A stretch of 64,000 nt of DNA from Brachyspira sp. G79 (GCF_002379365.1 NZ_JQIU01000008.1:2386745-2450744); one strand, 5' to 3'. Shown: positions 1-64,000, counted from the first letter of the stretch. Numbers and translations are program-made. The notes: generated by a model from the letters alone, not told the origin.

Positions 1-52
1 CTTCACTTATTATATCATAAGGCTCTTTTTCTTCACTTCGCTTACTATGTTC

Positions 53-352
53 TTAGATATATATTAGATATATAATAGTATATTTCAAAAAGTCTATATT
101 TCCAGAAAGCTGTATCTCTATAATCACTTTTATCTTGTCATTTGTAATGGCTTTTACATCAAGTACGGATTCTTTTAAGTTAATATTTTCTGGTAAGTTG
201 TGAGGATTGATTATTTGTAAGTTGTGTACAGTTTCAAATCCTAAGTCTTCAAGTACGGCATTTACTATGTTATCAAGTATATCCTCATTGCCAACAGAGC
301 CTAAAAGATAGCGTACAAAATAATCGTTCATTCTGTTTATATTATACTCCAA
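53..352 (-). pseudogene. Rpn/PD-(D/E)XK transposase-family nuclease, truncated relic
   Basis: The 99-residue frame matches my knowledge of the N-terminal part of the Rpn family (recombination-promoting nuclease / PD-(D/E)XK nuclease transposase). The start NRMNDYFVRYLLGS and the core KVIIEIQLSG are typical. In this family the core carries the acidic E-x-Q nuclease motif, seen here as IEIQ. Full-length members have roughly 270-330 residues. This one stops after KYTIIYLIYI, and sequence similar to a downstream relic continues to the window edge, so it looks like a decayed gene. A related relic with an internal deletion lies at 36430-36833, and a C-terminal scrap at 6600-6780. The upstream segment (about 355-405) is shared with both of those places. 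The gene call is moderately sure; loss of function is inferred. Confidence 0.6.
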
Positions 353-501
353 AATTATAATAATAAATATTAGTTAAACAAGTTTTTTATGCGAAATAAG
401 CCTATAAAAGAAATTTTTTTATAAGAAATAGTAAATAAGTTTTTTAATAAAAGATATGCTCTATAAAAAATATAATGTACTATTTATTAAAAATCTGATT
501 A

Positions 502-518
502 CCCCGCCCACCCGCCCC
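502..518 (-). promoter_or_regulatory. G-quadruplex-type motif
   Basis: On the minus strand this reads GGGGCGGGTGGGCGGGG: four G-runs with single-base loops, the tightest parallel-quadruplex pattern. It is 17 bases of pure G/C in a region otherwise close to 20% GC. It lies between the Rpn relic and the serS terminator. No function can be assigned. The surrounding intergenic stretch (353-559) shows nothing else beyond the sequence shared with the other Rpn relics. Confidence 0.6.
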
Positions 519-559
519 AATATATACTTTTTAATCTAATTTGTTACTTACAATGCAAT

Positions 560-597
560 AAAAAAGTGCATACCTTGTTTAAGATATGCACTTTTTT
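560..597 (-). terminator. Rho-independent terminator of serS
   Basis: A 13-bp perfect stem (560-572 with 585-597), 12-base loop, A-run on one side and T-run on the other. It sits 43 bases after the serS stop codon and could work in both directions. Confidence 0.85.
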
Positions 598-639
598 ATT
601 AGTTATTTTTTTATTTACTAAAATTATTTATATGATGTA

Positions 640-1920
640 TTAATTAGACTTTTCTATCTTGTCAAAACCAGTAAATGCTCTTAAAGCCTCTGGTATAATA
701 ACACTTCCATCTGCCTGCTGATAGTTTTCAAGTATAGCAATCCAAGTTCTTCCAACAGCAATACCAGAACCATTCAAAGTATGTACTAATTCTGTTTTAC
801 CGTTTCTTCTAGTTCTCATCTGCATACGTCTTGCCTGATAATCCCAACAGTTGCTCACGCTTGATATTTCTCTATATGTATTTTGTGAAGGAAGCCACAC
901 TTCTATATCAAAAGTTTTGTAAGCAGCATTACCTATATCACCAGAAGAAAGTACTACAACTCTATAAGGAAGTTCTAAAGCCTGCAAAATACTTTCAGCA
1001 TCTTTAAGCATTTTTTCATGCTCTTCTTTAGATTTGTCAGCAGCACATACCTTTACAAGCTCCACTTTATCAAATTGATGCTGTCTTATAAGTCCCCTCA
1101 TATCGCGTCCGTAAGAGCCTGCCTCAGAACGAAAGCATGGAGTATAGGCTGTTGCGTATATAGGAAGCATATTCTCTGGTATAATCTCTTCTCTGTATAT
1201 ATTGGTAAGCGGAACTTCAGCAGTAGGTATTAGGTATAAAGCAGGATCATCAGTAGTTTTAAATAAATCCTCTTCAAACTTTGGAAGCTGACCAGTACCA
1301 GTCATAGTTCTTGAATTAACAAGCATAGGAGGCACATACTCTGTATAGCCATGCTCAGAAGTGTGTTTTTTTAGCATAAAATTAATCAATGCTCTCTCTA
1401 AAGCTGCCCCTTTGCCCTTCATAAGAGAAAAACGAGTTCTAGCCATTCTCACAGCTCTTTCAATATCAAGTATATCAAGACCTAATGCCACATCAACATG
1501 ATCTTTAACTTCAAAGTCAAATTTACGAGGCTCTCCCCATCTGATAATCTCTTTATTTGCATTCTCATCATCGCCTTCAGGTACATCTTCTGAAAGCATA
1601 TTAGGCAGATAAAGTATTTCATTATTAACCGATTCTTCAAGTTCTGTTAATTTTTCTTCTTTTTTATTTAAGGATTCTGTAAAAGTTTTCATCTCTTCTT
1701 TTATTTTTTCAGCTTCTTCTTTATTTCCTGCTTTCATATATTCGCCGATTTTTTTAGAAGCCTCATTTTTTTTAGATCTGTCCTGTTCTACTTCTTTTAA
1801 TAAATTAAGTCTTTCATGTTCTAATGATTTTAACTTATCCAAAGATACTTTACTTCTTCTCTTTCTTAAATTCTCTTCTACTAGTTCAATATTTTCTCTT
1901 ATTAATTTTACATCTATCAT
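640..1920 (-). CDS. serS: Seryl-tRNA synthetase
   Basis: Charges tRNA-Ser (and tRNA-Sec where present) with serine in the cytoplasm, through seryl-adenylate. The 426 residues are the usual length. Residues 1-110 form the long antiparallel coiled-coil arm rich in K and E that grips the long variable arm of the tRNA. The class II core follows: TAEVPLTN near 233-240, motif 2 with FRSEAGSYGRDMRGLIRQHQF at about 263-283 in two overlapping conserved blocks, and motif 3 GSGIAVGRTW near 384-393. It appears monocistronic: a plausible promoter lies at 1950-1977 and a strong terminator at 560-597. Nothing is odd about it. Confidence 0.97.
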   Translation of the reverse strand: MIDVKLIRENIELVEENLRKRRSKVSLDKLKSLEHERLNLLKEVEQDRSKKNEASKKIGEYMKAGNKEEAEKIKEEMKTFTESLNKKEEKLTELEESVNNEILYLPNMLSEDVPEGDDENANKEIIRWGEPRKFDFEVKDHVDVALGLDILDIERAVRMARTRFSLMKGKGAALERALINFMLKKHTSEHGYTEYVPPMLVNSRTMTGTGQLPKFEEDLFKTTDDPALYLIPTAEVPLTNIYREEIIPENMLPIYATAYTPCFRSEAGSYGRDMRGLIRQHQFDKVELVKVCAADKSKEEHEKMLKDAESILQALELPYRVVVLSSGDIGNAAYKTFDIEVWLPSQNTYREISSVSNCWDYQARRMQMRTRRNGKTELVHTLNGSGIAVGRTWIAILENYQQADGSVIIPEALRAFTGFDKIEKSN

Positions 1921-1949
1921 AATAAAAATCCTTAAATAAAATTTATATA

Positions 1950-1977
1950 ATTATACTACTTATTTAAAAATAGTAAA
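1950..1977 (-). promoter_or_regulatory. Predicted sigma-70 promoter of serS
   Basis: On the minus strand: -35-like TTTACT, 16-bp spacer, perfect -10 TATAAT at 1950-1955, about 30 bases before the serS start. A partial copy of the dispersed ATTATAATTGTTTAGG element lies just upstream near 2000-2020. Confidence 0.5.
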
Positions 1978-2138
1978 TTGTATTTTGAGAAAATTTATAA
2001 TATGCCTAAACAATTATAATAAGTAAAAATAGAGTTATATTTTATTTTTTTAGTCTATTTTGATAAAAGTTAAATAAAAAATTGACAAACTAAAAATTTT
2101 TAATACATCATAATACTAAAAGACTTAATCAGAAAAAA

Positions 2139-3446
2139 TTATATATGCTTTATAATCCACTCATAGCGTTTTTTAAGCTCGCGTTCTTCGCCTATATCAA
2201 CAGGCTCATAATACTCTTTTTTTATGCCATGTTCTAAATAGTCCTGCTTTACTATATGATAAGGAAATTCATGAGGGTATTTATATTCTTCATTACTCTT
2301 TTTATCAAATGACGCCGAGTGATTATCTTTTAAATAATTAGGTATAGAATAAAGCTCTCCGTTTCTTATATCTCTAATAGCCTTATTTATAGCATTATAA
2401 GCAGAGTTTGATTTAGGACATAAAGCCAAATATATGGTAACTTCAGCTAAAGGAATGCGTCCTTCAGGCATACCTATAAAATCAATAATACTTACAAGAG
2501 AGGCAGCAATATTCATAGCATTAGGCTCGGCAAGCCCAATATCTTCTGAAGCTAATATACATAAACGCCTTGCTATATATCTAGGGTCTTCTCCCGCCTC
2601 AAGCATTCTTGCTAAATAGTAAACGGCGGCATTAGGATCGCTTCCCCTTACACTTTTTATAAAAGCACTTATTGTATTATAATGTTCATCTTCATCAAAT
2701 GTCATAGCCTGCTTGCTTGTAACATCTTTTACTATTTCTTCTGTAATTGTGAGTTTTTCTTTAGTTTCATCTATTTGCGTAGCTAGATACGAGGCCTCAA
2801 GATATGTAAAAGCCTTTCTTACATCTCCATGAGAGTATCGTACTATTAAACTGACAGCCCCATCTTCTACAGCAACGTCATCTTCGCCTAAACCTCTTTT
2901 ATCAGTAATGGCTTTTAAGAGAGCTTCTCTTATATCATTATCATCAAGATTTCTAAACTCAAAAAGCATTATACGAGAAAGAAGTGCATTATTAAGGTAA
3001 AAGTATGGATTTTGAGTGGTGCTTCCTATAAGTATTACAGAACCGTTTTCTACAGCTGGAAGAAGTGCGTCCTGCTGACTTTTATTAAATCTATGTATTT
3101 CATCTATAAAAAGGATAGTTTTTTTTCTGTTTTCTAAATTTTTCTCGGCTTTTTTAATAGCTTCTCTTATTTCAGAAACATTTGAAAGCACAGCATTAAG
3201 TTTGATATATTCGCTTTTAGTTTTTTTTGCGATGATTGAGGCAACTGTAGATTTACCTACACCAGGAGGACCAAAGAAAACCATAGAAGTAATTTTATCA
3301 TTATCTATCATTTTTCTTAAAGTTTTATCTTTGCCGAGTATATGCTTCTGTCCGAAAACTTCTTCTATTGAAAGAGGACGCATTCTCTCAGCCATAGGCT
3401 TGAAAGAATTAATATCTTCTTCAAAATCAAACATTGAGTTTTTCAA
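2139..3446 (-). CDS. rarA: Replication-associated recombination protein A (RarA/MgsA, AAA+ ATPase)
   Basis: A clamp-loader-like AAA+ ATPase that acts at stalled replication forks; the family includes E. coli RarA/MgsA and eukaryotic WRNIP1. Seen in the sequence: RMRPLSIEEVFGQKHILG at 21-38, a family hallmark, Walker A GPPGVGKST at 59-67, Walker B LFIDEIHRF at 112-120, and sensor 1 IGSTTQNP at about 139-146. The C-terminal half has the RarA tetramerisation region (RGSDPNAAVYYLARMLEAGEDP). 435 residues is normal. Its start overlaps the end of the upstream 330-residue gene by 20 bases, so the two are probably co-transcribed and translationally coupled. Confidence 0.95.
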   Translation of the reverse strand: MKNSMFDFEEDINSFKPMAERMRPLSIEEVFGQKHILGKDKTLRKMIDNDKITSMVFFGPPGVGKSTVASIIAKKTKSEYIKLNAVLSNVSEIREAIKKAEKNLENRKKTILFIDEIHRFNKSQQDALLPAVENGSVILIGSTTQNPYFYLNNALLSRIMLFEFRNLDDNDIREALLKAITDKRGLGEDDVAVEDGAVSLIVRYSHGDVRKAFTYLEASYLATQIDETKEKLTITEEIVKDVTSKQAMTFDEDEHYNTISAFIKSVRGSDPNAAVYYLARMLEAGEDPRYIARRLCILASEDIGLAEPNAMNIAASLVSIIDFIGMPEGRIPLAEVTIYLALCPKSNSAYNAINKAIRDIRNGELYSIPNYLKDNHSASFDKKSNEEYKYPHEFPYHIVKQDYLEHGIKKEYYEPVDIGEERELKKRYEWIIKHI

Positions 3447-4419
3447 TATATTCCTCTACTAATGGTATATAATTCATAATATTTTCTATTCTATCTTTTA
3501 TTTCATACTCAAGCAAATCGGCTATAGATATATAATCCTCATTTGCAAAAGCATCAAGCACATTATTCATCATATTATTAAAATCACTGATAGCATCAGA
3601 AAGAGATACGGAGTTCAGATAAATTTGAGAATAGTCTATAGAATAAAGCGAAGCGGCATTTGAAAGTATACTGAATGAAAAACTCACTATTCTTGAAAAT
3701 TTTTCAGCATATATAAAAGCCTCTTTATCATTTCCAGACTGAAGTTTATTAACTATAGAATCTAATATATCTAAAATTAGAGGTAAGAATTTAGGCAGGC
3801 TTCCAACTTTGTATAAAACATTGCTTTCTGTTATATTATTTGCAAATAATGCAATAGTGTTTATTTTTGCCTCTTCTACGACAAGCTCCATAGCAGGAAT
3901 CATCTTATCATTTAAAAAAGGCTTTAAATCATCATTAAAAAACTCATTAACTTTATCTAAACTCTCTGATATACTGTTTAATCTTTCTAATTTTACCTCA
4001 AGCATTTTTAATATATGTATTATATTATATGATTCCAAACTCATATTAAATAAGAATATAGTTCTAGGCACTGAATCAAGTACCCAAAGCATTCCGTCTT
4101 TTAAGGCAAGGATATCTTTTTCGTTTATTTTTTCCGTATTTGAAACATTCTGCAAATATTCTATAATCGACATAATAGAATAAAGAGAATATTCTGCATG
4201 ACTTAATGCCTCCACTTCTATTTTCTGAACATTATCTATAGCTATAGTTTCATATTCTTCGTCTATGTACGGCTGCAATTCTCTTCCGTCTATATTAACT
4301 TTATTTATTAAAAAATCATTAGAATTGCACCAACTTTCTATTGGTTTTAATATTTCATAAGCATTTTTTTCATTTTCAAGCATTACTGATAATTCTTTAC
4401 CGTTTATAAATATATTCAT
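3427..4419 (-). CDS. Conserved hypothetical protein, coupled to rarA
   Basis: I do not recognise a named family. The 330-residue protein has no signal peptide or clear membrane segment. It begins with a short beta-rich stretch (MNIFINGKELSVMLENEKNA, residues 1-20) like a small ubiquitin-fold or TGS-like cap. The rest is mostly long amphipathic helices full of L, I, N and E. Its 3' end overlaps the rarA start by 20 bases, and no terminator separates them. Such overlap usually means shared expression, so a role near replication or repair is possible but only inferred. Confidence 0.8.
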   Translation of the reverse strand: MNIFINGKELSVMLENEKNAYEILKPIESWCNSNDFLINKVNIDGRELQPYIDEEYETIAIDNVQKIEVEALSHAEYSLYSIMSIIEYLQNVSNTEKINEKDILALKDGMLWVLDSVPRTIFLFNMSLESYNIIHILKMLEVKLERLNSISESLDKVNEFFNDDLKPFLNDKMIPAMELVVEEAKINTIALFANNITESNVLYKVGSLPKFLPLILDILDSIVNKLQSGNDKEAFIYAEKFSRIVSFSFSILSNAASLYSIDYSQIYLNSVSLSDAISDFNNMMNNVLDAFANEDYISIADLLEYEIKDRIENIMNYIPLVEEYIEKLNV

Positions 4420-4550
4420 GTTTTTGCACCGTAAATAAAAATTATTTTAATAAATTCTATATTATTTTAGATTTTCGGATTTAATAATTTTTTAATAACG
4501 ACTTTTTAAGTATAAAAACTAATATAAGGAAAGACAAATACAAAAAATTA

Positions 4551-4578
4551 TTGACGATATGAAAATAATTATTATATT
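4551..4578 (+). promoter_or_regulatory. Predicted sigma-70 promoter of chemotaxis receptor 1
   Basis: TTGACG at 4551-4556, 16-bp spacer, TATATT at 4573-4578. The ATG at 4559 falls inside the spacer, so it cannot be the start of the encoded protein if this promoter is used. This supports the downstream ATG at 4622. Confidence 0.65.
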
Positions 4579-4621
4579 ACATTCTGTAATATTATTGATT
4601 GTATATGGAGTGAAAATAAAA

Positions 4622-6472
4622 ATGAGAAGATTCAATAGTCTGGCATTTAAAGTGCCTATAATTCTTTGTATTGTTACAACCATACTAATAACAATACTTC
4701 TAATAATTTCCCTTACAATAGCTGGAAAAGGAATATCTAAAAGCAGATTTGAAGGTTTTGAAACAACAGTAAGAGGTTATTCATCAGTATTCGATGCTTG
4801 GTTTAGAACGCAGTCTTATCTATTAGAAACTTATGCCTCTGTGCCAATAGTAGGAGAATATCTTGAGTACAAAGATTATACTACAACAGACAGATTAAAT
4901 GCTACATTAAAAACATTCAGAGAAAAAAATGCCTGTGCTATACATGTTGGAATAGTTGATAACAATGGTATTATAATAGCTGACAGCGATTATCCAAAAT
5001 GGATAGGAACTAAATTCACAGACAGTAATATTGATATATGGAATAAATTAAAAAATAGACAATATGGATACGGCAGTGTAAGCTATGGTAATGAACTTGC
5101 AGCATCCGAGGTTAATGGAGAATTATCTTTTATTTTTGCTGCTCCTGTAAAAAACGGCAATAAAGATGTAGGATATTTATATACTGTGTTTAACTGGAGA
5201 GAATTTTATAAAAACTATATAGAAGGTATACAATTAGGAAAGACTGGCGGTTTGGATGTAATAACTCCTAATTTGAAAGTAGTAATGAATACCGACTACA
5301 ATAAAGTTAATACAGATGCTCCTTCAGTTTATAAAAGTGTATTTGATAATAATTTATCTAAGGGTGTAGTTACATATACTGCTAATGAGCATAAAATGAT
5401 GGGCTCTTACACTAAAATGAAATATGTTCCTTGGATTACTTCTATGACTATGACTTCAGAAGAAATATTTGCAGAAAATAAAAATGCTGTGATAAGCGGT
5501 ATTATATTTGGTATAATAACTATAGCTTCTATAGCTGTATTTATTAATATATTTATACGTTCTATAACCAAGCCGCTTTCTATAGTTGTAAATGAGGCAC
5601 AAAAAATAGAAAGAGGTGATTTGAGTACTTCTCAAAGAAAAATTAAGCCTAGAAAAGATGAAATAGGACTTCTTGCCGAAAGTTTTAATAATATGAGAAA
5701 CAAATTAGTAGAAACTATTAAAGAAGTTAATAATGCCTCTGTATGTATAATGAATGCTTCTGAAAAATTGGCTGCTGGAAATATGGAGCTTTCTAAAAGA
5801 ACGGAATCGCAGGCAGCAAGTCTTCAAGAGACAGCAGCTTCTATGGAACAGATGGCTTCCACTATAAAATCTTCTACTGAATATTCTTTAACTGGTAATG
5901 ATATGATGATATCTTCAAAATCTTCTATAGATGAAGCAGGAGATATTATTATACAAACTACTTCCAATATAGAAGAAGTCTATGAAGCGAGTACAAAAAT
6001 AAGAAATATTACTAAAATAATAGAAGACATTGCATTTCAAACCAATATATTAGCCCTTAATGCTTCGGTGGAGGCAGCAAGAGCTGGAGATCAAGGAAGA
6101 GGTTTTGCGGTAGTAGCAAGTGAGGTTAGAAACTTAGCACAAACTACTCAGTCATCAGTAAAAGATATTACAGATTTGGTAGATAATGCCTATGATAAAA
6201 TAAATAAAGCTACAGAAACAGCAAGACAATCACAAGAAATATTTAAAGATTTAAAATCTAAAATAGATGAAACAGCTAATATAATGAGAGGAATAAGTTC
6301 AGCAGCCGTAGAGCAGCAGTCTGGAGTAGAACAAGTTAATAGGGCTGTTTCAGAAATGGATGGTGCTACTCAGCTTAATAATACGTTAGTAAGCGAGGCA
6401 GAAGCTGCTTCAAAAGATTTGGTTGTGCAGGCTAATTCGTTACAAGATGCTATGAATTTCTTTAAACTATAA
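4622..6472 (+). CDS. Methyl-accepting chemotaxis protein 1
   Basis: A transmembrane receptor that passes ligand signals to the CheA/CheW complex to steer flagella. I use the ATG at 4622 (616 residues). The longer frame from 4559 starts inside a promoter, GGAG precedes 4622, and the start MRRFNSLAFKVPI matches the paralogue at 41591. Order: TM1 (about 12-35), a periplasmic Cache-like sensor with DNNGIIIADSDYPKWIG, TM2 (about 297-320), HAMP (RSITKPLSIVV onward), and the cytoplasmic signalling hairpin with tip [22 protein letters not shown]. The tip has ALNASVEAA where its paralogue has ALNAAVEAA. Near the C-terminus it reads TQLNNTLVSEAEAA where the paralogue has [14 protein letters not shown], so one usual methylation/packing segment has diverged. 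Confidence 0.95.
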   Translation: MRRFNSLAFKVPIILCIVTTILITILLIISLTIAGKGISKSRFEGFETTVRGYSSVFDAWFRTQSYLLETYASVPIVGEYLEYKDYTTTDRLNATLKTFREKNACAIHVGIVDNNGIIIADSDYPKWIGTKFTDSNIDIWNKLKNRQYGYGSVSYGNELAASEVNGELSFIFAAPVKNGNKDVGYLYTVFNWREFYKNYIEGIQLGKTGGLDVITPNLKVVMNTDYNKVNTDAPSVYKSVFDNNLSKGVVTYTANEHKMMGSYTKMKYVPWITSMTMTSEEIFAENKNAVISGIIFGIITIASIAVFINIFIRSITKPLSIVVNEAQKIERGDLSTSQRKIKPRKDEIGLLAESFNNMRNKLVETIKEVNNASVCIMNASEKLAAGNMELSKRTESQAASLQETAASMEQMASTIKSSTEYSLTGNDMMISSKSSIDEAGDIIIQTTSNIEEVYEASTKIRNITKIIEDIAFQTNILALNASVEAARAGDQGRGFAVVASEVRNLAQTTQSSVKDITDLVDNAYDKINKATETARQSQEIFKDLKSKIDETANIMRGISSAAVEQQSGVEQVNRAVSEMDGATQLNNTLVSEAEAASKDLVVQANSLQDAMNFFKL

Positions 6473-6500
6473 AATATCTTAAAATATCTTCATAAATGTG

Positions 6501-6536
6501 GGCATATATTTTAATAATATGTGCCTTCTTTTTTTA
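6501..6536 (+). terminator. Terminator after chemotaxis receptor 1
   Basis: GGCATATATT pairs with AATATGTGCC (6501-6510 with 6516-6525, one G-T pair), followed by a T-rich run. Confidence 0.75.
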
Positions 6537-6599
6537 TTAATACTTATTTAAAACTGAAAAAGTTGATCTATGGATGTTAATAGTTATTTCTTTTATACT

Positions 6600-6780
6600 A
6601 AGTTCAGTATTCTCGCTAAATAATATTTATAAAATCTCTAGCATTATAAACTTCCATATCATCTTCACTTGATATAAAGCGTTCGTATTTATTAATTACT
6701 TTAGGCATGATATTATTAACCGCCTTAATTATATTATAAGGCTATTTTTCTTCTACTTCACTTACTATATTATTAGATAT
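6600..6780 (-). pseudogene. C-terminal scrap of an Rpn-family nuclease gene
   Basis: Translating the minus strand gives broken pieces such as KYERFISSEDDMEVYNARDF, a segment I know from the C-terminal half of Rpn-family proteins. The stretch at 6725-6780 also matches, with changes, the DNA just downstream of the relics at 1-60 and 36600-36660 (CTTAATTATATTATAAGGCT versus TATATCATAAGGCT; CTTCACTTACTAT versus CTTCGCTTACTAT). Stops interrupt every frame, so only a fragment remains. Confidence 0.5.
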
Positions 6781-7420
6781 ACTGAAAATTCTTTAAGTTT
6801 GTCAATTTTTTGTTGTTCTTTTTCCTGCCTTCGCTCTGCGGGATTTGCCAAAATAACCTTATATCCTCGACAAGCTCGGATACGCTTCGCGAAAGTGCAA
6901 GTATTGAAATTATTATCAAATCGTATTAATTAAGTATTACATGTATGATAAATTACTGAATTTAGATAATATATAGCCTTTTTGCTGCACGCCATAGGCA
7001 GAAGTGTGGTCTGGCACAACTGTGTGATTCGCAGAAAAGCCCCAGATATTAAAAAGAAAATATAATTTTATTTTTGACAAATTATAGTTGTTTAGGTATA
7101 TATTCCCAAATTATTAAATATTAGTTAAACAAATTTTTTATGCATAATAAGCCAAAAATATATAATTTTATTTCATAAATTATTTTTAATTATAAATTTT
7201 ATAGATATATCTTTTTAAGAAATTTATAAGCAGTGCTGAAGAAAAAATATTATACAGCTTTTATTTACAATCTAATTACCTCACACACATAACAAGACTA
7301 TAAATGATAATTTTTTAAGCAAGAAATACAAAGAACAATATTATGCCATATAAAACAAAGATATATTTATATTATCTATTTTTATGTGAAAAACAAAATA
7401 AAAAAATTCTATACAAAGTA
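6781..7420. other. Gene-free intergenic stretch with GC-rich repeat islands
   Basis: No frame here looks coding. Two GC-richer islands stand out in the AT background: 6820-6900 (with GACAAGCTCGGATACGCTTC) and 6975-7045 (CTGCACGCCATAGGC, GGTCTGGCACAACTG). The first has an inverted relative near 61274-61312. At 7074-7102 lies a copy of the dispersed promoter-like element, and 7110-7155 repeats the upstream region of the Rpn relics without the gene. Confidence 0.6.
7074..7102 (+). repeat. Dispersed promoter-like element, copy A
   Basis: TTGACA, 17-bp spacer, TATATA. The spacer core ATTATAGTTGTTTAGG is shared with copies at 41914, 59921 and, inverted, 61043, so the similarity goes beyond -35/-10 boxes. 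Confidence 0.65.
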
Positions 7421-7449
7421 TTGATATTTAAAGTGTTTTCATATATTAT
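7421..7449 (+). promoter_or_regulatory. Predicted promoter of the sodium-coupled transporter
   Basis: TTGATA at 7421-7426, 17-bp spacer, TATTAT at 7444-7449, then 46 bases to the start codon with an AAGGAGAG ribosome site. Confidence 0.7.
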
Positions 7450-7495
7450 ATAAATTTAGTATATATAATGAAAAAAATAAAGGAGAGAAAAAAAG

Positions 7496-9001
7496 ATGAG
7501 TCATCATCATCACAGAGGACAATGGGGAACAAGAGCAGGTTTTATACTTGCTGCAATAGGTTCTGCTGTTGGTTTGGGTAATATATGGCGTTTCCCGTAT
7601 ATGGTTGCATCTAATGGCGGCGGAGCTTTTATGATAGTTTTTCTTATAGCTATGCTCACAGCTGGTATACCTATAATGATATTAGAGTTTTCTATAGGAC
7701 ACAAAACTCATAAAAGTGCTCCTGGTGCTTTGAAGGCACTTAATCCGTCTTGGGAATGGTTAGGCTGGCTTCAGGTATTTACATGTTTTGCAATAGTTGT
7801 TTATTATTCTGTTATTATTGCTTGGTCATTATCATATGGACTTTTTTCTATTCAGGGATTAAAATGGGGAACTGATACAGTTGGATTTTTTACAAATGAA
7901 TATTTAAAACTTCAAAGCGGTTTTTCATTAAGTAATTTTAATATTGGTGTTGCAATACCTCTTGTTATTGTTTGGGTTATAATACTTATTTCTGTTATAG
8001 GCGGTGTTAAAGATGGTATAGAAAAAGCTAATAAAATATTTATGCCTTTATTAGCTGTTTTAGTTGTAATTATTCTCATTAGAGGTATAACTTTACCTGG
8101 TGCTTTGGCAGGTCTTGATTATATGTTCAAACCTGATTTCTCTAAACTTACTAATCCTAAGATTTGGATAGATGCTTATGGACAAGTATTTTATAGTATG
8201 TCTGTTGCTTTTGGTATAATGATTACATATTCAAGCTATCTTCCAGATGATTCTGATATAGCAAATAATGCATTTATGACAGGTTTTGCTGATACTAGTT
8301 TCAGTTTATTTGCAGGTATTACAGTATTTAGTATAATAGGTTATATGGCACATTCTCAAGGAAAAGAGGTTGCTGAAGTAGCTGGAAGCGGCGGTATAGG
8401 TTTGGCATTTATGGTATTTCCAGAAGCTATTAACTCTCTTCCGGGGTTAAACGGAGTATTTGGATTAGTATTTTTCTTGGTTCTTGCATTTGCTGGTCTT
8501 ACTTCTGCTATTTCTCTTGCTGAGGTGGTAATATCTTCATTTATAGATAAATTCCATTTCAACAGAAAAAAAGTAAGTATTATTATTATAGTAATACAAG
8601 GTGCTATATCTATGGTATATGCTACTGGAAGCGGACTTTCTATACTTGATATAGTGGACGCCTTTGTAAACAATTATAATATTGTAGTAAGCGGACTTAT
8701 AGAGATTATATTAGTTGCTTGGGTATATAAACTTGGTTCATTTAAAGAAACTATCAACACTGTAAGTGAGTTTAAAGTTGGTGTTTGGTGGGATTTCTGC
8801 TTAAAGTTTTTAACTCCTATATTTTTAGCTGTGATGCTTTCATTAAAATTAATTAATGATTTCAAAACTCCTTATGGCGGTTATCCTACTTGGGCTTTAG
8901 TTGCTTTGGGCTGGTCTATGCCTGTTATAGCATTTATAGTGGGTATATTATTTGCTAAGTTTAAAGACAGACAGCCTAATATAACTCATCAATCTAAATA
9001 A
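7496..9001 (+). CDS. Sodium-dependent transporter, neurotransmitter:sodium symporter (SNF) family
   Basis: A multi-pass inner-membrane carrier that couples Na+ flow to uptake of an amino acid or related amine. The 501-residue protein has the family signature GSAVGLGNIWRFPYM at about 22-36 in TM1, preceded by a histidine-rich start (MSHHHHRGQWG). About 11-12 hydrophobic segments can be counted. The motif GIMITYSSYL lies in the middle. A small hydrophobic open frame follows 23 bases downstream with its own AAGGAG site. That gene pair is like Corynebacterium MetP/MetS (methionine/alanine import). The exact substrate cannot be read from the sequence. Confidence 0.93.
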   Translation: MSHHHHRGQWGTRAGFILAAIGSAVGLGNIWRFPYMVASNGGGAFMIVFLIAMLTAGIPIMILEFSIGHKTHKSAPGALKALNPSWEWLGWLQVFTCFAIVVYYSVIIAWSLSYGLFSIQGLKWGTDTVGFFTNEYLKLQSGFSLSNFNIGVAIPLVIVWVIILISVIGGVKDGIEKANKIFMPLLAVLVVIILIRGITLPGALAGLDYMFKPDFSKLTNPKIWIDAYGQVFYSMSVAFGIMITYSSYLPDDSDIANNAFMTGFADTSFSLFAGITVFSIIGYMAHSQGKEVAEVAGSGGIGLAFMVFPEAINSLPGLNGVFGLVFFLVLAFAGLTSAISLAEVVISSFIDKFHFNRKKVSIIIIVIQGAISMVYATGSGLSILDIVDAFVNNYNIVVSGLIEIILVAWVYKLGSFKETINTVSEFKVGVWWDFCLKFLTPIFLAVMLSLKLINDFKTPYGGYPTWALVALGWSMPVIAFIVGILFAKFKDRQPNITHQSK

Positions 9002-9024
9002 AACTAAATAAAGGAGATAAAATT

Positions 9025-9120
9025 ATGGGAATAGATTCTGCTATATTTATGGGGCTTAGTTTGCTAGCTATATGGGGAGGTTTTGCTTTCTTTCTTAGTA
9101 TAGCTTTAAGAAAAATGTAA
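9025..9120 (+). CDS. MetS-like small subunit of an SNF-family transporter (31 aa)
   Basis: A 31-residue protein, MGIDSAIFMGLSLLAIWGGF followed by AFFLSIALRKM: one membrane helix with a short basic tail. It starts 23 bases after the transporter stop with a good AAGGAGAT site. The family of tiny NSS-transporter partners (MetS / methionine-alanine importer small subunit) has the same size, one helix, the WGG(F) core and the same gene position. In Corynebacterium the small subunit is needed for transport. It is easily missed because of its length. Confidence 0.85.
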   Translation: MGIDSAIFMGLSLLAIWGGFAFFLSIALRKM

Positions 9121-9142
9121 TATACAAAAATTAATATTTGAT

Positions 9143-9175
9143 AAAGGCATAGACTTATTAGTCTATGCCTTTTTA
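9143..9175 (+). terminator. Terminator of the transporter operon
   Basis: Perfect 12-bp stem AAAGGCATAGAC / GTCTATGCCTTT (9143-9154 with 9161-9172), TTATTA loop and T-run. Confidence 0.9.
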
Positions 9176-9180
9176 TATGA

Positions 9181-9560
9181 AACAAATAAATCTTAAATAA
9201 ATCTTATAAAAGACTGCTTCTTTTGAACTATATAAAGTTATGAGTATTGTACAACATTAACAAAGGCAGGAAGAAGTTGAATAAAAAAACTATAAACTCA
9301 AAATTTTAATTGTGTACTAAAACAATTTTATTTTCTCAATTTCTATATTTCTGTAAAATATATTATCAACAACTTTAAATAAAGTTTTTAAGCAGAGGAT
9401 AAATCTAGAAATGATATATTTTTTAATGATGAAGTTTTAAATTTCAAAACTATGTTAATTCATAAACAAATTACAATGATTTTAATAATGAAGGAGCTAA
9501 TATTAATGGAATTTCTCTTTAATGAAATAATTTTTAATTCATAGATATGCATACAAATAT
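9181..9560. other. AT-rich intergenic stretch, possible gene scrap
   Basis: No supported gene. On the plus strand around 9405-9545 broken frames give pieces such as IFFNDEVLNFK and DFNNEGANINGISL, ending in a shared stop. This could be the tail of a lost gene, but I cannot place it in a family. Confidence 0.3.
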
Positions 9561-9562
9561 AT

Positions 9563-9596
9563 AAAAAAGAGGCCTAAACTGTCAAAGTTTAAGCCC
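9563..9596 (-). terminator. Terminator of the Vsp gene
   Basis: Minus strand: GGCTTAAACT, 5-base loop, AGTTTAGGCC, then CTCTTTTTT. One G-T pair in the stem. It begins about 30 bases after the stop codon. Confidence 0.85.
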
Positions 9597-9625
9597 CCAA
9601 ATAAAACCTTTATGAATTAGCAAAA

Positions 9626-10741
9626 TTACTCATTTGCACCGAAGGAAGGAAGATACCAAGTAATACCAGTAGTAGTTTCAAATAATACTGGAGAAAGATC
9701 CTGATTAGCAACAGCACCAGTTTTACCAGTTACATTACCATTAACATCCATCTCAAAGTACCATTCTAAGTCTTGAACAGGTCTTACATACATTTCAGCA
9801 TAAGCAGCCCAAGTTAATGCATGAGTTGTTATCTGTGATGCACCTTTTCGTTTTTCTGAGGTTACTTTATAACCTATAGCAGGTTCAAAATAAAGAGACA
9901 CTACATCGCTGCTTGCTGCCAAAGATAATACAGGTTTGATAGACAAAGAGAAAGGACTAACATCATATATATCTGACTGAGCAGTATTTTCACTTATAGC
10001 ATAAGCACTTTGACCGCTGTACATGTCTCCTATTGTCAAATAATCAGTATTTAATACTGTTCCTCTTAATGCTTGGTGATAATCTATTCTGATATAAGGA
10101 TTAACAGTTACATTACCTACTTGAGTATTCAAGAAGTATAATCTTAACTGCATACCAAATACTTCATAAATACTTTTACTGTTTAAAGCATTTTCCCAAG
10201 TACCGTTTTTATAATTGAAATCTACCCTTATTAAATTAAATGCATCTATTCCAGTATAATATCTTAATTCTATCTGATTAAAACCTACACCAGTAAATTT
10301 AGTACCAAGACCATGGTCGTTATCTGTTACTGCAACCTGTATAGGTATTGCTACTCTCAAGTTGTCATTTAAAGCATTAAATACTAATGTAGGAGTATGT
10401 ACCTGTAAATATTTATCTATGTAAGTAAAGTTGTATCCCACACCAATACCAAACATATCAGAAGTGTATCCTATACCTGCTGATAATGTAGCATCTAATT
10501 GAATATCGCTGTTATTTCCAGAAAGAATTTGACCCATCCAGCCGCCGTCAGCTTTGAAACCTAATGTACCTTTAATAGTGTCATTGCCAAGTGTAAAACC
10601 TAACTGATCCATTCTTGCTCTGAACTGATTGCCATGCACAAGGAAGTTAATCCAGTCATTGCCGTCTACACCGTACATACCAAACACTGAGGTACTTGCT
10701 ATGGTTAAAAGAGCCATAGCGGTTAATAAAACCTTTTTCAT
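9626..10741 (-). CDS. Variable surface protein of the Brachyspira Vsp family
   Basis: A predicted outer-membrane protein of 371 residues (about 39 kDa mature, the size known for Brachyspira Vsp proteins). It has a signal peptide MKKVLLTAMALLTIASTSVFG (cleavage after residue 21), then MYGVDGNDWINFLVHGNQFR, a start I associate with this family, and RMDQLGFTLGNDTIKG. The rest is alternating hydrophobic/polar beta strands. In Brachyspira these proteins are abundant surface antigens encoded by many paralogues. This copy is alone, with its own promoter, an approximately 90-base leader with a strong hairpin, and a terminator. Its role in porin or adhesion function is not shown by the sequence. Confidence 0.88.
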   Translation of the reverse strand: MKKVLLTAMALLTIASTSVFGMYGVDGNDWINFLVHGNQFRARMDQLGFTLGNDTIKGTLGFKADGGWMGQILSGNNSDIQLDATLSAGIGYTSDMFGIGVGYNFTYIDKYLQVHTPTLVFNALNDNLRVAIPIQVAVTDNDHGLGTKFTGVGFNQIELRYYTGIDAFNLIRVDFNYKNGTWENALNSKSIYEVFGMQLRLYFLNTQVGNVTVNPYIRIDYHQALRGTVLNTDYLTIGDMYSGQSAYAISENTAQSDIYDVSPFSLSIKPVLSLAASSDVVSLYFEPAIGYKVTSEKRKGASQITTHALTWAAYAEMYVRPVQDLEWYFEMDVNGNVTGKTGAVANQDLSPVLFETTTGITWYLPSFGANE

Positions 10742-10778
10742 TTTTGATTCTCCTAAATATTTTTATAGTCTTTTGACA

Positions 10779-10817
10779 GTGCCTACTGAGAGATTGCTTA
10801 AGTAACTCAATAGACAC
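10779..10817 (-). promoter_or_regulatory. Hairpin in the Vsp mRNA leader
   Basis: Minus strand: GTGTCTATTGAG (10817-10806) pairs with CTCAGTAGGCAC (10790-10779), 12 pairs with two G-U, and a 15-base loop. No T-run follows, so it is not a simple terminator. It may stabilise the transcript or be a binding site. Confidence 0.65.
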
Positions 10818-10838
10818 CATAAAGATCCTCTACTAATT

Positions 10839-10866
10839 AGTCTACATAATTTTTATAAAAAGTCAA
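10839..10866 (-). promoter_or_regulatory. Predicted promoter of the Vsp gene
   Basis: Minus strand: TTGACT, 16-bp spacer, TAGACT. It would give an approximately 90-base leader containing the hairpin at 10779-10817. Confidence 0.5.
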
Positions 10867-11034
10867 TATTTTAAATAAAAATTATAAAAAAAATATTCCA
10901 TCAATTAGATAATTACATACAAAAAATATAAATTTATAAAATTGCATTACTGTTTTCTAATGGTTTATAGTATAGTACGGTTATGTATTTTAGTACTATT
11001 TAGGACTATTATTGCAAAACTATGTAATATGATT

Positions 11035-13809
11035 TTACCAAGACATTTGAAAACCAAAACCCACATATATATCATTTAAAGTTGGATAGTTTTGAATTAC
11101 ACTTTTATCAATACTTGTAGGAAGTCTTAAAGCTAAAAGTAAATAAGGCTCTCCTGTAACTATATTCTGATATCCTGATACAGGGATACTTGCATCAAAT
11201 CCTGCTTTTACAGCAATAGAATGCATATATTCGCTTGCATAATATGTATATCTATATGAAAGCGAGGCAAAGAAATTATCAAAATATATATGGCTTAAAT
11301 TAAACTTGGAATCCAAATATCCTAATAGTTCAAAATCGCCACCCAAAAGAAGACTGCTTTTATATTTTTTATTTTGTACGTATGCATAAAACTCTTCTGG
11401 GGCTTTTACTTCTCTAGCTCCAAATACTGTAGAAGAGCCGTCAAATGCAGTATTTGTGCCGAAGGCATAAGAACCATAAAAACTTGCTCTTATAGGAACA
11501 TATCTTGTTTGAAACTTTGTACTGAAGTCTATAGCAAATTTATTATATCTTATGGAATATGTGGGGTATATAGTTATATCAACTAGATCATCTCTGTATG
11601 GCTTATCGGTTTGTACTCTAAATATCATTGAGGCTTTGAGAGAAATATTAAAAGTATACGAAGAATATTTCCAAGTAAATGCTGATGATGTATTAGTTTG
11701 AGGATTTACAAATTCTGAAAATAAAGCACCAGATATTGAAGGCTCTAATAAGAAATGCACTTTATCGCTTTCTGTATTAATCAAAAACTGCATAGCAAGG
11801 TATGTATTTAATCTCCAATAATTGTATGTAGAATATACTACATCGCTTTTAAAACCAAAGTATAAAGGATAGAGCATACTAAAAGAAGTAACAGTGAGTT
11901 CAGTTTGCAGAAAATTAGAAGGTATATCGTACCCAAGCCATATTAATGCCAAATTATTCGCAGAAGGTGAAGAGACCACAGATAATATTCCAAGTCCGTT
12001 TACAAGAAAAGGGAAAGTTTCATTGATTTGAGGAAGAGGCACCCACATGCTCCAAGGCTTAAAATATTTAAAAGCATTGTAATTGCTAAGCTCCATTTGA
12101 GGAGTAAACTCATATTTATTAATCGTTTTATCATTATATGTGAAGTTTTTTATTATAGATGAATTGTCTGTATATTTCATAAGCATGTCAAACTCTGAAA
12201 ATCTGCCTTTATAATAAATACTTTCTCCAGCATATACAGCAGAAAATACTCCTCCAGAATAGTCTTTTGTGTATAGCTTCATACTATTATTATTTAAATC
12301 AATTTCACCTAGTTTATAAAATCTGTCATTATTATTGTATGAAAAAATAAGTTTATTATTTGAGTATTTTAAATAACGTACATAATTAAGAGTGTTATCT
12401 TTTGTATCTATATATTTTAATGTTTTGTTATTATAATTAAATATTGCTATATGTTTTATTCCGTTATCTGTAACTATCAATGCTATATTATTATCATCAA
12501 TAACTGCTGGAGAACTGTATCCAAAATTATCATTGGCTTGTAATAAAATTTCTTTTTCATTATTCTCATTAATATATACTAAAACAGAATTATGCAAATC
12601 TTTTGATATTCCTACAATTCCATTTCTAAAATATCTTGCATACTGCAGGTCAAACCATTTTCTTTTTGTTCTTCTTTTTTTATTTAAATCATATTCTTTT
12701 ACAATGTATTTATAAAGTCCTCCATTAAACATATATGATACTATCAGTGCATTACTTCCGTCTTTTGATATATCCAAACTTTCAGAGCTTCTATCTATTA
12801 AAAACTCTAATTTCAAATCTTTTTTATTATTTTCATTATTTCTCTTTTCTTTATATGAATACAATGCCCCAATATCTCCGTCTATATAGTATAAAGTGTC
12901 ATTGTATGAGGAAATATCATTAATAAAAGTTTCTTTATCATTTACTCTTAATTCTTCGCTTGGATTAATATTTGTAAGTACCAAATAGTTTTGAAAGTCT
13001 GACCATATTTCAGTAAATTTTATTCCATATACTTTTTTAAAAGCTCCGTAAACTCCAGAATTATAAACCAAAAATGAAAAATGAAGTCTTGTCTGCATTC
13101 TATTCCAAAACTCATTATACTTTTCCATTCCGAATCTGTCTTGTAAATATTTTGAGAATAGTCCTCCATATTCATAATATACATTCCCGTACGGCATTTT
13201 TGTCCATACATAAGAGGCTTGAATAGGTGTTCTAAAATTTCCTTCAAAAATATCCTGTCTTAACCTTTCTTTAACAAGCGGATCATTAGCACGCCCGAAA
13301 CCTGTATAACTTTCCATACTTACAGGAGCACCCTCTATCATAAAAGGCATTGCGTTGATATGCACAAAAGAAGCCCAGTTCCCCATAACTTTTGTAGCAA
13401 GCCCAGTATTTTCTGATGCCATCGTTAGTAAATGAGTGAGTTCATGTATAAATACTGTTTCAAAGTTATTGCTGAAACTAGTGAAATTTTCGTCCAAATT
13501 GGTATCATAAAGTATAAGGCTTGAATTAGGTATTATCATTGCTGCCGAATTAAACATATTAAAATCAGGTGTTATGGTTATTGGAATTTTTCCTCTTACT
13601 GTGCTATTTAAAATTTTAGAGTATTTTTCGTATATATCATCAGCGACTTTGGCAAGGTTTTCAGCAGTTCTTCTGGACTCTATAGGAAAAATAATTTCAA
13701 ACTTTTCTGTTTGTATGCTATATAACTTTCTAAATGGTTTAAAAACCTGCGTGTATAGATTCAGGTTTATAGTAAATATTAAGGCAAGAAATAAAATATA
13801 CTTTTTCAT
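11035..13809 (-). CDS. Secreted zinc-metallopeptidase-like (peptidase MA-like) protein with propeller and barrel-like regions
   Basis: A 924-residue exported protein. A signal peptide covers about residues 1-21 (KKYILFLALIFTINLNLYTQ). Residues about 35-270 look like the peptidase-MA-like domain, with ETVFIHELTHLLTM and the zinc-binding HELTH at 122-126. Residues about 290-570 contain repeated beta-strand units with DG/DN turns like a beta-propeller. The last roughly 330 residues are amphipathic strands ending in YVGFGFQMSW, which resembles an outer-membrane barrel with a C-terminal aromatic residue. So the protein could be anchored in the outer membrane with a peptidase domain on one side. 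No substrate is indicated. The next gene on this strand is far away, so it is probably transcribed alone. Confidence 0.75.
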   Translation of the reverse strand: MKKYILFLALIFTINLNLYTQVFKPFRKLYSIQTEKFEIIFPIESRRTAENLAKVADDIYEKYSKILNSTVRGKIPITITPDFNMFNSAAMIIPNSSLILYDTNLDENFTSFSNNFETVFIHELTHLLTMASENTGLATKVMGNWASFVHINAMPFMIEGAPVSMESYTGFGRANDPLVKERLRQDIFEGNFRTPIQASYVWTKMPYGNVYYEYGGLFSKYLQDRFGMEKYNEFWNRMQTRLHFSFLVYNSGVYGAFKKVYGIKFTEIWSDFQNYLVLTNINPSEELRVNDKETFINDISSYNDTLYYIDGDIGALYSYKEKRNNENNKKDLKLEFLIDRSSESLDISKDGSNALIVSYMFNGGLYKYIVKEYDLNKKRRTKRKWFDLQYARYFRNGIVGISKDLHNSVLVYINENNEKEILLQANDNFGYSSPAVIDDNNIALIVTDNGIKHIAIFNYNNKTLKYIDTKDNTLNYVRYLKYSNNKLIFSYNNNDRFYKLGEIDLNNNSMKLYTKDYSGGVFSAVYAGESIYYKGRFSEFDMLMKYTDNSSIIKNFTYNDKTINKYEFTPQMELSNYNAFKYFKPWSMWVPLPQINETFPFLVNGLGILSVVSSPSANNLALIWLGYDIPSNFLQTELTVTSFSMLYPLYFGFKSDVVYSTYNYWRLNTYLAMQFLINTESDKVHFLLEPSISGALFSEFVNPQTNTSSAFTWKYSSYTFNISLKASMIFRVQTDKPYRDDLVDITIYPTYSIRYNKFAIDFSTKFQTRYVPIRASFYGSYAFGTNTAFDGSSTVFGAREVKAPEEFYAYVQNKKYKSSLLLGGDFELLGYLDSKFNLSHIYFDNFFASLSYRYTYYASEYMHSIAVKAGFDASIPVSGYQNIVTGEPYLLLALRLPTSIDKSVIQNYPTLNDIYVGFGFQMSW

Positions 13810-13829
13810 AAATAATTAAATAATAGTAT

Positions 13830-14078
13830 ATTATAATTTTTGTTTTTTTCCAGTGCGTAAAGTATAAACTAAATGATATGTTGTTCATTTATGTATTTTT
13901 TATTATTTATTTTCTATTAATGAATAATATACATATATTAAAATTTTAATTTTTTAAAAATCATATATGTTAATAAAATATATTTTATTAATTATATTCT
14001 CATATAGATTTTATTTAGAAATAATGTAAAGCATAAATAAAATATTCAGCAATCAAACACAATTATTTTTTTAATTTA
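13830..14078. other. Intergenic stretch
   Basis: Very AT-rich; I see no gene or clear repeat. It holds the start region of the metallopeptidase-like gene and the end of the regulator operon. Confidence 0.6.
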
Positions 14079-14711
14079 TCATTCAGTTTTACTTGAGTTT
14101 CTATTTTTATACTTTTTATATTCCCTCATGAATTTCTTTATATCTGGAAATATTATATTTCCGTTCTTATCTATATCTATGCTTTTTATTTTTTTTATTT
14201 CTCTTAAAGAATATTCTGTTTCTTCTACCCCTATAGTGCTTAATATATCATAAATATTATATTTTAAATTTATTGTATTAGTTTCTTTAAAAAGTGTCTC
14301 CATTTTTATATAACTTTCCAAAATTAGCAGTACTTTTCCTACTATATTATTTACACTGAAAGTATTTATAGCCTGCATAATATTATATATTCTCATAGAA
14401 AGAAATTTAATATAGTGTACCCTTAATTCTCTATCTGTTTTTACAAGTTCTAGCATATCATTTTTATCAAATATTTTTATTATACTATCTTCAAGAGTTA
14501 CTGCAGTTGTAAGAAGTATTTTATTATTTTCTAGCGAATTGTATCCATTGATTATTCCATTATCTGTATATATTGTTCTAGTAATGATTTTGGAATTGAA
14601 CATAGTATATATTCCTACTTTACCTGACAATATTATGTAGAGTTTATCTGAGCTTTCTAATTCTGTGAATATACAAGTTCCTTTTTCTAGTTTATATATA
14701 CCATCTATCAC
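14079..14711 (-). CDS. Crp/Fnr-like cyclic-nucleotide-binding-fold protein, C-terminal half of a split gene
   Basis: The 210-residue frame has one cNMP-binding-like beta-roll (about 1-95, IYKLEKGTCIFTELESSDKL) and a winged-helix-like end (YDILSTIGVEETEYSLREIK). Its only early start is GTG at 14711. Upstream of that GTG the same frame stays open to 14766 and reads KIISRIKPSNTASLVIDGIY. This lines up without gaps with the linker TITSKIEPIESPQEITKGVF of the two-domain protein encoded at 15241-16425. So this frame and 14735-15244 were one gene, broken at an A7 run (14750-14756). Whether it is made alone, by frameshifting, or not at all is open. It could act as a DNA-binding regulator; the nucleotide-binding arginine motif of true Crp proteins is not evident. 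Confidence 0.7.
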   Translation of the reverse strand: MIDGIYKLEKGTCIFTELESSDKLYIILSGKVGIYTMFNSKIITRTIYTDNGIINGYNSLENNKILLTTAVTLEDSIIKIFDKNDMLELVKTDRELRVHYIKFLSMRIYNIMQAINTFSVNNIVGKVLLILESYIKMETLFKETNTINLKYNIYDILSTIGVEETEYSLREIKKIKSIDIDKNGNIIFPDIKKFMREYKKYKNRNSSKTE

Positions 14712-14734
14712 TAAACTTGCTGTATTAGATGGTT

Positions 14735-15244
14735 TTATTCTAGAGATGATTTTTTTATTTCTTCACTCTGCCCATTTAATTCTATATATTTATTGTACAT
14801 TTTATAAGCGGCATCATCATATCCGTTATTTTTATATATTTCTGCGATTTTTAATATATTGCTTTCTTTTTTTAATGGTATATTTTTTTCTTTGCTGAAA
14901 ACGTAGAAATATTGGTTTAAGCGTATTTCCATTACATTTGTCAAATGATCATATATTTTTTTTATTAAATTAGTATTTGTTATCTTGTCTAACTCATTTA
15001 TATTAATTTCCATAACTTCCGTATCTTCTTCTGCTTTTACGGTTTCAAAGTATGGTATATTTATAGCAGCATTAATCAAACCTATAATATGTCCTCTTTT
15101 ATGATATATATTATAGTTTTCTGAAAAATAATTATATGAAACAGCACTCCCTTTCGATATTATATAAAAACAATTTTTAGCATTTTCTCCATATATAAAT
15201 ATTATAGATGATTTTTTAAATTCTATTTTATTATACTTTATCAT
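14735..15244 (-). CDS. Crp/Fnr-like cyclic-nucleotide-binding-fold protein, N-terminal half of a split gene
   Basis: 169 residues, matching the first half of the 394-residue neighbour: IKYNKIEFKKSSIIFIYGEN versus INYNKINFKKSSTLFISGQY. It starts in an ATGA overlap with the stop of that gene, so the two are translationally coupled. It has one beta-roll domain (about 1-95) and a TPR-like helical segment (ILKIAEIYKNNGYDDAAYKMY). The frame ends right after a run of seven A. Re-reading one A there (slippery pattern A-AAA-AAA) enters the frame of 14079-14711 exactly in register with the homologous linker. Confidence 0.7.
   Translation of the reverse strand: MIKYNKIEFKKSSIIFIYGENAKNCFYIISKGSAVSYNYFSENYNIYHKRGHIIGLINAAINIPYFETVKAEEDTEVMEININELDKITNTNLIKKIYDHLTNVMEIRLNQYFYVFSKEKNIPLKKESNILKIAEIYKNNGYDDAAYKMYNKYIELNGQSEEIKKSSLE
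14750..14756 (-). other. Poly-A tract that breaks the regulator gene
   Basis: Seven A on the minus strand, in codons ATA AAA AAA TCA. One more A, or a -1 ribosomal slip, would fuse the 169- and 210-residue frames into a 394-like protein. Confidence 0.75.
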
Positions 15245-16425
15245 ATTTCATCTCCAAAATCTTCATTCATTTTATCAGAGTTTCTTTTAAGATATATTTC
15301 ATATTCCTTGAAAAAGCTATTAATATTACTTATTACAACATTTTTTTCATTCGTAATTTTTATGCTTTTTATTCTCTTTATTTCTCTTTCAACATAGTCA
15401 GTGTAATCTATAAATACCATACTTAATATATCATCTATGGTATGAAATAATGATATATAGTTTGTTCTTTTAAACATTAATTCTAATTTTATCAATCCTT
15501 CTATTACAGTTAAAATTTTTAGTATTACATTATTAATATTAACAGCTTTAATTCTTGCGATTGTATTGTATACCCTTGCCGACATCATTTTTATTAAATA
15601 AACTCTCACCGCTTTGTCTTCAATTATCATACTTTCAAATTCTTTTTTATCCATTACTTTTATAATAGAATCTTCTATTGCAATTGCTGTAGTCGCTATT
15701 ATTTTTTTACCTAATAAATCTTTATATCCGAAAATATCATTATCAGAATATATCATTCTCGTTATTGGTTTGTGATTAAAATAACTATATACTCCAACAA
15801 CTCCTGATTTTATCATATATATATAATTGTTTTGGCTTGTCTCTTCAAATATACAGCTTCCTTTTTTAAAATTAAAAACTCCTTTTGTTATTTCCTGCGG
15901 ACTTTCTATAGGTTCTATTTTTGATGTTATAGTTTTTATTTCTTTTGTGTTTATTTTATTTGTATTATTTTTATATATTTTTAAAGCAGCATCTGAAAAT
16001 CCTTTATCTTTATATGCTTTGAATACATCAATAATATTTAATTTTACTGTTGAATCAACTTTTGAATACTTGGATAAAAAATAATAATATTTTTTTATCC
16101 AAACTTCCATTGTATTTATTAGATGTTTATATATTTTATTCATTAATTCTACATTGTCTATTTTTTCTATTTCTCTTACATCTATTTCTATTACTTCAGT
16201 ATCTTCTATTACTTTAGAAGTTGAGAAATATGGCTCATCCATAACAGCACTTACTATTCCTATTATATCACCTTTTTTATGCTCGTATTTGAAATTATCA
16301 GCAAAATAACTTTCAAATATTACTTTGCCTTTGTTTATAATGTAAAATTTTCCGTCTGGATATTGTCCAGATATGAATAGTGTTGATGATTTTTTGAAAT
16401 TAATTTTATTATAATTTATCATCAT
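15241..16425 (-). CDS. Tandem two-domain cyclic-nucleotide-binding-fold (Crp/Fnr-like) regulator
   Basis: 394 residues with two beta-roll domains: about 1-100 (YIINKGKVIFESYFADNF, HKKGDIIGIVSAVM) and about 180-290 (FNFKKGSCIFEETSQNNYIY, YSDNDIFGYKDLLGKK). A TPR-like helix pair links them (VFKAYKDKGFSDAALKIYKN). The end (IDDILSMVFIDYTDYVEREI, then KRIKSIKI) fits a Crp-type winged helix with poor conservation. Residues that bind cAMP in Crp are not obvious, so the ligand is unknown. It is first in an operon with the split paralogue behind it. A palindromic operator candidate (16479-16491) and a 7-bp tandem repeat (16508-16604) lie just upstream, so it may regulate itself. Confidence 0.8.
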   Translation of the reverse strand: MMINYNKINFKKSSTLFISGQYPDGKFYIINKGKVIFESYFADNFKYEHKKGDIIGIVSAVMDEPYFSTSKVIEDTEVIEIDVREIEKIDNVELMNKIYKHLINTMEVWIKKYYYFLSKYSKVDSTVKLNIIDVFKAYKDKGFSDAALKIYKNNTNKINTKEIKTITSKIEPIESPQEITKGVFNFKKGSCIFEETSQNNYIYMIKSGVVGVYSYFNHKPITRMIYSDNDIFGYKDLLGKKIIATTAIAIEDSIIKVMDKKEFESMIIEDKAVRVYLIKMMSARVYNTIARIKAVNINNVILKILTVIEGLIKLELMFKRTNYISLFHTIDDILSMVFIDYTDYVEREIKRIKSIKITNEKNVVISNINSFFKEYEIYLKRNSDKMNEDFGDEI

Positions 16426-16478
16426 ATTTACAGACCCCTTAATAATAATAATAATATATTGTATTTTTTTAAAAATGA

Positions 16479-16491
16479 TGTTACAGTAACA
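16479..16491. promoter_or_regulatory. Palindromic operator candidate
   Basis: TGTTACAGTAACA is a perfect 6-1-6 palindrome about 55-65 bases before the start of the two-domain regulator. On the minus strand its end overlaps a possible -35 region 16 bp from TACAAT. The most likely binder would be the adjacent Crp/Fnr-like protein, by inference only. Confidence 0.5.
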
Positions 16492-16507
16492 GTATCATAG
16501 ATAGATA

Positions 16508-16604
16508 GATAACGGATAACGGATAACGGATAACGGATAACGGATAACGGATAACGGATAACGGATAACGGATAACGGATAACGGATAACGGATAACGGA
16601 TAAC
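16508..16604. repeat. 7-bp tandem repeat (VNTR), 13 perfect units plus one partial
   Basis: GGATAAC is repeated 13 times without error from 16514 to 16604, after a partial GATAAC at 16508. It lies between the CRISPR array and the promoter region of the cyclic-nucleotide-binding-fold operon. The rest of 16426-16792 is AT-rich with no gene. Confidence 0.97.
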
Positions 16605-16792
16605 ACGATCATTTCTATACCATAAATTATAATTACGGCTGTATTATAATATATTTGTTTTATTATGTCAATATAAAAAATTAATGTGATTTTTAAGAGC
16701 AGTATATATTATGTATTTATTAATTATAAATATTATATTATGTTTATAATAGTAACTATATCATATTTTTTTAGTTCTTCTTGTAATTTTAA

Positions 16793-19700
16793 ATTTACAT
16801 TCCAGTATGGTTAGATTAGAAATGAAGTCAGCAGGACATGTCGTTTGTAATGTATTAACATTTACATTCCAGTATGGTTAGATTAGAAATTGCTAAAAGT
16901 AAAAATGTAAAACATATACATTGTCTATTTACATTCCAGTATGGTTAGATTAGAAATAAGAATAAATATTTTTAGTAAAAATAAGTTGTATGCATTTACA
17001 TTCCAGTATGGTTAGATTAGAAATCTTATCCATCCGTATGCTTGTCTCTTGAAGTCAGCATTTACATTCCAGTATGGTTAGATTAGAAATGTATTTAAAG
17101 CGAAAATACCAAGGATATATATAGACATTTACATTCCAGTATGGTTAGATTAGAAATTCAAATTGCCCGCCCTCGTTCCCCCTTGTCAAACGAATTTACA
17201 TTCCAGTATGGTTAGATTAGAAATTTATGAGAGAAGATTATAACGACGTGTTTGGACTAAATTTACATTCCAGTATGGTTAGATTAGAAATGGAGCATAT
17301 ATGATGAGTGTATATAACGTTATGAAGATTTACATTCCAGTATGGTTAGATTAGAAATAAATATCCTTGGATAAATGAAGCAGGCCAAAGAGCAATTTAC
17401 ATTCCAGTATGGTTAGATTAGAAATATTTAATTTGAGTTTTCTAATAATATCAATTAACAAAATTTACATTCCAGTATGGTTAGATTAGAAATCAATTTA
17501 AGGAGTATAGAATGAATATATTATATATATTTACATTCCAGTATGGTTAGATTAGAAATAAGCCGAAAAAGAGGTCGCTAATATCAATAAAAAAATATTT
17601 ACATTCCAGTATGGTTAGATTAGAAATCAAAATCAAATTGTAGAAAAATCTTTTAATACACAATATTTACATTCCAGTATGGTTAGATTAGAAATTATAG
17701 TACATACATGATTAATCAAGTATTAGAAGCAAATTTACATTCCAGTATGGTTAGATTAGAAATTTTTGATCCTGCTGTTCTATTCCCTACATTTACAGAT
17801 TTACATTCCAGTATGGTTAGATTAGAAATTTTCAAACTCAAAGTCATCAGTCGGCTGTGTTGCTAAATTTACATTCCAGTATGGTTAGATTAGAAATTAG
17901 TCAAATAGACTTTTATAAAAAGAACTTTACCAAATTTACATTCCAGTATGGTTAGATTAGAAATGAGGAATACTCGTTAAAAACTCGACATTAAGAACAA
18001 TATTTACATTCCAGTATGGTTAGATTAGAAATGAGGAATACTCGTTAAAAACTCGACATTAAGAACAATATTTACATTCCAGTATGGTTAGATTAGAAAT
18101 AGATAAACGCGTACGACAAGCGTAACAACGACCGCAATTTACATTCCAGTATGGTTAGATTAGAAATAACGAGAAGCACCTTTTCGTCTCGTTTCTTTAG
18201 GTATATTTACATTCCAGTATGGTTAGATTAGAAATAGATTTAAAAAAAGACACTGTATATCAAACAATAACATTTACATTCCAGTATGGTTAGATTAGAA
18301 ATTCTTATATATATAAAAAAATAAAGGGGTTATACTTAATTTACATTCCAGTATGGTTAGATTAGAAATTATGTTGAGAGATTGTTGAGCAGAAGAAATG
18401 CTAGTATTTACATTCCAGTATGGTTAGATTAGAAATTCGTTTAAATAATTATTTGAAGGATTAAAAATATGGATTTACATTCCAGTATGGTTAGATTAGA
18501 AATGGACTTGTAAAGACTTAAAATGTTTAAATAAATTATATTTACATTCCAGTATGGTTAGATTAGAAATTGACAATATATTTATTTGATTTATAATAAG
18601 ATTAAGATTTACATTCCAGTATGGTTAGATTAGAAATAAACTTTTTTGCTAAAAAACCGTTACTGTAATAACAATTTACATTCCAGTATGGTTAGATTAG
18701 AAATGTGATAAAAAAAATAGATGATAAAGCTGTACTAAAATTTACATTCCAGTATGGTTAGATTAGAAATGAACTGAAAGAAATTATACAAGTTTAATTG
18801 AAGTATATTTACATTCCAGTATGGTTAGATTAGAAATCAGTGTCAATCGCCGATATTAAAATCAAGTTAACATATTTACATTCCAGTATGGTTAGATTAG
18901 AAATACAACTACATACTTTACATCTAATTTTATAATCTTCATTTACATTCCAGTATGGTTAGATTAGAAATCAGGCAAAAAGGAACTAGTCCTAGTATAC
19001 CTATTCAATTTACATTCCAGTATGGTTAGATTAGAAATTATCTGAAATAGTTCAGATCGTTGCCACAGCTCTTGTATTTACATTCCAGTATGGTTAGATT
19101 AGAAATTTTTTATATGGACTACAGCCCTGATATAAAAAAATTATTTACATTCCAGTATGGTTAGATTAGAAATTATGATAGCAAAGGATATAATATTTAT
19201 AAAGAATTAATTTACATTCCAGTATGGTTAGATTAGAAATAATAAACTTTTCCCAATCTTTCCATAAAAGACGACTATTTACATTCCAGTATGGTTAGAT
19301 TAGAAATTGCGTCCTCTTCCTCTTGTGAGCACACCTGGGTTGAATTTACATTCCAGTATGGTTAGATTAGAAATCAGTTGCAGGAATTGCAGCTGGGTTT
19401 ATTGCAATAGCATTTACATTCCAGTATGGTTAGATTAGAAATATATATAGATGATGTTATAAATGAGGAGGAATAAAATTTACATTCCAGTATGGTTAGA
19501 TTAGAAATCTGGATAAAAGACAATAAAATAGTCTCTCTTAAAAAATTTACATTCCAGTATGGTTAGATTAGAAATGCATATAAAATTGAAGTCCCAAAAC
19601 TTATATTACAATTTACATTCCAGTATGGTTAGATTAGAAATTCGCGAGCGACCTTTTCGTGTTATGTCTCAAGGTCTATTTACATTCCAGTATGGTTAGA

Positions 19701-22700
19701 TTAGAAATAAAACTGGAAATAGAAGCTAAAAAGTCAATGAATATATTTACATTCCAGTATGGTTAGATTAGAAATATACAATAGATAGCATACTTTTATC
19801 ATATGATAGCAAATTTACATTCCAGTATGGTTAGATTAGAAATAATAATAGACTTTAATAATTTTTCTAATTCCTGATGATTTACATTCCAGTATGGTTA
19901 GATTAGAAATTCACATTTAGCTTGTTTGATACCTTGTACACCTTCATTTACATTCCAGTATGGTTAGATTAGAAATTATAAAGCATATAACGGCGGTTGT
20001 AAATTATTACTATTTACATTCCAGTATGGTTAGATTAGAAATTTTTATTATTTTTTTTGTCATGCTATATCCCCTAAAATTTACATTCCAGTATGGTTAG
20101 ATTAGAAATCGTTGTAGATAAAATAATAAGCACGTCTTAAAAAATATTTACATTCCAGTATGGTTAGATTAGAAATTCAAATTGCCCGCCCTCTTTTTCT
20201 CTTGTCATACGAATTTACATTCCAGTATGGTTAGATTAGAAATAGGTTAGCAATGATAACTAGTACATATAATAAAAACGATTTACATTCCAGTATGGTT
20301 AGATTAGAAATCTAAAGCACTACGTCCTATGCCTTTAATAAGCGAGCCATTTACATTCCAGTATGGTTAGATTAGAAATATGACTGTCAATGTTATCTTA
20401 GTTTATTAATACAGTATTTACATTCCAGTATGGTTAGATTAGAAATTAATGAAATATCAGAAAGCGATGAGTATTATTACAGATTTACATTCCAGTATGG
20501 TTAGATTAGAAATAACCTCATCATCAGCATTTTCAGTTTTAGCAATATAATTTACATTCCAGTATGGTTAGATTAGAAATTTTGTAAGGCTTGCCACCTG
20601 TTTTAACTCTAGGAAAATTTACATTCCAGTATGGTTAGATTAGAAATAAAAGACTAAAAAGATTAAAGTCTTTATGTAAGAACATTTACATTCCAGTATG
20701 GTTAGATTAGAAATATGGAATTAGCTTGTAATCATGATTATGATACTAATTTACATTCCAGTATGGTTAGATTAGAAATATTTTAACGAGCTTATAACTA
20801 GATTAAATAATAATAATTTACATTCCAGTATGGTTAGATTAGAAATAAGATATGATAGATTATTTAATAAAAAATATAAAGATTTACATTCCAGTATGGT
20901 TAGATTAGAAATGCATTATGCACCACCACCTAAATCACTTTCACTAGCATTTACATTCCAGTATGGTTAGATTAGAAATAGATACTGAAGACAGTTCTAA
21001 TCTATTATCATATTTATTTACATTCCAGTATGGTTAGATTAGAAATCTTTTATAAGTACCGAACGAACGCCCTACTAAAATATTTACATTCCAGTATGGT
21101 TAGATTAGAAATGCTTCTAATACTTGATTAATCATGTATGTACTATAAATTTACATTCCAGTATGGTTAGATTAGAAATTACGTCGTTATAATCTTCTCT
21201 CATAAATTGATACATATTTACATTCCAGTATGGTTAGATTAGAAATATTTTACGAGTGGTTTTACTTCAAGACAAAAAGGTAATTTACATTCCAGTATGG
21301 TTAGATTAGAAATTTAACAACCATTCTTTAGGTACTACACTATTATAAGTATTTACATTCCAGTATGGTTAGATTAGAAATATAAAATCAATAATGGTAA
21401 TATATATCTAATAGATGCATTTACATTCCAGTATGGTTAGATTAGAAATTAAATTAATTCTCTATCAAATTGTCTATCTAGTTTAATTTACATTCCAGTA
21501 TGGTTAGATTAGAAATTCAATAAGCATTGCTAAATATTTATCTGTTATAGTTATTTACATTCCAGTATGGTTAGATTAGAAATCCTTTAGACTTATATAT
21601 TGTACTCAATACACCGTCATTTACATTCCAGTATGGTTAGATTAGAAATTAATAATATAGTTGAAATATATTTAATACAAAATCTATTTACATTCCAGTA
21701 TGGTTAGATTAGAAATAAATAAATCAGCAAGGAAAAATAATAATGATTTTAGATTTACATTCCAGTATGGTTAGATTAGAAATTGTAAAGAAAATATGTA
21801 TATACTAGATTGTTTTTGATTTACATTCCAGTATGGTTAGATTAGAAATTAAGTAATCAGTATAAGCATTCATTAATTTTTGTAAATTTACATTCCAGTA
21901 TGGTTAGATTAGAAATTACATCTTGTATTTTGTTAAAGGTATATAATGTAAAATTTACATTCCAGTATGGTTAGATTAGAAATCTTCATTAAAACAAAAA
22001 GTATAATGAGTATCATCATCATTTACATTCCAGTATGGTTAGATTAGAAATACACAATCATTATTAAAGTTAGCACCAGCCATTAAATTTACATTCCAGT
22101 ATGGTTAGATTAGAAATTAAGAATAAATATTTTTAGTAAAAATAAGTTGTATGCATTTACATTCCAGTATGGTTAGATTAGAAATTGATGCATTTGCATT
22201 GTAAGATTTTCTAACATCTCAATTTACATTCCAGTATGGTTAGATTAGAAATGGGAGTGTAAAAAATGATTAATAACATATGTATAACATTTACATTCCA
22301 GTATGGTTAGATTAGAAATATAAATATATTAAATGAAGTGTACGGTGTCGGTCTTATTTACATTCCAGTATGGTTAGATTAGAAATTGATATTTCATTAT
22401 CTTTAAAAATATTTTTTGAAATATTTACATTCCAGTATGGTTAGATTAGAAATTGCTAAAAGCAAAAATGTAAAACATATACATTGTTTATTTACATTCC
22501 AGTATGGTTAGATTAGAAATAGAGGTAATTTATGACTGAAAAATATTTGAAAAAATTATTTACATTCCAGTATGGTTAGATTAGAAATTGTCTATAGAGA
22601 ATGTAAAATCTATACACGATATAAATTTACATTCCAGTATGGTTAGATTAGAAATAAGATTTCATAAAGATGTTGTATTATGATGACTTAAATTTACATT

Positions 22701-24734
22701 CCAGTATGGTTAGATTAGAAATAATCGCTAATAAATCATCATCTGCAATTTTAGCAGTATTTACATTCCAGTATGGTTAGATTAGAAATTATTATAAAAG
22801 ATATAAATATTGAAATTAGTACAGCATTTACATTCCAGTATGGTTAGATTAGAAATTATTATAAAAGATATAAATATTGAAATTAGTACAGCATTTACAT
22901 TCCAGTATGGTTAGATTAGAAATAACTATTACATTAAAATATTTAAGTGAATTAGAACTATTTACATTCCAGTATGGTTAGATTAGAAATTAAAATCAGA
23001 AGTTCTTTTATAACTATAAACTATAGTATTTACATTCCAGTATGGTTAGATTAGAAATTCAGCCTCACAACTCTGCATCTTTTTCATTACGTAAATTTAC
23101 ATTCCAGTATGGTTAGATTAGAAATCGCTAGAGTAGATATAAATATATTAAATGAAGTGTAATTTACATTCCAGTATGGTTAGATTAGAAATATATCAAT
23201 AATACTACGTTGACTATTTTGCAGTACATTTACATTCCAGTATGGTTAGATTAGAAATGTTATTAAAAAATAAAAAGAATGTGCCTGCTATTTTATTTAC
23301 ATTCCAGTATGGTTAGATTAGAAATTAAACCAACTCTTAAACCCACCTCATCAATAAATGCATTTACATTCCAGTATGGTTAGATTAGAAATGCGGTGAA
23401 TTAAGACAAAACAGATATAAAGATAAAAATTTACATTCCAGTATGGTTAGATTAGAAATATTTTCTGATGCATTCAAGCGAGCTTGTTTTAATTTATTTA
23501 CATTCCAGTATGGTTAGATTAGAAATTTGCTGTATTAAGTTGCTTAATCGTTGTCGCATTATATTTACATTCCAGTATGGTTAGATTAGAAATAAAGTTT
23601 TATAAAATATATTTAACTTTATAATATAAATTTACATTCCAGTATGGTTAGATTAGAAATCTACATTTATACGTATCTTTTCAAACAATTCTATGTTATT
23701 TACATTCCAGTATGGTTAGATTAGAAATTTGTCAATAGTAAATATAAAAAAATGAGCTAGTGATATTTACATTCCAGTATGGTTAGATTAGAAATTAATT
23801 GAATGTCTTGTAAGTCTTTGACCATTATTTCATTTACATTCCAGTATGGTTAGATTAGAAATAGATAATATAAATACTTGGTCTAATTGTATGTTAAAAT
23901 TTACATTCCAGTATGGTTAGATTAGAAATTTAGAACTCGGTTGTTTTATAGCTAGCTTATGGAATATTTACATTCCAGTATGGTTAGATTAGAAATTAGT
24001 AAATGGAATGCTGTCGGTCAATCTGCTAATGCATTTACATTCCAGTATGGTTAGATTAGAAATATAGTGAAGTAAAACAAGTTGATACATTTGTAAAGCA
24101 ATTTACATTCCAGTATGGTTAGATTAGAAATGTGTCAATCGCCGATATTAAAATCAAGTCAAAATATATTTACATTCCAGTATGGTTAGATTAGAAATAT
24201 CGATAGACTGGTCATTATCAGATTGAGCCCAAACATTTACATTCCAGTATGGTTAGATTAGAAATCTACATTAAATGATTTATTAATAGCTAGTCAAGAT
24301 AATTTACATTCCAGTATGGTTAGATTAGAAATGTATTTGTGTATAGCAAACATAAAAGCGATATGTCAGATTTACATTCCAGTATGGTTAGATTAGAAAT
24401 GACCGCCCATAGCAAACCTTTCACCGCTACTACTTATTTACATTCCAGTATGGTTAGATTAGAAATTTATTACAACACTTACTAGAGAATTTGTTTTTCA
24501 AAATTTACATTCCAGTATGGTTAGATTAGAAATCCTCCAAAAATACCAATAGCAGAATACAGTAACGATATTTACATTCCAGTATGGTTAGATTAGAAAT
24601 TAATGATTGTGTTACAAATCGTAACTTGTTAGAGTTATTTACATTCCAGTATGGTTAGATTAGAAATATACGCTTGCCTTTTGAAATCTGCCGGACTTGT
24701 AGTATTTACATTCCAGTATGGTTAGATTAGAAAT
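16793..24734 (-). CRISPR. CRISPR array, type I-B, 119 repeats and 118 spacers
   Basis: A 31-bp direct repeat that begins ATTTACATTCC and ends GGTTAGATTAGAAAT on the plus strand. I counted 119 copies, starting at 16793, 16860, 16927 and so on to 24704, with a mean period of 67 bp and spacers of about 34-37 bp. I found no changed base in any repeat. The reverse strand ends in ATGTAAAT, like the 8-base 5' handle of crRNAs in several type I-B systems. With cas2 and a leader-like stretch at the right end, this suggests transcription on the minus strand. Two adjacent identical spacers occur twice (17965-18001 with 18033-18069; 22790-22825 with 22857-22892). Several other spacers overlap or are reverse complements of one another. 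Confidence 0.98.
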
Positions 24735-24890
24735 CCGTATATCCAAAACTATTTTTCTAATTTACATATTTAATTTGCTTAAATGCACAAATACATAATG
24801 AAAAAACAGTTAATAAATATATTTTTATCAAAAATCTTCTGTCGATTAAGTAGAATTTTATAATAATTATGCTTCGACAATAGATATATT
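24735..24890 (-). promoter_or_regulatory. Probable CRISPR leader
   Basis: AT-rich, non-coding, directly between the array and cas2, the usual leader position in type I systems. At 24760 the first eight bases of the repeat (ATTTACAT) reappear 25 bases from the last full repeat. This may be a leftover of a truncated repeat plus a short spacer. If the array were instead read on the plus strand, this would be the trailer and the leader would be 16605-16792. Confidence 0.55.
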
Positions 24891-25175
24891 CTATATAAAA
24901 TTAGATGTTTTGTCAATGCCTTCTTCTACCAAAAACTCTTTATCAAGCCATTTTTCATTACGACTTTTAAAAACTATACAAGAATCTTTTTCTTTTCTTA
25001 AAATGTCAAAGAGCTTATTTTTTAATTCCAAATACTGCACTTTTGAGAGCTCCCCCTCAAAGACAGATTTTTGTATATGATTAAGATATGCCTTGCAAGT
25101 CTTAAAAACTGTTCTTGCAACTCTAGCACCATCTTCGTCATCTGTTTGTATATCATAAACTAATATTAAATACAT
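24891..25175 (-). CDS. cas2: CRISPR-associated endonuclease Cas2
   Basis: 94 residues, the usual size. It has the ferredoxin-like start MYLILVYDIQTDD, with the conserved aspartate at position 8 (after LVY), and the later strand KDSCIVFKSRN. With Cas1 it forms the complex that inserts new spacers at the leader end. It is the last gene of the cas operon, 6 bases after cas1, and faces the array. Confidence 0.95.
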   Translation of the reverse strand: MYLILVYDIQTDDEDGARVARTVFKTCKAYLNHIQKSVFEGELSKVQYLELKNKLFDILRKEKDSCIVFKSRNEKWLDKEFLVEEGIDKTSNFI

Positions 25176-25181
25176 TGTTTC

Positions 25182-26174
25182 TTACCACCATATTACAAAA
25201 GGTTTATATTCTTTTTCATTAAGCAAATGTTTAGAGATTTTATAAAGTTCTAATCTAATCAAATGCTTATATGATACATCTCTTTTCAAACTTCTATGAT
25301 TAACAGTAGCGGTAAGTCTTTTTTCGAATTCTTCCATTATTGTTTTTAATGCTTTATCTTTTAGTCTTAAAAAATTACTGTCTCTATCAAAATCATTTTC
25401 GCTTATCATCTTTTTATTTAATAATGAAAATATAAGTCTGTCAACTATTAGAGGCTTAAAAATTTCTGCTGTATCAAGTGATAATGAAAATCTTTTTACA
25501 GAAGGCTCATGCAAATAACTTATAGTAGGATTTAATTGTGTTTTATAAATCTCAGATAACACCTTTGTATAGAGTACAGAGTTCAAAAAACTTATAAGTG
25601 AGTTTATCATATTATCTGGAGGACGTTTTACTCTTTTTTCAAAATCTATTTCTTGATTAATAATTTTTTTCCAAGAGCTGTAATAAACTTTATGAATATT
25701 GCCTTCTATTCCCATTATCTCATTAATATTATAATACAAATCTATACTTGATTTTAATTTTTCTATACTTTCAATTTCTTCTTTCAAATCACGTCCTCTA
25801 TTGTCATAATATTTTAAATTTCTTAATATATTATCAGAAGCTCCATAAACAAATTTTTTAGCAAGCAATACCCTCTTATCATAATCACTGTAATGCATAA
25901 CCTGATGAACAAGTAAATCTCCAGAAACTAATTTTTCTCTAGGATAAAAACTTCCAGCATAAAACTCATAATAATTAAAAAAATGCACACATATACCAAT
26001 CTGTGATAAAAAATTAAGCAGTTTAGTATTTATTGTAACCTCAGAAAAAATATATATATCATAAATTATCTGTATGGGCAAATCTCTTTTCTCTCCGTTT
26101 GATTTGATAAACTGAAGCGTATTATCTTTTCTTTTAAGCTCCCCGCTTGAAAATAAATAATAAGATTTACTCAT
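25182..26174 (-). CDS. cas1: CRISPR-associated endonuclease Cas1, type I-B
   Basis: 330 residues, full length. It is the integrase of spacer acquisition. The metal-binding residues of the family can be seen: glutamate in NEIMGIEGNIHK (about residue 155), histidine in ISYLHEPSVKR (about 220) and the acidic SLDTAEIFKPLIVDR (about 233-247). The start MSKSYYLFSSGELKRKDNTL is typical of the I-B branch. It sits between cas4 and cas2 with short gaps, so all three adaptation genes are intact here while two interference genes are not. Confidence 0.96.
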   Translation of the reverse strand: MSKSYYLFSSGELKRKDNTLQFIKSNGEKRDLPIQIIYDIYIFSEVTINTKLLNFLSQIGICVHFFNYYEFYAGSFYPREKLVSGDLLVHQVMHYSDYDKRVLLAKKFVYGASDNILRNLKYYDNRGRDLKEEIESIEKLKSSIDLYYNINEIMGIEGNIHKVYYSSWKKIINQEIDFEKRVKRPPDNMINSLISFLNSVLYTKVLSEIYKTQLNPTISYLHEPSVKRFSLSLDTAEIFKPLIVDRLIFSLLNKKMISENDFDRDSNFLRLKDKALKTIMEEFEKRLTATVNHRSLKRDVSYKHLIRLELYKISKHLLNEKEYKPFVIWW

Positions 26175-26201
26175 AAAAATAACTCCATTAATTTATATTT
26201 T

Positions 26202-26708
26202 TTATATATAACAAAACTCATAATAAGCACATTGGTTGCAAACACTTTTATTTATAATCTCTGGTATATTTTCTCCTTTGATAATTTTATTTATAGTATC
26301 AAGTCTTTCTAAAATTTTTTCATCATCTCCTTCTTCAAGGATTACTTCTTCTTTGTATCTTTTTGACGGTATATTTAATTCTCCTTTTATATCATCAAAT
26401 CCGTACTGCTTTAATATAAATAAATAATATTTTATTTGATTAATAGCCATTTGTTTTTCTTTGTCTGATTTTTTTATTTCATGCACTACATTATTTTTTA
26501 AAAAGTCTATATTAACTTTATTATCTATCATAAAATTATGTTTTTGATTAGCATAAGTATTCTCATCAATAAACTTTCCAATCTTCACAAGCTCACTTTC
26601 TCCCTCAAAAGATAAATTATGATATGAAAGCCAAACCTTTCTCATACATAAAAAACTATATGAATAAATTGTACCTGTTACATAATTTATATTTTCTCTC
26701 ATCATCAT
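26202..26708 (-). CDS. cas4: CRISPR-associated exonuclease Cas4
   Basis: A RecB-like nuclease with an iron-sulphur cluster that trims prespacers and helps choose PAM and orientation. Seen: cysteine in SYSFLCMRKVWLSYH, the nuclease motif region FLKNNVVHEIKKSDK (E-x-K), QIKYYLFILKQYG, and the C-terminal cysteines CNQCAYYEFC. I place the start at one of three consecutive ATG codons (26708, 26705, 26702) just after the cas3 stop. A longer frame from 26747 would overlap cas3 by 35 bases and add a non-family MIKKIILFLWISF. The product is then about 166-168 residues. Confidence 0.9.
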   Translation of the reverse strand: MMMRENINYVTGTIYSYSFLCMRKVWLSYHNLSFEGESELVKIGKFIDENTYANQKHNFMIDNKVNIDFLKNNVVHEIKKSDKEKQMAINQIKYYLFILKQYGFDDIKGELNIPSKRYKEEVILEEGDDEKILERLDTINKIIKGENIPEIINKSVCNQCAYYEFCYI

Positions 26709-26712
26709 AAAA

Positions 26713-29003
26713 CTAATCCATAAGAATAGAATTATCTTTTTTATCAAGAAGTCCTAATTCTTTATTATATTCCAATTCTACAATAAATATTCTATTCGTT
26801 TTATTCCTATTTAAATTTATTTCAATACCACAATAATTTTTTATCTTTTTATAAGTTTTTATAGGTACTGTAAAGCCAAGAAGTTCATTTTTTTTCTTTA
26901 ATAGTTTTTCATACATCTCTTTACTAAGTTTATCCATATTAAGTAATTTTGTATATTCATCTATAATATTATTTTCCTCATTTATCAAATCATTATAAAT
27001 ACTTGACGGCATAACAGTAACATTATCTATTTTTCTAAAAAGCCTCTCACAATCACCTTTATCTATAGATGCGGGGGGAAGATCTTTTATTTGTTTCAAA
27101 GTATTTTTTATTTGTTTGAGATAATTACTATTTTTTAATATTTCTTCATCATAAACTTTATTAATAAAGTCTTGTTTATCTTCTTCTGTCAATATTTTAT
27201 TATCATAGCTTTTTATATAATCAACAGAGCGATTATATATTTCTTTATCATATACACTGCCGTATCCATCTCTAGTATCATAAATAAATATATTAGGCAC
27301 ATTGTTATTATATACTCTATCTCTATAAACTCTACCCATTCTTTGAAGCATACTGTCGGCTGAAGACATATCAGTATGAAGCTCATCAAAATCTATATCG
27401 AGACTTGCCTCTACTATTTGAGTTGATATCCATATACCGAAAGTTTCTTCTCTTTTGCTGTTATCATTTGGGGAAAAGTTTTTTATATCATCTTCTTTTT
27501 TCTTTCTATCTTTCATTAGAAATCTTGAATGAAGAAGATTAATATTTTTGATATTATACTCTTTTAAAATATTATAAACTTCCTGTGAATGTTTTACTGT
27601 ATTGCATATTACAAGCACTTTTTTATTTTCAGCACTTTTTATTATATTATCATAATTAAAAACATCTTCATCAATGAATTTTATAAAATGTCTTTTTATA
27701 CTCTCCCCATTTTTATCTTTTTTTATAAATGCTTTACTCGGCATTTCAAAATTAATATTATTTTCTTCCATCAGTTTTTTTACTATAGGAGGAAAAGTAG
27801 CAGTCATTATACAAAACTTACCGCCTATATCATTTATCACTTTAAGACCGTAAATTATAAAAGCTATTATTTCTGGAGTGTATGATTGTATTTCATCAAT
27901 AATTAATTTGCTGTATTTCAAAGTAGCAGGGAAAATTTCTGTACCTAAAGATTTGAATACAAAATAAAAAAGCTGGTCAATAGTACAAACGCTAAAAGGA
28001 AATGATAATTTTTTACTTTTATTATATTTATCAAGCACATCATCAATAGACAAATCATTATCAAGCATATCATTAATACTATCAGAATGTAAGAAAGTTA
28101 CTTTTTCTTTATCATAATAATTATTTTTTATTCTTTCATAAATAGCATTAATAGAAACTTTAAGAGGAAGAGTATAAAAAGTTTTGGATTTACCAGCCCA
28201 TAATAAAGCCCCTTCAGTTTTACCAATACCAGTAGAAGCAATAACTATAATATTTTTATCTTTATTTTTGAGCATATACTTTTGGCACTCATTAGGCTCA
28301 AATTTCGATAACACTTTTTTAGAAGCATCATCGCTTTCTATCTCTATATAATCATCATAAGCACTAGCCGCATAATCTATTTTGTTTAGCATTCCTTTTA
28401 TAATAATATAATTTTTCCAAATATCATATGATGGATTATAATTTTCTTTTATAACATTCATAGACACGCCAAGATATTTGCATTTAAGTTTATCATCATA
28501 GTATTGTTTATAAAATGAAATATCTTTTTCAATTATTTTTTTTATATCAGATGCACTTATTTCCAAGCCATTATTATTTAAAGCCTTTCTTGTATGATGA
28601 TTATAAACGGCACTTGCTAATGCCTTTATTTCATTTTCAGAAAATTTCTTTTCAAGTTCATTAATATTTAAAAAAGCACAGCTTAAAATTCCATGCGGAA
28701 CTTCATCAATATTTAATTCTTTATATAATTTTTCTAATTCATTATTATATTCATCAAATTCAAAATTTTTATCTATACTTTTGTAAATTTTTTTTGAAAT
28801 CTTGAATTCATTTTTCCTAAATCATGAGTTTCTAATGATATTTTTATAAGCTCTAATTCTTTTTCAGTAAAATATTTTTTATACAAAGTATTAAAATCTT
28901 CAAATAGCCTTATAAGATTTTTTGTATGTTTTTCAATACTTTCTGTATTATAAGAATTATTATATTTATTGCTTTTTGCCAAAAAATCTTCTTTTTTAAT
29001 CAT
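26713..29003 (-). pseudogene. cas3: CRISPR-associated helicase/nuclease Cas3, frame broken at a poly-A tract
   Basis: Cas3 unwinds and degrades DNA marked by Cascade. It is encoded in two frames. The first (29003-28773, 76 residues) has the start of the HD nuclease domain with ETHDLGKMNSRFQKKF. The second (617-residue frame at 26713-28566) is open from about 28787 and continues the HD domain with VPHGILSCAFLN and SAVYNHHTRKA. It then has the helicase: STGIGKTEGALLW (Walker A), LIIDEIQSYTPE (DEAD-like box), CIMTATFPP and QRMGRVYRDR. The break is at A8 (28788-28795). One extra A, or a -1 slip on A-AAA-AAA, restores about 760 residues, a normal length. It overlaps the cas5 stop by an ATGA. Without rescue, no complete Cas3 can be made. 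Confidence 0.85.
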
Positions 29004-29740
29004 GCTAAAAATAAACCTAATTTACTTTCTTTTTCCTGAATAACTTCTTTTTTAAAAGTTATGACACTTCCTTTATTTATATACTTTGCCTTAACTTTTT
29101 CTTTCCAATAACGTATATTAGTTTTTTTATTAATATCAAAAACCTTATTCAAATTATAAACAGTACCTATAAGCTCTTCATTATTTCTTATATTATCAAT
29201 CATACTATAAGGCATATAAGCATCATAAAACATTTCTATAACATCAGTTTTTTCTGTTTCTACAATGCTTACATTATCAATTCTTAAAATATCCTCATGA
29301 CGCCCCAAAGCTGGATATACACAAGGGTTTTTAAGTCCTTTTAATATAAAATCAAATAAACTTTCATCTTCAGGTACAATATGAATAATTAAATTAACAT
29401 CAACTATCACTTCAGCATATCCAAGTCCTTTAGTAATCCCGTCAAAACTTCCATCAGGATTTTTTACTTTTAATTGATGTCTTTGAGGGTCATATTTTAT
29501 GCCAAAAAAATACCTAGTATATAAATCAGTTAGCGAACTCTTTGTCTCTCCTTGAATACTTACTTTCATAGGCATATATTCTCCGCTTTTACAGCTGCAA
29601 ACTTTGTGAATCATTCCTATAACTGTAGAGTATGGCGGAAGTTTAAAACTTTCCTGAAATTGTATGCTTGACGGTCTTTTATAATTTGGCATATTTTGAT
29701 AGCATTCTATTTTTATTGCTTTTGTTATATTGTCATACAT
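29000..29740 (-). CDS. cas5: CRISPR-associated protein Cas5, type I-B
   Basis: 246 residues, an RRM-fold Cascade subunit that holds the 5' handle of the crRNA. The N-terminal block QFQESFKLPPYSTVIGMIHK is the usual Cas5 start of I-B, and GRHEDILRIDNVSIVETE follows near residue 155. It overlaps the end of cas7 by 8 bases and the start of the cas3 frame by 4 bases, which indicates tight coupling. The frame appears intact. Confidence 0.93.
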   Translation of the reverse strand: MYDNITKAIKIECYQNMPNYKRPSSIQFQESFKLPPYSTVIGMIHKVCSCKSGEYMPMKVSIQGETKSSLTDLYTRYFFGIKYDPQRHQLKVKNPDGSFDGITKGLGYAEVIVDVNLIIHIVPEDESLFDFILKGLKNPCVYPALGRHEDILRIDNVSIVETEKTDVIEMFYDAYMPYSMIDNIRNNEELIGTVYNLNKVFDINKKTNIRYWKEKVKAKYINKGSVITFKKEVIQEKESKLGLFLA

Positions 29741-30626
29741 AGTATTCGTCGACCTTTTTAGATAATTCGTCTATAAAATATGATACAGTTTTTGCATCCA
29801 ACTCTTTTTTTATATCTTCAGTATTTGAAAATATTGAATCTACCAATCCGCATATAGTGTTACTTTTTATTTCGCTGTCCAAATCAAGAACATCTTTTAT
29901 AGTTTTTATTTCCAAATTGTTTTTATTAACTTTTAGTCTGTTTTCAAAGAAAGGATTTTTAATATTATAAACTCCGCCTATTATAAATAAAGGACTTAAA
30001 TTTTCTCTTCTTCCTCTTATATCTCTATATAAAGTTTTTAATATTTTTAAAAGTTCTTTAACTCTTTTTGCTTTTTCTTTATTATCTATTTCCTGTGTTT
30101 CTTTGTTATTTTCTTTATCTTTTATAATTTCATCTATTCCCACTTTATCCAAATCAATGGTAATAGTATATGCATAGTATGACTTATGTATCTCACTTTG
30201 AGCAATAGCATTATCCATAGCCCCTCTTTTAGCAAGTGCCATATTAGTAAGAAAATCCAAATCAGAATTATAACTTTCCAAAGCAACAGCATTACTCAAT
30301 CGTACAACTGCATTTCTAGTATTTGAAGAACCATTAACACTGTTTTTTCCTGTTTTCATGTATCCGAAGAAATCTATTTCTGGATATTCTTTTATAGAAG
30401 CATCTTTTTCAAACTGCACAACTTTATCAGCATTAGAAACTTTTGTATTATCCCAGCCTAATTGATTTATAATATTATATCTTAATGCCTGTCTTGATAT
30501 ATAGCTGTAACTGTTGCCGTCTCCTCTGCTTAATTTTTTTAATGAACTTATATTTCCAAAACTCTCTCCATAGTTTGCACTTTCTGCTTCAAATATTATA
30601 CTTAATGTTAAACCTTTATTTTCCAT
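29733..30626 (-). CDS. cas7: CRISPR-associated protein Cas7 (Cst2/DevR type), type I-B
   Basis: 297 residues. It forms the Cascade backbone that coats the crRNA spacer. The start LTLSIIFEAESANYGESFGN, then SRGDGNSYSYISRQALRYNI (about 35-54), is characteristic of the Cst2/DevR branch. Also seen are RNAVVRLSNAVALESYN and a conserved FIGG-like segment PLFIIGGVYNIKNPFF. An RBS-like AAGGAG lies 8-10 bases before the ATG. It lies between cas8 and cas5, and the frame appears intact. Confidence 0.94.
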   Translation of the reverse strand: MENKGLTLSIIFEAESANYGESFGNISSLKKLSRGDGNSYSYISRQALRYNIINQLGWDNTKVSNADKVVQFEKDASIKEYPEIDFFGYMKTGKNSVNGSSNTRNAVVRLSNAVALESYNSDLDFLTNMALAKRGAMDNAIAQSEIHKSYYAYTITIDLDKVGIDEIIKDKENNKETQEIDNKEKAKRVKELLKILKTLYRDIRGRRENLSPLFIIGGVYNIKNPFFENRLKVNKNNLEIKTIKDVLDLDSEIKSNTICGLVDSIFSNTEDIKKELDAKTVSYFIDELSKKVDEYYV

Positions 30627-30648
30627 TTTTTATTCTCCTTAGAATTAT

Positions 30649-32404
30649 TTAATTATCTTTTTTATTATTTTTACTGCTGTCATCATCATAGAATGAACCT
30701 TTAAGTCCTAGTATATAAGCATTTCCTATTACTTTAAACTCTTCATCACTTTTAAAAATATTTAGAAATATACTTGGTATGCTTAAATTCATTCCAGCAT
30801 AAAGTCTTGTGATATTCCCTAAAAATAAATCTCTGTTTGAAGTATGAACATAGTTTATTAGCTGATAAACTAAACCTCTCAATTTATTATCAGCTTCTTT
30901 ATTTTGCTCGCTATTTAAATTGGCACTGCTGTTTGCCCCAATTAATTTAGCTCTTATTTCATTGCCGTTTTTATAGGCTATATATGCTAAATCAAATTGT
31001 TTTTGCATATTATTATCCTCCTTCAAAAATATAATATCTTTTGCTATTTGTATTTTTAGTATATTAAATATTGTATTTAATATAAATTTATTATCTTCTA
31101 TTTTTAGAAGTTTAAATATTAAGCTCCATTGATTTCTAAAATTAAAAATATTTTCCAAACATTCTCTATAAATATCAATATAGTAATCATCTGTAATTTT
31201 TATTGCTTTAATTTTTGATATATTCGTTAATTCTTTTTTCATTGACTCAATAATTTGAAGAGAATCTTTACCTATGGTGTTAAATAAATAGTGATTTTTA
31301 TCTCTTACTATAACCTGAATAGATTTTAACTCTTTAGTTTTTTCTGAAAGTATTCTTCTAATTATTTCATTATATACTGTGTATGTTTTATTATCTTCAT
31401 TATTTGCAAAATCTATTTTTTTGTTCATATTTATTAAAGTTTCTATGCTGTCATTTTGATTAACAAAAAGCATTAAGTTAGACATATCTATAAAACCTAA
31501 AGGAGAGCATGCATATATATAATTGCATAAAGCACATATAAAGCTGTCAGCATTATAATTCCAAAAGGCGGATTTTTTTCTATTAGTATCAACACCAACC
31601 TCAAATAAAAAAGTAGTATCAATATCTCTATTTATACTTTCATTACATACTATGCAGTTATAATTAAACTTCTTCTTATTGGTAATTAATTCTTTTAAAG
31701 GTTCTTCAAAAGATTTGTAAAACATTTCTTTTATATCCTTTTTAGAATTGGCAGGAAGTAAAAAGGCTTTATTTTCCCAAAAAGGATTTATTTTAGTATA
31801 CATTATATTTTTCATTAAAAGAGTATCTCTTACTTCTTTGCTATTTTCAAAATCTGATTTTATCTCTTTTAAATAATTTTTAATATGTTCTGTATTAGTA
31901 TTTTTTAATTTTATTATTTCTTTTATTTTTTCTATATTATTTTGTATATTTATTGAGATACCGCTTTTTTACTAAAGTATCTAAACCTGTTTTTATACTT
32001 GCTGCTGAAAAATAATCTATTATATTTTTTATATCATCTTTAAAATCTTTATTAGTATCTTTGTCATTTAATATAATATCTATTTTTTTAATGCTTTCTG
32101 ATATATTAGTTTTATCTGAAAATTTTTTTATCATAGTGTCAATGTACATTTGAGATAAATCAGTATTAAGTAAAAACTCTTTTCTTACAAATAAAGTTTG
32201 CCCTTCATAATAAAAATCTTTTTTGTCATCTAAACTTGTACCTTTATGAGCATTAACTTCTTCTAAAACTTCAATAAAACCTATAACTCCTGCATTAAAA
32301 AGAAAAGTATCAAGATTAATTTCAAAATATTCTTCTTCAATGTTATTATTTTGATTATATTCTAAATTTAATTCATGCTGACTATATTTTTTTGTTTTTG
32401 TCAT
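30649..32404 (-). pseudogene. cas8: Type I-B large subunit Cas8 (Cst1-like, CXXC-CXXC), frame broken at a poly-A tract
   Basis: The large Cascade subunit that should recognise the PAM. Frame one (32404-31937, 155 residues) starts properly behind AAGGAA. Frame two (388 residues from an internal ATG at 31815 to 30649) is actually open from 31968, with KSGISINIQNNIEKIKEIIK before the annotated-looking start. The first frame ends KTGLDTLVKKRYLNKYTK, while losing one A from A6 (31965-31970) gives LVKSGISINIQ and one protein of about 580 residues. The second part has CIVCNES and CALCNY, the paired CXXC motifs of the Cst1 group. Order with cas6 and cas7 fits. An intact product needs a frame correction. 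Confidence 0.82.
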
Positions 32405-32431
32405 AATAAAAATTCCTTAAATAAAAAAATA

Positions 32432-33190
32432 TTATAAAACTTCAAATAGTCCGAAACCCTCGCTTCTTCTGCTGCCTATACCTGTTTTGTAGAGATTGTT
32501 TAGTAGGTTAATGTTGCCTTCCAAACAGAATTTGCCGTAAGAGACATTTATTAACAATTCTTTGAAAGGTACTGCTGTTGTTTTAGATTCTTCCTGTATA
32601 ATATTACCGTTACTGTCTGTTAGATTTAATGGGGTCAATTTTATTTGAGAGCTTTCAAAATCAAACTCTTTTGCAAGCCTTTCTACTGATTGATTGAGAA
32701 TATCATTAAAATTATCATCTTTGAATGTTACATATATATCTTTATTTGTCTCTCTGTTATGATCGCGTAATACTAATGGGCTTAAAAACTTTATTATTAT
32801 TTTATTTTGTTTTATAGGCTTTTCATTTTGCATAGTTATTTTTTTTAATGTCATAATTATTTGGCTTTTTGTATTTTCATCTTTAGGATATTTTTTATTT
32901 AGCATATTATTAAAAGAATTATAAAGCTCTATAAATAATTGATTATCAAATATAGAAAAAGTTACATTTATATATCTGCTTGAAAGTTCTATATTATCAT
33001 TATTGATTTTAGCATCAGGCAAAAATACTCCGAATGTAAATGCCTTCATTTTTGTGTTATCTTTATAAAGTATATCGTATGTATTTTGTGAATAAATTTT
33101 TAATGCATTTTTAATGAAGCTTATGATTGTTAATCTGTATTCTTTGCTTATTATGTTATTTTCAAGTTCAAAATTAAGATTTATACGCAT
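32432..33190 (-). CDS. cas6: CRISPR-associated endoribonuclease Cas6
   Basis: 252 residues. It cuts the repeat RNA to release mature crRNAs. The start MRINLNFELENNIISKEYR and the glycine-rich C-terminal loop YKTGIGSRRSEGFGLFEVL fit the family. A central FLSPLVLRDHNRETNKDIYV holds a candidate catalytic histidine. It is the first gene of the operon, about 50 bases after the predicted transcription start. The frame is intact, so crRNA processing should be possible even if interference is impaired. Confidence 0.93.
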   Translation of the reverse strand: MRINLNFELENNIISKEYRLTIISFIKNALKIYSQNTYDILYKDNTKMKAFTFGVFLPDAKINNDNIELSSRYINVTFSIFDNQLFIELYNSFNNMLNKKYPKDENTKSQIIMTLKKITMQNEKPIKQNKIIIKFLSPLVLRDHNRETNKDIYVTFKDDNFNDILNQSVERLAKEFDFESSQIKLTPLNLTDSNGNIIQEESKTTAVPFKELLINVSYGKFCLEGNINLLNNLYKTGIGSRRSEGFGLFEVL

Positions 33191-33245
33191 AAAAATATCC
33201 TTTAAGTCATTAATATGTTATTATTTACTTAAAATATCAGTAACT

Positions 33246-33274
33246 AATATAGTAAAAATAATTGCTGTTGTCAA
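33246..33274 (-). promoter_or_regulatory. Predicted promoter of the cas operon
   Basis: Minus strand: perfect -35 TTGACA (33274-33269), 17-bp spacer, -10 TATATT (33251-33246), about 55 bases before the cas6 start. It is a near-consensus sigma-70 promoter, so the operon should be well expressed unless repressed. Confidence 0.8.
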
Positions 33275-33485
33275 TAAAAAATACAGTATAATTTATTATA
33301 TATTGTATTTTTGTTTTGTAATCAATATATAGTTCATATTTTGTAAGATTATAGTGTTGAAAATACTTTTATTAAACAAAATAATTTTTTATAATAAAAA
33401 TAAATATTTTCATTATGTTTTTTTATTGAAATATTTATATATTGTTATATTATAGTTGTAAAAATATATTAAGAGGAATAATTTA

Positions 33486-34424
33486 ATGAAAAGAATTATT
33501 GTAACAGGCGGAGCTGGTTTTTTAGGTTCGCATCTATGTGAAAGATTATTAAAAGAAGGAAATTATGTAATATCTATTGATAATTTTTTTACAGGTTCTA
33601 ATGAAAATATAAAACATTTAATAGATAATAAAAATTTTGAAAGTATAAGACATGATATAACAGAGCCTATACATATAGAATGTGATGAAATATATAATTT
33701 TGCATGTCCTGCTTCTCCCATACATTATCAAAGAAATCCAGTACATACATTTAAAACCAGTGTTTTTGGAATACTTAATATGCTTGATTTGGCAAGAAAC
33801 TGCAATGCTAGAATACTTCAGGCATCAACAAGCGAAGTGTATGGAGATCCTTTAGAACATCCGCAGAAGGAAAGTTATTGGGGACATGTCAATCCTAATG
33901 GAATAAGAAGCTGCTATGATGAGGGTAAAAGAAGTGCTGAAACTTTGATGATGGATTATCATAGACAGTATAATACTGATATAAAAATTATAAGAATATT
34001 TAATACCTATGGACCAAGAATGAATGAAAATGATGGAAGGGTAGTATCTAATTTTATTATACAGGCATTAAAAAATGTTGATATAACAGTTTATGGAGAT
34101 GGAAGTCAGACAAGAAGTTTCTGCTATTGTGATGATTTAATAGATGGGGCTGTACGAATGATGAACAGTGAAAACTTTATAGGGCCTGTTAATTTAGGTA
34201 ATCCTTATGAGATGACAGTTTTAGAGTTTGCTCAAAAGATAATAGACATGACTAATTCAAAATCTGAAATAGTGTTTAAAGACCTTCCTAAAGATGACCC
34301 TGTAAAAAGACAGCCTAATATAACTTTAGCTAAAGAAAAACTCAATTGGACTCCTAATTATAAACTAGAAGCTGGACTTAAAAAAACCATTGAGTATTTT
34401 GATAACTATTTAAAAAATAAATAA
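33486..34424 (+). CDS. UDP-glucuronate decarboxylase (UDP-xylose synthase), SDR family
   Basis: Converts UDP-glucuronate to UDP-xylose with NAD+, supplying sugar for surface polysaccharide. It has 312 residues and no membrane anchor. It begins with the Rossmann motif [16 protein letters not shown] (6-21). STSEVYG (115-121) and Y144-x3-K148 in SCYDEGKRS form the catalytic Ser/Thr-Tyr-Lys set. [10 protein letters not shown] and [14 protein letters not shown] are typical of this family. Preceded by AAGAGGAA. A 17-bp-stem terminator follows, so it is monocistronic. A related epimerase specificity cannot be excluded, but the match to UXS proteins is strong. Confidence 0.9.
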
Positions 34425-34451
34425 GATTTTAAATTATATATAAAAATATGT

Positions 34452-34505
34452 AAATCAAATTTATAATCATACTGCTATTTGATTGTAAATTTGATTTTTT
34501 TTTCT
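34452..34505 (+). terminator. Terminator of the UDP-glucuronate decarboxylase gene
   Basis: A 17-bp stem (34452-34468 with 34481-34497, one G-T pair), 12-base loop and long T-run. Confidence 0.9.
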
Positions 34506-34553
34506 TTCATGCTAAAATATAAGTAAACATAATATAAATAGGAATGATCATAA

Positions 34554-35207
34554 ATGAAAGAACTACCAAATTTAATTACATTGATAAACTCTATTAAAGG
34601 TGAGATTTGCTATTCTTATATTAATAAAATAGTAGCTATAGATAAACAATATAAAGAAATGGAAGATATAGAGGGGCAGAAGATTATAGATGTTCTAAGA
34701 TACGGCGGTTATATGCATTTTCAATTTTCTCAAGATGCTATGCTTGTAGATTTAGGTCCTAATGGTTCTTTTGTACTTACAGAAGATGATACATATGATA
34801 ACAGTATCATTAAATTAGAAACAGATCATGGGAACTTTTTTGTTGTAGATGACAGTAAGAATAAAGAAGAAATAACTAAAATAATACCTATATGGAAAGA
34901 TTCTACTACAATGCCTCAAATAGGATACGACCCTCTTACTAAGCAGTTTAATTATAATTTATTCTGTCAATTACTTGCTGATAATGATACTACTGTAGAG
35001 AAATTAATAAAAAATCCTCTAATATTAAGTGGAATAGGCAATGTATATGGAGATATGATATTAAAAAAATCTTCCATTACTAAAAAAACTAAAACTTCAG
35101 AAATAACTAAGGTCAAAGCTAGAGAAATATTTGATGCTATAAAGCAGGTTCTAAGAGAGGCATCTGGAAATACAGAAGAAGAGGATAGCGATATTTCTGA
35201 AGAATAA
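34554..35207 (+). CDS. Fpg/Nei-like H2TH protein lacking the catalytic N-terminal proline
   Basis: 217 residues related to formamidopyrimidine-DNA glycosylases. The clearest part is the helix-two-turn-helix segment NPLILSGIGNVYGDMILKKS (about 148-167). The N-terminus MKELPNLITLINSIKG mirrors the family MPELPEVET, but the nucleophilic proline at position 2 is lysine, while glutamate 3 is kept. There is no C-terminal zinc finger; an acidic tail (NTEEEDSDISEE) replaces it. The protein is also shorter than the usual 270 residues. It may bind damaged DNA or ribosomal/other partners without glycosylase-lyase chemistry. Several Firmicutes and spirochaetes have such divergent copies. Confidence 0.75.
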   Translation: MKELPNLITLINSIKGEICYSYINKIVAIDKQYKEMEDIEGQKIIDVLRYGGYMHFQFSQDAMLVDLGPNGSFVLTEDDTYDNSIIKLETDHGNFFVVDDSKNKEEITKIIPIWKDSTTMPQIGYDPLTKQFNYNLFCQLLADNDTTVEKLIKNPLILSGIGNVYGDMILKKSSITKKTKTSEITKVKAREIFDAIKQVLREASGNTEEEDSDISEE

Positions 35208-35324
35208 TAGATTTTATAGTATCAAAATTATTTGTTTATAATTTTTTATATCTTTTAATAAACAAATATAATTATATTTTTAATATTTGCAATAATACAC
35301 TTAATTAATCATCATAAAAATAAT

Positions 35325-35365
35325 AAATACCCCAATGAATAAATAAAAATCCATTGGGTATTTTT
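35325..35365. terminator. Bidirectional terminator between convergent genes
   Basis: AATACCCCAATG pairs with CATTGGGTATT (one bulged C), flanked by A- and T-rich runs, between the Fpg-like gene and the ferredoxin gene. Confidence 0.8.
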
Positions 35366-35415
35366 CATTAATATATTATAATCATAGGAAGTTTCAAAAT
35401 TTTATTGATTTAAAA

Positions 35416-36243
35416 TCAATAGAACAATTCGGGCTCAGCTCTTCTTTCAAACTGTTTTTCAAGGTCATGCTGATGGTATAAGAATCCCTCATCATCATAA
35501 TATCTGCAATGTTCAGGACATTTTTTTATGCATGCTCCGCATTTTATGCATTTACCTACATATTTAGTAATATCATCAAAATCTATAGAAGCAAGCGGAC
35601 ATACATGAGCACAAGTTTTGCAGTTGGTACATTTAGAAGTATCTACTTTTGGTTTTACTTTAAGTATATCAATAGCATGTTCATGTTCATCTCTAGGAAT
35701 ATAGTAAGGACGTATAGGTTCATTTCCTCGTACTTTTATAGCTTCAGAAGGTATTTCTTCATTATTTTTTATTTTTTCAACAGCCTTATTTGCAAATGTT
35801 AAAGCTATTTCCATATCCTTTTCATCGGGTCTATGTGCGGCAAGTACATATGAAAATGCATGCTCTCCTATAAATCCAGCACCAGCTATTGTATGAAAGC
35901 CATTATCTTCCATAGTATTTCTAAGCTCTATTAAAGAATCATCAAAATTTCTGTTTCCGTATAAAACTACTGGTATAGCCAAAGCCCCATTTGCTTTAAT
36001 ATTATTTTTATAAAAAGGAAGCATAACATTAGGGATTCTTCCTGCATATGTAGGACTTCCACATACTACAAGCTCTCCATCTTTAAACTCCAATACTTGT
36101 TCTCTGTTTTTTGGTAAAGAGAAATTGATTTTTTCAAAAGGAACATTTAACTGTTTTGCAATATTTTCTCCTATAAAAGAAACTATCTTTTGTGTTGTGC
36201 CTGTTGCACTGTAATATATTGAATATACTTTATTTACAAACAT
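35416..36243 (-). CDS. Flavodoxin-ferredoxin fusion (EFR1 family)
   Basis: A soluble electron-transfer protein. Residues about 1-170 form a flavodoxin-like domain with the FMN phosphate loop YYSATGTTQKI. The C-terminal region has two 4Fe-4S motifs: CTNCKTCAHVCP and CIKCGACIKKCP. I start it at the ATG at 36243 (275 residues). The longer frame from TTG at 36261 contains the AAGGGAG ribosome site of that ATG. EFR1-family proteins occur in anaerobes and pass electrons at low potential; the partner is not visible nearby. The convergent neighbour is separated by a shared terminator. Confidence 0.88.
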   Translation of the reverse strand: MFVNKVYSIYYSATGTTQKIVSFIGENIAKQLNVPFEKINFSLPKNREQVLEFKDGELVVCGSPTYAGRIPNVMLPFYKNNIKANGALAIPVVLYGNRNFDDSLIELRNTMEDNGFHTIAGAGFIGEHAFSYVLAAHRPDEKDMEIALTFANKAVEKIKNNEEIPSEAIKVRGNEPIRPYYIPRDEHEHAIDILKVKPKVDTSKCTNCKTCAHVCPLASIDFDDITKYVGKCIKCGACIKKCPEHCRYYDDEGFLYHQHDLEKQFERRAEPELFY

Positions 36244-36429
36244 ATGATATACTCCCTTCAAGTATTTTAACTGTATGATATATATTATGTAAATTTATTT
36301 TTATATGTCAATAGTAAAGTAGTAAAAAAATAAAAAGTAGTTTTTGTTCTTAATTTAAGTTTTTATTTATTTAATTAAAATATCTATTTGTAACAATATA
36401 TTTTTTTGAAAAAGCCTTTTAGTTCTTCT

Positions 36430-36833
36430 ATATTAAACCTATATTTTCACTAATAATATTTGCAGTAGCATGGTTAAAACTTCTGCTGTTCTAATCTTAT
36501 TCCTTCTTTATGCTTATTTTAAAATTAAATTCTGACATTATAAAAAAGTTCTCATTATAAACCTCATATTCGCTATATAAAGCATTCATACATTTTTTAT
36601 TAGCTTATGCATTTTATATCATAAGGCTCTTTTTCTTCACTTCGCTTACTATGTTCTTAGATATATAATGTATATTTCAAAAAGTCTATATTTCCAGAAA
36701 GCTGTATTTCTATAATAACTTTTCTACTGTCATTTGTAATGGCTTTTACATCAAGTACGGCATTTACTATATTCTCAAGTATATCCTCATTGCCAAGAGA
36801 ACCTAAAAGATAGCGTGCAAAATAATCATTCAT
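36430..36833 (-). pseudogene. Rpn-family nuclease relic with an internal deletion
   Basis: An open frame at 36657-36833 encodes 58 residues (MNDYFARYLLGSLGNEDILE...EIQLSGNIDFLKYTLYI). It matches the relic at 53-352, except that 90 bases are missing in frame. In the longer copy the missing piece lies between two copies of TCAAGTACGG (159-168 and 249-258), and only one copy remains here. Further down (36656-36430) scraps such as YEVYNENFF and KEGIRLEQQKF belong to the C-terminal part, with frames broken. So it is a decayed gene that lost a segment by recombination between short repeats. Confidence 0.65.
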
Positions 36834-36963
36834 TCGTTTATATTATACTCCAAAATTATAATAATAAATATTAGTTAAACAAGTTTTTTTGGTAAAATAA
36901 GCCCAAAAATGCTAATTAAACTTTTATAAGAATGAATTTTTATAAAAATACAATTTATTGGTA

Positions 36964-38109
36964 TTAAAATACAGCCTTCATAGCTATATAATATCTGCCA
37001 TCTGTAGAACCCTGAAATCCGAAATATATAGGGTTAAATTTTATATAAGCACTGTATTCCAAACAAAATAAGTCTTTTTTACTATTAAACTTTTCATCTT
37101 TATTTACAGGTATATAAAACATTGGTCTTAAAGCAAGATTAAGCATTTTCCATTCAGCCCCTATTTCAAATCTTAAATAATGGGCATCATTGTCTCTCCA
37201 AGTGTATTCTCCAAGCATATTAATCCATAATTGTCTGTCAAGCAGAGGGAGTTTTCCCATAGCAGAGAGCTGCACGAGATGATGTGTTTTATTGTCATAG
37301 TTATTAATATTATTATAATGAGTTTCAAATCTTTCGGGAGATAATGAATTTTTTTTGTTGTACTGATATAAAAACTGAGCTTTGAAATAATCTCCATGAA
37401 CTTTAAGAAGTACAGCCAATGGATTTGAATCTTTTGAATACCCTTGAGAATATGATATCTCATAATAATATCCTATAAGTCCAGCTCTAAAACCCATTTC
37501 ATTATTTACTCTAGGCAAATACCAATGCGGCTGAGAAGCGGCAGATTCACTATCATAAACTGAAGGAAGCAGCATAAATGTAGAGCCGTTAATATCATTT
37601 ACAGCCTTCATTCTAAAAGAAAGAAGTATTCTAGTTAATGTAACAGTCTCTATTCCAGCATCATATAATCCTATACTTCCTGAAGCATTGTCTTTATCAA
37701 ATACATCAAATTTGGCAGTCATAGTTGCAAAAGGAGTTGCCGAAAAGTACCAATCAAAATTAAATGTTTTTCCAACTGATAAGTACATATTAGGCATACT
37801 GAAATGACCGTCTTTTAAGTTTACTCCGATTAGTGTATCCATATGAAGTTCTATAGTAGAAAGTTCATATAAAAGTCTTGAAGAAAAAGAAGTTTTTAAA
37901 GCAGTCTCTCTTTTATAGCTTTCATGTATATAATCAATGGGCATATAACTTTCTGTAGGTCTTATAGGTTCTATCCCTATATAAGGCCAAACTGTTATTA
38001 TGCCTTTTAATAATCTCTGATCTTTTTCTGTATATGGAGATTGTGCATATACTTCTGAATAACTTATAATAATTAAGTTAAAAATTATAAATCTTAAAAT
38101 ATTTTTCAT
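36964..38109 (-). CDS. Predicted outer-membrane beta-barrel protein
   Basis: 381 residues with a signal peptide (NILRFIIFNLIIISYSEVYA, cleavage near 22). Amphipathic beta strands continue to the end, finishing YYIAMKAVF: a C-terminal phenylalanine with alternating pattern, the usual recognition signal for barrel assembly. I do not recognise a named family. The many aromatic strand ends and the size suggest about 14-18 strands, which is inferred. It is transcribed alone, away from the ZapB-like gene; the divergent gap of 115 bases contains the promoter of the latter. Confidence 0.75.
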   Translation of the reverse strand: MKNILRFIIFNLIIISYSEVYAQSPYTEKDQRLLKGIITVWPYIGIEPIRPTESYMPIDYIHESYKRETALKTSFSSRLLYELSTIELHMDTLIGVNLKDGHFSMPNMYLSVGKTFNFDWYFSATPFATMTAKFDVFDKDNASGSIGLYDAGIETVTLTRILLSFRMKAVNDINGSTFMLLPSVYDSESAASQPHWYLPRVNNEMGFRAGLIGYYYEISYSQGYSKDSNPLAVLLKVHGDYFKAQFLYQYNKKNSLSPERFETHYNNINNYDNKTHHLVQLSAMGKLPLLDRQLWINMLGEYTWRDNDAHYLRFEIGAEWKMLNLALRPMFYIPVNKDEKFNSKKDLFCLEYSAYIKFNPIYFGFQGSTDGRYYIAMKAVF

Positions 38110-38166
38110 ATAATTATTTTTATTTGTTTTAATATTATAATATCATTTTATCATATAAATAAAAAA

Positions 38167-38195
38167 TTGACAATTGAATTTATATGTGATATAAT
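38167..38195 (+). promoter_or_regulatory. Full-consensus sigma-70 promoter of the ZapB-like/zapA pair
   Basis: TTGACA at 38167-38172, 17-bp spacer, TATAAT at 38190-38195: both boxes are perfect. Confidence 0.85.
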
Positions 38196-38224
38196 TTTTT
38201 AATAGTTTTTTGGGGAGTTAAAAA

Positions 38225-39283
38225 TTGAAAGAATTTAATATTTTAGAGGAAAAATTAAAGGATTTTTTAGATGAGTATCAAATAATTTCATTTGATAATA
38301 AAGAATTACTGCAGACTATAGATCAGTTAAGGAAAGAAAAGGAAGATTTAACTAATTCATTAAATCAGCTTAAAGATAATTTTAATTCTCTTAAAGAAGA
38401 GAAAACTATACTAGAAGCTGATAAAAGAAATGCAAATGATAATTATAATTCTATAAGAGAAGAAAGAGAAAATCTTATAAAACAGCTTGAAGCAGCAAGA
38501 ATAGAATTAGAAACTACTAAAAGAGAAAGAGATACATTAAAATCAAATTTGGAAAATACTGAAAAAGATTCTATAACACTTATAGAAGAAAATGACAGCA
38601 TAAAAAAATTACTAGAAACAGCAAATAGAACTATAGAAACTCTTACAAAAGAAAATAAAGAATTAGAAGAAAAACTAGGTATATTAATAGACAGAATAGA
38701 CAGTGTAAGAAATGCTGGATTAAAAAAAGCTCATCATACTGCAAATACAGCTATTAAAAATAATAAAGAAGTAAAAGAGATTGAAGAAATTAAAGAAGTT
38801 AAAGAAATCAAAGAAGTTAAAGAAGAAGCAGTGCAGTCAAAACCAGAAGAAATAAAAAAAGAGGAAGTTAAAGAGATTAAAGTAGAAGAAGTACAAAATA
38901 CTGAAGAAGAAGATCCTTTCAGCAGCAATGATTCTGATTATTATGAAGAGTATAAGGAAAGCGAAGTACCTAATCATTCAAAAGAATCTATTAAAGAAGA
39001 TGCAAAAGAAATAGTTAAAGAAAAAATAGAAGTATCTGCTGTTAAAGTTACAGAAGAGGAAGATCCTTTTTCAAATGCTTCTGATGCGAGTTGGGACGAA
39101 GAGATAGAAAGTGTAAAAGAAGAAGTAAAAGAAGAAGCAAGCAAAAGCAGTGATGATAATGCAGATAATGAGGGTAATGAGAATAAAGAAGATAATTATG
39201 AGTTTGATATAAACGAAGATGATCAATATATGTTTGGCGATGATGATGAGGAAGAGTTCTTCTTTGATAATGAATCAAAATAA
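38225..39283 (+). CDS. Coiled-coil, acidic-tailed protein upstream of zapA (ZapB-like)
   Basis: 352 residues beginning at a TTG codon, chosen because GGGGAG lies 7 bases upstream. Residues about 1-160 form an unbroken coiled coil of E/K/L heptads. Residues about 170-350 are highly charged low-complexity: repeats of KEVKEIKEV and two copies of a EEEDPFSSNDSD / EEEDPFSNASD motif. The end EFFFDNESK is strongly acidic. The gene is 24 bases before zapA under one perfect promoter. Many bacteria pair a ZapB-type coiled coil with ZapA at the division ring, so a division role is likely but inferred. The duplicated DPFS motif may bind a partner. Confidence 0.75.
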   Translation: MKEFNILEEKLKDFLDEYQIISFDNKELLQTIDQLRKEKEDLTNSLNQLKDNFNSLKEEKTILEADKRNANDNYNSIREERENLIKQLEAARIELETTKRERDTLKSNLENTEKDSITLIEENDSIKKLLETANRTIETLTKENKELEEKLGILIDRIDSVRNAGLKKAHHTANTAIKNNKEVKEIEEIKEVKEIKEVKEEAVQSKPEEIKKEEVKEIKVEEVQNTEEEDPFSSNDSDYYEEYKESEVPNHSKESIKEDAKEIVKEKIEVSAVKVTEEEDPFSNASDASWDEEIESVKEEVKEEASKSSDDNADNEGNENKEDNYEFDINEDDQYMFGDDDEEEFFFDNESK

Positions 39284-39307
39284 TTCTGTAGAAAATAGGT
39301 AGATAAA

Positions 39308-39631
39308 ATGGATAATAATACTTTAGAGGTTACAATATATGGCAGAACTCTTAATATAAAATCAAGCGAAGAGAATGCTGAATATTTAAAAGAAGTTGCT
39401 GATTTTGTTGATGAGAGTATGAATGATATAGCAGAGCATTATGGTTCAAATTACCCTAGAGATACTATAGCGATACTTGCTTGTCTTAATATAGCAGACC
39501 TACTTAAAAGAGAAATAGCTAACAGTAAGGCTGGAAAAGATACTTTATTAGCTTTAAAAGAAAGTATAGCTTCAAGATCAAATAAATTAATTAAACTTAT
39601 AGATGAAACTAAAGAAAATTCTAAAGAATAA
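39308..39631 (+). CDS. zapA: Cell division protein ZapA
   Basis: 107 residues, normal length. ZapA binds and bundles FtsZ filaments. The N-terminal domain LEVTIYGRTLNIKSSEENAE matches the family pattern (V-x-I-x-G-x-x-Y/L-x-I), followed by YLKEVADFVDESMNDI. A long helix (about 62-107) forms the tetramer coiled coil. It is co-transcribed with the coiled-coil gene upstream, and a bidirectional terminator follows. Confidence 0.9.
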   Translation: MDNNTLEVTIYGRTLNIKSSEENAEYLKEVADFVDESMNDIAEHYGSNYPRDTIAILACLNIADLLKREIANSKAGKDTLLALKESIASRSNKLIKLIDETKENSKE

Positions 39632-39666
39632 TTTTATAATATAATTTTTTAGTAATATGCAAATAA

Positions 39667-39700
39667 AAAAAGACTTGCAGGAAAATGCAAGCCTTTTTTA
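39667..39700. terminator. Bidirectional terminator between zapA and chemotaxis receptor 2
   Basis: AGACTTGCA pairs with TGCAAGCCT (one mismatch), A-run before and T-run after. Confidence 0.8.
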
Positions 39701-39746
39701 TTTTTAAAACAATGAAAAATATTTTATTTAAATTCGGATTGCTTAC

Positions 39747-41591
39747 TTAATTTACTTTAAAGAAACTCATAGCATCAACCAATTCTACAGCCTGATTAAG
39801 TAAAGATGTAGAAGAAGCAGAAGCCTGTTCTACTAAAGCAGCATTTTGCTGAGTTACAGTATCCATATCAGTAACAGCTTTATTAACCTGTTCTACACCC
39901 TCATGCTGCTCTACTGCAGTTGAACTTATATCTTGCATAATTTTAGCTGTATTTTCTATTTTACCTTGAAGATCACTGAATATTTCTTGAGATATTCTTG
40001 CTGATTCTGTTGCTTTATTAATTTTATCATATGCATTATCAACTAAATCCGTAATATCTTTAACAGATGACTGAGTAGTCTGAGCCAAGTTTCTAACCTC
40101 GCTTGCTACAACAGCAAATCCTTTTCCCTGTTCTCCAGCTCTTGCTGCCTCTACTGCGGCATTCAAAGCAAGTATATTAGTTTGAAAAGCAATGTCTTCT
40201 ATTATTTTGGTAATATCTTTTATTTTTGTACTTGCATCATAAACTTCTTCTATATTTTTTGTTGTATCTAGTATAATCTCTCCTGCATTTTGAATAGAAG
40301 TTCTTGAATCTATCATCATTTTATTTCCTTCAATAGACTGATCTGCAGATGATTTTATTGTAGAAGCCATTTGTTCCATAGATGAAGCAGTTTCTTCCAA
40401 ACTTGCAGCCTGTGCTTCTGTACGTTTTGATAAGTCTGCACTGCCTTGGGAAAGCTCTTTGGCATTCATTCTTATTTCATCTGCTGAAGTTCTCACTTTT
40501 ACTATTATATCAGATAGTCTATCTCTCATATCAAAGAAAGAATTAGCCAAAACTCCTAATTCATCTTTACGATTTATATTTCTATGAGTTGAAGTTAAAT
40601 CTCCATCTGAAATTTCTCTTGAAATAGATACAAGCTCATTTAAAGGCTTTGTTATGCTTTTTATGTATAATGCTATTATTAAAGTACATACTATTATAAA
40701 TAAAGTACCTATAATTGCTGTACGTATAATAGTGTATTTTATTTCTTTGTATATTTCACTGTCTGATTTAGCAAATATCACAGACCAAGGCATAGTATGT
40801 ATATTTTCATAAGCGGCAGAACGTTTGCCTTGACTTCCTTCATTATCATAAGATTCTATAATTCCAGTATGACTTGTCTTTATTACGCTATAAACATCAG
40901 GAAGTTTATCTCCTATTCTTTCCTTGTCAGATGATAATATTACGTTTCCATCATTATTTGCAACTGTAATGCGTCCGTTTATATTAAGATTGCCTATAAA
41001 GTCATTATTTACTTTAGCTAAGTCTAAATTTATATATATAATACCAATAAGTTCTTTTGCTGAGTTTCTTAATCCTCCGCAAAGTAAAAGTGCCTGACCG
41101 CCTGTTGTAGATGATACACTTGTGGCATTATCATAAGTATAATTATAGTTATTAGATTTCATTCTATTAAATAATTCAGGGTGAACACTTGCTATAGATA
41201 CGCCTTCAAGTTTAGGATTAACATTATCAAGTATAATATTTCCGTTAATATCTGCTACGCCTATATTAATAGAGTATGTATTAACAGAGCCGAAATCTTT
41301 TAGTCTTTTTATTGCTTCTGCTTTTATAGTTTCATCTAAAGGATTTAATACCGCATTAATCACTGCTCCAGATTGGGCATATGTAGATATTGCAAGAAGC
41401 TGTTCGTGCATAACCATATCTATCATAGAAGAATATCCTGATACTGTAGCTTGGAATCCTTCTAAAGCAGATTTCCTTATAGCTCTTGAAGAAGACCATA
41501 TTGAGATTATAGCTAAAGTAGCTATAGTAATAAAAATAATAGAACTTATTATAATTGGTACTTTAAATGATAAACTGTGAATTTTTTTCAT
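39747..41591 (-). CDS. Methyl-accepting chemotaxis protein 2
   Basis: 614 residues, a close paralogue of the receptor at 4622. The start [20 protein letters not shown] carries TM1, then comes a Cache-like periplasmic sensor ([20 protein letters not shown]), TM2 near 285-310, HAMP ([20 protein letters not shown]) and the signalling hairpin with tip [20 protein letters not shown]. The C-terminal segment [14 protein letters not shown] is the normal form. The two receptors share almost the same cytoplasmic half but differ in the sensor, so they likely read different ligands and signal to the same CheA. A weak promoter (TTGACT-16-TAAATT) lies at 41672-41699. Confidence 0.95.
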
Positions 41592-41913
41592 GGTGTGGAA
41601 AACCTCTATATATAATATTTTTTATTTTTCAATGAAATCTATTACACCTGTATGTAAAGAAATACAAAATTAATTTAACAATAAAATTATCAAAGTCAAT
41701 AAGAATTATAATTTTTTTTTGATTTTTTTAAAAAATAAATATTTTTTGTAAAATTATCATTAATTTTATATGTTATATAGCACTTAAGTTTATTAATATG
41801 CGATTTGTCAGCTTTATTATTGAATGTTAATTATTATATAAATGTTTTATATATTGTGTTATTTTATTTTTTATATTAAAATAAGCCTGTTCATATAGTT
41901 GTTTGATGACGGC

Positions 41914-41941
41914 TTGACAAACTATAGTTTTTAGGTATATA
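41914..41941 (+). repeat. Dispersed promoter-like element, copy B
   Basis: TTGACA, 16-bp spacer, TATATA, with the shared core CTATAGTTTTTAGG. It points into the 3' end of the convergent fbp gene, so it does not drive an obvious gene. The rest of the gap 41592-41953 is AT-rich with no gene. Confidence 0.6.
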
Positions 41942-41953
41942 CCAATTATTAAA

Positions 41954-43894
41954 TTACATTTTTTCTTTTACTATACCGCTTCTGTATGCTGATAAAAGCT
42001 CATGCAAATCATCAATACGCTTTGAAAGCTCTTTACCTATATCAGTTTCGCCAACTGTAATACGTCTTATAAAACGCTCTACAATTATAGACCTAGGACT
42101 TAATTTAAATCCAGATTCCACAACCTCATTAAAAGGTCTATGCTCAGCGATCATCATCATATTTGAATTTGATATTAAAGTATATCCTCCTATTCCAGTG
42201 CTTTTATGATATGCCTTTGAAAGTCCTCCATCTATAACTAAAAGAAGTCCGCCTCCTTTTATAGGGCTTTCGCCTTTATGAGTTTTTACTGGAACATGTC
42301 CATTAACTATATGAGACATCTCAATATCAAGGTCAAATTCTTTTAATATCTTTTCGCAGTACTCTTTTTTATCTACATAGTAATAATATGGATTATAGCT
42401 TTCTTTATGTATTTCTTTATCATCTATAAAATACCTTTCAAAAGTAGTCATTTTATTTTTCCCAAAAAGAGGGGATTTAGGTCCGCACCATAAATACCAG
42501 CAGTAATCAAGTGCATTTAGCTGTTCCTCGCTTCCTACTTCACAGTAAAATGCTTTTCTTACTTTATCTTCTACTTGTTTTAAATATCTTCTTCCAGACA
42601 AATACTGAGAATCTATATAAACCTCATCAAAAGAACCGTCTTCTTTTGTAGGTATGCATCCATGATAAAGAAGATTTCCATTAAATATTTTGTATATGCT
42701 TCCCTTAGCATACATATAATTAATATGCCTTTGTAAAGTATGGCTGTTTGCAAAAGAGAATGCTAGGGTTTGTATTAATGTATTTTCACCTTCACTAAGC
42801 TCAAAAGGATTATTTTTATCTATAGTAGGGAAATTTTTATCTTTAAGATCATAAGTTTTTCCTTCTATTGTAATAGTCCCTTTATCATAATCTATTTTAT
42901 CAAGCAGTATTCTGTCATCCATTCCATAATTAGGGTGTCTTTTTATAAGCTGACATTCTAATTTAAACTGTATTATAGATATAGCCTTATGCATTTTAGC
43001 CGCCAAATCTTTATCAACCTCATCATAAATATTTTTGTCTAATGTATTTGGCTTAAATACTTCACAGGGGTCATCTTTATAAACATCATTTGCAAAAGAG
43101 GATAAAGACCTTAAATTAATTCCATAGCTGTATTCTAGCAAATCAAAATTATTATATCTTATAGCCAAACGTACAGCATTAGCAACACAAATCAAACTTC
43201 CTTTAGCAGCCCCCATCCAATGTATATCATGATTACCCCAAGCAATATCAACTTCATTAAAAGTCATTATAGTTTCCATTACTTTATCAGGGTGGGGCCC
43301 TCTGTCATAAATATCTCCTACTATATGAAGTCTATCTACACTGCATTGGCGTATAAGCTGACAAAGTGCGGATATAAATTTATCAGCTGCAGAAACTTCT
43401 ATAATGGAATTTATTATAGAGAAGTAGTAATTTTCTTTGTTTTCTTCAGAATCAGTTTGAAGCAGTTCATCTAATATGTATGCAAAGTTTGAAGGCATTT
43501 TCTTACGAATTTTGGATCTTGTATATTTACTTGTAACGAGTTTGCATATTCTAATAAGTCTATATATAGTAATTCTGCACCAATCAGCAAATTCTTTTTC
43601 AGATGATTTATTATTAACCACATTTTTTGTATCTACAATTAATATTTGAAGCTCTACTCTGTCATGCTCAGGCAAAGTATTTCTAAAAAGAATCTCTATT
43701 TTTTCACGTATAACCCCAGAAGAAGTTCCAAGCAGATAATCAAAGCCGTCCGATTCTCCATGAATATCACTTAAAAAATATTCTGTTCCTTTTGGAAGTT
43801 TTGAAATAGCTTCTAAATTTATAATTTCAACAGAAGCGTCATCTATAGTAGGATATTTTTGCGATAATAATTCTAAATAATCTCTATCCCTCAT
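41954..43894 (-). CDS. fbp: Fructose-1,6-bisphosphatase, class III
   Basis: The gluconeogenic step fructose-1,6-bisphosphate to fructose-6-phosphate. The 646 residues match the long class III enzymes of Firmicutes and relatives. They belong to the metallophosphatase fold, whose metal sites are visible: FLSDIHGESDGF (about 42-53), VGDIYDRGPHPDKV (about 195-208), WGNHDIHWMGAA (about 219-230) and VNGHVPVKTHKGESP (near 530). Preceded by GGAGG and a TATAAT box. The gene stands alone next to a tRNA cluster on the other strand. Confidence 0.95.
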   Translation of the reverse strand: MRDRDYLELLSQKYPTIDDASVEIINLEAISKLPKGTEYFLSDIHGESDGFDYLLGTSSGVIREKIEILFRNTLPEHDRVELQILIVDTKNVVNNKSSEKEFADWCRITIYRLIRICKLVTSKYTRSKIRKKMPSNFAYILDELLQTDSEENKENYYFSIINSIIEVSAADKFISALCQLIRQCSVDRLHIVGDIYDRGPHPDKVMETIMTFNEVDIAWGNHDIHWMGAAKGSLICVANAVRLAIRYNNFDLLEYSYGINLRSLSSFANDVYKDDPCEVFKPNTLDKNIYDEVDKDLAAKMHKAISIIQFKLECQLIKRHPNYGMDDRILLDKIDYDKGTITIEGKTYDLKDKNFPTIDKNNPFELSEGENTLIQTLAFSFANSHTLQRHINYMYAKGSIYKIFNGNLLYHGCIPTKEDGSFDEVYIDSQYLSGRRYLKQVEDKVRKAFYCEVGSEEQLNALDYCWYLWCGPKSPLFGKNKMTTFERYFIDDKEIHKESYNPYYYYVDKKEYCEKILKEFDLDIEMSHIVNGHVPVKTHKGESPIKGGGLLLVIDGGLSKAYHKSTGIGGYTLISNSNMMMIAEHRPFNEVVESGFKLSPRSIIVERFIRRITVGETDIGKELSKRIDDLHELLSAYRSGIVKEKM

Positions 43895-43999
43895 AAAAAT
43901 ACCTCCAAGAAATGCTTTTACTATATAAGAGTATTATATACCAAAAAAGATATAAAATCTATAATTAAACTTAAAATAAATTAAAATGTATAAAATATG

Positions 44000-44027
44000 T
44001 TGACAAAAAATTATATTGATATATAAT
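44000..44027 (+). promoter_or_regulatory. Consensus promoter of the tRNA cluster
   Basis: TTGACA at 44000-44005, 16-bp spacer, TATAAT at 44022-44027, 20 bases before the first tRNA. Confidence 0.85.
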
Positions 44028-44046
44028 AATCAAACATAAAAGTTTA

Positions 44047-44120
44047 CGGGATGTAGCGCAATTGGTTAGCGTACCTGCTTTGGGAGCAGGGGGTTGTGAG
44101 TTCGAGTCTCACCATCCCGA
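44047..44120 (+). tRNA. tRNA-Pro(TGG)
   Basis: Acceptor CGGGATG pairs with CATCCCG, D-arm TAGCGCAATTGGTTAGCG, anticodon loop TTTGGGA with TGG, and T-arm GTTCGAGTC. 74 bases, no encoded CCA. Confidence 0.95.
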
Positions 44121-44122
44121 AT

Positions 44123-44196
44123 GCGCTAGTAGCTCAATTGGATAGAGCAACTGCCTTCTAAGCAGTAGGTTACAGGTTCGATTCCTGTCTGGCGCG
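44123..44196 (+). tRNA. tRNA-Arg(TCT)
   Basis: Acceptor GCGCTAG pairs with CTGGCGC, anticodon stem ACTGC/GCAGT with loop CTTCTAA (TCT), T-loop TTCGATT. Two bases after the proline tRNA, so the two share a transcript. Confidence 0.95.
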
Positions 44197-44277
44197 TATA
44201 TAAACGTCTTTATCACTTTTGTCAGCGTTTATAGTTTTTTATATGATAAAAATAATAACTCTTTTTAATGTTTAAAT

Positions 44278-44352
44278 GGCGAATGTAGCTCAGTTGGTTA
44301 GAGCGCCAGATTGTGGATCTGGATGTCGCGGGTTCAAGTCCCGTCTTTCGCC
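44278..44352 (+). tRNA. tRNA-His(GTG)
   Basis: Anticodon stem CCAGA/TCTGG with loop TTGTGGA (GTG). An encoded G at -1 faces C73, the usual histidine identity pair. One T-T mismatch sits in the acceptor stem. Confidence 0.94.
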
Positions 44353-44444
44353 CTTATCTTTCTCAAAAAATTATATTTGTTCTTGATATTTCCCTATCAT
44401 TAATGTACCATATGTATAATAATTGTTTTATACAGAGGTCTTAT

Positions 44445-45155
44445 ATGAAAAAAATAATTCTAATACTTCTTCTAATAACAAGTAGTATCAACGCATTTGC
44501 TGCAAGCGGTTTTGAAGCCATAGTAAATGTGCCTTTGGGACTATCCGCAGGAATACCCGTTGGAACTTATAATGATGTAGAATCAATAAAAGGAAAAGCT
44601 GGTTTTGATTCTGGTATAACTGCTCAGCTTGGCTATATGATCGGTTTGGGTAAGATAGGTATTAGTATTTTGGGGGAGATTGGATATAGTTATGACAGCT
44701 ATAGAATGTATATGTCTTCAGGAATAAATAATAATAATAAAATGGAAGTATATGGAAGTATATATACTCATAACTTTCAAATAGGAATACTGCCTAAAAT
44801 AAATATAGGACAATTTGCTATAGGCTTAGGGGCTGGTGTAAAAATACCTATATCTGCAGTTAATGAAGTAAAAACTGATTATACAATATTAGGGATTAAG
44901 GATAGTTCAACTATAAGTTCAAAATTAAATAGAAATGATATAGAAAATGGTTATGATAAAAATGTAATACCATATATTAAACTTACTTTTGATTATTCTT
45001 TCTTCTTCACTTCTAAAATAGCTCTAAATGTGGGGGCTTATTTAGGGTATGATTTCGGATTGGCTAATAAAAGTACTATAGACGGAGAGTATACTGGGAT
45101 TGACAGCTTTGATATAGGTTTGCAGTTAGGATTAAGGTTTGCTCCTAAATTATAA
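44445..45155 (+). CDS. Outer-membrane beta-barrel protein, paralogue 1
   Basis: 236 residues from the ATG at 44445, preceded by AGAGG. The longer frame would begin inside the histidine tRNA. It has a signal peptide (KKIILILLLITSSINAFAAS), then GFEAIVNVPLGLSAGIPVGT and beta strands with long polar loops, ending DIGLQLGLRFAPKL. It looks like a small 8-stranded barrel of the OMP_b-brl kind. The next gene is a paralogue with the same start (SFEAIVNVPVGMSFGG) and end. No enzymatic motif is seen; function unknown. Confidence 0.8.
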   Translation: MKKIILILLLITSSINAFAASGFEAIVNVPLGLSAGIPVGTYNDVESIKGKAGFDSGITAQLGYMIGLGKIGISILGEIGYSYDSYRMYMSSGINNNNKMEVYGSIYTHNFQIGILPKINIGQFAIGLGAGVKIPISAVNEVKTDYTILGIKDSSTISSKLNRNDIENGYDKNVIPYIKLTFDYSFFFTSKIALNVGAYLGYDFGLANKSTIDGEYTGIDSFDIGLQLGLRFAPKL

Positions 45156-45343
45156 AAAATTAATTTAGTCTGACTTTATAGTGGAGCATTCTTCATTATA
45201 AAAATACAAAATACCAAATTTAAATTATTATAAATAAAAATATGTTGTCCTACATATAAAACAAATTAGTACTATTTATTACTAATTTCATATTGGCACT
45301 TACAAAAATAGTTCCTAAATGAAAATAATAACATAGCTTCCAG

Positions 45344-45372
45344 TTGACAAACTTAAAAAATTTCAGTATATT
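45344..45372 (+). promoter_or_regulatory. Predicted promoter of outer-membrane paralogue 2
   Basis: TTGACA at 45344-45349, 17-bp spacer, TATATT at 45367-45372, 26 bases before the start codon. Confidence 0.8.
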
Positions 45373-45397
45373 ATTAATATATTAATTAAGGTATTTT

Positions 45398-46123
45398 ATG
45401 AAATATATAAAAAAAATTTCACTAGTCTTATGTGCTTTATTAGTATTTAGTTCATATTCTTTTGCAAAAGGAAGTTTTGAAGCTATAGTGAATGTACCAG
45501 TAGGTATGTCTTTTGGTGGAGGTACAGGAGATGATATTTCTGCAAAAATAGGTTTCGATTCAGGTGTCAATGTGAAACTTGGATATATGTTTATCTTTAA
45601 CAAATGGGCTTTTAGTATACTTGGTGATATAGGATATAGTTATGACAGCTATAAAATTTTTAGTTCCTCATCAGTATTAAGTACAACTATTAATATAACT
45701 GACAGCTTATATATACATGGATTTCAGCTTGGAGTGCTTCCTAAATTTAATTTTGGGGCTTTTTCTTTGGGTATAGGTATTGGTGCTAAAATACCTTTGG
45801 CATTAACACACAAATATGAACGAACTGATAGAACTTCTAGTGGTACTGAAACAACTGTATCATATAATGAAAATCTTTATGGAGATGATATAAATCAACT
45901 GTTAGAAAGCGATGTTATACCTTATTTAAAAGTTACATTTGAATACTCTATTTATTTTAATGATAAAATTGCTTTTAATGTAGGTGCTTATTTAGGATAT
46001 GATTTCAGTGTTAATAAGAAAAATATTGTTTACAGTTCTTATTTCTATGATACATATGAAACAAAAGTTGATACATTTGATATAGGTTTGCAGTTTGGCT
46101 TGAGGTTTGCTCCTAAATTGTAA
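45398..46123 (+). CDS. Outer-membrane beta-barrel protein, paralogue 2
   Basis: 241 residues with signal peptide YIKKISLVLCALLVFSSYSFA and mature start KGSFEAIVNV. It shares with its neighbour the blocks AKIGFDSGVNVKLGYM, DIGYSYDSYKIF, FNVGAYLGYDFS and the end FDIGLQFGLRFAPKL, while the middle loops differ. So a tandem duplication has diverged mainly in the loops, which are probably surface-exposed. It has its own near-consensus promoter, so the two copies can be regulated apart. Confidence 0.8.
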   Translation: MKYIKKISLVLCALLVFSSYSFAKGSFEAIVNVPVGMSFGGGTGDDISAKIGFDSGVNVKLGYMFIFNKWAFSILGDIGYSYDSYKIFSSSSVLSTTINITDSLYIHGFQLGVLPKFNFGAFSLGIGIGAKIPLALTHKYERTDRTSSGTETTVSYNENLYGDDINQLLESDVIPYLKVTFEYSIYFNDKIAFNVGAYLGYDFSVNKKNIVYSSYFYDTYETKVDTFDIGLQFGLRFAPKL

Positions 46124-46168
46124 ACTATAGTGCATAATTGCCGATACTTGTATATAAATACATAATTA

Positions 46169-46242
46169 GCGTCTGTGGCTTAATTGGATAGAGCAGCGGA
46201 TTTCGGTTCCGTCGGTTGGGGGTTCGAGTCCTCTCAGACGCG
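46169..46242 (+). tRNA. tRNA-Arg(TCG)
   Basis: Acceptor GCGTCTG pairs with CAGACGC, anticodon stem GCGGA/TCCGT with loop TTTCGGT (TCG), T-arm GGTTCGAGTCC. 74 bases. Confidence 0.94.
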
Positions 46243-46319
46243 TTTATAAAATATATATTTGATTATTTCTTAAATTGTGATAAAATTAATTATTATATGG
46301 AGATAAAGGTATTAATGGA

Positions 46320-47495
46320 ATGAAAGAAAAAACTTTAAAAAAATTTAATTTTGCTATTTTAATATTATTCCCTATAATACTTTTAATATTCTCAGTTACT
46401 TTTAATGTATACAGTGTCGGAACTAAAAACCGAATAAATAAAGAATTAGAAAACTTTACCAATTCACTCTCTTTAAGAATGGAAAGCAAATACATGGATA
46501 TGATGACACTTTACTTTAAAGATGAGTTAAACAATTATGCTATAGCAAATGAATTTACTAACCTTGTAAAAGAACAGGTAAGATTAGGGGTTACTCCTCA
46601 TTTTAATTCTCTTAAATTTTCAATAGATTATACAATCAGAACAAATATAAGAAATACTACTTACGGACTTTTATTTATATCAGTACTTATGTTTATACTT
46701 ACATTAGTACTTAATTTTACAAATAATAATTTTGTAAGCAGCGGTAATGTAAATGCAGGTTCGGTAACCGATAATAATAAAACTGTTGATAAGCCTCAGG
46801 TAAAATCTATAAATAATGTAATAGATTCATCTTCAAGCGATAATATTAAAGCAGAAATTGAGGCTATGTATAAAAATCTTGTTAAAGAAATTAAAAGTTC
46901 AAGAGATGAACAGGCTTTGGAAATATTAGAGAAAATGTTTCAGTTAGATGACAGAAATTATTTGGCTTTAAATGGGGCTGGAGTACTTCATACTAAAATA
47001 TACAGCAGAGATAATGAAGAAGAACATTTTAAAAAAGCTGACAAATATTTTGAATATGCTTTGTCTCTATATAATCATAATGAAAATGTATCTAATAATA
47101 AAGCTATACTATACTCCATAAAATATGAACTTAAAAAATTAGAAGATGATTATGAAACTGCTTTGATAATATTTAATGATGCCTTGTCTTCAAATCATTT
47201 AGATCCAGAACTTCTTAATAATAGAGCTACTTTATACTCTGTAAAATATAAGATAAGCGGAGATGAGAATTTGTTTGAAAGGGCTTTAAATGATTATGAT
47301 GAGCTTATAAAAATTGATTTTAATAATATTTACGCTTTAAACAACAGAAGTGCTATTTATTTCAATAAATATAAAAACTCAGGAGATAAAAAATATTTTG
47401 ATAAGTCAATAGAAGACTGCAATACCGCTTTTAAAATTAATTCTTCTGAAGCACTTTATGATAATAGAGGATCACTCTATATATACAAATTCTAA
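46320..47495 (+). CDS. Membrane-anchored TPR protein
   Basis: 391 residues. Two hydrophobic segments (about 12-32 and 115-137) bracket a short, probably periplasmic, region. After a polar linker come tetratricopeptide-like units from about 180: EALEILEKMFQLDDRNYLAL, then units with NNKAILYSIKYEL, NNRATLYSVKYKI and NNRSAIYFNKYKN spaced about 36-40 residues. TPR arrays bind proteins; the partner is unknown. It ends abruptly after the last unit (DNRGSLYIYKF), two bases before a fragment of another gene on the opposite strand, so its 3' end may have been cut by a rearrangement. Confidence 0.75.
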   Translation: MKEKTLKKFNFAILILFPIILLIFSVTFNVYSVGTKNRINKELENFTNSLSLRMESKYMDMMTLYFKDELNNYAIANEFTNLVKEQVRLGVTPHFNSLKFSIDYTIRTNIRNTTYGLLFISVLMFILTLVLNFTNNNFVSSGNVNAGSVTDNNKTVDKPQVKSINNVIDSSSSDNIKAEIEAMYKNLVKEIKSSRDEQALEILEKMFQLDDRNYLALNGAGVLHTKIYSRDNEEEHFKKADKYFEYALSLYNHNENVSNNKAILYSIKYELKKLEDDYETALIIFNDALSSNHLDPELLNNRATLYSVKYKISGDENLFERALNDYDELIKIDFNNIYALNNRSAIYFNKYKNSGDKKYFDKSIEDCNTAFKINSSEALYDNRGSLYIYKF

Positions 47496-47497
47496 TA

Positions 47498-47605
47498 TTA
47501 TCTCGATATTCCAAGATGGTTTTTTCTATATTCTTTCTCTAAATTACTAATATCTAAACTTCTATTAATTTTTTTAAGTTCATCAGTTCTATATATACTT
47601 GTCAT
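47498..47605 (-). other. Short open frame coupled to the AAA ATPase, probably truncated
   Basis: A 35-residue frame, MTSIYRTDELKKINRSLDIS onward, starts in an ATGA overlap with the stop of the AAA ATPase. Such ATPases often have a downstream partner gene. Here the frame ends at once beside the TPR gene, so it may be the first part of a lost partner. Family not recognised. Confidence 0.4.
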
Positions 47606-48674
47606 ATTATTTTTTTATTAATTAAAAAATAGTTAAAAAGTTCAGTATCATCAATACTCATAAGTGTTATATCATGGGTTGATAGTATAAGTTGTGAAGT
47701 TTCTCTCTCTATATTATTAAATGCCCCTTTTTTAAATAGTCTGATAGTAAACTCCAATAATTCAGACTGCACTCCATTAAACTCATCAACTATAGATAAT
47801 GTACCGTTTATAATGGAGCTTAATATATATATCAAATTAATAGCATATACTTTACTTCCCTCAGACTCTACCTCGTCAAAGTCATTGCTGTAAATGTCAT
47901 GACTTGAAACTAATCTCTTATTATCAAGCATAAAAGAAAACTCGCTTGCATTTATACTATCAACTATATTTAAGTCATCAATATCCGTCATATAAAGTAA
48001 TTTTTTATAAGTATCCCATATATTATATTTACTAAAATATTCAAAGATCTCTATTATGGCATAAGAAGAAAAATCTGCCTCATTTGTAAATGGAAATAAA
48101 AAACATAGATTCTTAAATAATGATATATAATAATTAATTTCCTCTCTGTATCTGTCTGCTTTTTCATTTATATTATTTAATTTATTATTAAAAAACTTAA
48201 AAAAGTATTTGTGTCTGGTATACTATCATCATAATCAAATAGTCCGTCCGATATAGTATTTTTTTTCCTTTCAAATATTATAGCATTATTTTTTGTAAAT
48301 CTTTCTAAATCTATTCCTTTATTACTATTATCCAATACTAGTTCATAGCTGCATATTTCATAATCATCATAAGAATAAAACTCCAAATAAAAACGGCTAT
48401 TCTTATTTTTACCATAAATCATATTTGGATCTGAAAGCCTTTTTATGCTGTCATCACTTGATGCTATATATCCATTGTTGGAATAAAAAATATATTTTAA
48501 AGCATTAAGCAGATTACTCTTACCGCATCCGTTATAACCGTAAAGAATACATAATTTTGATATATATTCATTATTTATTTTTTTTGTATAAATAGTATCT
48601 TTATCAGCGGTTAAATTAAGTTCTGCTTCATCATAAAATGATCTGTAATTTGAAATAGTAAATTTTTTTAGCAT
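47602..48674 (-). pseudogene. AAA (AAA_15/AAA_21-type) ATPase, frame broken at a homopolymer
   Basis: The N-terminal frame (48674-48177, 165 residues) has FTISNYRSFYDEAELNLTAD and the Walker A LYGYNGCGKSNLLNAL. The C-terminal frame (to 47602) has LSIVDEFNGVQSELL (Walker B-like with DE) and LILSTHDITLMS. That second frame is open from about 48200, reading FFNNKLNNINEKADRYREEI before its first ATG at 47991. The switch lies at an A6 run on the plus strand (48199-48204, T6 in the coding strand). One more base gives about 355 residues, normal for the family. These ATPases often act in phage defence with a nuclease partner; none is intact here. Confidence 0.75.
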
Positions 48675-48817
48675 AATTATTTATTATTGTTTATTTTGTT
48701 CATAATTTAATAACAAAAATAAAAGAATTTTGTAAAGTATTATTAATAATATTATCAAGGTTGTGTACAGGTTATTTTTATAAATATTAAATGTAATAAT
48801 ATTAATTCAAAAAATCA

Positions 48818-48845
48818 TTGACTAATATATTATATAAAATATAAT
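48818..48845 (+). promoter_or_regulatory. Predicted promoter of the peptide-binding lipoprotein
   Basis: TTGACT at 48818-48823, 16-bp spacer, TATAAT at 48840-48845, 34 bases before the start. Confidence 0.8.
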
Positions 48846-48878
48846 TTCCTATAAATAAAAAAATCATAGGACATTATT

Positions 48879-50486
48879 ATGAAGCGTAAATTATTATTAA
48901 TACTCTCTTTTACCCTAATGATATTTGTATTATCATGCGGCGGAAATAAAACTGATGAAGGAGCAATATATATTAATGTTGGTCCAGAACCCAAAACTAT
49001 AGACCCTGCTTTAAACTCTACAGTTGACGGCAGTATTTATATTCAGCATGCTTTTGAAGGACTAGCTACAAGAGATAAGGATAATAAAATAGTAGGCGGT
49101 GTTGCTGAAAGCTGGGATATAAGTGAAGATGGTTTAACTTATACATTTCATATAAGAGATAATGCCAAATGGTCAGACGGCAAAAAAGTAACAGCCAAAG
49201 ATTTTGTTTATGCTTGGCAAAGAGCAGTAGACCCTGTAACAGCATGCGAATATGCTTATCAGTTTGAACCTGTATTAAATGCTATGGATATTAATTCTGG
49301 TAAAAAAGAAGTTTCTGAATTAGGGGTAAAAGCAATAGATGAAAATACTTTAGAAGTGAAATTAAATGCCCCTACAGCTTATTTTTTAGAGCTTGCAGCA
49401 TTTCCTACTTTCTACCCTATTAGAAAAGATATAATAGAAGAAAACGGCGATAACTGGACTTTATCTCCTGAAACTTATATAGGAAACGGTCCTTTTGTGA
49501 TGATAGAAAGAAGAACTGATGACAGATTAATAATGTCAAAAAATACTAATTATTGGAATGCATCGAACATAATACCTGAAAAATTGGTGTTTATCCTTAT
49601 GCAAAACGGTACAGCAGCAGTTGCTGGTATAAAAGAAGGCTCTATACATTTTGCTAATAATCCTCCGCTTCAAGATATTGAAAACTTAAAAAGCGAAGGC
49701 TTAATGCATATCTCACCATACTTAGGTACATATTATTATTGTCTTAATATCACAAATGAGGCATTAAAAGATGAAAGAGTGCGTAAAGCATTAACATTAG
49801 CGATAGACAGAAACTATTTGACAGAACAAGTAACAAGAGGCGGACAGCTTCCTGCAAGTGCTTGGGTTCCTAGTGGAGTAAGCGATGTTGATAATGGAGA
49901 TTTTAGAAAAGTAGGAGGCGATTATTATAGTGTAAAAGCTGAAGATTATCAGAAAAATCTTGAAGAGGCTAAAAAACTTATGGAAGAAGCAGGATATGCT
50001 AATGGAGCAGGTTTCCCAGTAATAGAGTTTAAATCCAATTCTGGAGAACATATACAGATATTTGAAGCCGTACAGCAGATGTGGAAAGAAGGTTTGGGTA
50101 TAGACTCTACTATATCACAGGAAGAATGGGCTACTTTCCAAGACACAAGACAACATAAAAACTTTGTTATAGCCCGTCATGGTTGGATTGCTGATTATAA
50201 TGATCCTATGAGCTTTTTGGGAGTATTTTTAAGCTACAGTGTTCAAAATAACGGAGGATATTCAAATAAGGCTTATGATGATAAATTAAAATTAGCTATG
50301 TCTACTATAGATCAAAATATAAGAATGAAAGCTATGCATGAAGCTGAAGATATACTTATGAATGATATGGGATTAATACCAATTTATTTTTATACTGATC
50401 CTATTATAATTAGTAAAAAATTATCAGATGTTGTTTTTGATCCTTTAGGATCTCATAAATTCTTCTATGCAAAGTTAGATAAATAA
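48879..50486 (+). CDS. Oligopeptide ABC transporter substrate-binding lipoprotein (OppA-like)
   Basis: 535 residues. A lipoprotein signal (KRKLLLILSFTLMIFVLSC) places the acylated cysteine at position 20. The family block VAESWDISEDGLTYTFHIR (about 70-88) and WSDGKKVTAKDFVYAWQRA follow. It captures peptides outside the inner membrane for an ABC permease. No permease or ATPase genes are adjacent, so it must share those encoded elsewhere; lone OppA copies are common in spirochaetes. It has its own promoter and a hairpin downstream. Confidence 0.93.
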   Translation: MKRKLLLILSFTLMIFVLSCGGNKTDEGAIYINVGPEPKTIDPALNSTVDGSIYIQHAFEGLATRDKDNKIVGGVAESWDISEDGLTYTFHIRDNAKWSDGKKVTAKDFVYAWQRAVDPVTACEYAYQFEPVLNAMDINSGKKEVSELGVKAIDENTLEVKLNAPTAYFLELAAFPTFYPIRKDIIEENGDNWTLSPETYIGNGPFVMIERRTDDRLIMSKNTNYWNASNIIPEKLVFILMQNGTAAVAGIKEGSIHFANNPPLQDIENLKSEGLMHISPYLGTYYYCLNITNEALKDERVRKALTLAIDRNYLTEQVTRGGQLPASAWVPSGVSDVDNGDFRKVGGDYYSVKAEDYQKNLEEAKKLMEEAGYANGAGFPVIEFKSNSGEHIQIFEAVQQMWKEGLGIDSTISQEEWATFQDTRQHKNFVIARHGWIADYNDPMSFLGVFLSYSVQNNGGYSNKAYDDKLKLAMSTIDQNIRMKAMHEAEDILMNDMGLIPIYFYTDPIIISKKLSDVVFDPLGSHKFFYAKLDK

Positions 50487-50530
50487 TTTTTAAGTTTGTC
50501 AAAAATTATTTTTTATGTTTTTAATATTTT

Positions 50531-50565
50531 CGGGTACTATCCTGCGAAGTGCAGGTACGTACCCG
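50531..50565 (+). terminator. GC-rich hairpin after the lipoprotein gene
   Basis: CGGGTAC (50531-50537) pairs with GTACCCG (50559-50565), and inside it CCTGC with GCAGG around the loop GAAGT. A weak T-run (TTATTTTT) follows. It may terminate transcription or be a dispersed GC-rich repeat. The rest of 50487-50854 is AT-rich without a gene. Confidence 0.55.
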
Positions 50566-50854
50566 CTTATTTTTCCATTCCATAGTAAGGCATCTACTAA
50601 GCAAAAGATGCGTATTTATATACTAAAATAATGAAGTTATACAACATATAAAACATTATATCTTATACTTTTTAAGTACTTTTGAAACAAATTTAATATA
50701 GAAATAAGCAAGAAATATTTATAATATTTTTTACAATTTTTAATCATAAATACCTAATAATTTACATAATATATGAACAAAAATTATTAAGCAATTTTGT
50801 ATAATACCGAATATATAGAAAGCAGAATTTTTATTCTTTAAAGGCGGAAAATAT

Positions 50855-52132
50855 ATGTATAAATATGTTATAGAAGGTTCAGATAATATTGGGGGAGTAT
50901 TGAAGGTATCAGGATCTAAAAATGCATCATTACCTCTGCTTGTTGCTTCTATTTTAACAGATGAGCCTGTAATACTTCATAATGTACCCGATTTAGTTGA
51001 TGTTCATGTTCTAATAGATATATTAGAGCCTTTAGGTAAGAAAGTGGATTTTAAGAATAATACTACTGTAATAATATCTCATAACGGAAAAAGTGAAGAA
51101 GCTCCTTATAAACTTGTAAAAAAGATGAGAGGCTCTATCATAGTATTAGGGCCTCTCCTATCCAAACGAAAGCATTGCCGAGTATCATATCCAGGCGGAT
51201 GTGCTTTTGGACCAAGACCAATAGACTTGCATTTAATGGGAATGGAGGCATTAGGAGCTAAAATAGATATAACAGCAGGATATATTGACGCTAAGGTAGA
51301 AAATAATCTTATAGGTGCTGATATGGATTTATCTGGTAAGTTTGGACCTACAGTGTTGGGAACAGACAATGTTATGATGGCGGCTTCTTTGGCAAAAGGT
51401 ACTACTATTATACGAAATGCTGCAAAAGAGCCTGAATGTGTTAATCTTGTAGATTTGCTTAATGCTATGGGAGCAAAAATAACAGGAGGAGGTACTGATA
51501 CTATTACTATAGAAGGAGTTGATTATCTTCATGGTGCTGAGTTTACAGTTATACCAGATAGAATAGAAACAGGTACTTTTTTAGCAATAGCAGCAGCTGG
51601 AAGAGGAAAGTTAAAATTAGAAAATGCAGAGCCTAAACATTTGAGCTTTGTACTTGATTTGCTTTCAGATATAGGCTGCGATATAAAAACTACAGATACT
51701 ACTATAGAGATTGATGCATCTAATAGAGAATTAAAGCCTTTTAAAGTAGAAACTTTGCCTTATCCGGGATTTCCAACAGATTTGCAGGCAATATATACAA
51801 CATTAGCTTGTACAATTAAAGGTAAAAGCGAACTTATAGAGGGTATTTATCCAGACAGATTTAGCCATGTTCCAGAGCTTGTACGTATGGGAGCAGATAT
51901 TGAGCTTAATACTTCTGATATAGTGGTTCATGGCGGAAAAAAACTCTCAGGAGCTGATGTACAGGCAAGCGATTTGCGTGCTGGTGCTGCTTTGGTTGCT
52001 GCTGGTGCTATAGCTGAAGGCTCTACAAATGTTCATAGGATTTATCATATAGAAAGAGGCTATGAAAATTTGGAAGAAAAATTAAAAACTATTAATATAG
52101 ATACAAAAAGAGAAAAAGACGATATATTATAA
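50855..52132 (+). CDS. murA: UDP-N-acetylglucosamine 1-carboxyvinyltransferase
   Basis: The first committed step of peptidoglycan synthesis: transfers enolpyruvate from PEP to UDP-GlcNAc. 425 residues, normal length. Seen: VSGSKNASLPLL with lysine 22, and YPGGCAFGPRPIDLHL with the catalytic cysteine at about 116 (so the enzyme should be fosfomycin-sensitive at that residue). Also PGFPTDLQA and DLRAGAALVAAG near the C-terminus. The flagellar rod gene follows after 20 bases behind GGGGGA, so the two probably share a transcript. Confidence 0.97.
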   Translation: MYKYVIEGSDNIGGVLKVSGSKNASLPLLVASILTDEPVILHNVPDLVDVHVLIDILEPLGKKVDFKNNTTVIISHNGKSEEAPYKLVKKMRGSIIVLGPLLSKRKHCRVSYPGGCAFGPRPIDLHLMGMEALGAKIDITAGYIDAKVENNLIGADMDLSGKFGPTVLGTDNVMMAASLAKGTTIIRNAAKEPECVNLVDLLNAMGAKITGGGTDTITIEGVDYLHGAEFTVIPDRIETGTFLAIAAAGRGKLKLENAEPKHLSFVLDLLSDIGCDIKTTDTTIEIDASNRELKPFKVETLPYPGFPTDLQAIYTTLACTIKGKSELIEGIYPDRFSHVPELVRMGADIELNTSDIVVHGGKKLSGADVQASDLRAGAALVAAGAIAEGSTNVHRIYHIERGYENLEEKLKTINIDTKREKDDIL

Positions 52133-52152
52133 TAAATTAGGGGGATTATAAA

Positions 52153-53001
52153 ATGGTAAGAGGCGTTTATACAGGTGCAAGCGGCATGATGGCCGAACAG
52201 GCAAGACTTGATGTTGTAGCTAATAACTTGGCTAATGTTGATAAACCTGGATTTAAAAGAGATACAGTAAGTTTCAAATCTTTTCCAGAGATGATGGCAG
52301 CAAGAACTGAAGATGACGGAGTGGTAATATTTCCGCTTGGTTCTACTGATGTAAGACCTTATGTTGGAAGAATGGGAACAGGTGTGGAAGTTAATGAAGT
52401 TTTCACAGAATGGGAACAAGGTTCATTAAGAGAAACTGGTAATCAGCTTGATATAGCTTTGGGGGATAAAGGATTTTTTGCTGTAGAAACACCTCATGGT
52501 GAAAGATATACGAGAAATGGCAGTTTTTTGATAGATAAAGATCATTATCTTGTAACTAAACATGGCTATAAAGTTATGGGTGAAAACGGATATATACAGA
52601 TAAAAACTAATAACTTTAATATAGATGAAGACGGCAGAGTAAGTATTAATAGAAGATATCAGGACGGCAATACGTTTGTACAGTTTAATGATAATGAATG
52701 GGAAGATGAAGAGATACTTGATACTCTAAAAATAGTACGTTTTGATAATGAAAGATATTTAAAGAAAGAAGGGGAATCTTTCTGGGTAGATACGGATATA
52801 AGCGGTCCTGCCTATATAGCACAAAAAGGAGTAGACAGACCTAAAGTATTATCAAGATTTTTAGAGATGAGCAATGTTAATCCAGTAAATGAAATGGTAA
52901 GAATGATAGAAGTACAGCGTGCTTATGAGTTAAACTCTAAAACTATATCCACACATGATACTTTGGTAGGAAGAGTAATAAATGAAGTAGGAAGAGTATA
53001 A
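52153..53001 (+). CDS. Flagellar basal-body rod protein, FlgF/FlgG family
   Basis: 282 residues. It forms part of the rod of the periplasmic flagellum. The N-terminal signature GVYTGASGMMAEQARLDVVA and NNLANVDKPGFKRDTVSF is that of rod/hook proteins, and the C-terminal EMVRMIEVQRAYELNSKTI is the matching helix. In the middle, LDIALGDKGFFAVETPHGER, then YTRNGSF, is typical of FlgF/FlgG. Length and DGRV-type middle fit either FlgF or FlgG. No other flagellar genes follow, unlike many genomes where flgF and flgG are adjacent. Confidence 0.92.
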   Translation: MVRGVYTGASGMMAEQARLDVVANNLANVDKPGFKRDTVSFKSFPEMMAARTEDDGVVIFPLGSTDVRPYVGRMGTGVEVNEVFTEWEQGSLRETGNQLDIALGDKGFFAVETPHGERYTRNGSFLIDKDHYLVTKHGYKVMGENGYIQIKTNNFNIDEDGRVSINRRYQDGNTFVQFNDNEWEDEEILDTLKIVRFDNERYLKKEGESFWVDTDISGPAYIAQKGVDRPKVLSRFLEMSNVNPVNEMVRMIEVQRAYELNSKTISTHDTLVGRVINEVGRV

Positions 53002-53123
53002 TCTCTATATATAGACCTCATTTTTTGGTAAATAAACTTTGATAAAAAATAAATGATAATATATAATAGTATTCTGTATAGAAGTGTTTTTTTCTATATT
53101 ATTATTTGAAAATAGAGGATATT

Positions 53124-55997
53124 ATGGGTGTAGATAAAATTAAACAACATGTTATAAGCAGAATTAAAGTTTTTACTATTCCAATCTACTTATTAATAGA
53201 TATTGTAGTTTGGAATGTTATTTTGTTTTTTATATATAAAGAAATTCCGCAGATTTATGGAATAAAAATAATATTTGCTATAGTTTCCTTTATTTTCTTT
53301 TTTAAATATTTAAAAAGATGGAAATCCAATATAGAAGTAAAATTGGCACTTAGACTAATTCTAGTATTTTTTATAGTTTCATTAGCTGGAAGTATAGTAG
53401 AAATTGGTATTTACTCTATTATTAACAAACTTTTCCTTTATACTACTATAATGGCCATATTTGCTGCTACTATTAATGCGTCTCTTTTGGCATGTGTGTT
53501 TATGCTTATATTTAAAATATTTTCTCATAATTTTGAATTAGAAGAGAATGTTGTTACTTTTTATATACCTCTTATAGCAAAATTAGGCTTTATAGTATAT
53601 ATGTTCTTCTCTATTTTAATATTTGCATTCCTGCTAAATTATATAACATTAGAAGAAAGCTCATATATTAATAAGGTTAGCAGTGATACTTTAAATGAAG
53701 TATTATATTTGGACAGTAGAATTAATTCCTTTAATAATAATATAAAAAATGATATGAATGCTTATAAAGAGTTTATCTTAAATATGTATGATGGCAGAGA
53801 TATTATAAGTAAAGAAATAATACAGACAGACTTTCTTAATAGGCTTACATATTTTAATAATACTCTTAAAAATATATATGATAACATTTCATTAAATATT
53901 GAAGCCGATTATCTTAATACAGATTTACCTTATTCTGTAACTGTTGCTAAAGAAGCTGGTACAGATAGATATACAACTAGAAGTTCTGATGCATTGTATA
54001 TGCATAATTTCCTTCAAAGCGATATTGAAGATAATGATATGGTTTTGAATGTTAATGTATATGACAGAAATAATATATTTATTTCGTATTATGTTAAATT
54101 AAAATTATTTGGAAATAATATTGGATATTTTATAGCTGAAAATAATATAGCAGGTGTTTCCAGACTTATAAAAAATAATGATATACTCTCTAAATGGTCT
54201 CATTTATTGTATAGATTAGAAAATAAAGATATAATACTATGTTCTGACAGCAGATATATAGCAGAAAGTTCTTCTTCTATATTATCATCATCACTAGAAT
54301 TAAGTACAAATATTCAAAACTTTGAAGGTGCAGTTGGAACTAAAGTTTTTCAAATATTTCCTATAGTTCCTATAGATGGTAATAGATCTATAGTTATAGC
54401 TTCTTATATACCAGACCTTAATGTAGTTGGTTTATTTTATAAAGATATCAATAGTATAATTAAAGAATCTAGTATAGATAGAGATATATTCTGGTATACT
54501 TCTATTCATATATGTCTATTTATATTATTATTTGTTATATATTTGCTTATATTAAAACTTCTTTTAATATCTATAAGCAAAGCAAATGTCTCTACAAGAG
54601 AGCTTATAGGTAAAAATGGAGATTTAAGAAAAAGGATACCTTCAAAAAATAATGATGAAGTAGGTATTTTGGTTTATAATTTTAATTTGTTTTTATCAAG
54701 TTTGGATAATCTTATAGGGGAATTAAAACAGGAAAGCTATAAAGTTTTTGATGAGATAAAAGTAATAGAGAAAGTTATAGATGAGAATACTAATAGAATT
54801 AATGATCAAAGCTCAAGCATTACTGAGAGTGTAGCTAGTGTTAATAATATCATTACTTCTATACAGAATGTAACAAGTTCAACAGATCAGCAAAGACATG
54901 CATTCTCATCGGCTTCTATTGCTGTAGAAGAATTATTACAAACAATTTATAAAATTAATGATAATATGGAGCGTCAGTCATCAGCAGTAGAACAGACTTC
55001 TGCCTCTATTGAAGAGATGATATCAAATATTACTTCAGTTGCTAAAAGTGTTAATAAGGCAGATAGTTTCTCAAAAAAATTGCTTGTTGATGCCCATGAT
55101 GGCGGTGATACAGTAGATGAGGTTATTGAAGCTGTAAGGGGTATTGAGGAGAGTTCTGATCAAATTAAGGAGATTGTTAACGTTATTCAGGGTATTGCTG
55201 AACAGACTAACCTTCTAGCTATGAACGCAGCTATTGAAGCAGCACATGCTGGAGAACAAGGAAGGGGTTTCTCTGTTGTTGCTGATGAAATTAGATCTTT
55301 AGCAGAGCATACTGCTGATAATACTAAATCTATTACAAACATCATTAAAGCTATTACAAAGAGAATAGAAGAGACTGTGGAACTTGCAAGCAATAGTGGT
55401 AAGTCTTTGGATAATATACTTGATATGTCAGAAAATACTGCTAGAGTTGTTTCTGAGATTAATACAGCAAACAGCGAGCTTGAAGTTGGCGGAAGAGATA
55501 TACTTGAAACTATAAGGCATTTGAATAATATTACTACAGGTGTAAAAGAAAGTGTAAAAGAACAGATGAATAGTGGTGATGTTGTGGATAGCCAAATTAC
55601 TTTGCTTGACCAGATTACTAGAGAAGTTTCTGATATTATTGAAGCAAATAGTTCTGGGGCAAAGGAAGTTGTACATGCTATGAGCTTTTTGAATGAGCTT
55701 TCTGTAAAAACTGTTGAGGGAAATAAAGAGTTTTATAATGCTACAAGTAAGTTAAATGAAATATTCAGTAAGTTTAATGATCTTATGAGCAAATTTATTA
55801 CTAATGCTGATAATGTGGAAGAAAATAATAAAGAATCTAATGATAGTGAGGACATTTCAGTAGATAAGAAAATGGATATGGAGTTAAAAAGTCTTGAAGA
55901 GGAATTTAAAAAAGATAACGAAGAGTTTAAAAGTGATGAAGATGTTTTACAGATGCTAAAGGACGATTATAAAAATCCTGAAATGTTTACAATGTAA
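53124..55997 (+). CDS. Large methyl-accepting chemotaxis protein 3
   Basis: 957 residues from the ATG at 53124 (GAGG upstream); a TTG at 53106 would add six residues and contain the ribosome site. Unlike the other two receptors, it starts with a block of about five or six membrane helices (about 15-185). A sensor region of about 260 residues follows, then another helix near 455-480, a HAMP-like segment ([20 protein letters not shown]) and the signalling domain with tip [20 protein letters not shown]. The tail (about 900-957) is acidic and disordered. The multi-helix N-terminus may sense membrane or energy state; this is inferred. Confidence 0.93.
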
Positions 55998-56024
55998 TCA
56001 ATATTTTAATATTATATATTATAG

Positions 56025-56057
56025 AGTGGGATATTATATATAATATCTCACTTTTTT
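56025..56057 (+). terminator. Terminator of chemotaxis receptor 3
   Basis: A 14-bp inverted repeat (AGTGGGATATTATA with TATAATATCTCACT, one G-T) followed by a T-run. Confidence 0.85.
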
Positions 56058-56111
56058 GTATGCTTTAAATAGAAAAAAATCACAATAATTGCTGATTAAA
56101 AATTACTTTAA

Positions 56112-56139
56112 TTGACAAAATAAAAAAAATAGTTATACT
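56112..56139 (+). promoter_or_regulatory. Predicted promoter of alr
   Basis: TTGACA at 56112-56117, 16-bp spacer, TATACT at 56134-56139, 28 bases before the start. Confidence 0.8.
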
Positions 56140-56166
56140 AAAAAATATAAGGTTTGGAAAATAATT

Positions 56167-57275
56167 ATGTCTAATTATACTATAGCAGAAGTGGATTTAT
56201 CAATATTAAAGAACAATATTGAAATTATACGTTCTATAGCAAACGGAGTAAAATTACTAAATATAGTAAAGGCTGATGCATATGGGCATGGTATAGCAGA
56301 GATTTCAAAGGCTTCAGAAAAATTTGGGGCAGATGCTTTGGGAGTTGCCACAGTAGAAGAGGGTATAAAAATAAGAGAAGCAGGAGTTAAACTTCCTATA
56401 ATTGTCCTGTTTCAGCATTTTAAATATGAAGCAGAATTAGCATGTAAGTATGATTTAATTCCTATTATAAGTAATGACGAATGTTTGGAGTATTATGACA
56501 GATATTTAAAAAAATACGGCGGTTCTTTGAAATTATATATAAAAGTAGATACTGGACTTAACAGAATGGGGGCAAGACCTGAAGACGTTTTGGACTTGGC
56601 TAAAAAAGTTTTATCTTACAGTACTTTAAGTATAGAAGGTATAAATACACATTATGCAGCCGCGGATATGAATGATGATTATTCCATTGAATTTACAAAA
56701 AGACAGATAGAGATTTTTAATGGTGTAATAGGCACTTTAAAAAATAATGGGATAGTAATAAATAATGCTCATACTGCCAATTCTGCTGCTTTGGTATCAT
56801 ATAAAAATACATATTTTGATATGGTAAGAGCTGGTATTATATTATATGGATATATTTGTGATGACTCTTATGATTTGGGTATTAAACCTATACTCAATTT
56901 GAAATCAAGAGTGCTTTTAATTAGAAAAATAAAAAAGGGGAAAGTATTTCATATGGCATGACATGGACAGCTGACAGAGATACTAATATAGCGGTTGTGC
57001 CAATAGGTTATGCAGATGGAGTATCAAGGAAATTATCTAATAATTGGGAGGTAAAAATTAATGGCAGATATTATCCTTTACGCGGAAGAGTATGTATGGA
57101 TTCTATCATTATAGATATAGGTAATAATGATATCAAAACTGAAGATGAAGTTTTGATATTTGGTAATGATAAAAGGCTTAATGCAAATACTTTGGCTAAA
57201 CGAATAGACAGTATAAGTCATGAAGTATTAGTTAATATAGGAGAGAGAGTTACTAGAGTTTATAAAAATGGTTGA
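56167..57275 (+). pseudogene. alr: Alanine racemase, frame broken at A6-G4
   Basis: PLP enzyme making D-alanine for peptidoglycan. The first frame (56167-56961) has the PLP-lysine motif NIVKADAYGHG (about 36-46), KVDTGLNRMGARPED and NTHYAAAD. It ends in KKGKVFHMA. The second frame is open from the same point and reads GESISYGMTWTADRDTNIAV, then VPIGYADGVSRKLS and RVCMDSIIIDIG to 57275. Family proteins read ...KKGESISYG..., so the gene is one unit of about 368 residues. One A is missing in the run at 56931-56936. The site A-AAA-AAG is also a strong -1 slippery heptamer, and the shift would land in the right frame. The alanine symporter gene follows. Confidence 0.88.
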
Positions 57276-57355
57276 TAAAAAATAATAATATTTTTAACAA
57301 GGAGTTATACTAAAAATATATAAAAAAATAAATTAATTAAAAAAAGGAGAGTATT

Positions 57356-58729
57356 ATGGTAGAAATGATAGCAAAAATTAACGGCATCATTAATAGTTTT
57401 GTCTGGGGTCCTGTAATGCTTACATTACTTGTAGGAACAGGAATCTTCTTAAGTATTAGGACAGGTTTTTTACAAATAACCAAAATTCCTTTATGGGTAA
57501 AACATACTTTCGGAGCATTAGCAAAAAAACAAGACTCAGACGATAATATTACCCCTTTCCAAGCAGTTAGTACAGCATTAGCTAGTACTGTAGGAACAGG
57601 AAATATTGCAGGAGTTACCACTGCTATTGTAGCGGGTGGGCCCGGGGCTTTATTTTGGATGTGGTTTGCAGCTTTCTTTGGTATGGTCACTAAGTATTCG
57701 GAAGTACTTCTAGCAGTACATTATAGAGTAAAAGATAGTGAAGGCCATCACCATGGAGGACCTATGTACTATATATCTAAAGGTGCTAATCTTCCTTGGC
57801 TTGGCAGTATATTTGCTGCTTTTGCTGCTTTAGCTTGTTTCGGTGCTGGAAATATGACGCAGACTAATGCTATGGCTGCTGTTGTTAATCAGAACTTTGG
57901 TGTACCTCATATAGTAACAGGTATCGTAGTAGTGGCTTTAACTGCTGTTATAATCATAGGAGGTATTAAAAGAATAGCTACTGTTACAGAAAAACTAGTT
58001 CCTGTAATGTGTGTTATATATATACTGGCTGGTATAGTTATACTTGTTATGAATGCAGGTAGAATTCCCCATGCTTTTCAGCGTATATTTGAGGAAGCAT
58101 TTTCCTTGAAACAAGTTGGGGCTGGTTTTATGGGATACACTATTATGATGGGTATGAAATTCGGTTTTGCACGAGGTGTATTTTCTAATGAAGCTGGTTT
58201 AGGTACTGCTCCTATGGCTCATGGTGCTAGTAACTCTAAAAACCCTATAGAACAAGGTTTGTGGGGTATATTTGAAGTTCTTATTGATACTTTCTTTGTT
58301 TGTACTTTAACTGGACTTATGGCTATTATATTCTTAGAAATAAATCAGGGTACTAAATTAAATGGTGCTGAATTGATTTCTGCTTCTTTCGGATCTAATT
58401 TGGGAAAAGCTGGTTCTGTAGTTCTTACTATTTCTTTAATATTATTTGCTTTCTCTACTTTTGTGGGTTGGTCACATTATGGGGTTGTTGCTTTAGGATA
58501 TCTTACAAAAAGAAATAAAATTGCTTCCATTTCTTACAGAATTATATTTTTAGTAGTTGGTATTATAGGTGCTGTAAGCCAATTAGATTTGATTTGGGCT
58601 ATAGCTGATACTTTGAACGGGCTTATGGCGATACCTAACTTAATAGGGCTTTTAATCCTTTCTCCGAAAATTGCTCAGCTTACTAGAGATTATATGAATG
58701 ATCCTAATTCTACTAGAATGAAAGATTAA
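57356..58729 (+). CDS. Alanine/glycine:cation symporter (AGCS family)
   Basis: 457 residues with about 10-11 membrane helices. It imports alanine or glycine with Na+. The family blocks are clear: GTGIFLSIRTGFLQI (about 27-41), TALASTVGTGNIAGVTTAIV with GGPGALFWMW (about 78-107) and FGFARGVFSNEAGLGTAPMA. It has an AAAAGGAG site. It follows alr after 80 bases, so alanine uptake and racemisation are neighbours, which fits a shared D-alanine supply. A strong terminator comes after it. Confidence 0.94.
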   Translation: MVEMIAKINGIINSFVWGPVMLTLLVGTGIFLSIRTGFLQITKIPLWVKHTFGALAKKQDSDDNITPFQAVSTALASTVGTGNIAGVTTAIVAGGPGALFWMWFAAFFGMVTKYSEVLLAVHYRVKDSEGHHHGGPMYYISKGANLPWLGSIFAAFAALACFGAGNMTQTNAMAAVVNQNFGVPHIVTGIVVVALTAVIIIGGIKRIATVTEKLVPVMCVIYILAGIVILVMNAGRIPHAFQRIFEEAFSLKQVGAGFMGYTIMMGMKFGFARGVFSNEAGLGTAPMAHGASNSKNPIEQGLWGIFEVLIDTFFVCTLTGLMAIIFLEINQGTKLNGAELISASFGSNLGKAGSVVLTISLILFAFSTFVGWSHYGVVALGYLTKRNKIASISYRIIFLVVGIIGAVSQLDLIWAIADTLNGLMAIPNLIGLLILSPKIAQLTRDYMNDPNSTRMKD

Positions 58730-58769
58730 TAATTTGTAATAAAAATTGTTTTTATTGTATTTTATCTTA

Positions 58770-58804
58770 AAAACTCCCCGCTTATAATTTAAGCGGGGAG
58801 TTTT
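58770..58804 (+). terminator. Terminator of the alanine symporter gene
   Basis: Perfect 15-bp stem AAAACTCCCCGCTTA / TAAGCGGGGAGTTTT with loop TAATT and a T-run. Confidence 0.93.
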
Positions 58805-58895
58805 ATTATTTTTTTATTTTAAAATTACTATTTAGTATTGATTTTTTATAGACTTAATATATAATTAGTAATTATTATTAATAAGGATAGCTCTT

Positions 58896-59561
58896 ATGAA
58901 TACTTTTGCTTTAACTAAACTTTCATATGGAATGTACATTTTAACTACTCTTGATGGAGATAGACTTGTAGGTTGTACTATTAATACTTCTACTCAAATA
59001 ACTTCTGAACCTACAACTATAATGATTAGTGTTAATAAAAATAATTATACTAATGAATGTATAAAGAAAACTGGGAAATTTGCTCTTTCTATTCTTTCTG
59101 AGAAAAGCGATTCAGTTTTAATAGGAGGATTTGGATTTAGAAGTTCTAGGGATAATAATAAATTTGAAAACGTTTCTTATGAAATGAAAGAAGGTCTTCC
59201 TATAATAAAAGCTGCCAATGCGTACTTAATATGCAAAGTGGTTAATACTTTAGAGGTTTATACTCATACTATATTTATAGGAGAATTAATTGATGCCGAT
59301 ATATTTGATAATGAGGTCAATTCTATGACATATGCCTATTATCATAATGTAGTTAAAGGTAAAACACCTCCTAATGCTTCTACTGCAAATGCATACAAAG
59401 AAGAGAAGAAAGAAGAAAAAAAGGAAGAAGTTAAAGCTGTTTACAGATGTAAAACCTGCGGATTTGAATATAAGGGCAGTGTTCCATTTGAAGATTTACC
59501 TAGTGATTGGGTATGTCCTATATGTGGAGAGCCTAAAAGTAATTTTGAAAAAATCTCATAA
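58896..59561 (+). CDS. Flavin reductase-rubredoxin fusion (high-molecular-weight rubredoxin type)
   Basis: 221 residues. Residues 1-155 form a flavin-reductase-like FMN-binding domain ([40 protein letters not shown]). A lysine/glutamate linker ([13 protein letters not shown]) joins a rubredoxin (about 170-221) with [12 protein letters not shown] and [14 protein letters not shown] binding one iron. The same architecture is known for Hrb of acetogens, which passes electrons from NADH to flavodiiron proteins that remove O2 or NO. A role in oxygen defence is likely for a gut anaerobe; the flavodiiron partner is not in this window. Confidence 0.9.
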
Positions 59562-59591
59562 TAATAAATCAAACTAATTTTTACCCCAATT

Positions 59592-59622
59592 GGCAGTGCA
59601 TTAATATGTACTGCCTTATTTG
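59592..59622 (+). terminator. Terminator of the flavin reductase-rubredoxin gene
   Basis: GGCAGTGCAT pairs with ATGTACTGCC (one G-T) around TAAT, then CTTATTTGTTT. Confidence 0.75.
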
Positions 59623-60022
59623 TTTATATAAGTATTTTTATTTGATTAAGTTTTTTATATATAATTAGGATATACTAGAACAATTTTATTAACTGATACA
59701 CTTTATATAAAATTATAAACTTTTTTGCCGTAACTTTGCTAAAGTTTTTGTCTTTGGATACGATTTGCTTGTACCTTCCAATAAGGAATTGTTTATTATT
59801 ATCAAAATCTCACTTGTACATGCGGCTTATTATATATTATTATACAAAACATATTTTATAGTTTATTAAAAATATCTTATATTATTAATAAAATAATAGT
59901 ATTGATAAAATAACTAAAATTTGACAAATTATAGTTGTTTAAGTATATATTAAGAATTAAGTTTAACGTGTGTTGTTATAATATTATATATTAAAAAATA
60001 CTTTATAAATAGTATAATTTTT
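59623..60022. repeat. Gene-free stretch with dispersed promoter-like element, copy C (59921-59949)
   Basis: No gene. At 59921-59949 TTGACA, 17-bp spacer with ATTATAGTTGTTTAAG, TATATA: almost the same as the element at 7074. It points at the 3' end of a minus-strand gene. A GC-richer piece lies near 59728-59790. Confidence 0.6.
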
Positions 60023-60430
60023 TTATTTATTGGAAGTTAAATAATCATAAAACCTTTTAGGCAGATAAACATTATCATAATCTAAAGCTGCTCTGAAAAG
60101 TTCAGCCATTTCTTCTACTTTAAATCCTGCTATGCCGCATCCTATTTCAGTTACAAGGAATTTTTTATCTTTATGTTTTAAAGTAAAGTCCAAAAACTTA
60201 TCAACATATTTTTTTATTTCTGATACTTTCATTTTGCCGCTTTTTGTATAATCGACAGTAGGTATGGCAAATGTCTTACCTTGAAGTCCAAATGCCTGAC
60301 CATATACTGCTCCAAAGTTCATAGCAAATCTTGCTGCACCGCCTCCATGTGCACCCTGAGTATTGCTCCCAAAAACAAAAACTTCATTATCTTCTAATTT
60401 AGTTATATTATTTGAGGATATTCTTTCCAT
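60023..60430 (-). CDS. Small macro-like, phage-associated-type protein (A1S_2505-like)
   Basis: 135 residues. The block EVFVFGSNTQGAHGGGAARF (about 16-35) and the later FLVTEIGCGIAGFKVEEMAE (about 90-109) match small proteins often carried by phages and plasmids and built like a macro domain. Macro domains bind ADP-ribose; here the binding residues would be the N and GGGAA loop. No experiment is implied. It lies 26 bases downstream of the DUF1232 gene and may be co-transcribed. Confidence 0.7.
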   Translation of the reverse strand: MERISSNNITKLEDNEVFVFGSNTQGAHGGGAARFAMNFGAVYGQAFGLQGKTFAIPTVDYTKSGKMKVSEIKKYVDKFLDFTLKHKDKKFLVTEIGCGIAGFKVEEMAELFRAALDYDNVYLPKRFYDYLTSNK

Positions 60431-60456
60431 AAAAACTTCTCCATTTATAAATTTGA

Positions 60457-60843
60457 TTATAAAAAAACTGACAAACAGTATATTATAATCATCATGACAA
60501 ATACTGTGATAGTTGTAGAAAGTATAATATTTCTGATTATTACATTGATAATAGGATTTTCTGTAAAGTCAGCTTTTTTCAATCCATAATAAAGCGTTAT
60601 AGCAAGCAGTATTATATCATCTAATTTTCCTATAGGTATCCTATCTGGAATCAAATCTATAGGGGATAAGGTATAAATAACAGCAAGTAAAAAAGGAAGC
60701 CAATATATTAATTTACTTTTTCTATTATTTTTTTTATATGTGCTGTATTTTCTGTATATACCATCTTTTCCGAGTATCTCCACATCTTCATCTGGTATCT
60801 CTACATAGTCTTTGTTTTTGTTATCTTTTTTTTTCATTATCAA
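60457..60843 (-). CDS. DUF1232 membrane protein
   Basis: 128 residues: an N-terminal polar region (1-45), then two helices. The first carries PFLLAVIYTLSPIDLIPDRI (about 50-69), the DUF1232 hallmark Y-x-x-S-P-x-D-x-x-P-D, followed by GKLDDIILLAITLYYG. A last hydrophobic helix ends the protein. It is an inner-membrane protein of unknown function. The nearest upstream promoter candidate is the element at 61043-61071. Confidence 0.8.
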   Translation of the reverse strand: MIMKKKDNKNKDYVEIPDEDVEILGKDGIYRKYSTYKKNNRKSKLIYWLPFLLAVIYTLSPIDLIPDRIPIGKLDDIILLAITLYYGLKKADFTENPIINVIIRNIILSTTITVFVMMIIIYCLSVFL

Positions 60844-61029
60844 TAGTCCTAAATAATGAAACTATTTTACTATAAAAACAGCATAATGCAATAATAAGAA
60901 ATTATATTAAATCAAATAATAATGCAAACAAAACAGCAATATTAAAAACGTAGAAAAAAGAGTAGGAAATTCATTAGATATTTAATACTTACATAATACA
61001 TGATTTATAAATATTTGAAAGTAAAAAAT

Positions 61030-61071
61030 ATCCCTATAGGGATTTATACCTAAACAATTACAATTTGTCAA
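61030..61071 (-). promoter_or_regulatory. Dispersed promoter-like element, copy D, with a palindrome at the start point
   Basis: Minus strand: TTGACA (61071-61066), 17-bp spacer with ATTGTAATTGTTTAGG, TATAAA (61048-61043), then the perfect palindrome ATCCCTATAGGGAT at 61030-61043. It could drive the DUF1232 gene about 190 bases away. Confidence 0.55.
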
Positions 61072-61094
61072 AAAAATAAATTTTTAAATTTTAG

Positions 61095-61515
61095 TATTTG
61101 TGTGGACTGCACAGTCGTACCGTATGTTCGTGCCAACTTCTTTTGGACGCTATCCGCCTCGCTATGCGTGCCACTCCTGCGGAGAGAAGCAGGCACAGCA
61201 GGATATATTTCAGACCAAATTAATAATCTATTCTATAATATAAAACATAATTAGTACTGTTTAGTATTATTTTTATACTTGCAATTTCACGAAGCGTATC
61301 CAAGCTTGTCAACTGAGAGATTTATATTCTCTTTTATTACACACTGTATTATTTACTACTATAATCAAATTATTATAGATTTGTTTCAAAACAAAATTGT
61401 ATGAATAAATAATTACACTGCTTATTAAAATTACAGAGTATAAATATATTTTACATTGTAATTATAATAAAGTTATATTAATATACATTGTTTTTAAGCT
61501 ATAACTGTATTTGCT
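61095..61515. other. Gene-free stretch with GC-rich repeat islands
   Basis: No gene. 61100-61205 is unusually GC-rich for this genome and holds the palindrome GACTGCACAGTC (61105-61116) and a CCTGC...GCAGG hairpin. 61274-61312 is an inverted relative of the element at 6870-6910 (GACAAGCTTGGATACGCTTC on the minus strand). Confidence 0.55.
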
Positions 61516-61533
61516 ATGTTTGGAGGATATAAT

Positions 61534-62895
61534 ATGATAAAAAATATTAATGATATTGCAAAGACTTTAGGTTTTAAAATACTTATAATAGTGATATTAG
61601 GACTTTTACTTTTAATTCCTATGAGTTTTATAAACGGCGTTGTAAGAGATAGGATAAGATATCAAGATGAGGCTGTATCTTCAATAATAGAGCCTGTAGG
61701 AAATAGTGCAAATATACAGGGTGTTGTTATTGCGATACCGTATTTAATTAGAGTTATTGACAGTGAAACCAAAGAAATAAGCTATATAAGAAAATATATT
61801 TTTTATATGCCTAATGAATATAATGTTGAAGGTAATGTTGAAGTTTCAAGTTTAAGCAGAGGTATATTTAAAGCTCCGATTTTTAATTCCAAATTAAATA
61901 TTACAGGAAGATTCGATAAATATAATGCTGAAATATTCAATTTAGATGAGAATAATAATACTATACTTTATGATGAGGCTATGCTTATATTGGGTATAGG
62001 AAACAAAAAGAATCTTATGAAACTTCCTAATGTATCAGTCAATCAAAATGAAGAGCTTCAATATTATGAGAAAAATATCAATATATCTTTAAATATGTTT
62101 AGCAATAAGTTTTTATATATTATTTCAAGAGATAAAATATTAAACGGTTTTGATTTTAATATAACTATGGATATTCAGGGAGGAAACTCTCTTATAATAA
62201 CGCCTTTAGCTTCTGAAAATACTTTTAAAATATCTTCAAAATGGAGAGATCCTAGTTTTACAGGCGGATTTCTTCCTACAAGAAGAGAAGTTAATAATGA
62301 CGGATTTAATGCCGAGTGGAATATAGCAAGTTTTAATACGGCATTTATAAAGTATTGGACTAGTGATGAAAGTGCCAATAGAGTAAATGATAATGAATAT
62401 TTGAGAACTGGTGATGAAAATTCTAATAATGTTTCAATATCTTTTCTTCTTCTCAATGACAATTATCAGAAAACTTCAAGAAGTGTAAAATATGCTATAC
62501 TCTTTATATTCATACCATTTTTTGTGCTATTTTTATGCGAAGTGCTTTCAAAGAAACGCATACACCCAGTGCAGTATATATTGATAGGTATAGCTAATGC
62601 AGTATTTTACCTTCTTCTTTTAGCTATATCAGAGCATTTAATATTTAATTTAAGTTATTTTTTAAGTGCTTTAATGGTAACAGCTTTAACTTCAATTTAT
62701 ATAGGATACATTATAAAATCTCCTAAATACACTATTTCAATGGCTTTAGTAAATGCATTAATTTATATATTCCTATTTGGTATACTTCAGCTTACAGATT
62801 ATGCTCTTCTTATGGGAACATTAGGATTATTTGCTGTTATTGCTCTTGCTATGTACTTTACACGTAATGTGGACTGGTACGGAGAGAATAATTAA
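61534..62895 (+). CDS. CreD-family inner membrane protein
   Basis: 453 residues from the ATG at 61534, because GGAGGATAT directly precedes it; an ATG at 61516 would include that site. TM1 (about 12-33) is followed by a large periplasmic domain with RIRYQDEAVSSIIEPVGNS near the start. A cluster of about five or six helices lies in the last 130 residues, and the order matches CreD. In E. coli CreD is induced by the CreBC system and affects envelope properties and colicin tolerance; no creBC genes are seen here. Confidence 0.82.
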   Translation: MIKNINDIAKTLGFKILIIVILGLLLLIPMSFINGVVRDRIRYQDEAVSSIIEPVGNSANIQGVVIAIPYLIRVIDSETKEISYIRKYIFYMPNEYNVEGNVEVSSLSRGIFKAPIFNSKLNITGRFDKYNAEIFNLDENNNTILYDEAMLILGIGNKKNLMKLPNVSVNQNEELQYYEKNINISLNMFSNKFLYIISRDKILNGFDFNITMDIQGGNSLIITPLASENTFKISSKWRDPSFTGGFLPTRREVNNDGFNAEWNIASFNTAFIKYWTSDESANRVNDNEYLRTGDENSNNVSISFLLLNDNYQKTSRSVKYAILFIFIPFFVLFLCEVLSKKRIHPVQYILIGIANAVFYLLLLAISEHLIFNLSYFLSALMVTALTSIYIGYIIKSPKYTISMALVNALIYIFLFGILQLTDYALLMGTLGLFAVIALAMYFTRNVDWYGENN

Positions 62896-62916
62896 TTTTT
62901 ATTATTAGGCTTTTTT

Positions 62917-63003
62917 AAACGCACGTTGAACGATACTTTAAATACTAGAAATGTTTGCACTTTTCAATCTGCTTTATATTTGAGTTTTGTTATACGTGCG
63001 TTT
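62917..63003. repeat. Element bounded by 10-bp inverted repeats
   Basis: AAACGCACGT at 62917-62926 and its perfect reverse complement ACGTGCGTTT at 62994-63003, 67 bases apart. G-rich blocks follow (GGGTGGG near 63035, GGGCGGGG near 63111). Confidence 0.5.
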
Positions 63004-63236
63004 TGCAGATTATGAATTAAAAAAACGCTTGGGTGGGTGCTAATATTTCTGTTTTAGTTAAAAAAAATAATAAAGCTTAAATATTTTTATAAAGTGCTTA
63101 ACTATAGTGGGCGGGGATTAGTATTCTTTCTAGAGTAAAAAAATTATTTTAATATTCATATTACTTTTTATTTTACAAATCGTCTGCCATATAAAGCATT
63201 TATTACAAAAAATTTTAAATTGGCAGTTATAATAAT

Positions 63237-64000
63237 TCAGACTTCTCTTTTTATATTAGGGTTGTATATTATTCTTCTGAAATCATAATCTTTATAGTCC
63301 ATATCTCCTAAAAATATTCTTTCATGTTTAGCTACATTTTCATAAGCTTCTTTTAATAATTCTCTATTATGATCTGTAGGATATACAAGATAAGTATGAT
63401 AGCGTTTTATTGCACAATCAAAAGCACTTTCTTTTCCTGAAATCTTTTTTATATTTTCTTCTATCTCTTTTAATTTTCTTTTTTGTTTGTGTATTTTAAA
63501 GTAGATTTTAATTTAAGTTTGCAAAGATTTTATATTATTATAGTATCATCTTCTTTTGGGTATAGAAGAAGTTCATTTTTATTAAACATAGTTTTTATAT
63601 TATTGAAAGAATATATTTTTCATCATTATTAAATGATATTGTTTCATCATCATAAATTGTATAGTAAGTTAAAAATATTTCTTTGCTAGATGCATAATTA
63701 CTAGATTTTCTAAATATAAAATAACTTTTTCCTTCTGATAAATCATATCCAAATTGAGCTTTCGTTTTTAAATTAATAGGATTTACCATAAATGACACTT
63801 TTAAACTTTCCCATTTTTTTATTTCTCTTTCAGTTGTTCTATAAATGTTCTCCATCTCTGGATTCATTTCTTTTAATATGCTTTTAATATAATCATAGAA
63901 ATCATCTTTATGAAACCACTCTGATTCTAAAATTTTAAAATCTCATATACCATGAATATTCAATTCTTCATTATTTTCTATATATGATACAACCCATTTT
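63237..64000 (-). pseudogene. Decayed gene of unknown family
   Basis: From the right edge the minus strand reads KWVVSYIENNEELNIHGI, a TGA stop, then in the same frame DFKILESEWFHKDDFYDYIK and on through the 90-residue frame at 63595-63867 (EREIKKWESLKVSFMVNPIN...). A shift near 63610-63620 is needed to continue with NNIKTMFNKNELLLYPKEDD. A further open piece at 63237-63495 gives KISGKESAFDCAIKRYHTYL, VYPTDHNRELLKEAYENVAK and HERIFLGDMDYKDYDFRRII. So at least one stop and one or two shifts break it, or two neighbouring genes have decayed. I do not recognise the family. It runs off the window. Confidence 0.55.

What the first reader, a model, noticed from the sequence alone, without database searches (positions are those of the whole stretch)
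16793..24734. Very large, apparently error-free CRISPR array next to a partly broken interference machine
119 repeats with no base change seen and 118 spacers imply that repeats are recent or actively homogenised. The adaptation genes (cas4, cas1, cas2) and cas6 are intact, but cas8 and cas3 are out of frame at poly-A tracts. Either the system still works through slippage or read error, or it has recently lost interference while keeping its memory.
Basis: partly seen in the sequence, partly recalled or inferred. Interest (0 to 1): 0.85.

Follow-up and report, generated by a model that had tools for sequence, protein, structure and literature searches.

The report
Spirochaete CRISPR memory of single-stranded-DNA phages
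The gut spirochaete Brachyspira carries a large type I-B CRISPR immune memory whose supposed breakage is probably an assembly error, and whose stored records point to tiny single-stranded-DNA phages (microviruses) as natural enemies of spirochaetes, a link previously regarded as doubtful.

Summary
The array is real: 119 identical 31-nt repeats and 118 spacers at 16793-24734, beside a type I-B cas operon. The rest of the interpretation changes. (1) Uniform repeats are usual here: sister arrays show leader-copied blocks, and a congener has 163 repeats, nearly all identical. What is odd is that the degenerate terminal repeat seen in relatives is missing, as a distal deletion would leave. (2) The cas3 and cas8 frameshifts are in the sequence, but the same assembly also splits SMC, alanine racemase and YbeY, mostly by one-base losses in A/T runs. 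They are therefore most likely assembly errors; both sides of each shift are under purifying selection. (3) No spacer was found to match a resident prophage in 26 Brachyspira genomes. Instead 9 of 118 spacers match microvirus proteins strongly (score >=42), against 0 of 183 spacers from control arrays; 8 of the 9 best nucleotide matches carry a CC PAM. A second Brachyspira array has 25 of 147. Several protospacers were captured repeatedly, some from diverged variants. The CRISPR system is ordinary; the new result is strong evidence that spirochaetes host microviruses, a link a 2022 survey found unconvincing (PMC9239249).

The parts
16793..24734 (-). CRISPR array, 119 identical 31-nt repeats, 118 spacers; crRNA strand is minus, newest spacer (118) at 24668
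   Evidence: strand fixed by leader position and by PAM side
16737..16792 (.). distal junction: 37-39 nt of spacer-like, non-homologous DNA between the flank conserved with B. murdochii and the first repeat; no degenerate terminal repeat (inferred distal deletion)
   Evidence: alignment with murdochii distal end; degenerate terminal repeats in relatives
24735..24890 (-). leader; the ~90 bp next to the array are identical to B. murdochii
24891..25175 (-). cas2 (I-B)
25182..26174 (-). cas1 (I-B, TIGR03641)
   Evidence: only cas1 in the genome
26202..26747 (-). cas4 (start codon uncertain)
26713..28566 (-). cas3 helicase part (downstream of frameshift)
   Evidence: only cas3 in the genome
28788..28795 (-). 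A8 tract at which cas3 changes frame; separates the HD segment (about 28796-29003) from the helicase
29000..29740 (-). cas5b
29733..30626 (-). cas7b (Cst2/DevR)
30649..31815 (-). cas8b, 3' part (388 aa; frame stays open to about 31964)
31964..31973 (-). site of cas8b frame change (A6 run followed by GCGG)
31937..32404 (-). cas8b, 5' part (155 aa)
32432..33190 (-). cas6b
16824..16859 (-). spacer 1: microvirus VP1 (same site as spacers 4 and 118)
17025..17059 (-). spacer 4: microvirus VP1, 89% nt to MG945859
17091..17126 (-). spacer 5: microvirus VP4 (replication initiator), 92% nt, PAM CCA
17225..17260 (-). spacer 7: microvirus VP1, overlaps spacer 66 on the opposite strand, PAM CCA
17292..17394 (-). 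spacers 8 and 9: microvirus small ORF and VP1, PAM CCA
19241..19276 (-). spacer 37: gokushovirus-type VP1 (second lineage), PAM CCC
21180..21215 (-). spacer 66: microvirus VP1, 92% nt, PAM CCA
24668..24703 (-). spacer 118 (newest): microvirus VP1, same site as spacers 1 and 4
56167..57275 (+). control: alanine racemase also split (56167-56961 and 56958-57275) in this assembly

Best explanation
This is an ordinary, probably working type I-B CRISPR-Cas system. Cas1-Cas2-Cas4 insert CCN-flanked pieces of invader DNA at the leader (24735) and copy the first repeat each time; Cas6 cuts the transcript; Cas8b-Cas7-Cas5 carry the guide; Cas3 degrades the target. Repeats are identical because every one descends recently from the same leader-end repeat and the old, decayed end has been deleted. 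The two frameshifts are most likely residual length errors of the assembly. A sizeable part of the memory (at least 9, probably 15-17 of 118 spacers) is directed against ssDNA microviruses of two or more lineages, whose capsid (VP1) and replication (VP4) genes were sampled repeatedly, some again from diverged variants. Shown: array, gene content, PAM, targets, recurrent sites, widespread frameshifts in this assembly. Inferred: that crRNAs are made, that interference works, that the distal end was deleted.
For: Repeats copied as blocks in sister arrays; near-uniform 163-repeat array in a congener; leader ~90 bp identical to B. murdochii; dN/dS 0.04-0.29 in all cas genes and on both sides of both shifts. 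Genes intact in murdochii but shifted mid-gene here: about 11 non-cas plus cas3 and cas8 of 224, against 3-4 of 231 in reverse, mostly one-base losses in A/T runs, including SMC, alanine racemase and YbeY. Microvirus: nt matches up to 92% where shuffles reach 69%; 8 of the 9 best nt matches have CC at the PAM (CC frequency 0.0275); translated score >=42 in 9/118 own and 25/147 G018 spacers against 0/183 control and 0/47 murdochii spacers. Overlapping or re-captured protospacers. No prophage target in 26 genomes; no microvirus VP1 in any Brachyspira genome.
Against: No reads were available; two shifts in one 8-kb operon is slightly more than the assembly-wide rate predicts (0.40 expected, P about 0.06), and the cas8 shift is a gain, not the usual homopolymer loss. 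No exact protospacer was found; matched viruses are relatives (75-92% nt). About 100 spacers have no assigned target. No expression data.
Confidence: 0.78

Rival explanations
1. Interference was really and recently lost by frameshifts in cas8 and cas3 while adaptation genes and memory remain.
For: Both shifts are in the assembled sequence; relatives have intact copies; no second cas3 or cas1 in the genome could substitute; two shifts in one operon is marginally more than chance.
Against: The same kind of shift splits SMC, alanine racemase and YbeY in the same assembly; purifying selection on both sides of each shift; newest spacer re-targets the same viral site as the oldest; no self-target found that would favour inactivation.
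Confidence: 0.17
2. Expression survives real frameshifts by slippage at the homopolymers (programmed or transcriptional).
For: The cas3 shift lies at an A8 tract, where RNA polymerase slippage is possible (general knowledge).
Against: No relative has a shift at either place, so it is not a conserved device; the cas8 site is A6 followed by GCGG, a weak slippage site.
Confidence: 0.05
3. Repeats are kept identical by gene conversion or another active homogenising process.
For: 119 of 119 identical.
Against: Sister array keeps a sharp boundary between a 30-repeat and a 17-repeat variant block, and decayed terminal repeats survive in relatives; leader copying plus youth explains uniformity without conversion.
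Confidence: 0.08
4. The microvirus matches are chance or reflect a shared host of another phylum (arrays acquired by transfer).
For: Matches are not exact; AT-rich sequences give weak false hits.
Against: Controls of 183 natural spacers give none at score 42; PAM enrichment about 1e-11; two species (own, G018) with unrelated spacer sets agree, and G015 adds weaker support; repeat, leader and cas operon are native to the genus.
Confidence: 0.04

Closest known systems
Type I-B (Tneap-like) CRISPR-Cas, e.g. Clostridioides difficile (PMC8406132) and B. murdochii 56-150 (PMC3035287, PMC3532143)
   Same: Gene set cas6-cas8b-cas7-cas5-cas3-cas4-cas1-cas2, about 30-nt repeats with 36-nt spacers, CCN protospacer motif (C. 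difficile adaptation uses CCN)
   Different: Longer array with no decayed terminal repeat; cas8 and cas3 split in this assembly; many spacers against ssDNA microviruses
Array of the 163-repeat Brachyspira MAG (G018, loci L080 and L157)
   Same: Near-identical repeat, near-uniform long array, 33 of 147 spacers match microvirus proteins at score >=36
   Different: Intact cas genes; decayed repeats present at the distal end
Gokushovirus-type and related Microviridae (targets): MG945859, MG945857, MG945866, MG945865 (mink feces), MG945844 (chimpanzee feces)
   Same: VP1/VP4/VP2 gene content; carry the protospacers
   Different: Their VP1 are 36-51% identical to that of MG945859 and the next records <=29%, i.e. 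a separate clade without assigned host in these records

Membership tests
Type I-B CRISPR-Cas | cas1, cas2, cas4 adaptation genes of I-B type | tested here: met
   Cas1b TIGR03641 455.8 bits over cut-off; Cas2, Cas4b models
Type I-B CRISPR-Cas | Cas8b, Cas7b (Cst2/DevR), Cas5b, Cas6b effector genes | tested here: met
   Models match; Cas8b in two pieces, each matching PDLC02050
Type I-B CRISPR-Cas | single Cas3 with HD nuclease and helicase in one frame | tested here: inconclusive
   Split at the A8 tract in this assembly; intact in 8 relatives; probably an assembly error, reads needed
Type I-B CRISPR-Cas | CCN-type PAM on the 5' side of the protospacer | tested here: met
   8 of 9 best nucleotide matches
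Type I-B CRISPR-Cas | crRNA processing and interference activity | not testable with these tools
   needs RNA sequencing and plasmid or phage challenge
Primed adaptation | repeated spacers from the same or diverged protospacer | tested here: met
   7 related non-identical pairs at score >=18, 14 spacers; shuffles give only 0-4 pairs, none above 15
Primed adaptation | strand and distance bias around the priming protospacer | tested here: inconclusive
   too few mapped protospacers on a 5-kb circular genome
Microviridae as targets | spacers encode conserved VP1/VP4 motifs with correct PAM | tested here: met
Resident prophage targets (inactive system) | spacers match an intact prophage in the same genome | tested here: not met
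   no match beyond the array itself; the search scored only its top candidates per genome

The most novel reading that the evidence does not exclude
Brachyspira spirochaetes are regular natural hosts of at least two microvirus lineages, one of them a distinct VP1 clade (MG945859 and relatives), and their type I-B arrays return repeatedly to the same capsid and Rep-gene sites as these viruses diverge, giving a time-ordered record of a spirochaete-ssDNA phage arms race.
Probability: 0.85. Interest if true: 0.6.

Novelty: new member of a known kind. Interest (0 to 1): 0.5.

Why it matters
The CRISPR locus itself is a normal type I-B system, and the apparent 'memory without interference' conflict is probably an assembly artefact, which is a caution for other genome assemblies of AT-rich bacteria. 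The target analysis matters more. A 2022 survey of microviruses found links to Spirochaetes but set them aside as single contigs in fragmented metagenome bins (PMC9239249), and no paper in the held library presents Brachyspira as a microvirus host (judged from the titles and abstracts of the four papers naming both). Spacer, PAM and recurrence evidence from at least two Brachyspira species now makes that link testable and gives a host for a clade of gut microviruses that had none in these records.

Tried and rejected
IMG/VR scans with VP1 of MG945859, its 5-member alignment, a degenerate capsid motif and a 17-nt core of spacers 6/51 gave no close virus (the four 17-mer hits fit chance). Weak matches of spacers 29, 61, 73, 78, 84 and 102 to Brachyspira chromosomes were rejected: no CC PAM where it could be checked (spacers 29, 61, 73) and chance-level identity for the rest. 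Hits of the array to Staphylococcus, Enterococcus and other phages at E about 0.2 rejected as AT-rich noise, as murdochii and G015 control arrays gave the same kind. Plasmid hits likewise. A codon-position argument for PAM escape (PAM on Pro/Trp codons) was looked at and dropped: background already favours those positions.

Full report
Observation. The array is present exactly as reported: 119 copies of a 31-nt repeat, all identical, with 118 spacers of 34-37 nt (80 of them 36 nt), at 16793-24734. It is the only place in the 3.29-Mb, 14-contig genome with this repeat. Two pairs of adjacent spacers are identical (18/19, 90/91).

Setting. To the right, on the minus strand, lie cas2, cas1, cas4, cas3, cas5, cas7, cas8 and cas6 (24891-33190). 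Models name them as subtype I-B (Cas1b, Cas7b Cst2/DevR, Cas5b, Cas8b, Cas6b, Cas3b). The nearest genome held, G010, has the genome length published for B. murdochii 56-150 (3,241,804 bp, PMC3035287) and is about 92% identical in shared DNA, so the window is taken to be from a sister species. The DNA between cas2 and the array is the leader: its ~90 bp next to the array are identical in the two species, while the operon as a whole is about 88% identical. The leader is therefore at 24735, spacer 118 is the newest and spacer 1 the oldest left.

Uniform repeats. In B. murdochii the 48 repeats fall into a leader-side block of 30, a distal block of 17 and one decayed terminal repeat. In G018, a Brachyspira MAG, 145 of 148 repeats in the main piece are identical and the three variants sit at or near the distal end (163 repeats in all). 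This is what copying of the leader-end repeat produces; gene conversion would blur the block boundary. So uniformity is a family trait plus youth: zero changes in 3658 bases gives an upper bound of 0.0008 per site, while synonymous divergence of the cas genes from murdochii is roughly 0.1-0.3. What is unusual is that the decayed terminal repeat is absent: the conserved flank stops, 37-39 nt of unrelated spacer-like DNA follow, and the first perfect repeat begins. A deletion of the old end explains it (inferred).

The frameshifts. Both are in the sequence. cas3 loses a base at an A8 tract, separating the HD segment from the helicase; cas8 gains one beside an A6 run. Nine Brachyspira genomes in all have a match over the cas3 cut-off, and the other eight have it open (764-796 aa); the relatives with full-length cas8 have it open at 584-601 aa. 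The genome has no second cas1 or cas3. To judge whether the shifts are real, 375 kb of this genome were compared with 1.22 Mb of B. murdochii. Of 224 genes open in murdochii, 18 were flagged here; discarding, by eye, shifts confined to gene ends or compensated, about 13 are broken mid-gene (11 without cas3 and cas8). The reverse count was 6 flagged of 231, one of them the cas8 fragment itself, leaving 3-4. Most of the breaks here are one-base losses in A or T runs. The victims include SMC, alanine racemase (56167-57275) and YbeY, identified by Pfam. Three such genes broken in the same manner point to homopolymer-length errors of the assembly. Two hits in the 8-kb operon against 0.40 expected (P about 0.06) is not strong evidence for anything special. 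dN/dS is 0.07-0.20 on both sides of both shifts, so the proteins were under selection until very recently or still are. Reads would settle it; none were available.

What the spacers remember. No spacer matched a prophage or other chromosomal site convincingly in 26 Brachyspira genomes, although that search scored only its top candidates per genome. The only strong matches there were other arrays: spacer 80 is identical over 37 nt to murdochii spacer 19 and was also captured here as spacer 3; spacer 107 overlaps murdochii spacer 39 by 30 nt with different ends. Against phage records, the array hit Microviridae. MG945859, a 5.4-kb virus from mink feces, carries matches to spacers 1, 4, 5, 7, 8, 66 and 118 at 75-92% identity, where shuffled spacers reach 69%. 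In crRNA orientation 8 of the 9 best matches of the array to microviruses have CC at the PAM position, CCA most often; CC occurs at 2.75% of positions in that virus. CCN is the motif used in adaptation by the I-B system of C. difficile (PMC8406132).

Translated comparison extends this. Spacers 1, 4, 5, 7, 9, 20, 21, 33, 37, 43, 53, 66 and 118 encode recognisable VP1 or VP4 motifs with a CC PAM in at least one reference virus, and spacers 38, 50 and 67 encode VP1-like motifs without it; the weaker ones (scores 33-41) are individually uncertain. As a control, 183 natural spacers from other arrays (four non-Brachyspira loci and nine spacers of B. catarrhinii) gave none at score 42 or more, the 47 murdochii spacers none, this array 9 and G018 25 of 147 (Fisher P 2e-4 and 5e-10). 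Shuffled spacers give about one match per 118 at score 36, where this array has 15. Spacer 37 points to a second, gokushovirus-type lineage.

Repeated capture. Several sites were taken more than once: spacers 1, 4 and 118 overlap in VP1; 7 and 66 overlap on opposite strands; 2/85, 6/51 and 31/110 are diverged versions of one protospacer; 14/65 and 83/95 overlap. Seven related, non-identical pairs involve 14 spacers. This fits re-acquisition from diverging viruses, as primed adaptation would give, which needs a working Cascade and Cas3; small target genomes with few PAM sites (94 CCA sites in MG945859) would also raise recurrence without priming. Naive and primed uptake cannot be separated here.

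Mechanism, with status. Leader-end acquisition with CCN selection by Cas1-Cas2-Cas4 (supported by anatomy and PAM); crRNA made by Cas6 from the minus strand (inferred); interference on the double-stranded replicative form of ssDNA phages by Cas8b-Cas7-Cas5 and Cas3 (inferred); memory partly devoted to microviruses (shown by sequence); frameshifts probably artefactual (supported, not proven).

Novelty. CRISPR in Brachyspira has been reported for B. murdochii (PMC3532143, PMC3035287). A broad microvirus survey mentions Spirochaetes links but judges them unreliable (PMC9239249), and none of the four papers in the held library that name both Brachyspira and Microviridae appears to propose the link (titles and abstracts only). 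Within that limited library the host link appears new. The CRISPR system itself is a new member of a known kind.

Noticed in passing
window 56167-57275; L110 6244-9140; L121 2552-2988: Alanine racemase, SMC and YbeY are each split by one-base length changes, so protein annotation of this assembly will contain many false pseudogenes.
   Followed up: yes
window 16494-16611: A heptamer tandem repeat (GATAACG) lies just distal of the array and is shared with B. murdochii with a different neighbouring GATA run; a possible strain-typing marker.
   Followed up: no
window 14079-16425: Genes resembling CRP/FNR-type regulators (by eye, not tested) flank the distal end of the array here and in murdochii; one is also split at an A-run.
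   Followed up: partly
L157 (G018 array) spacers 91, 108, 137: Three spacers encode nearly the same KTKRPHYH motif, resembling the HUH active-site region of the microvirus replication initiator, a repeatedly sampled site.
   Followed up: partly
G022, G020:C96, G002:C7, G012, G021, G004: Other Brachyspira genomes carry cas1 genes that score quite differently, suggesting further CRISPR systems in the genus.
   Followed up: no
L032 (Pectinatus cerevisiiphilus): A 144-repeat array beside a Cas1 64% identical to this one, another very long array.
   Followed up: no
window 22118-22154 (spacer 80) and 16958-16993 (spacer 3): The same protospacer was captured twice here and once in B. murdochii (identical 37 nt); its source is unknown.
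   Followed up: partly
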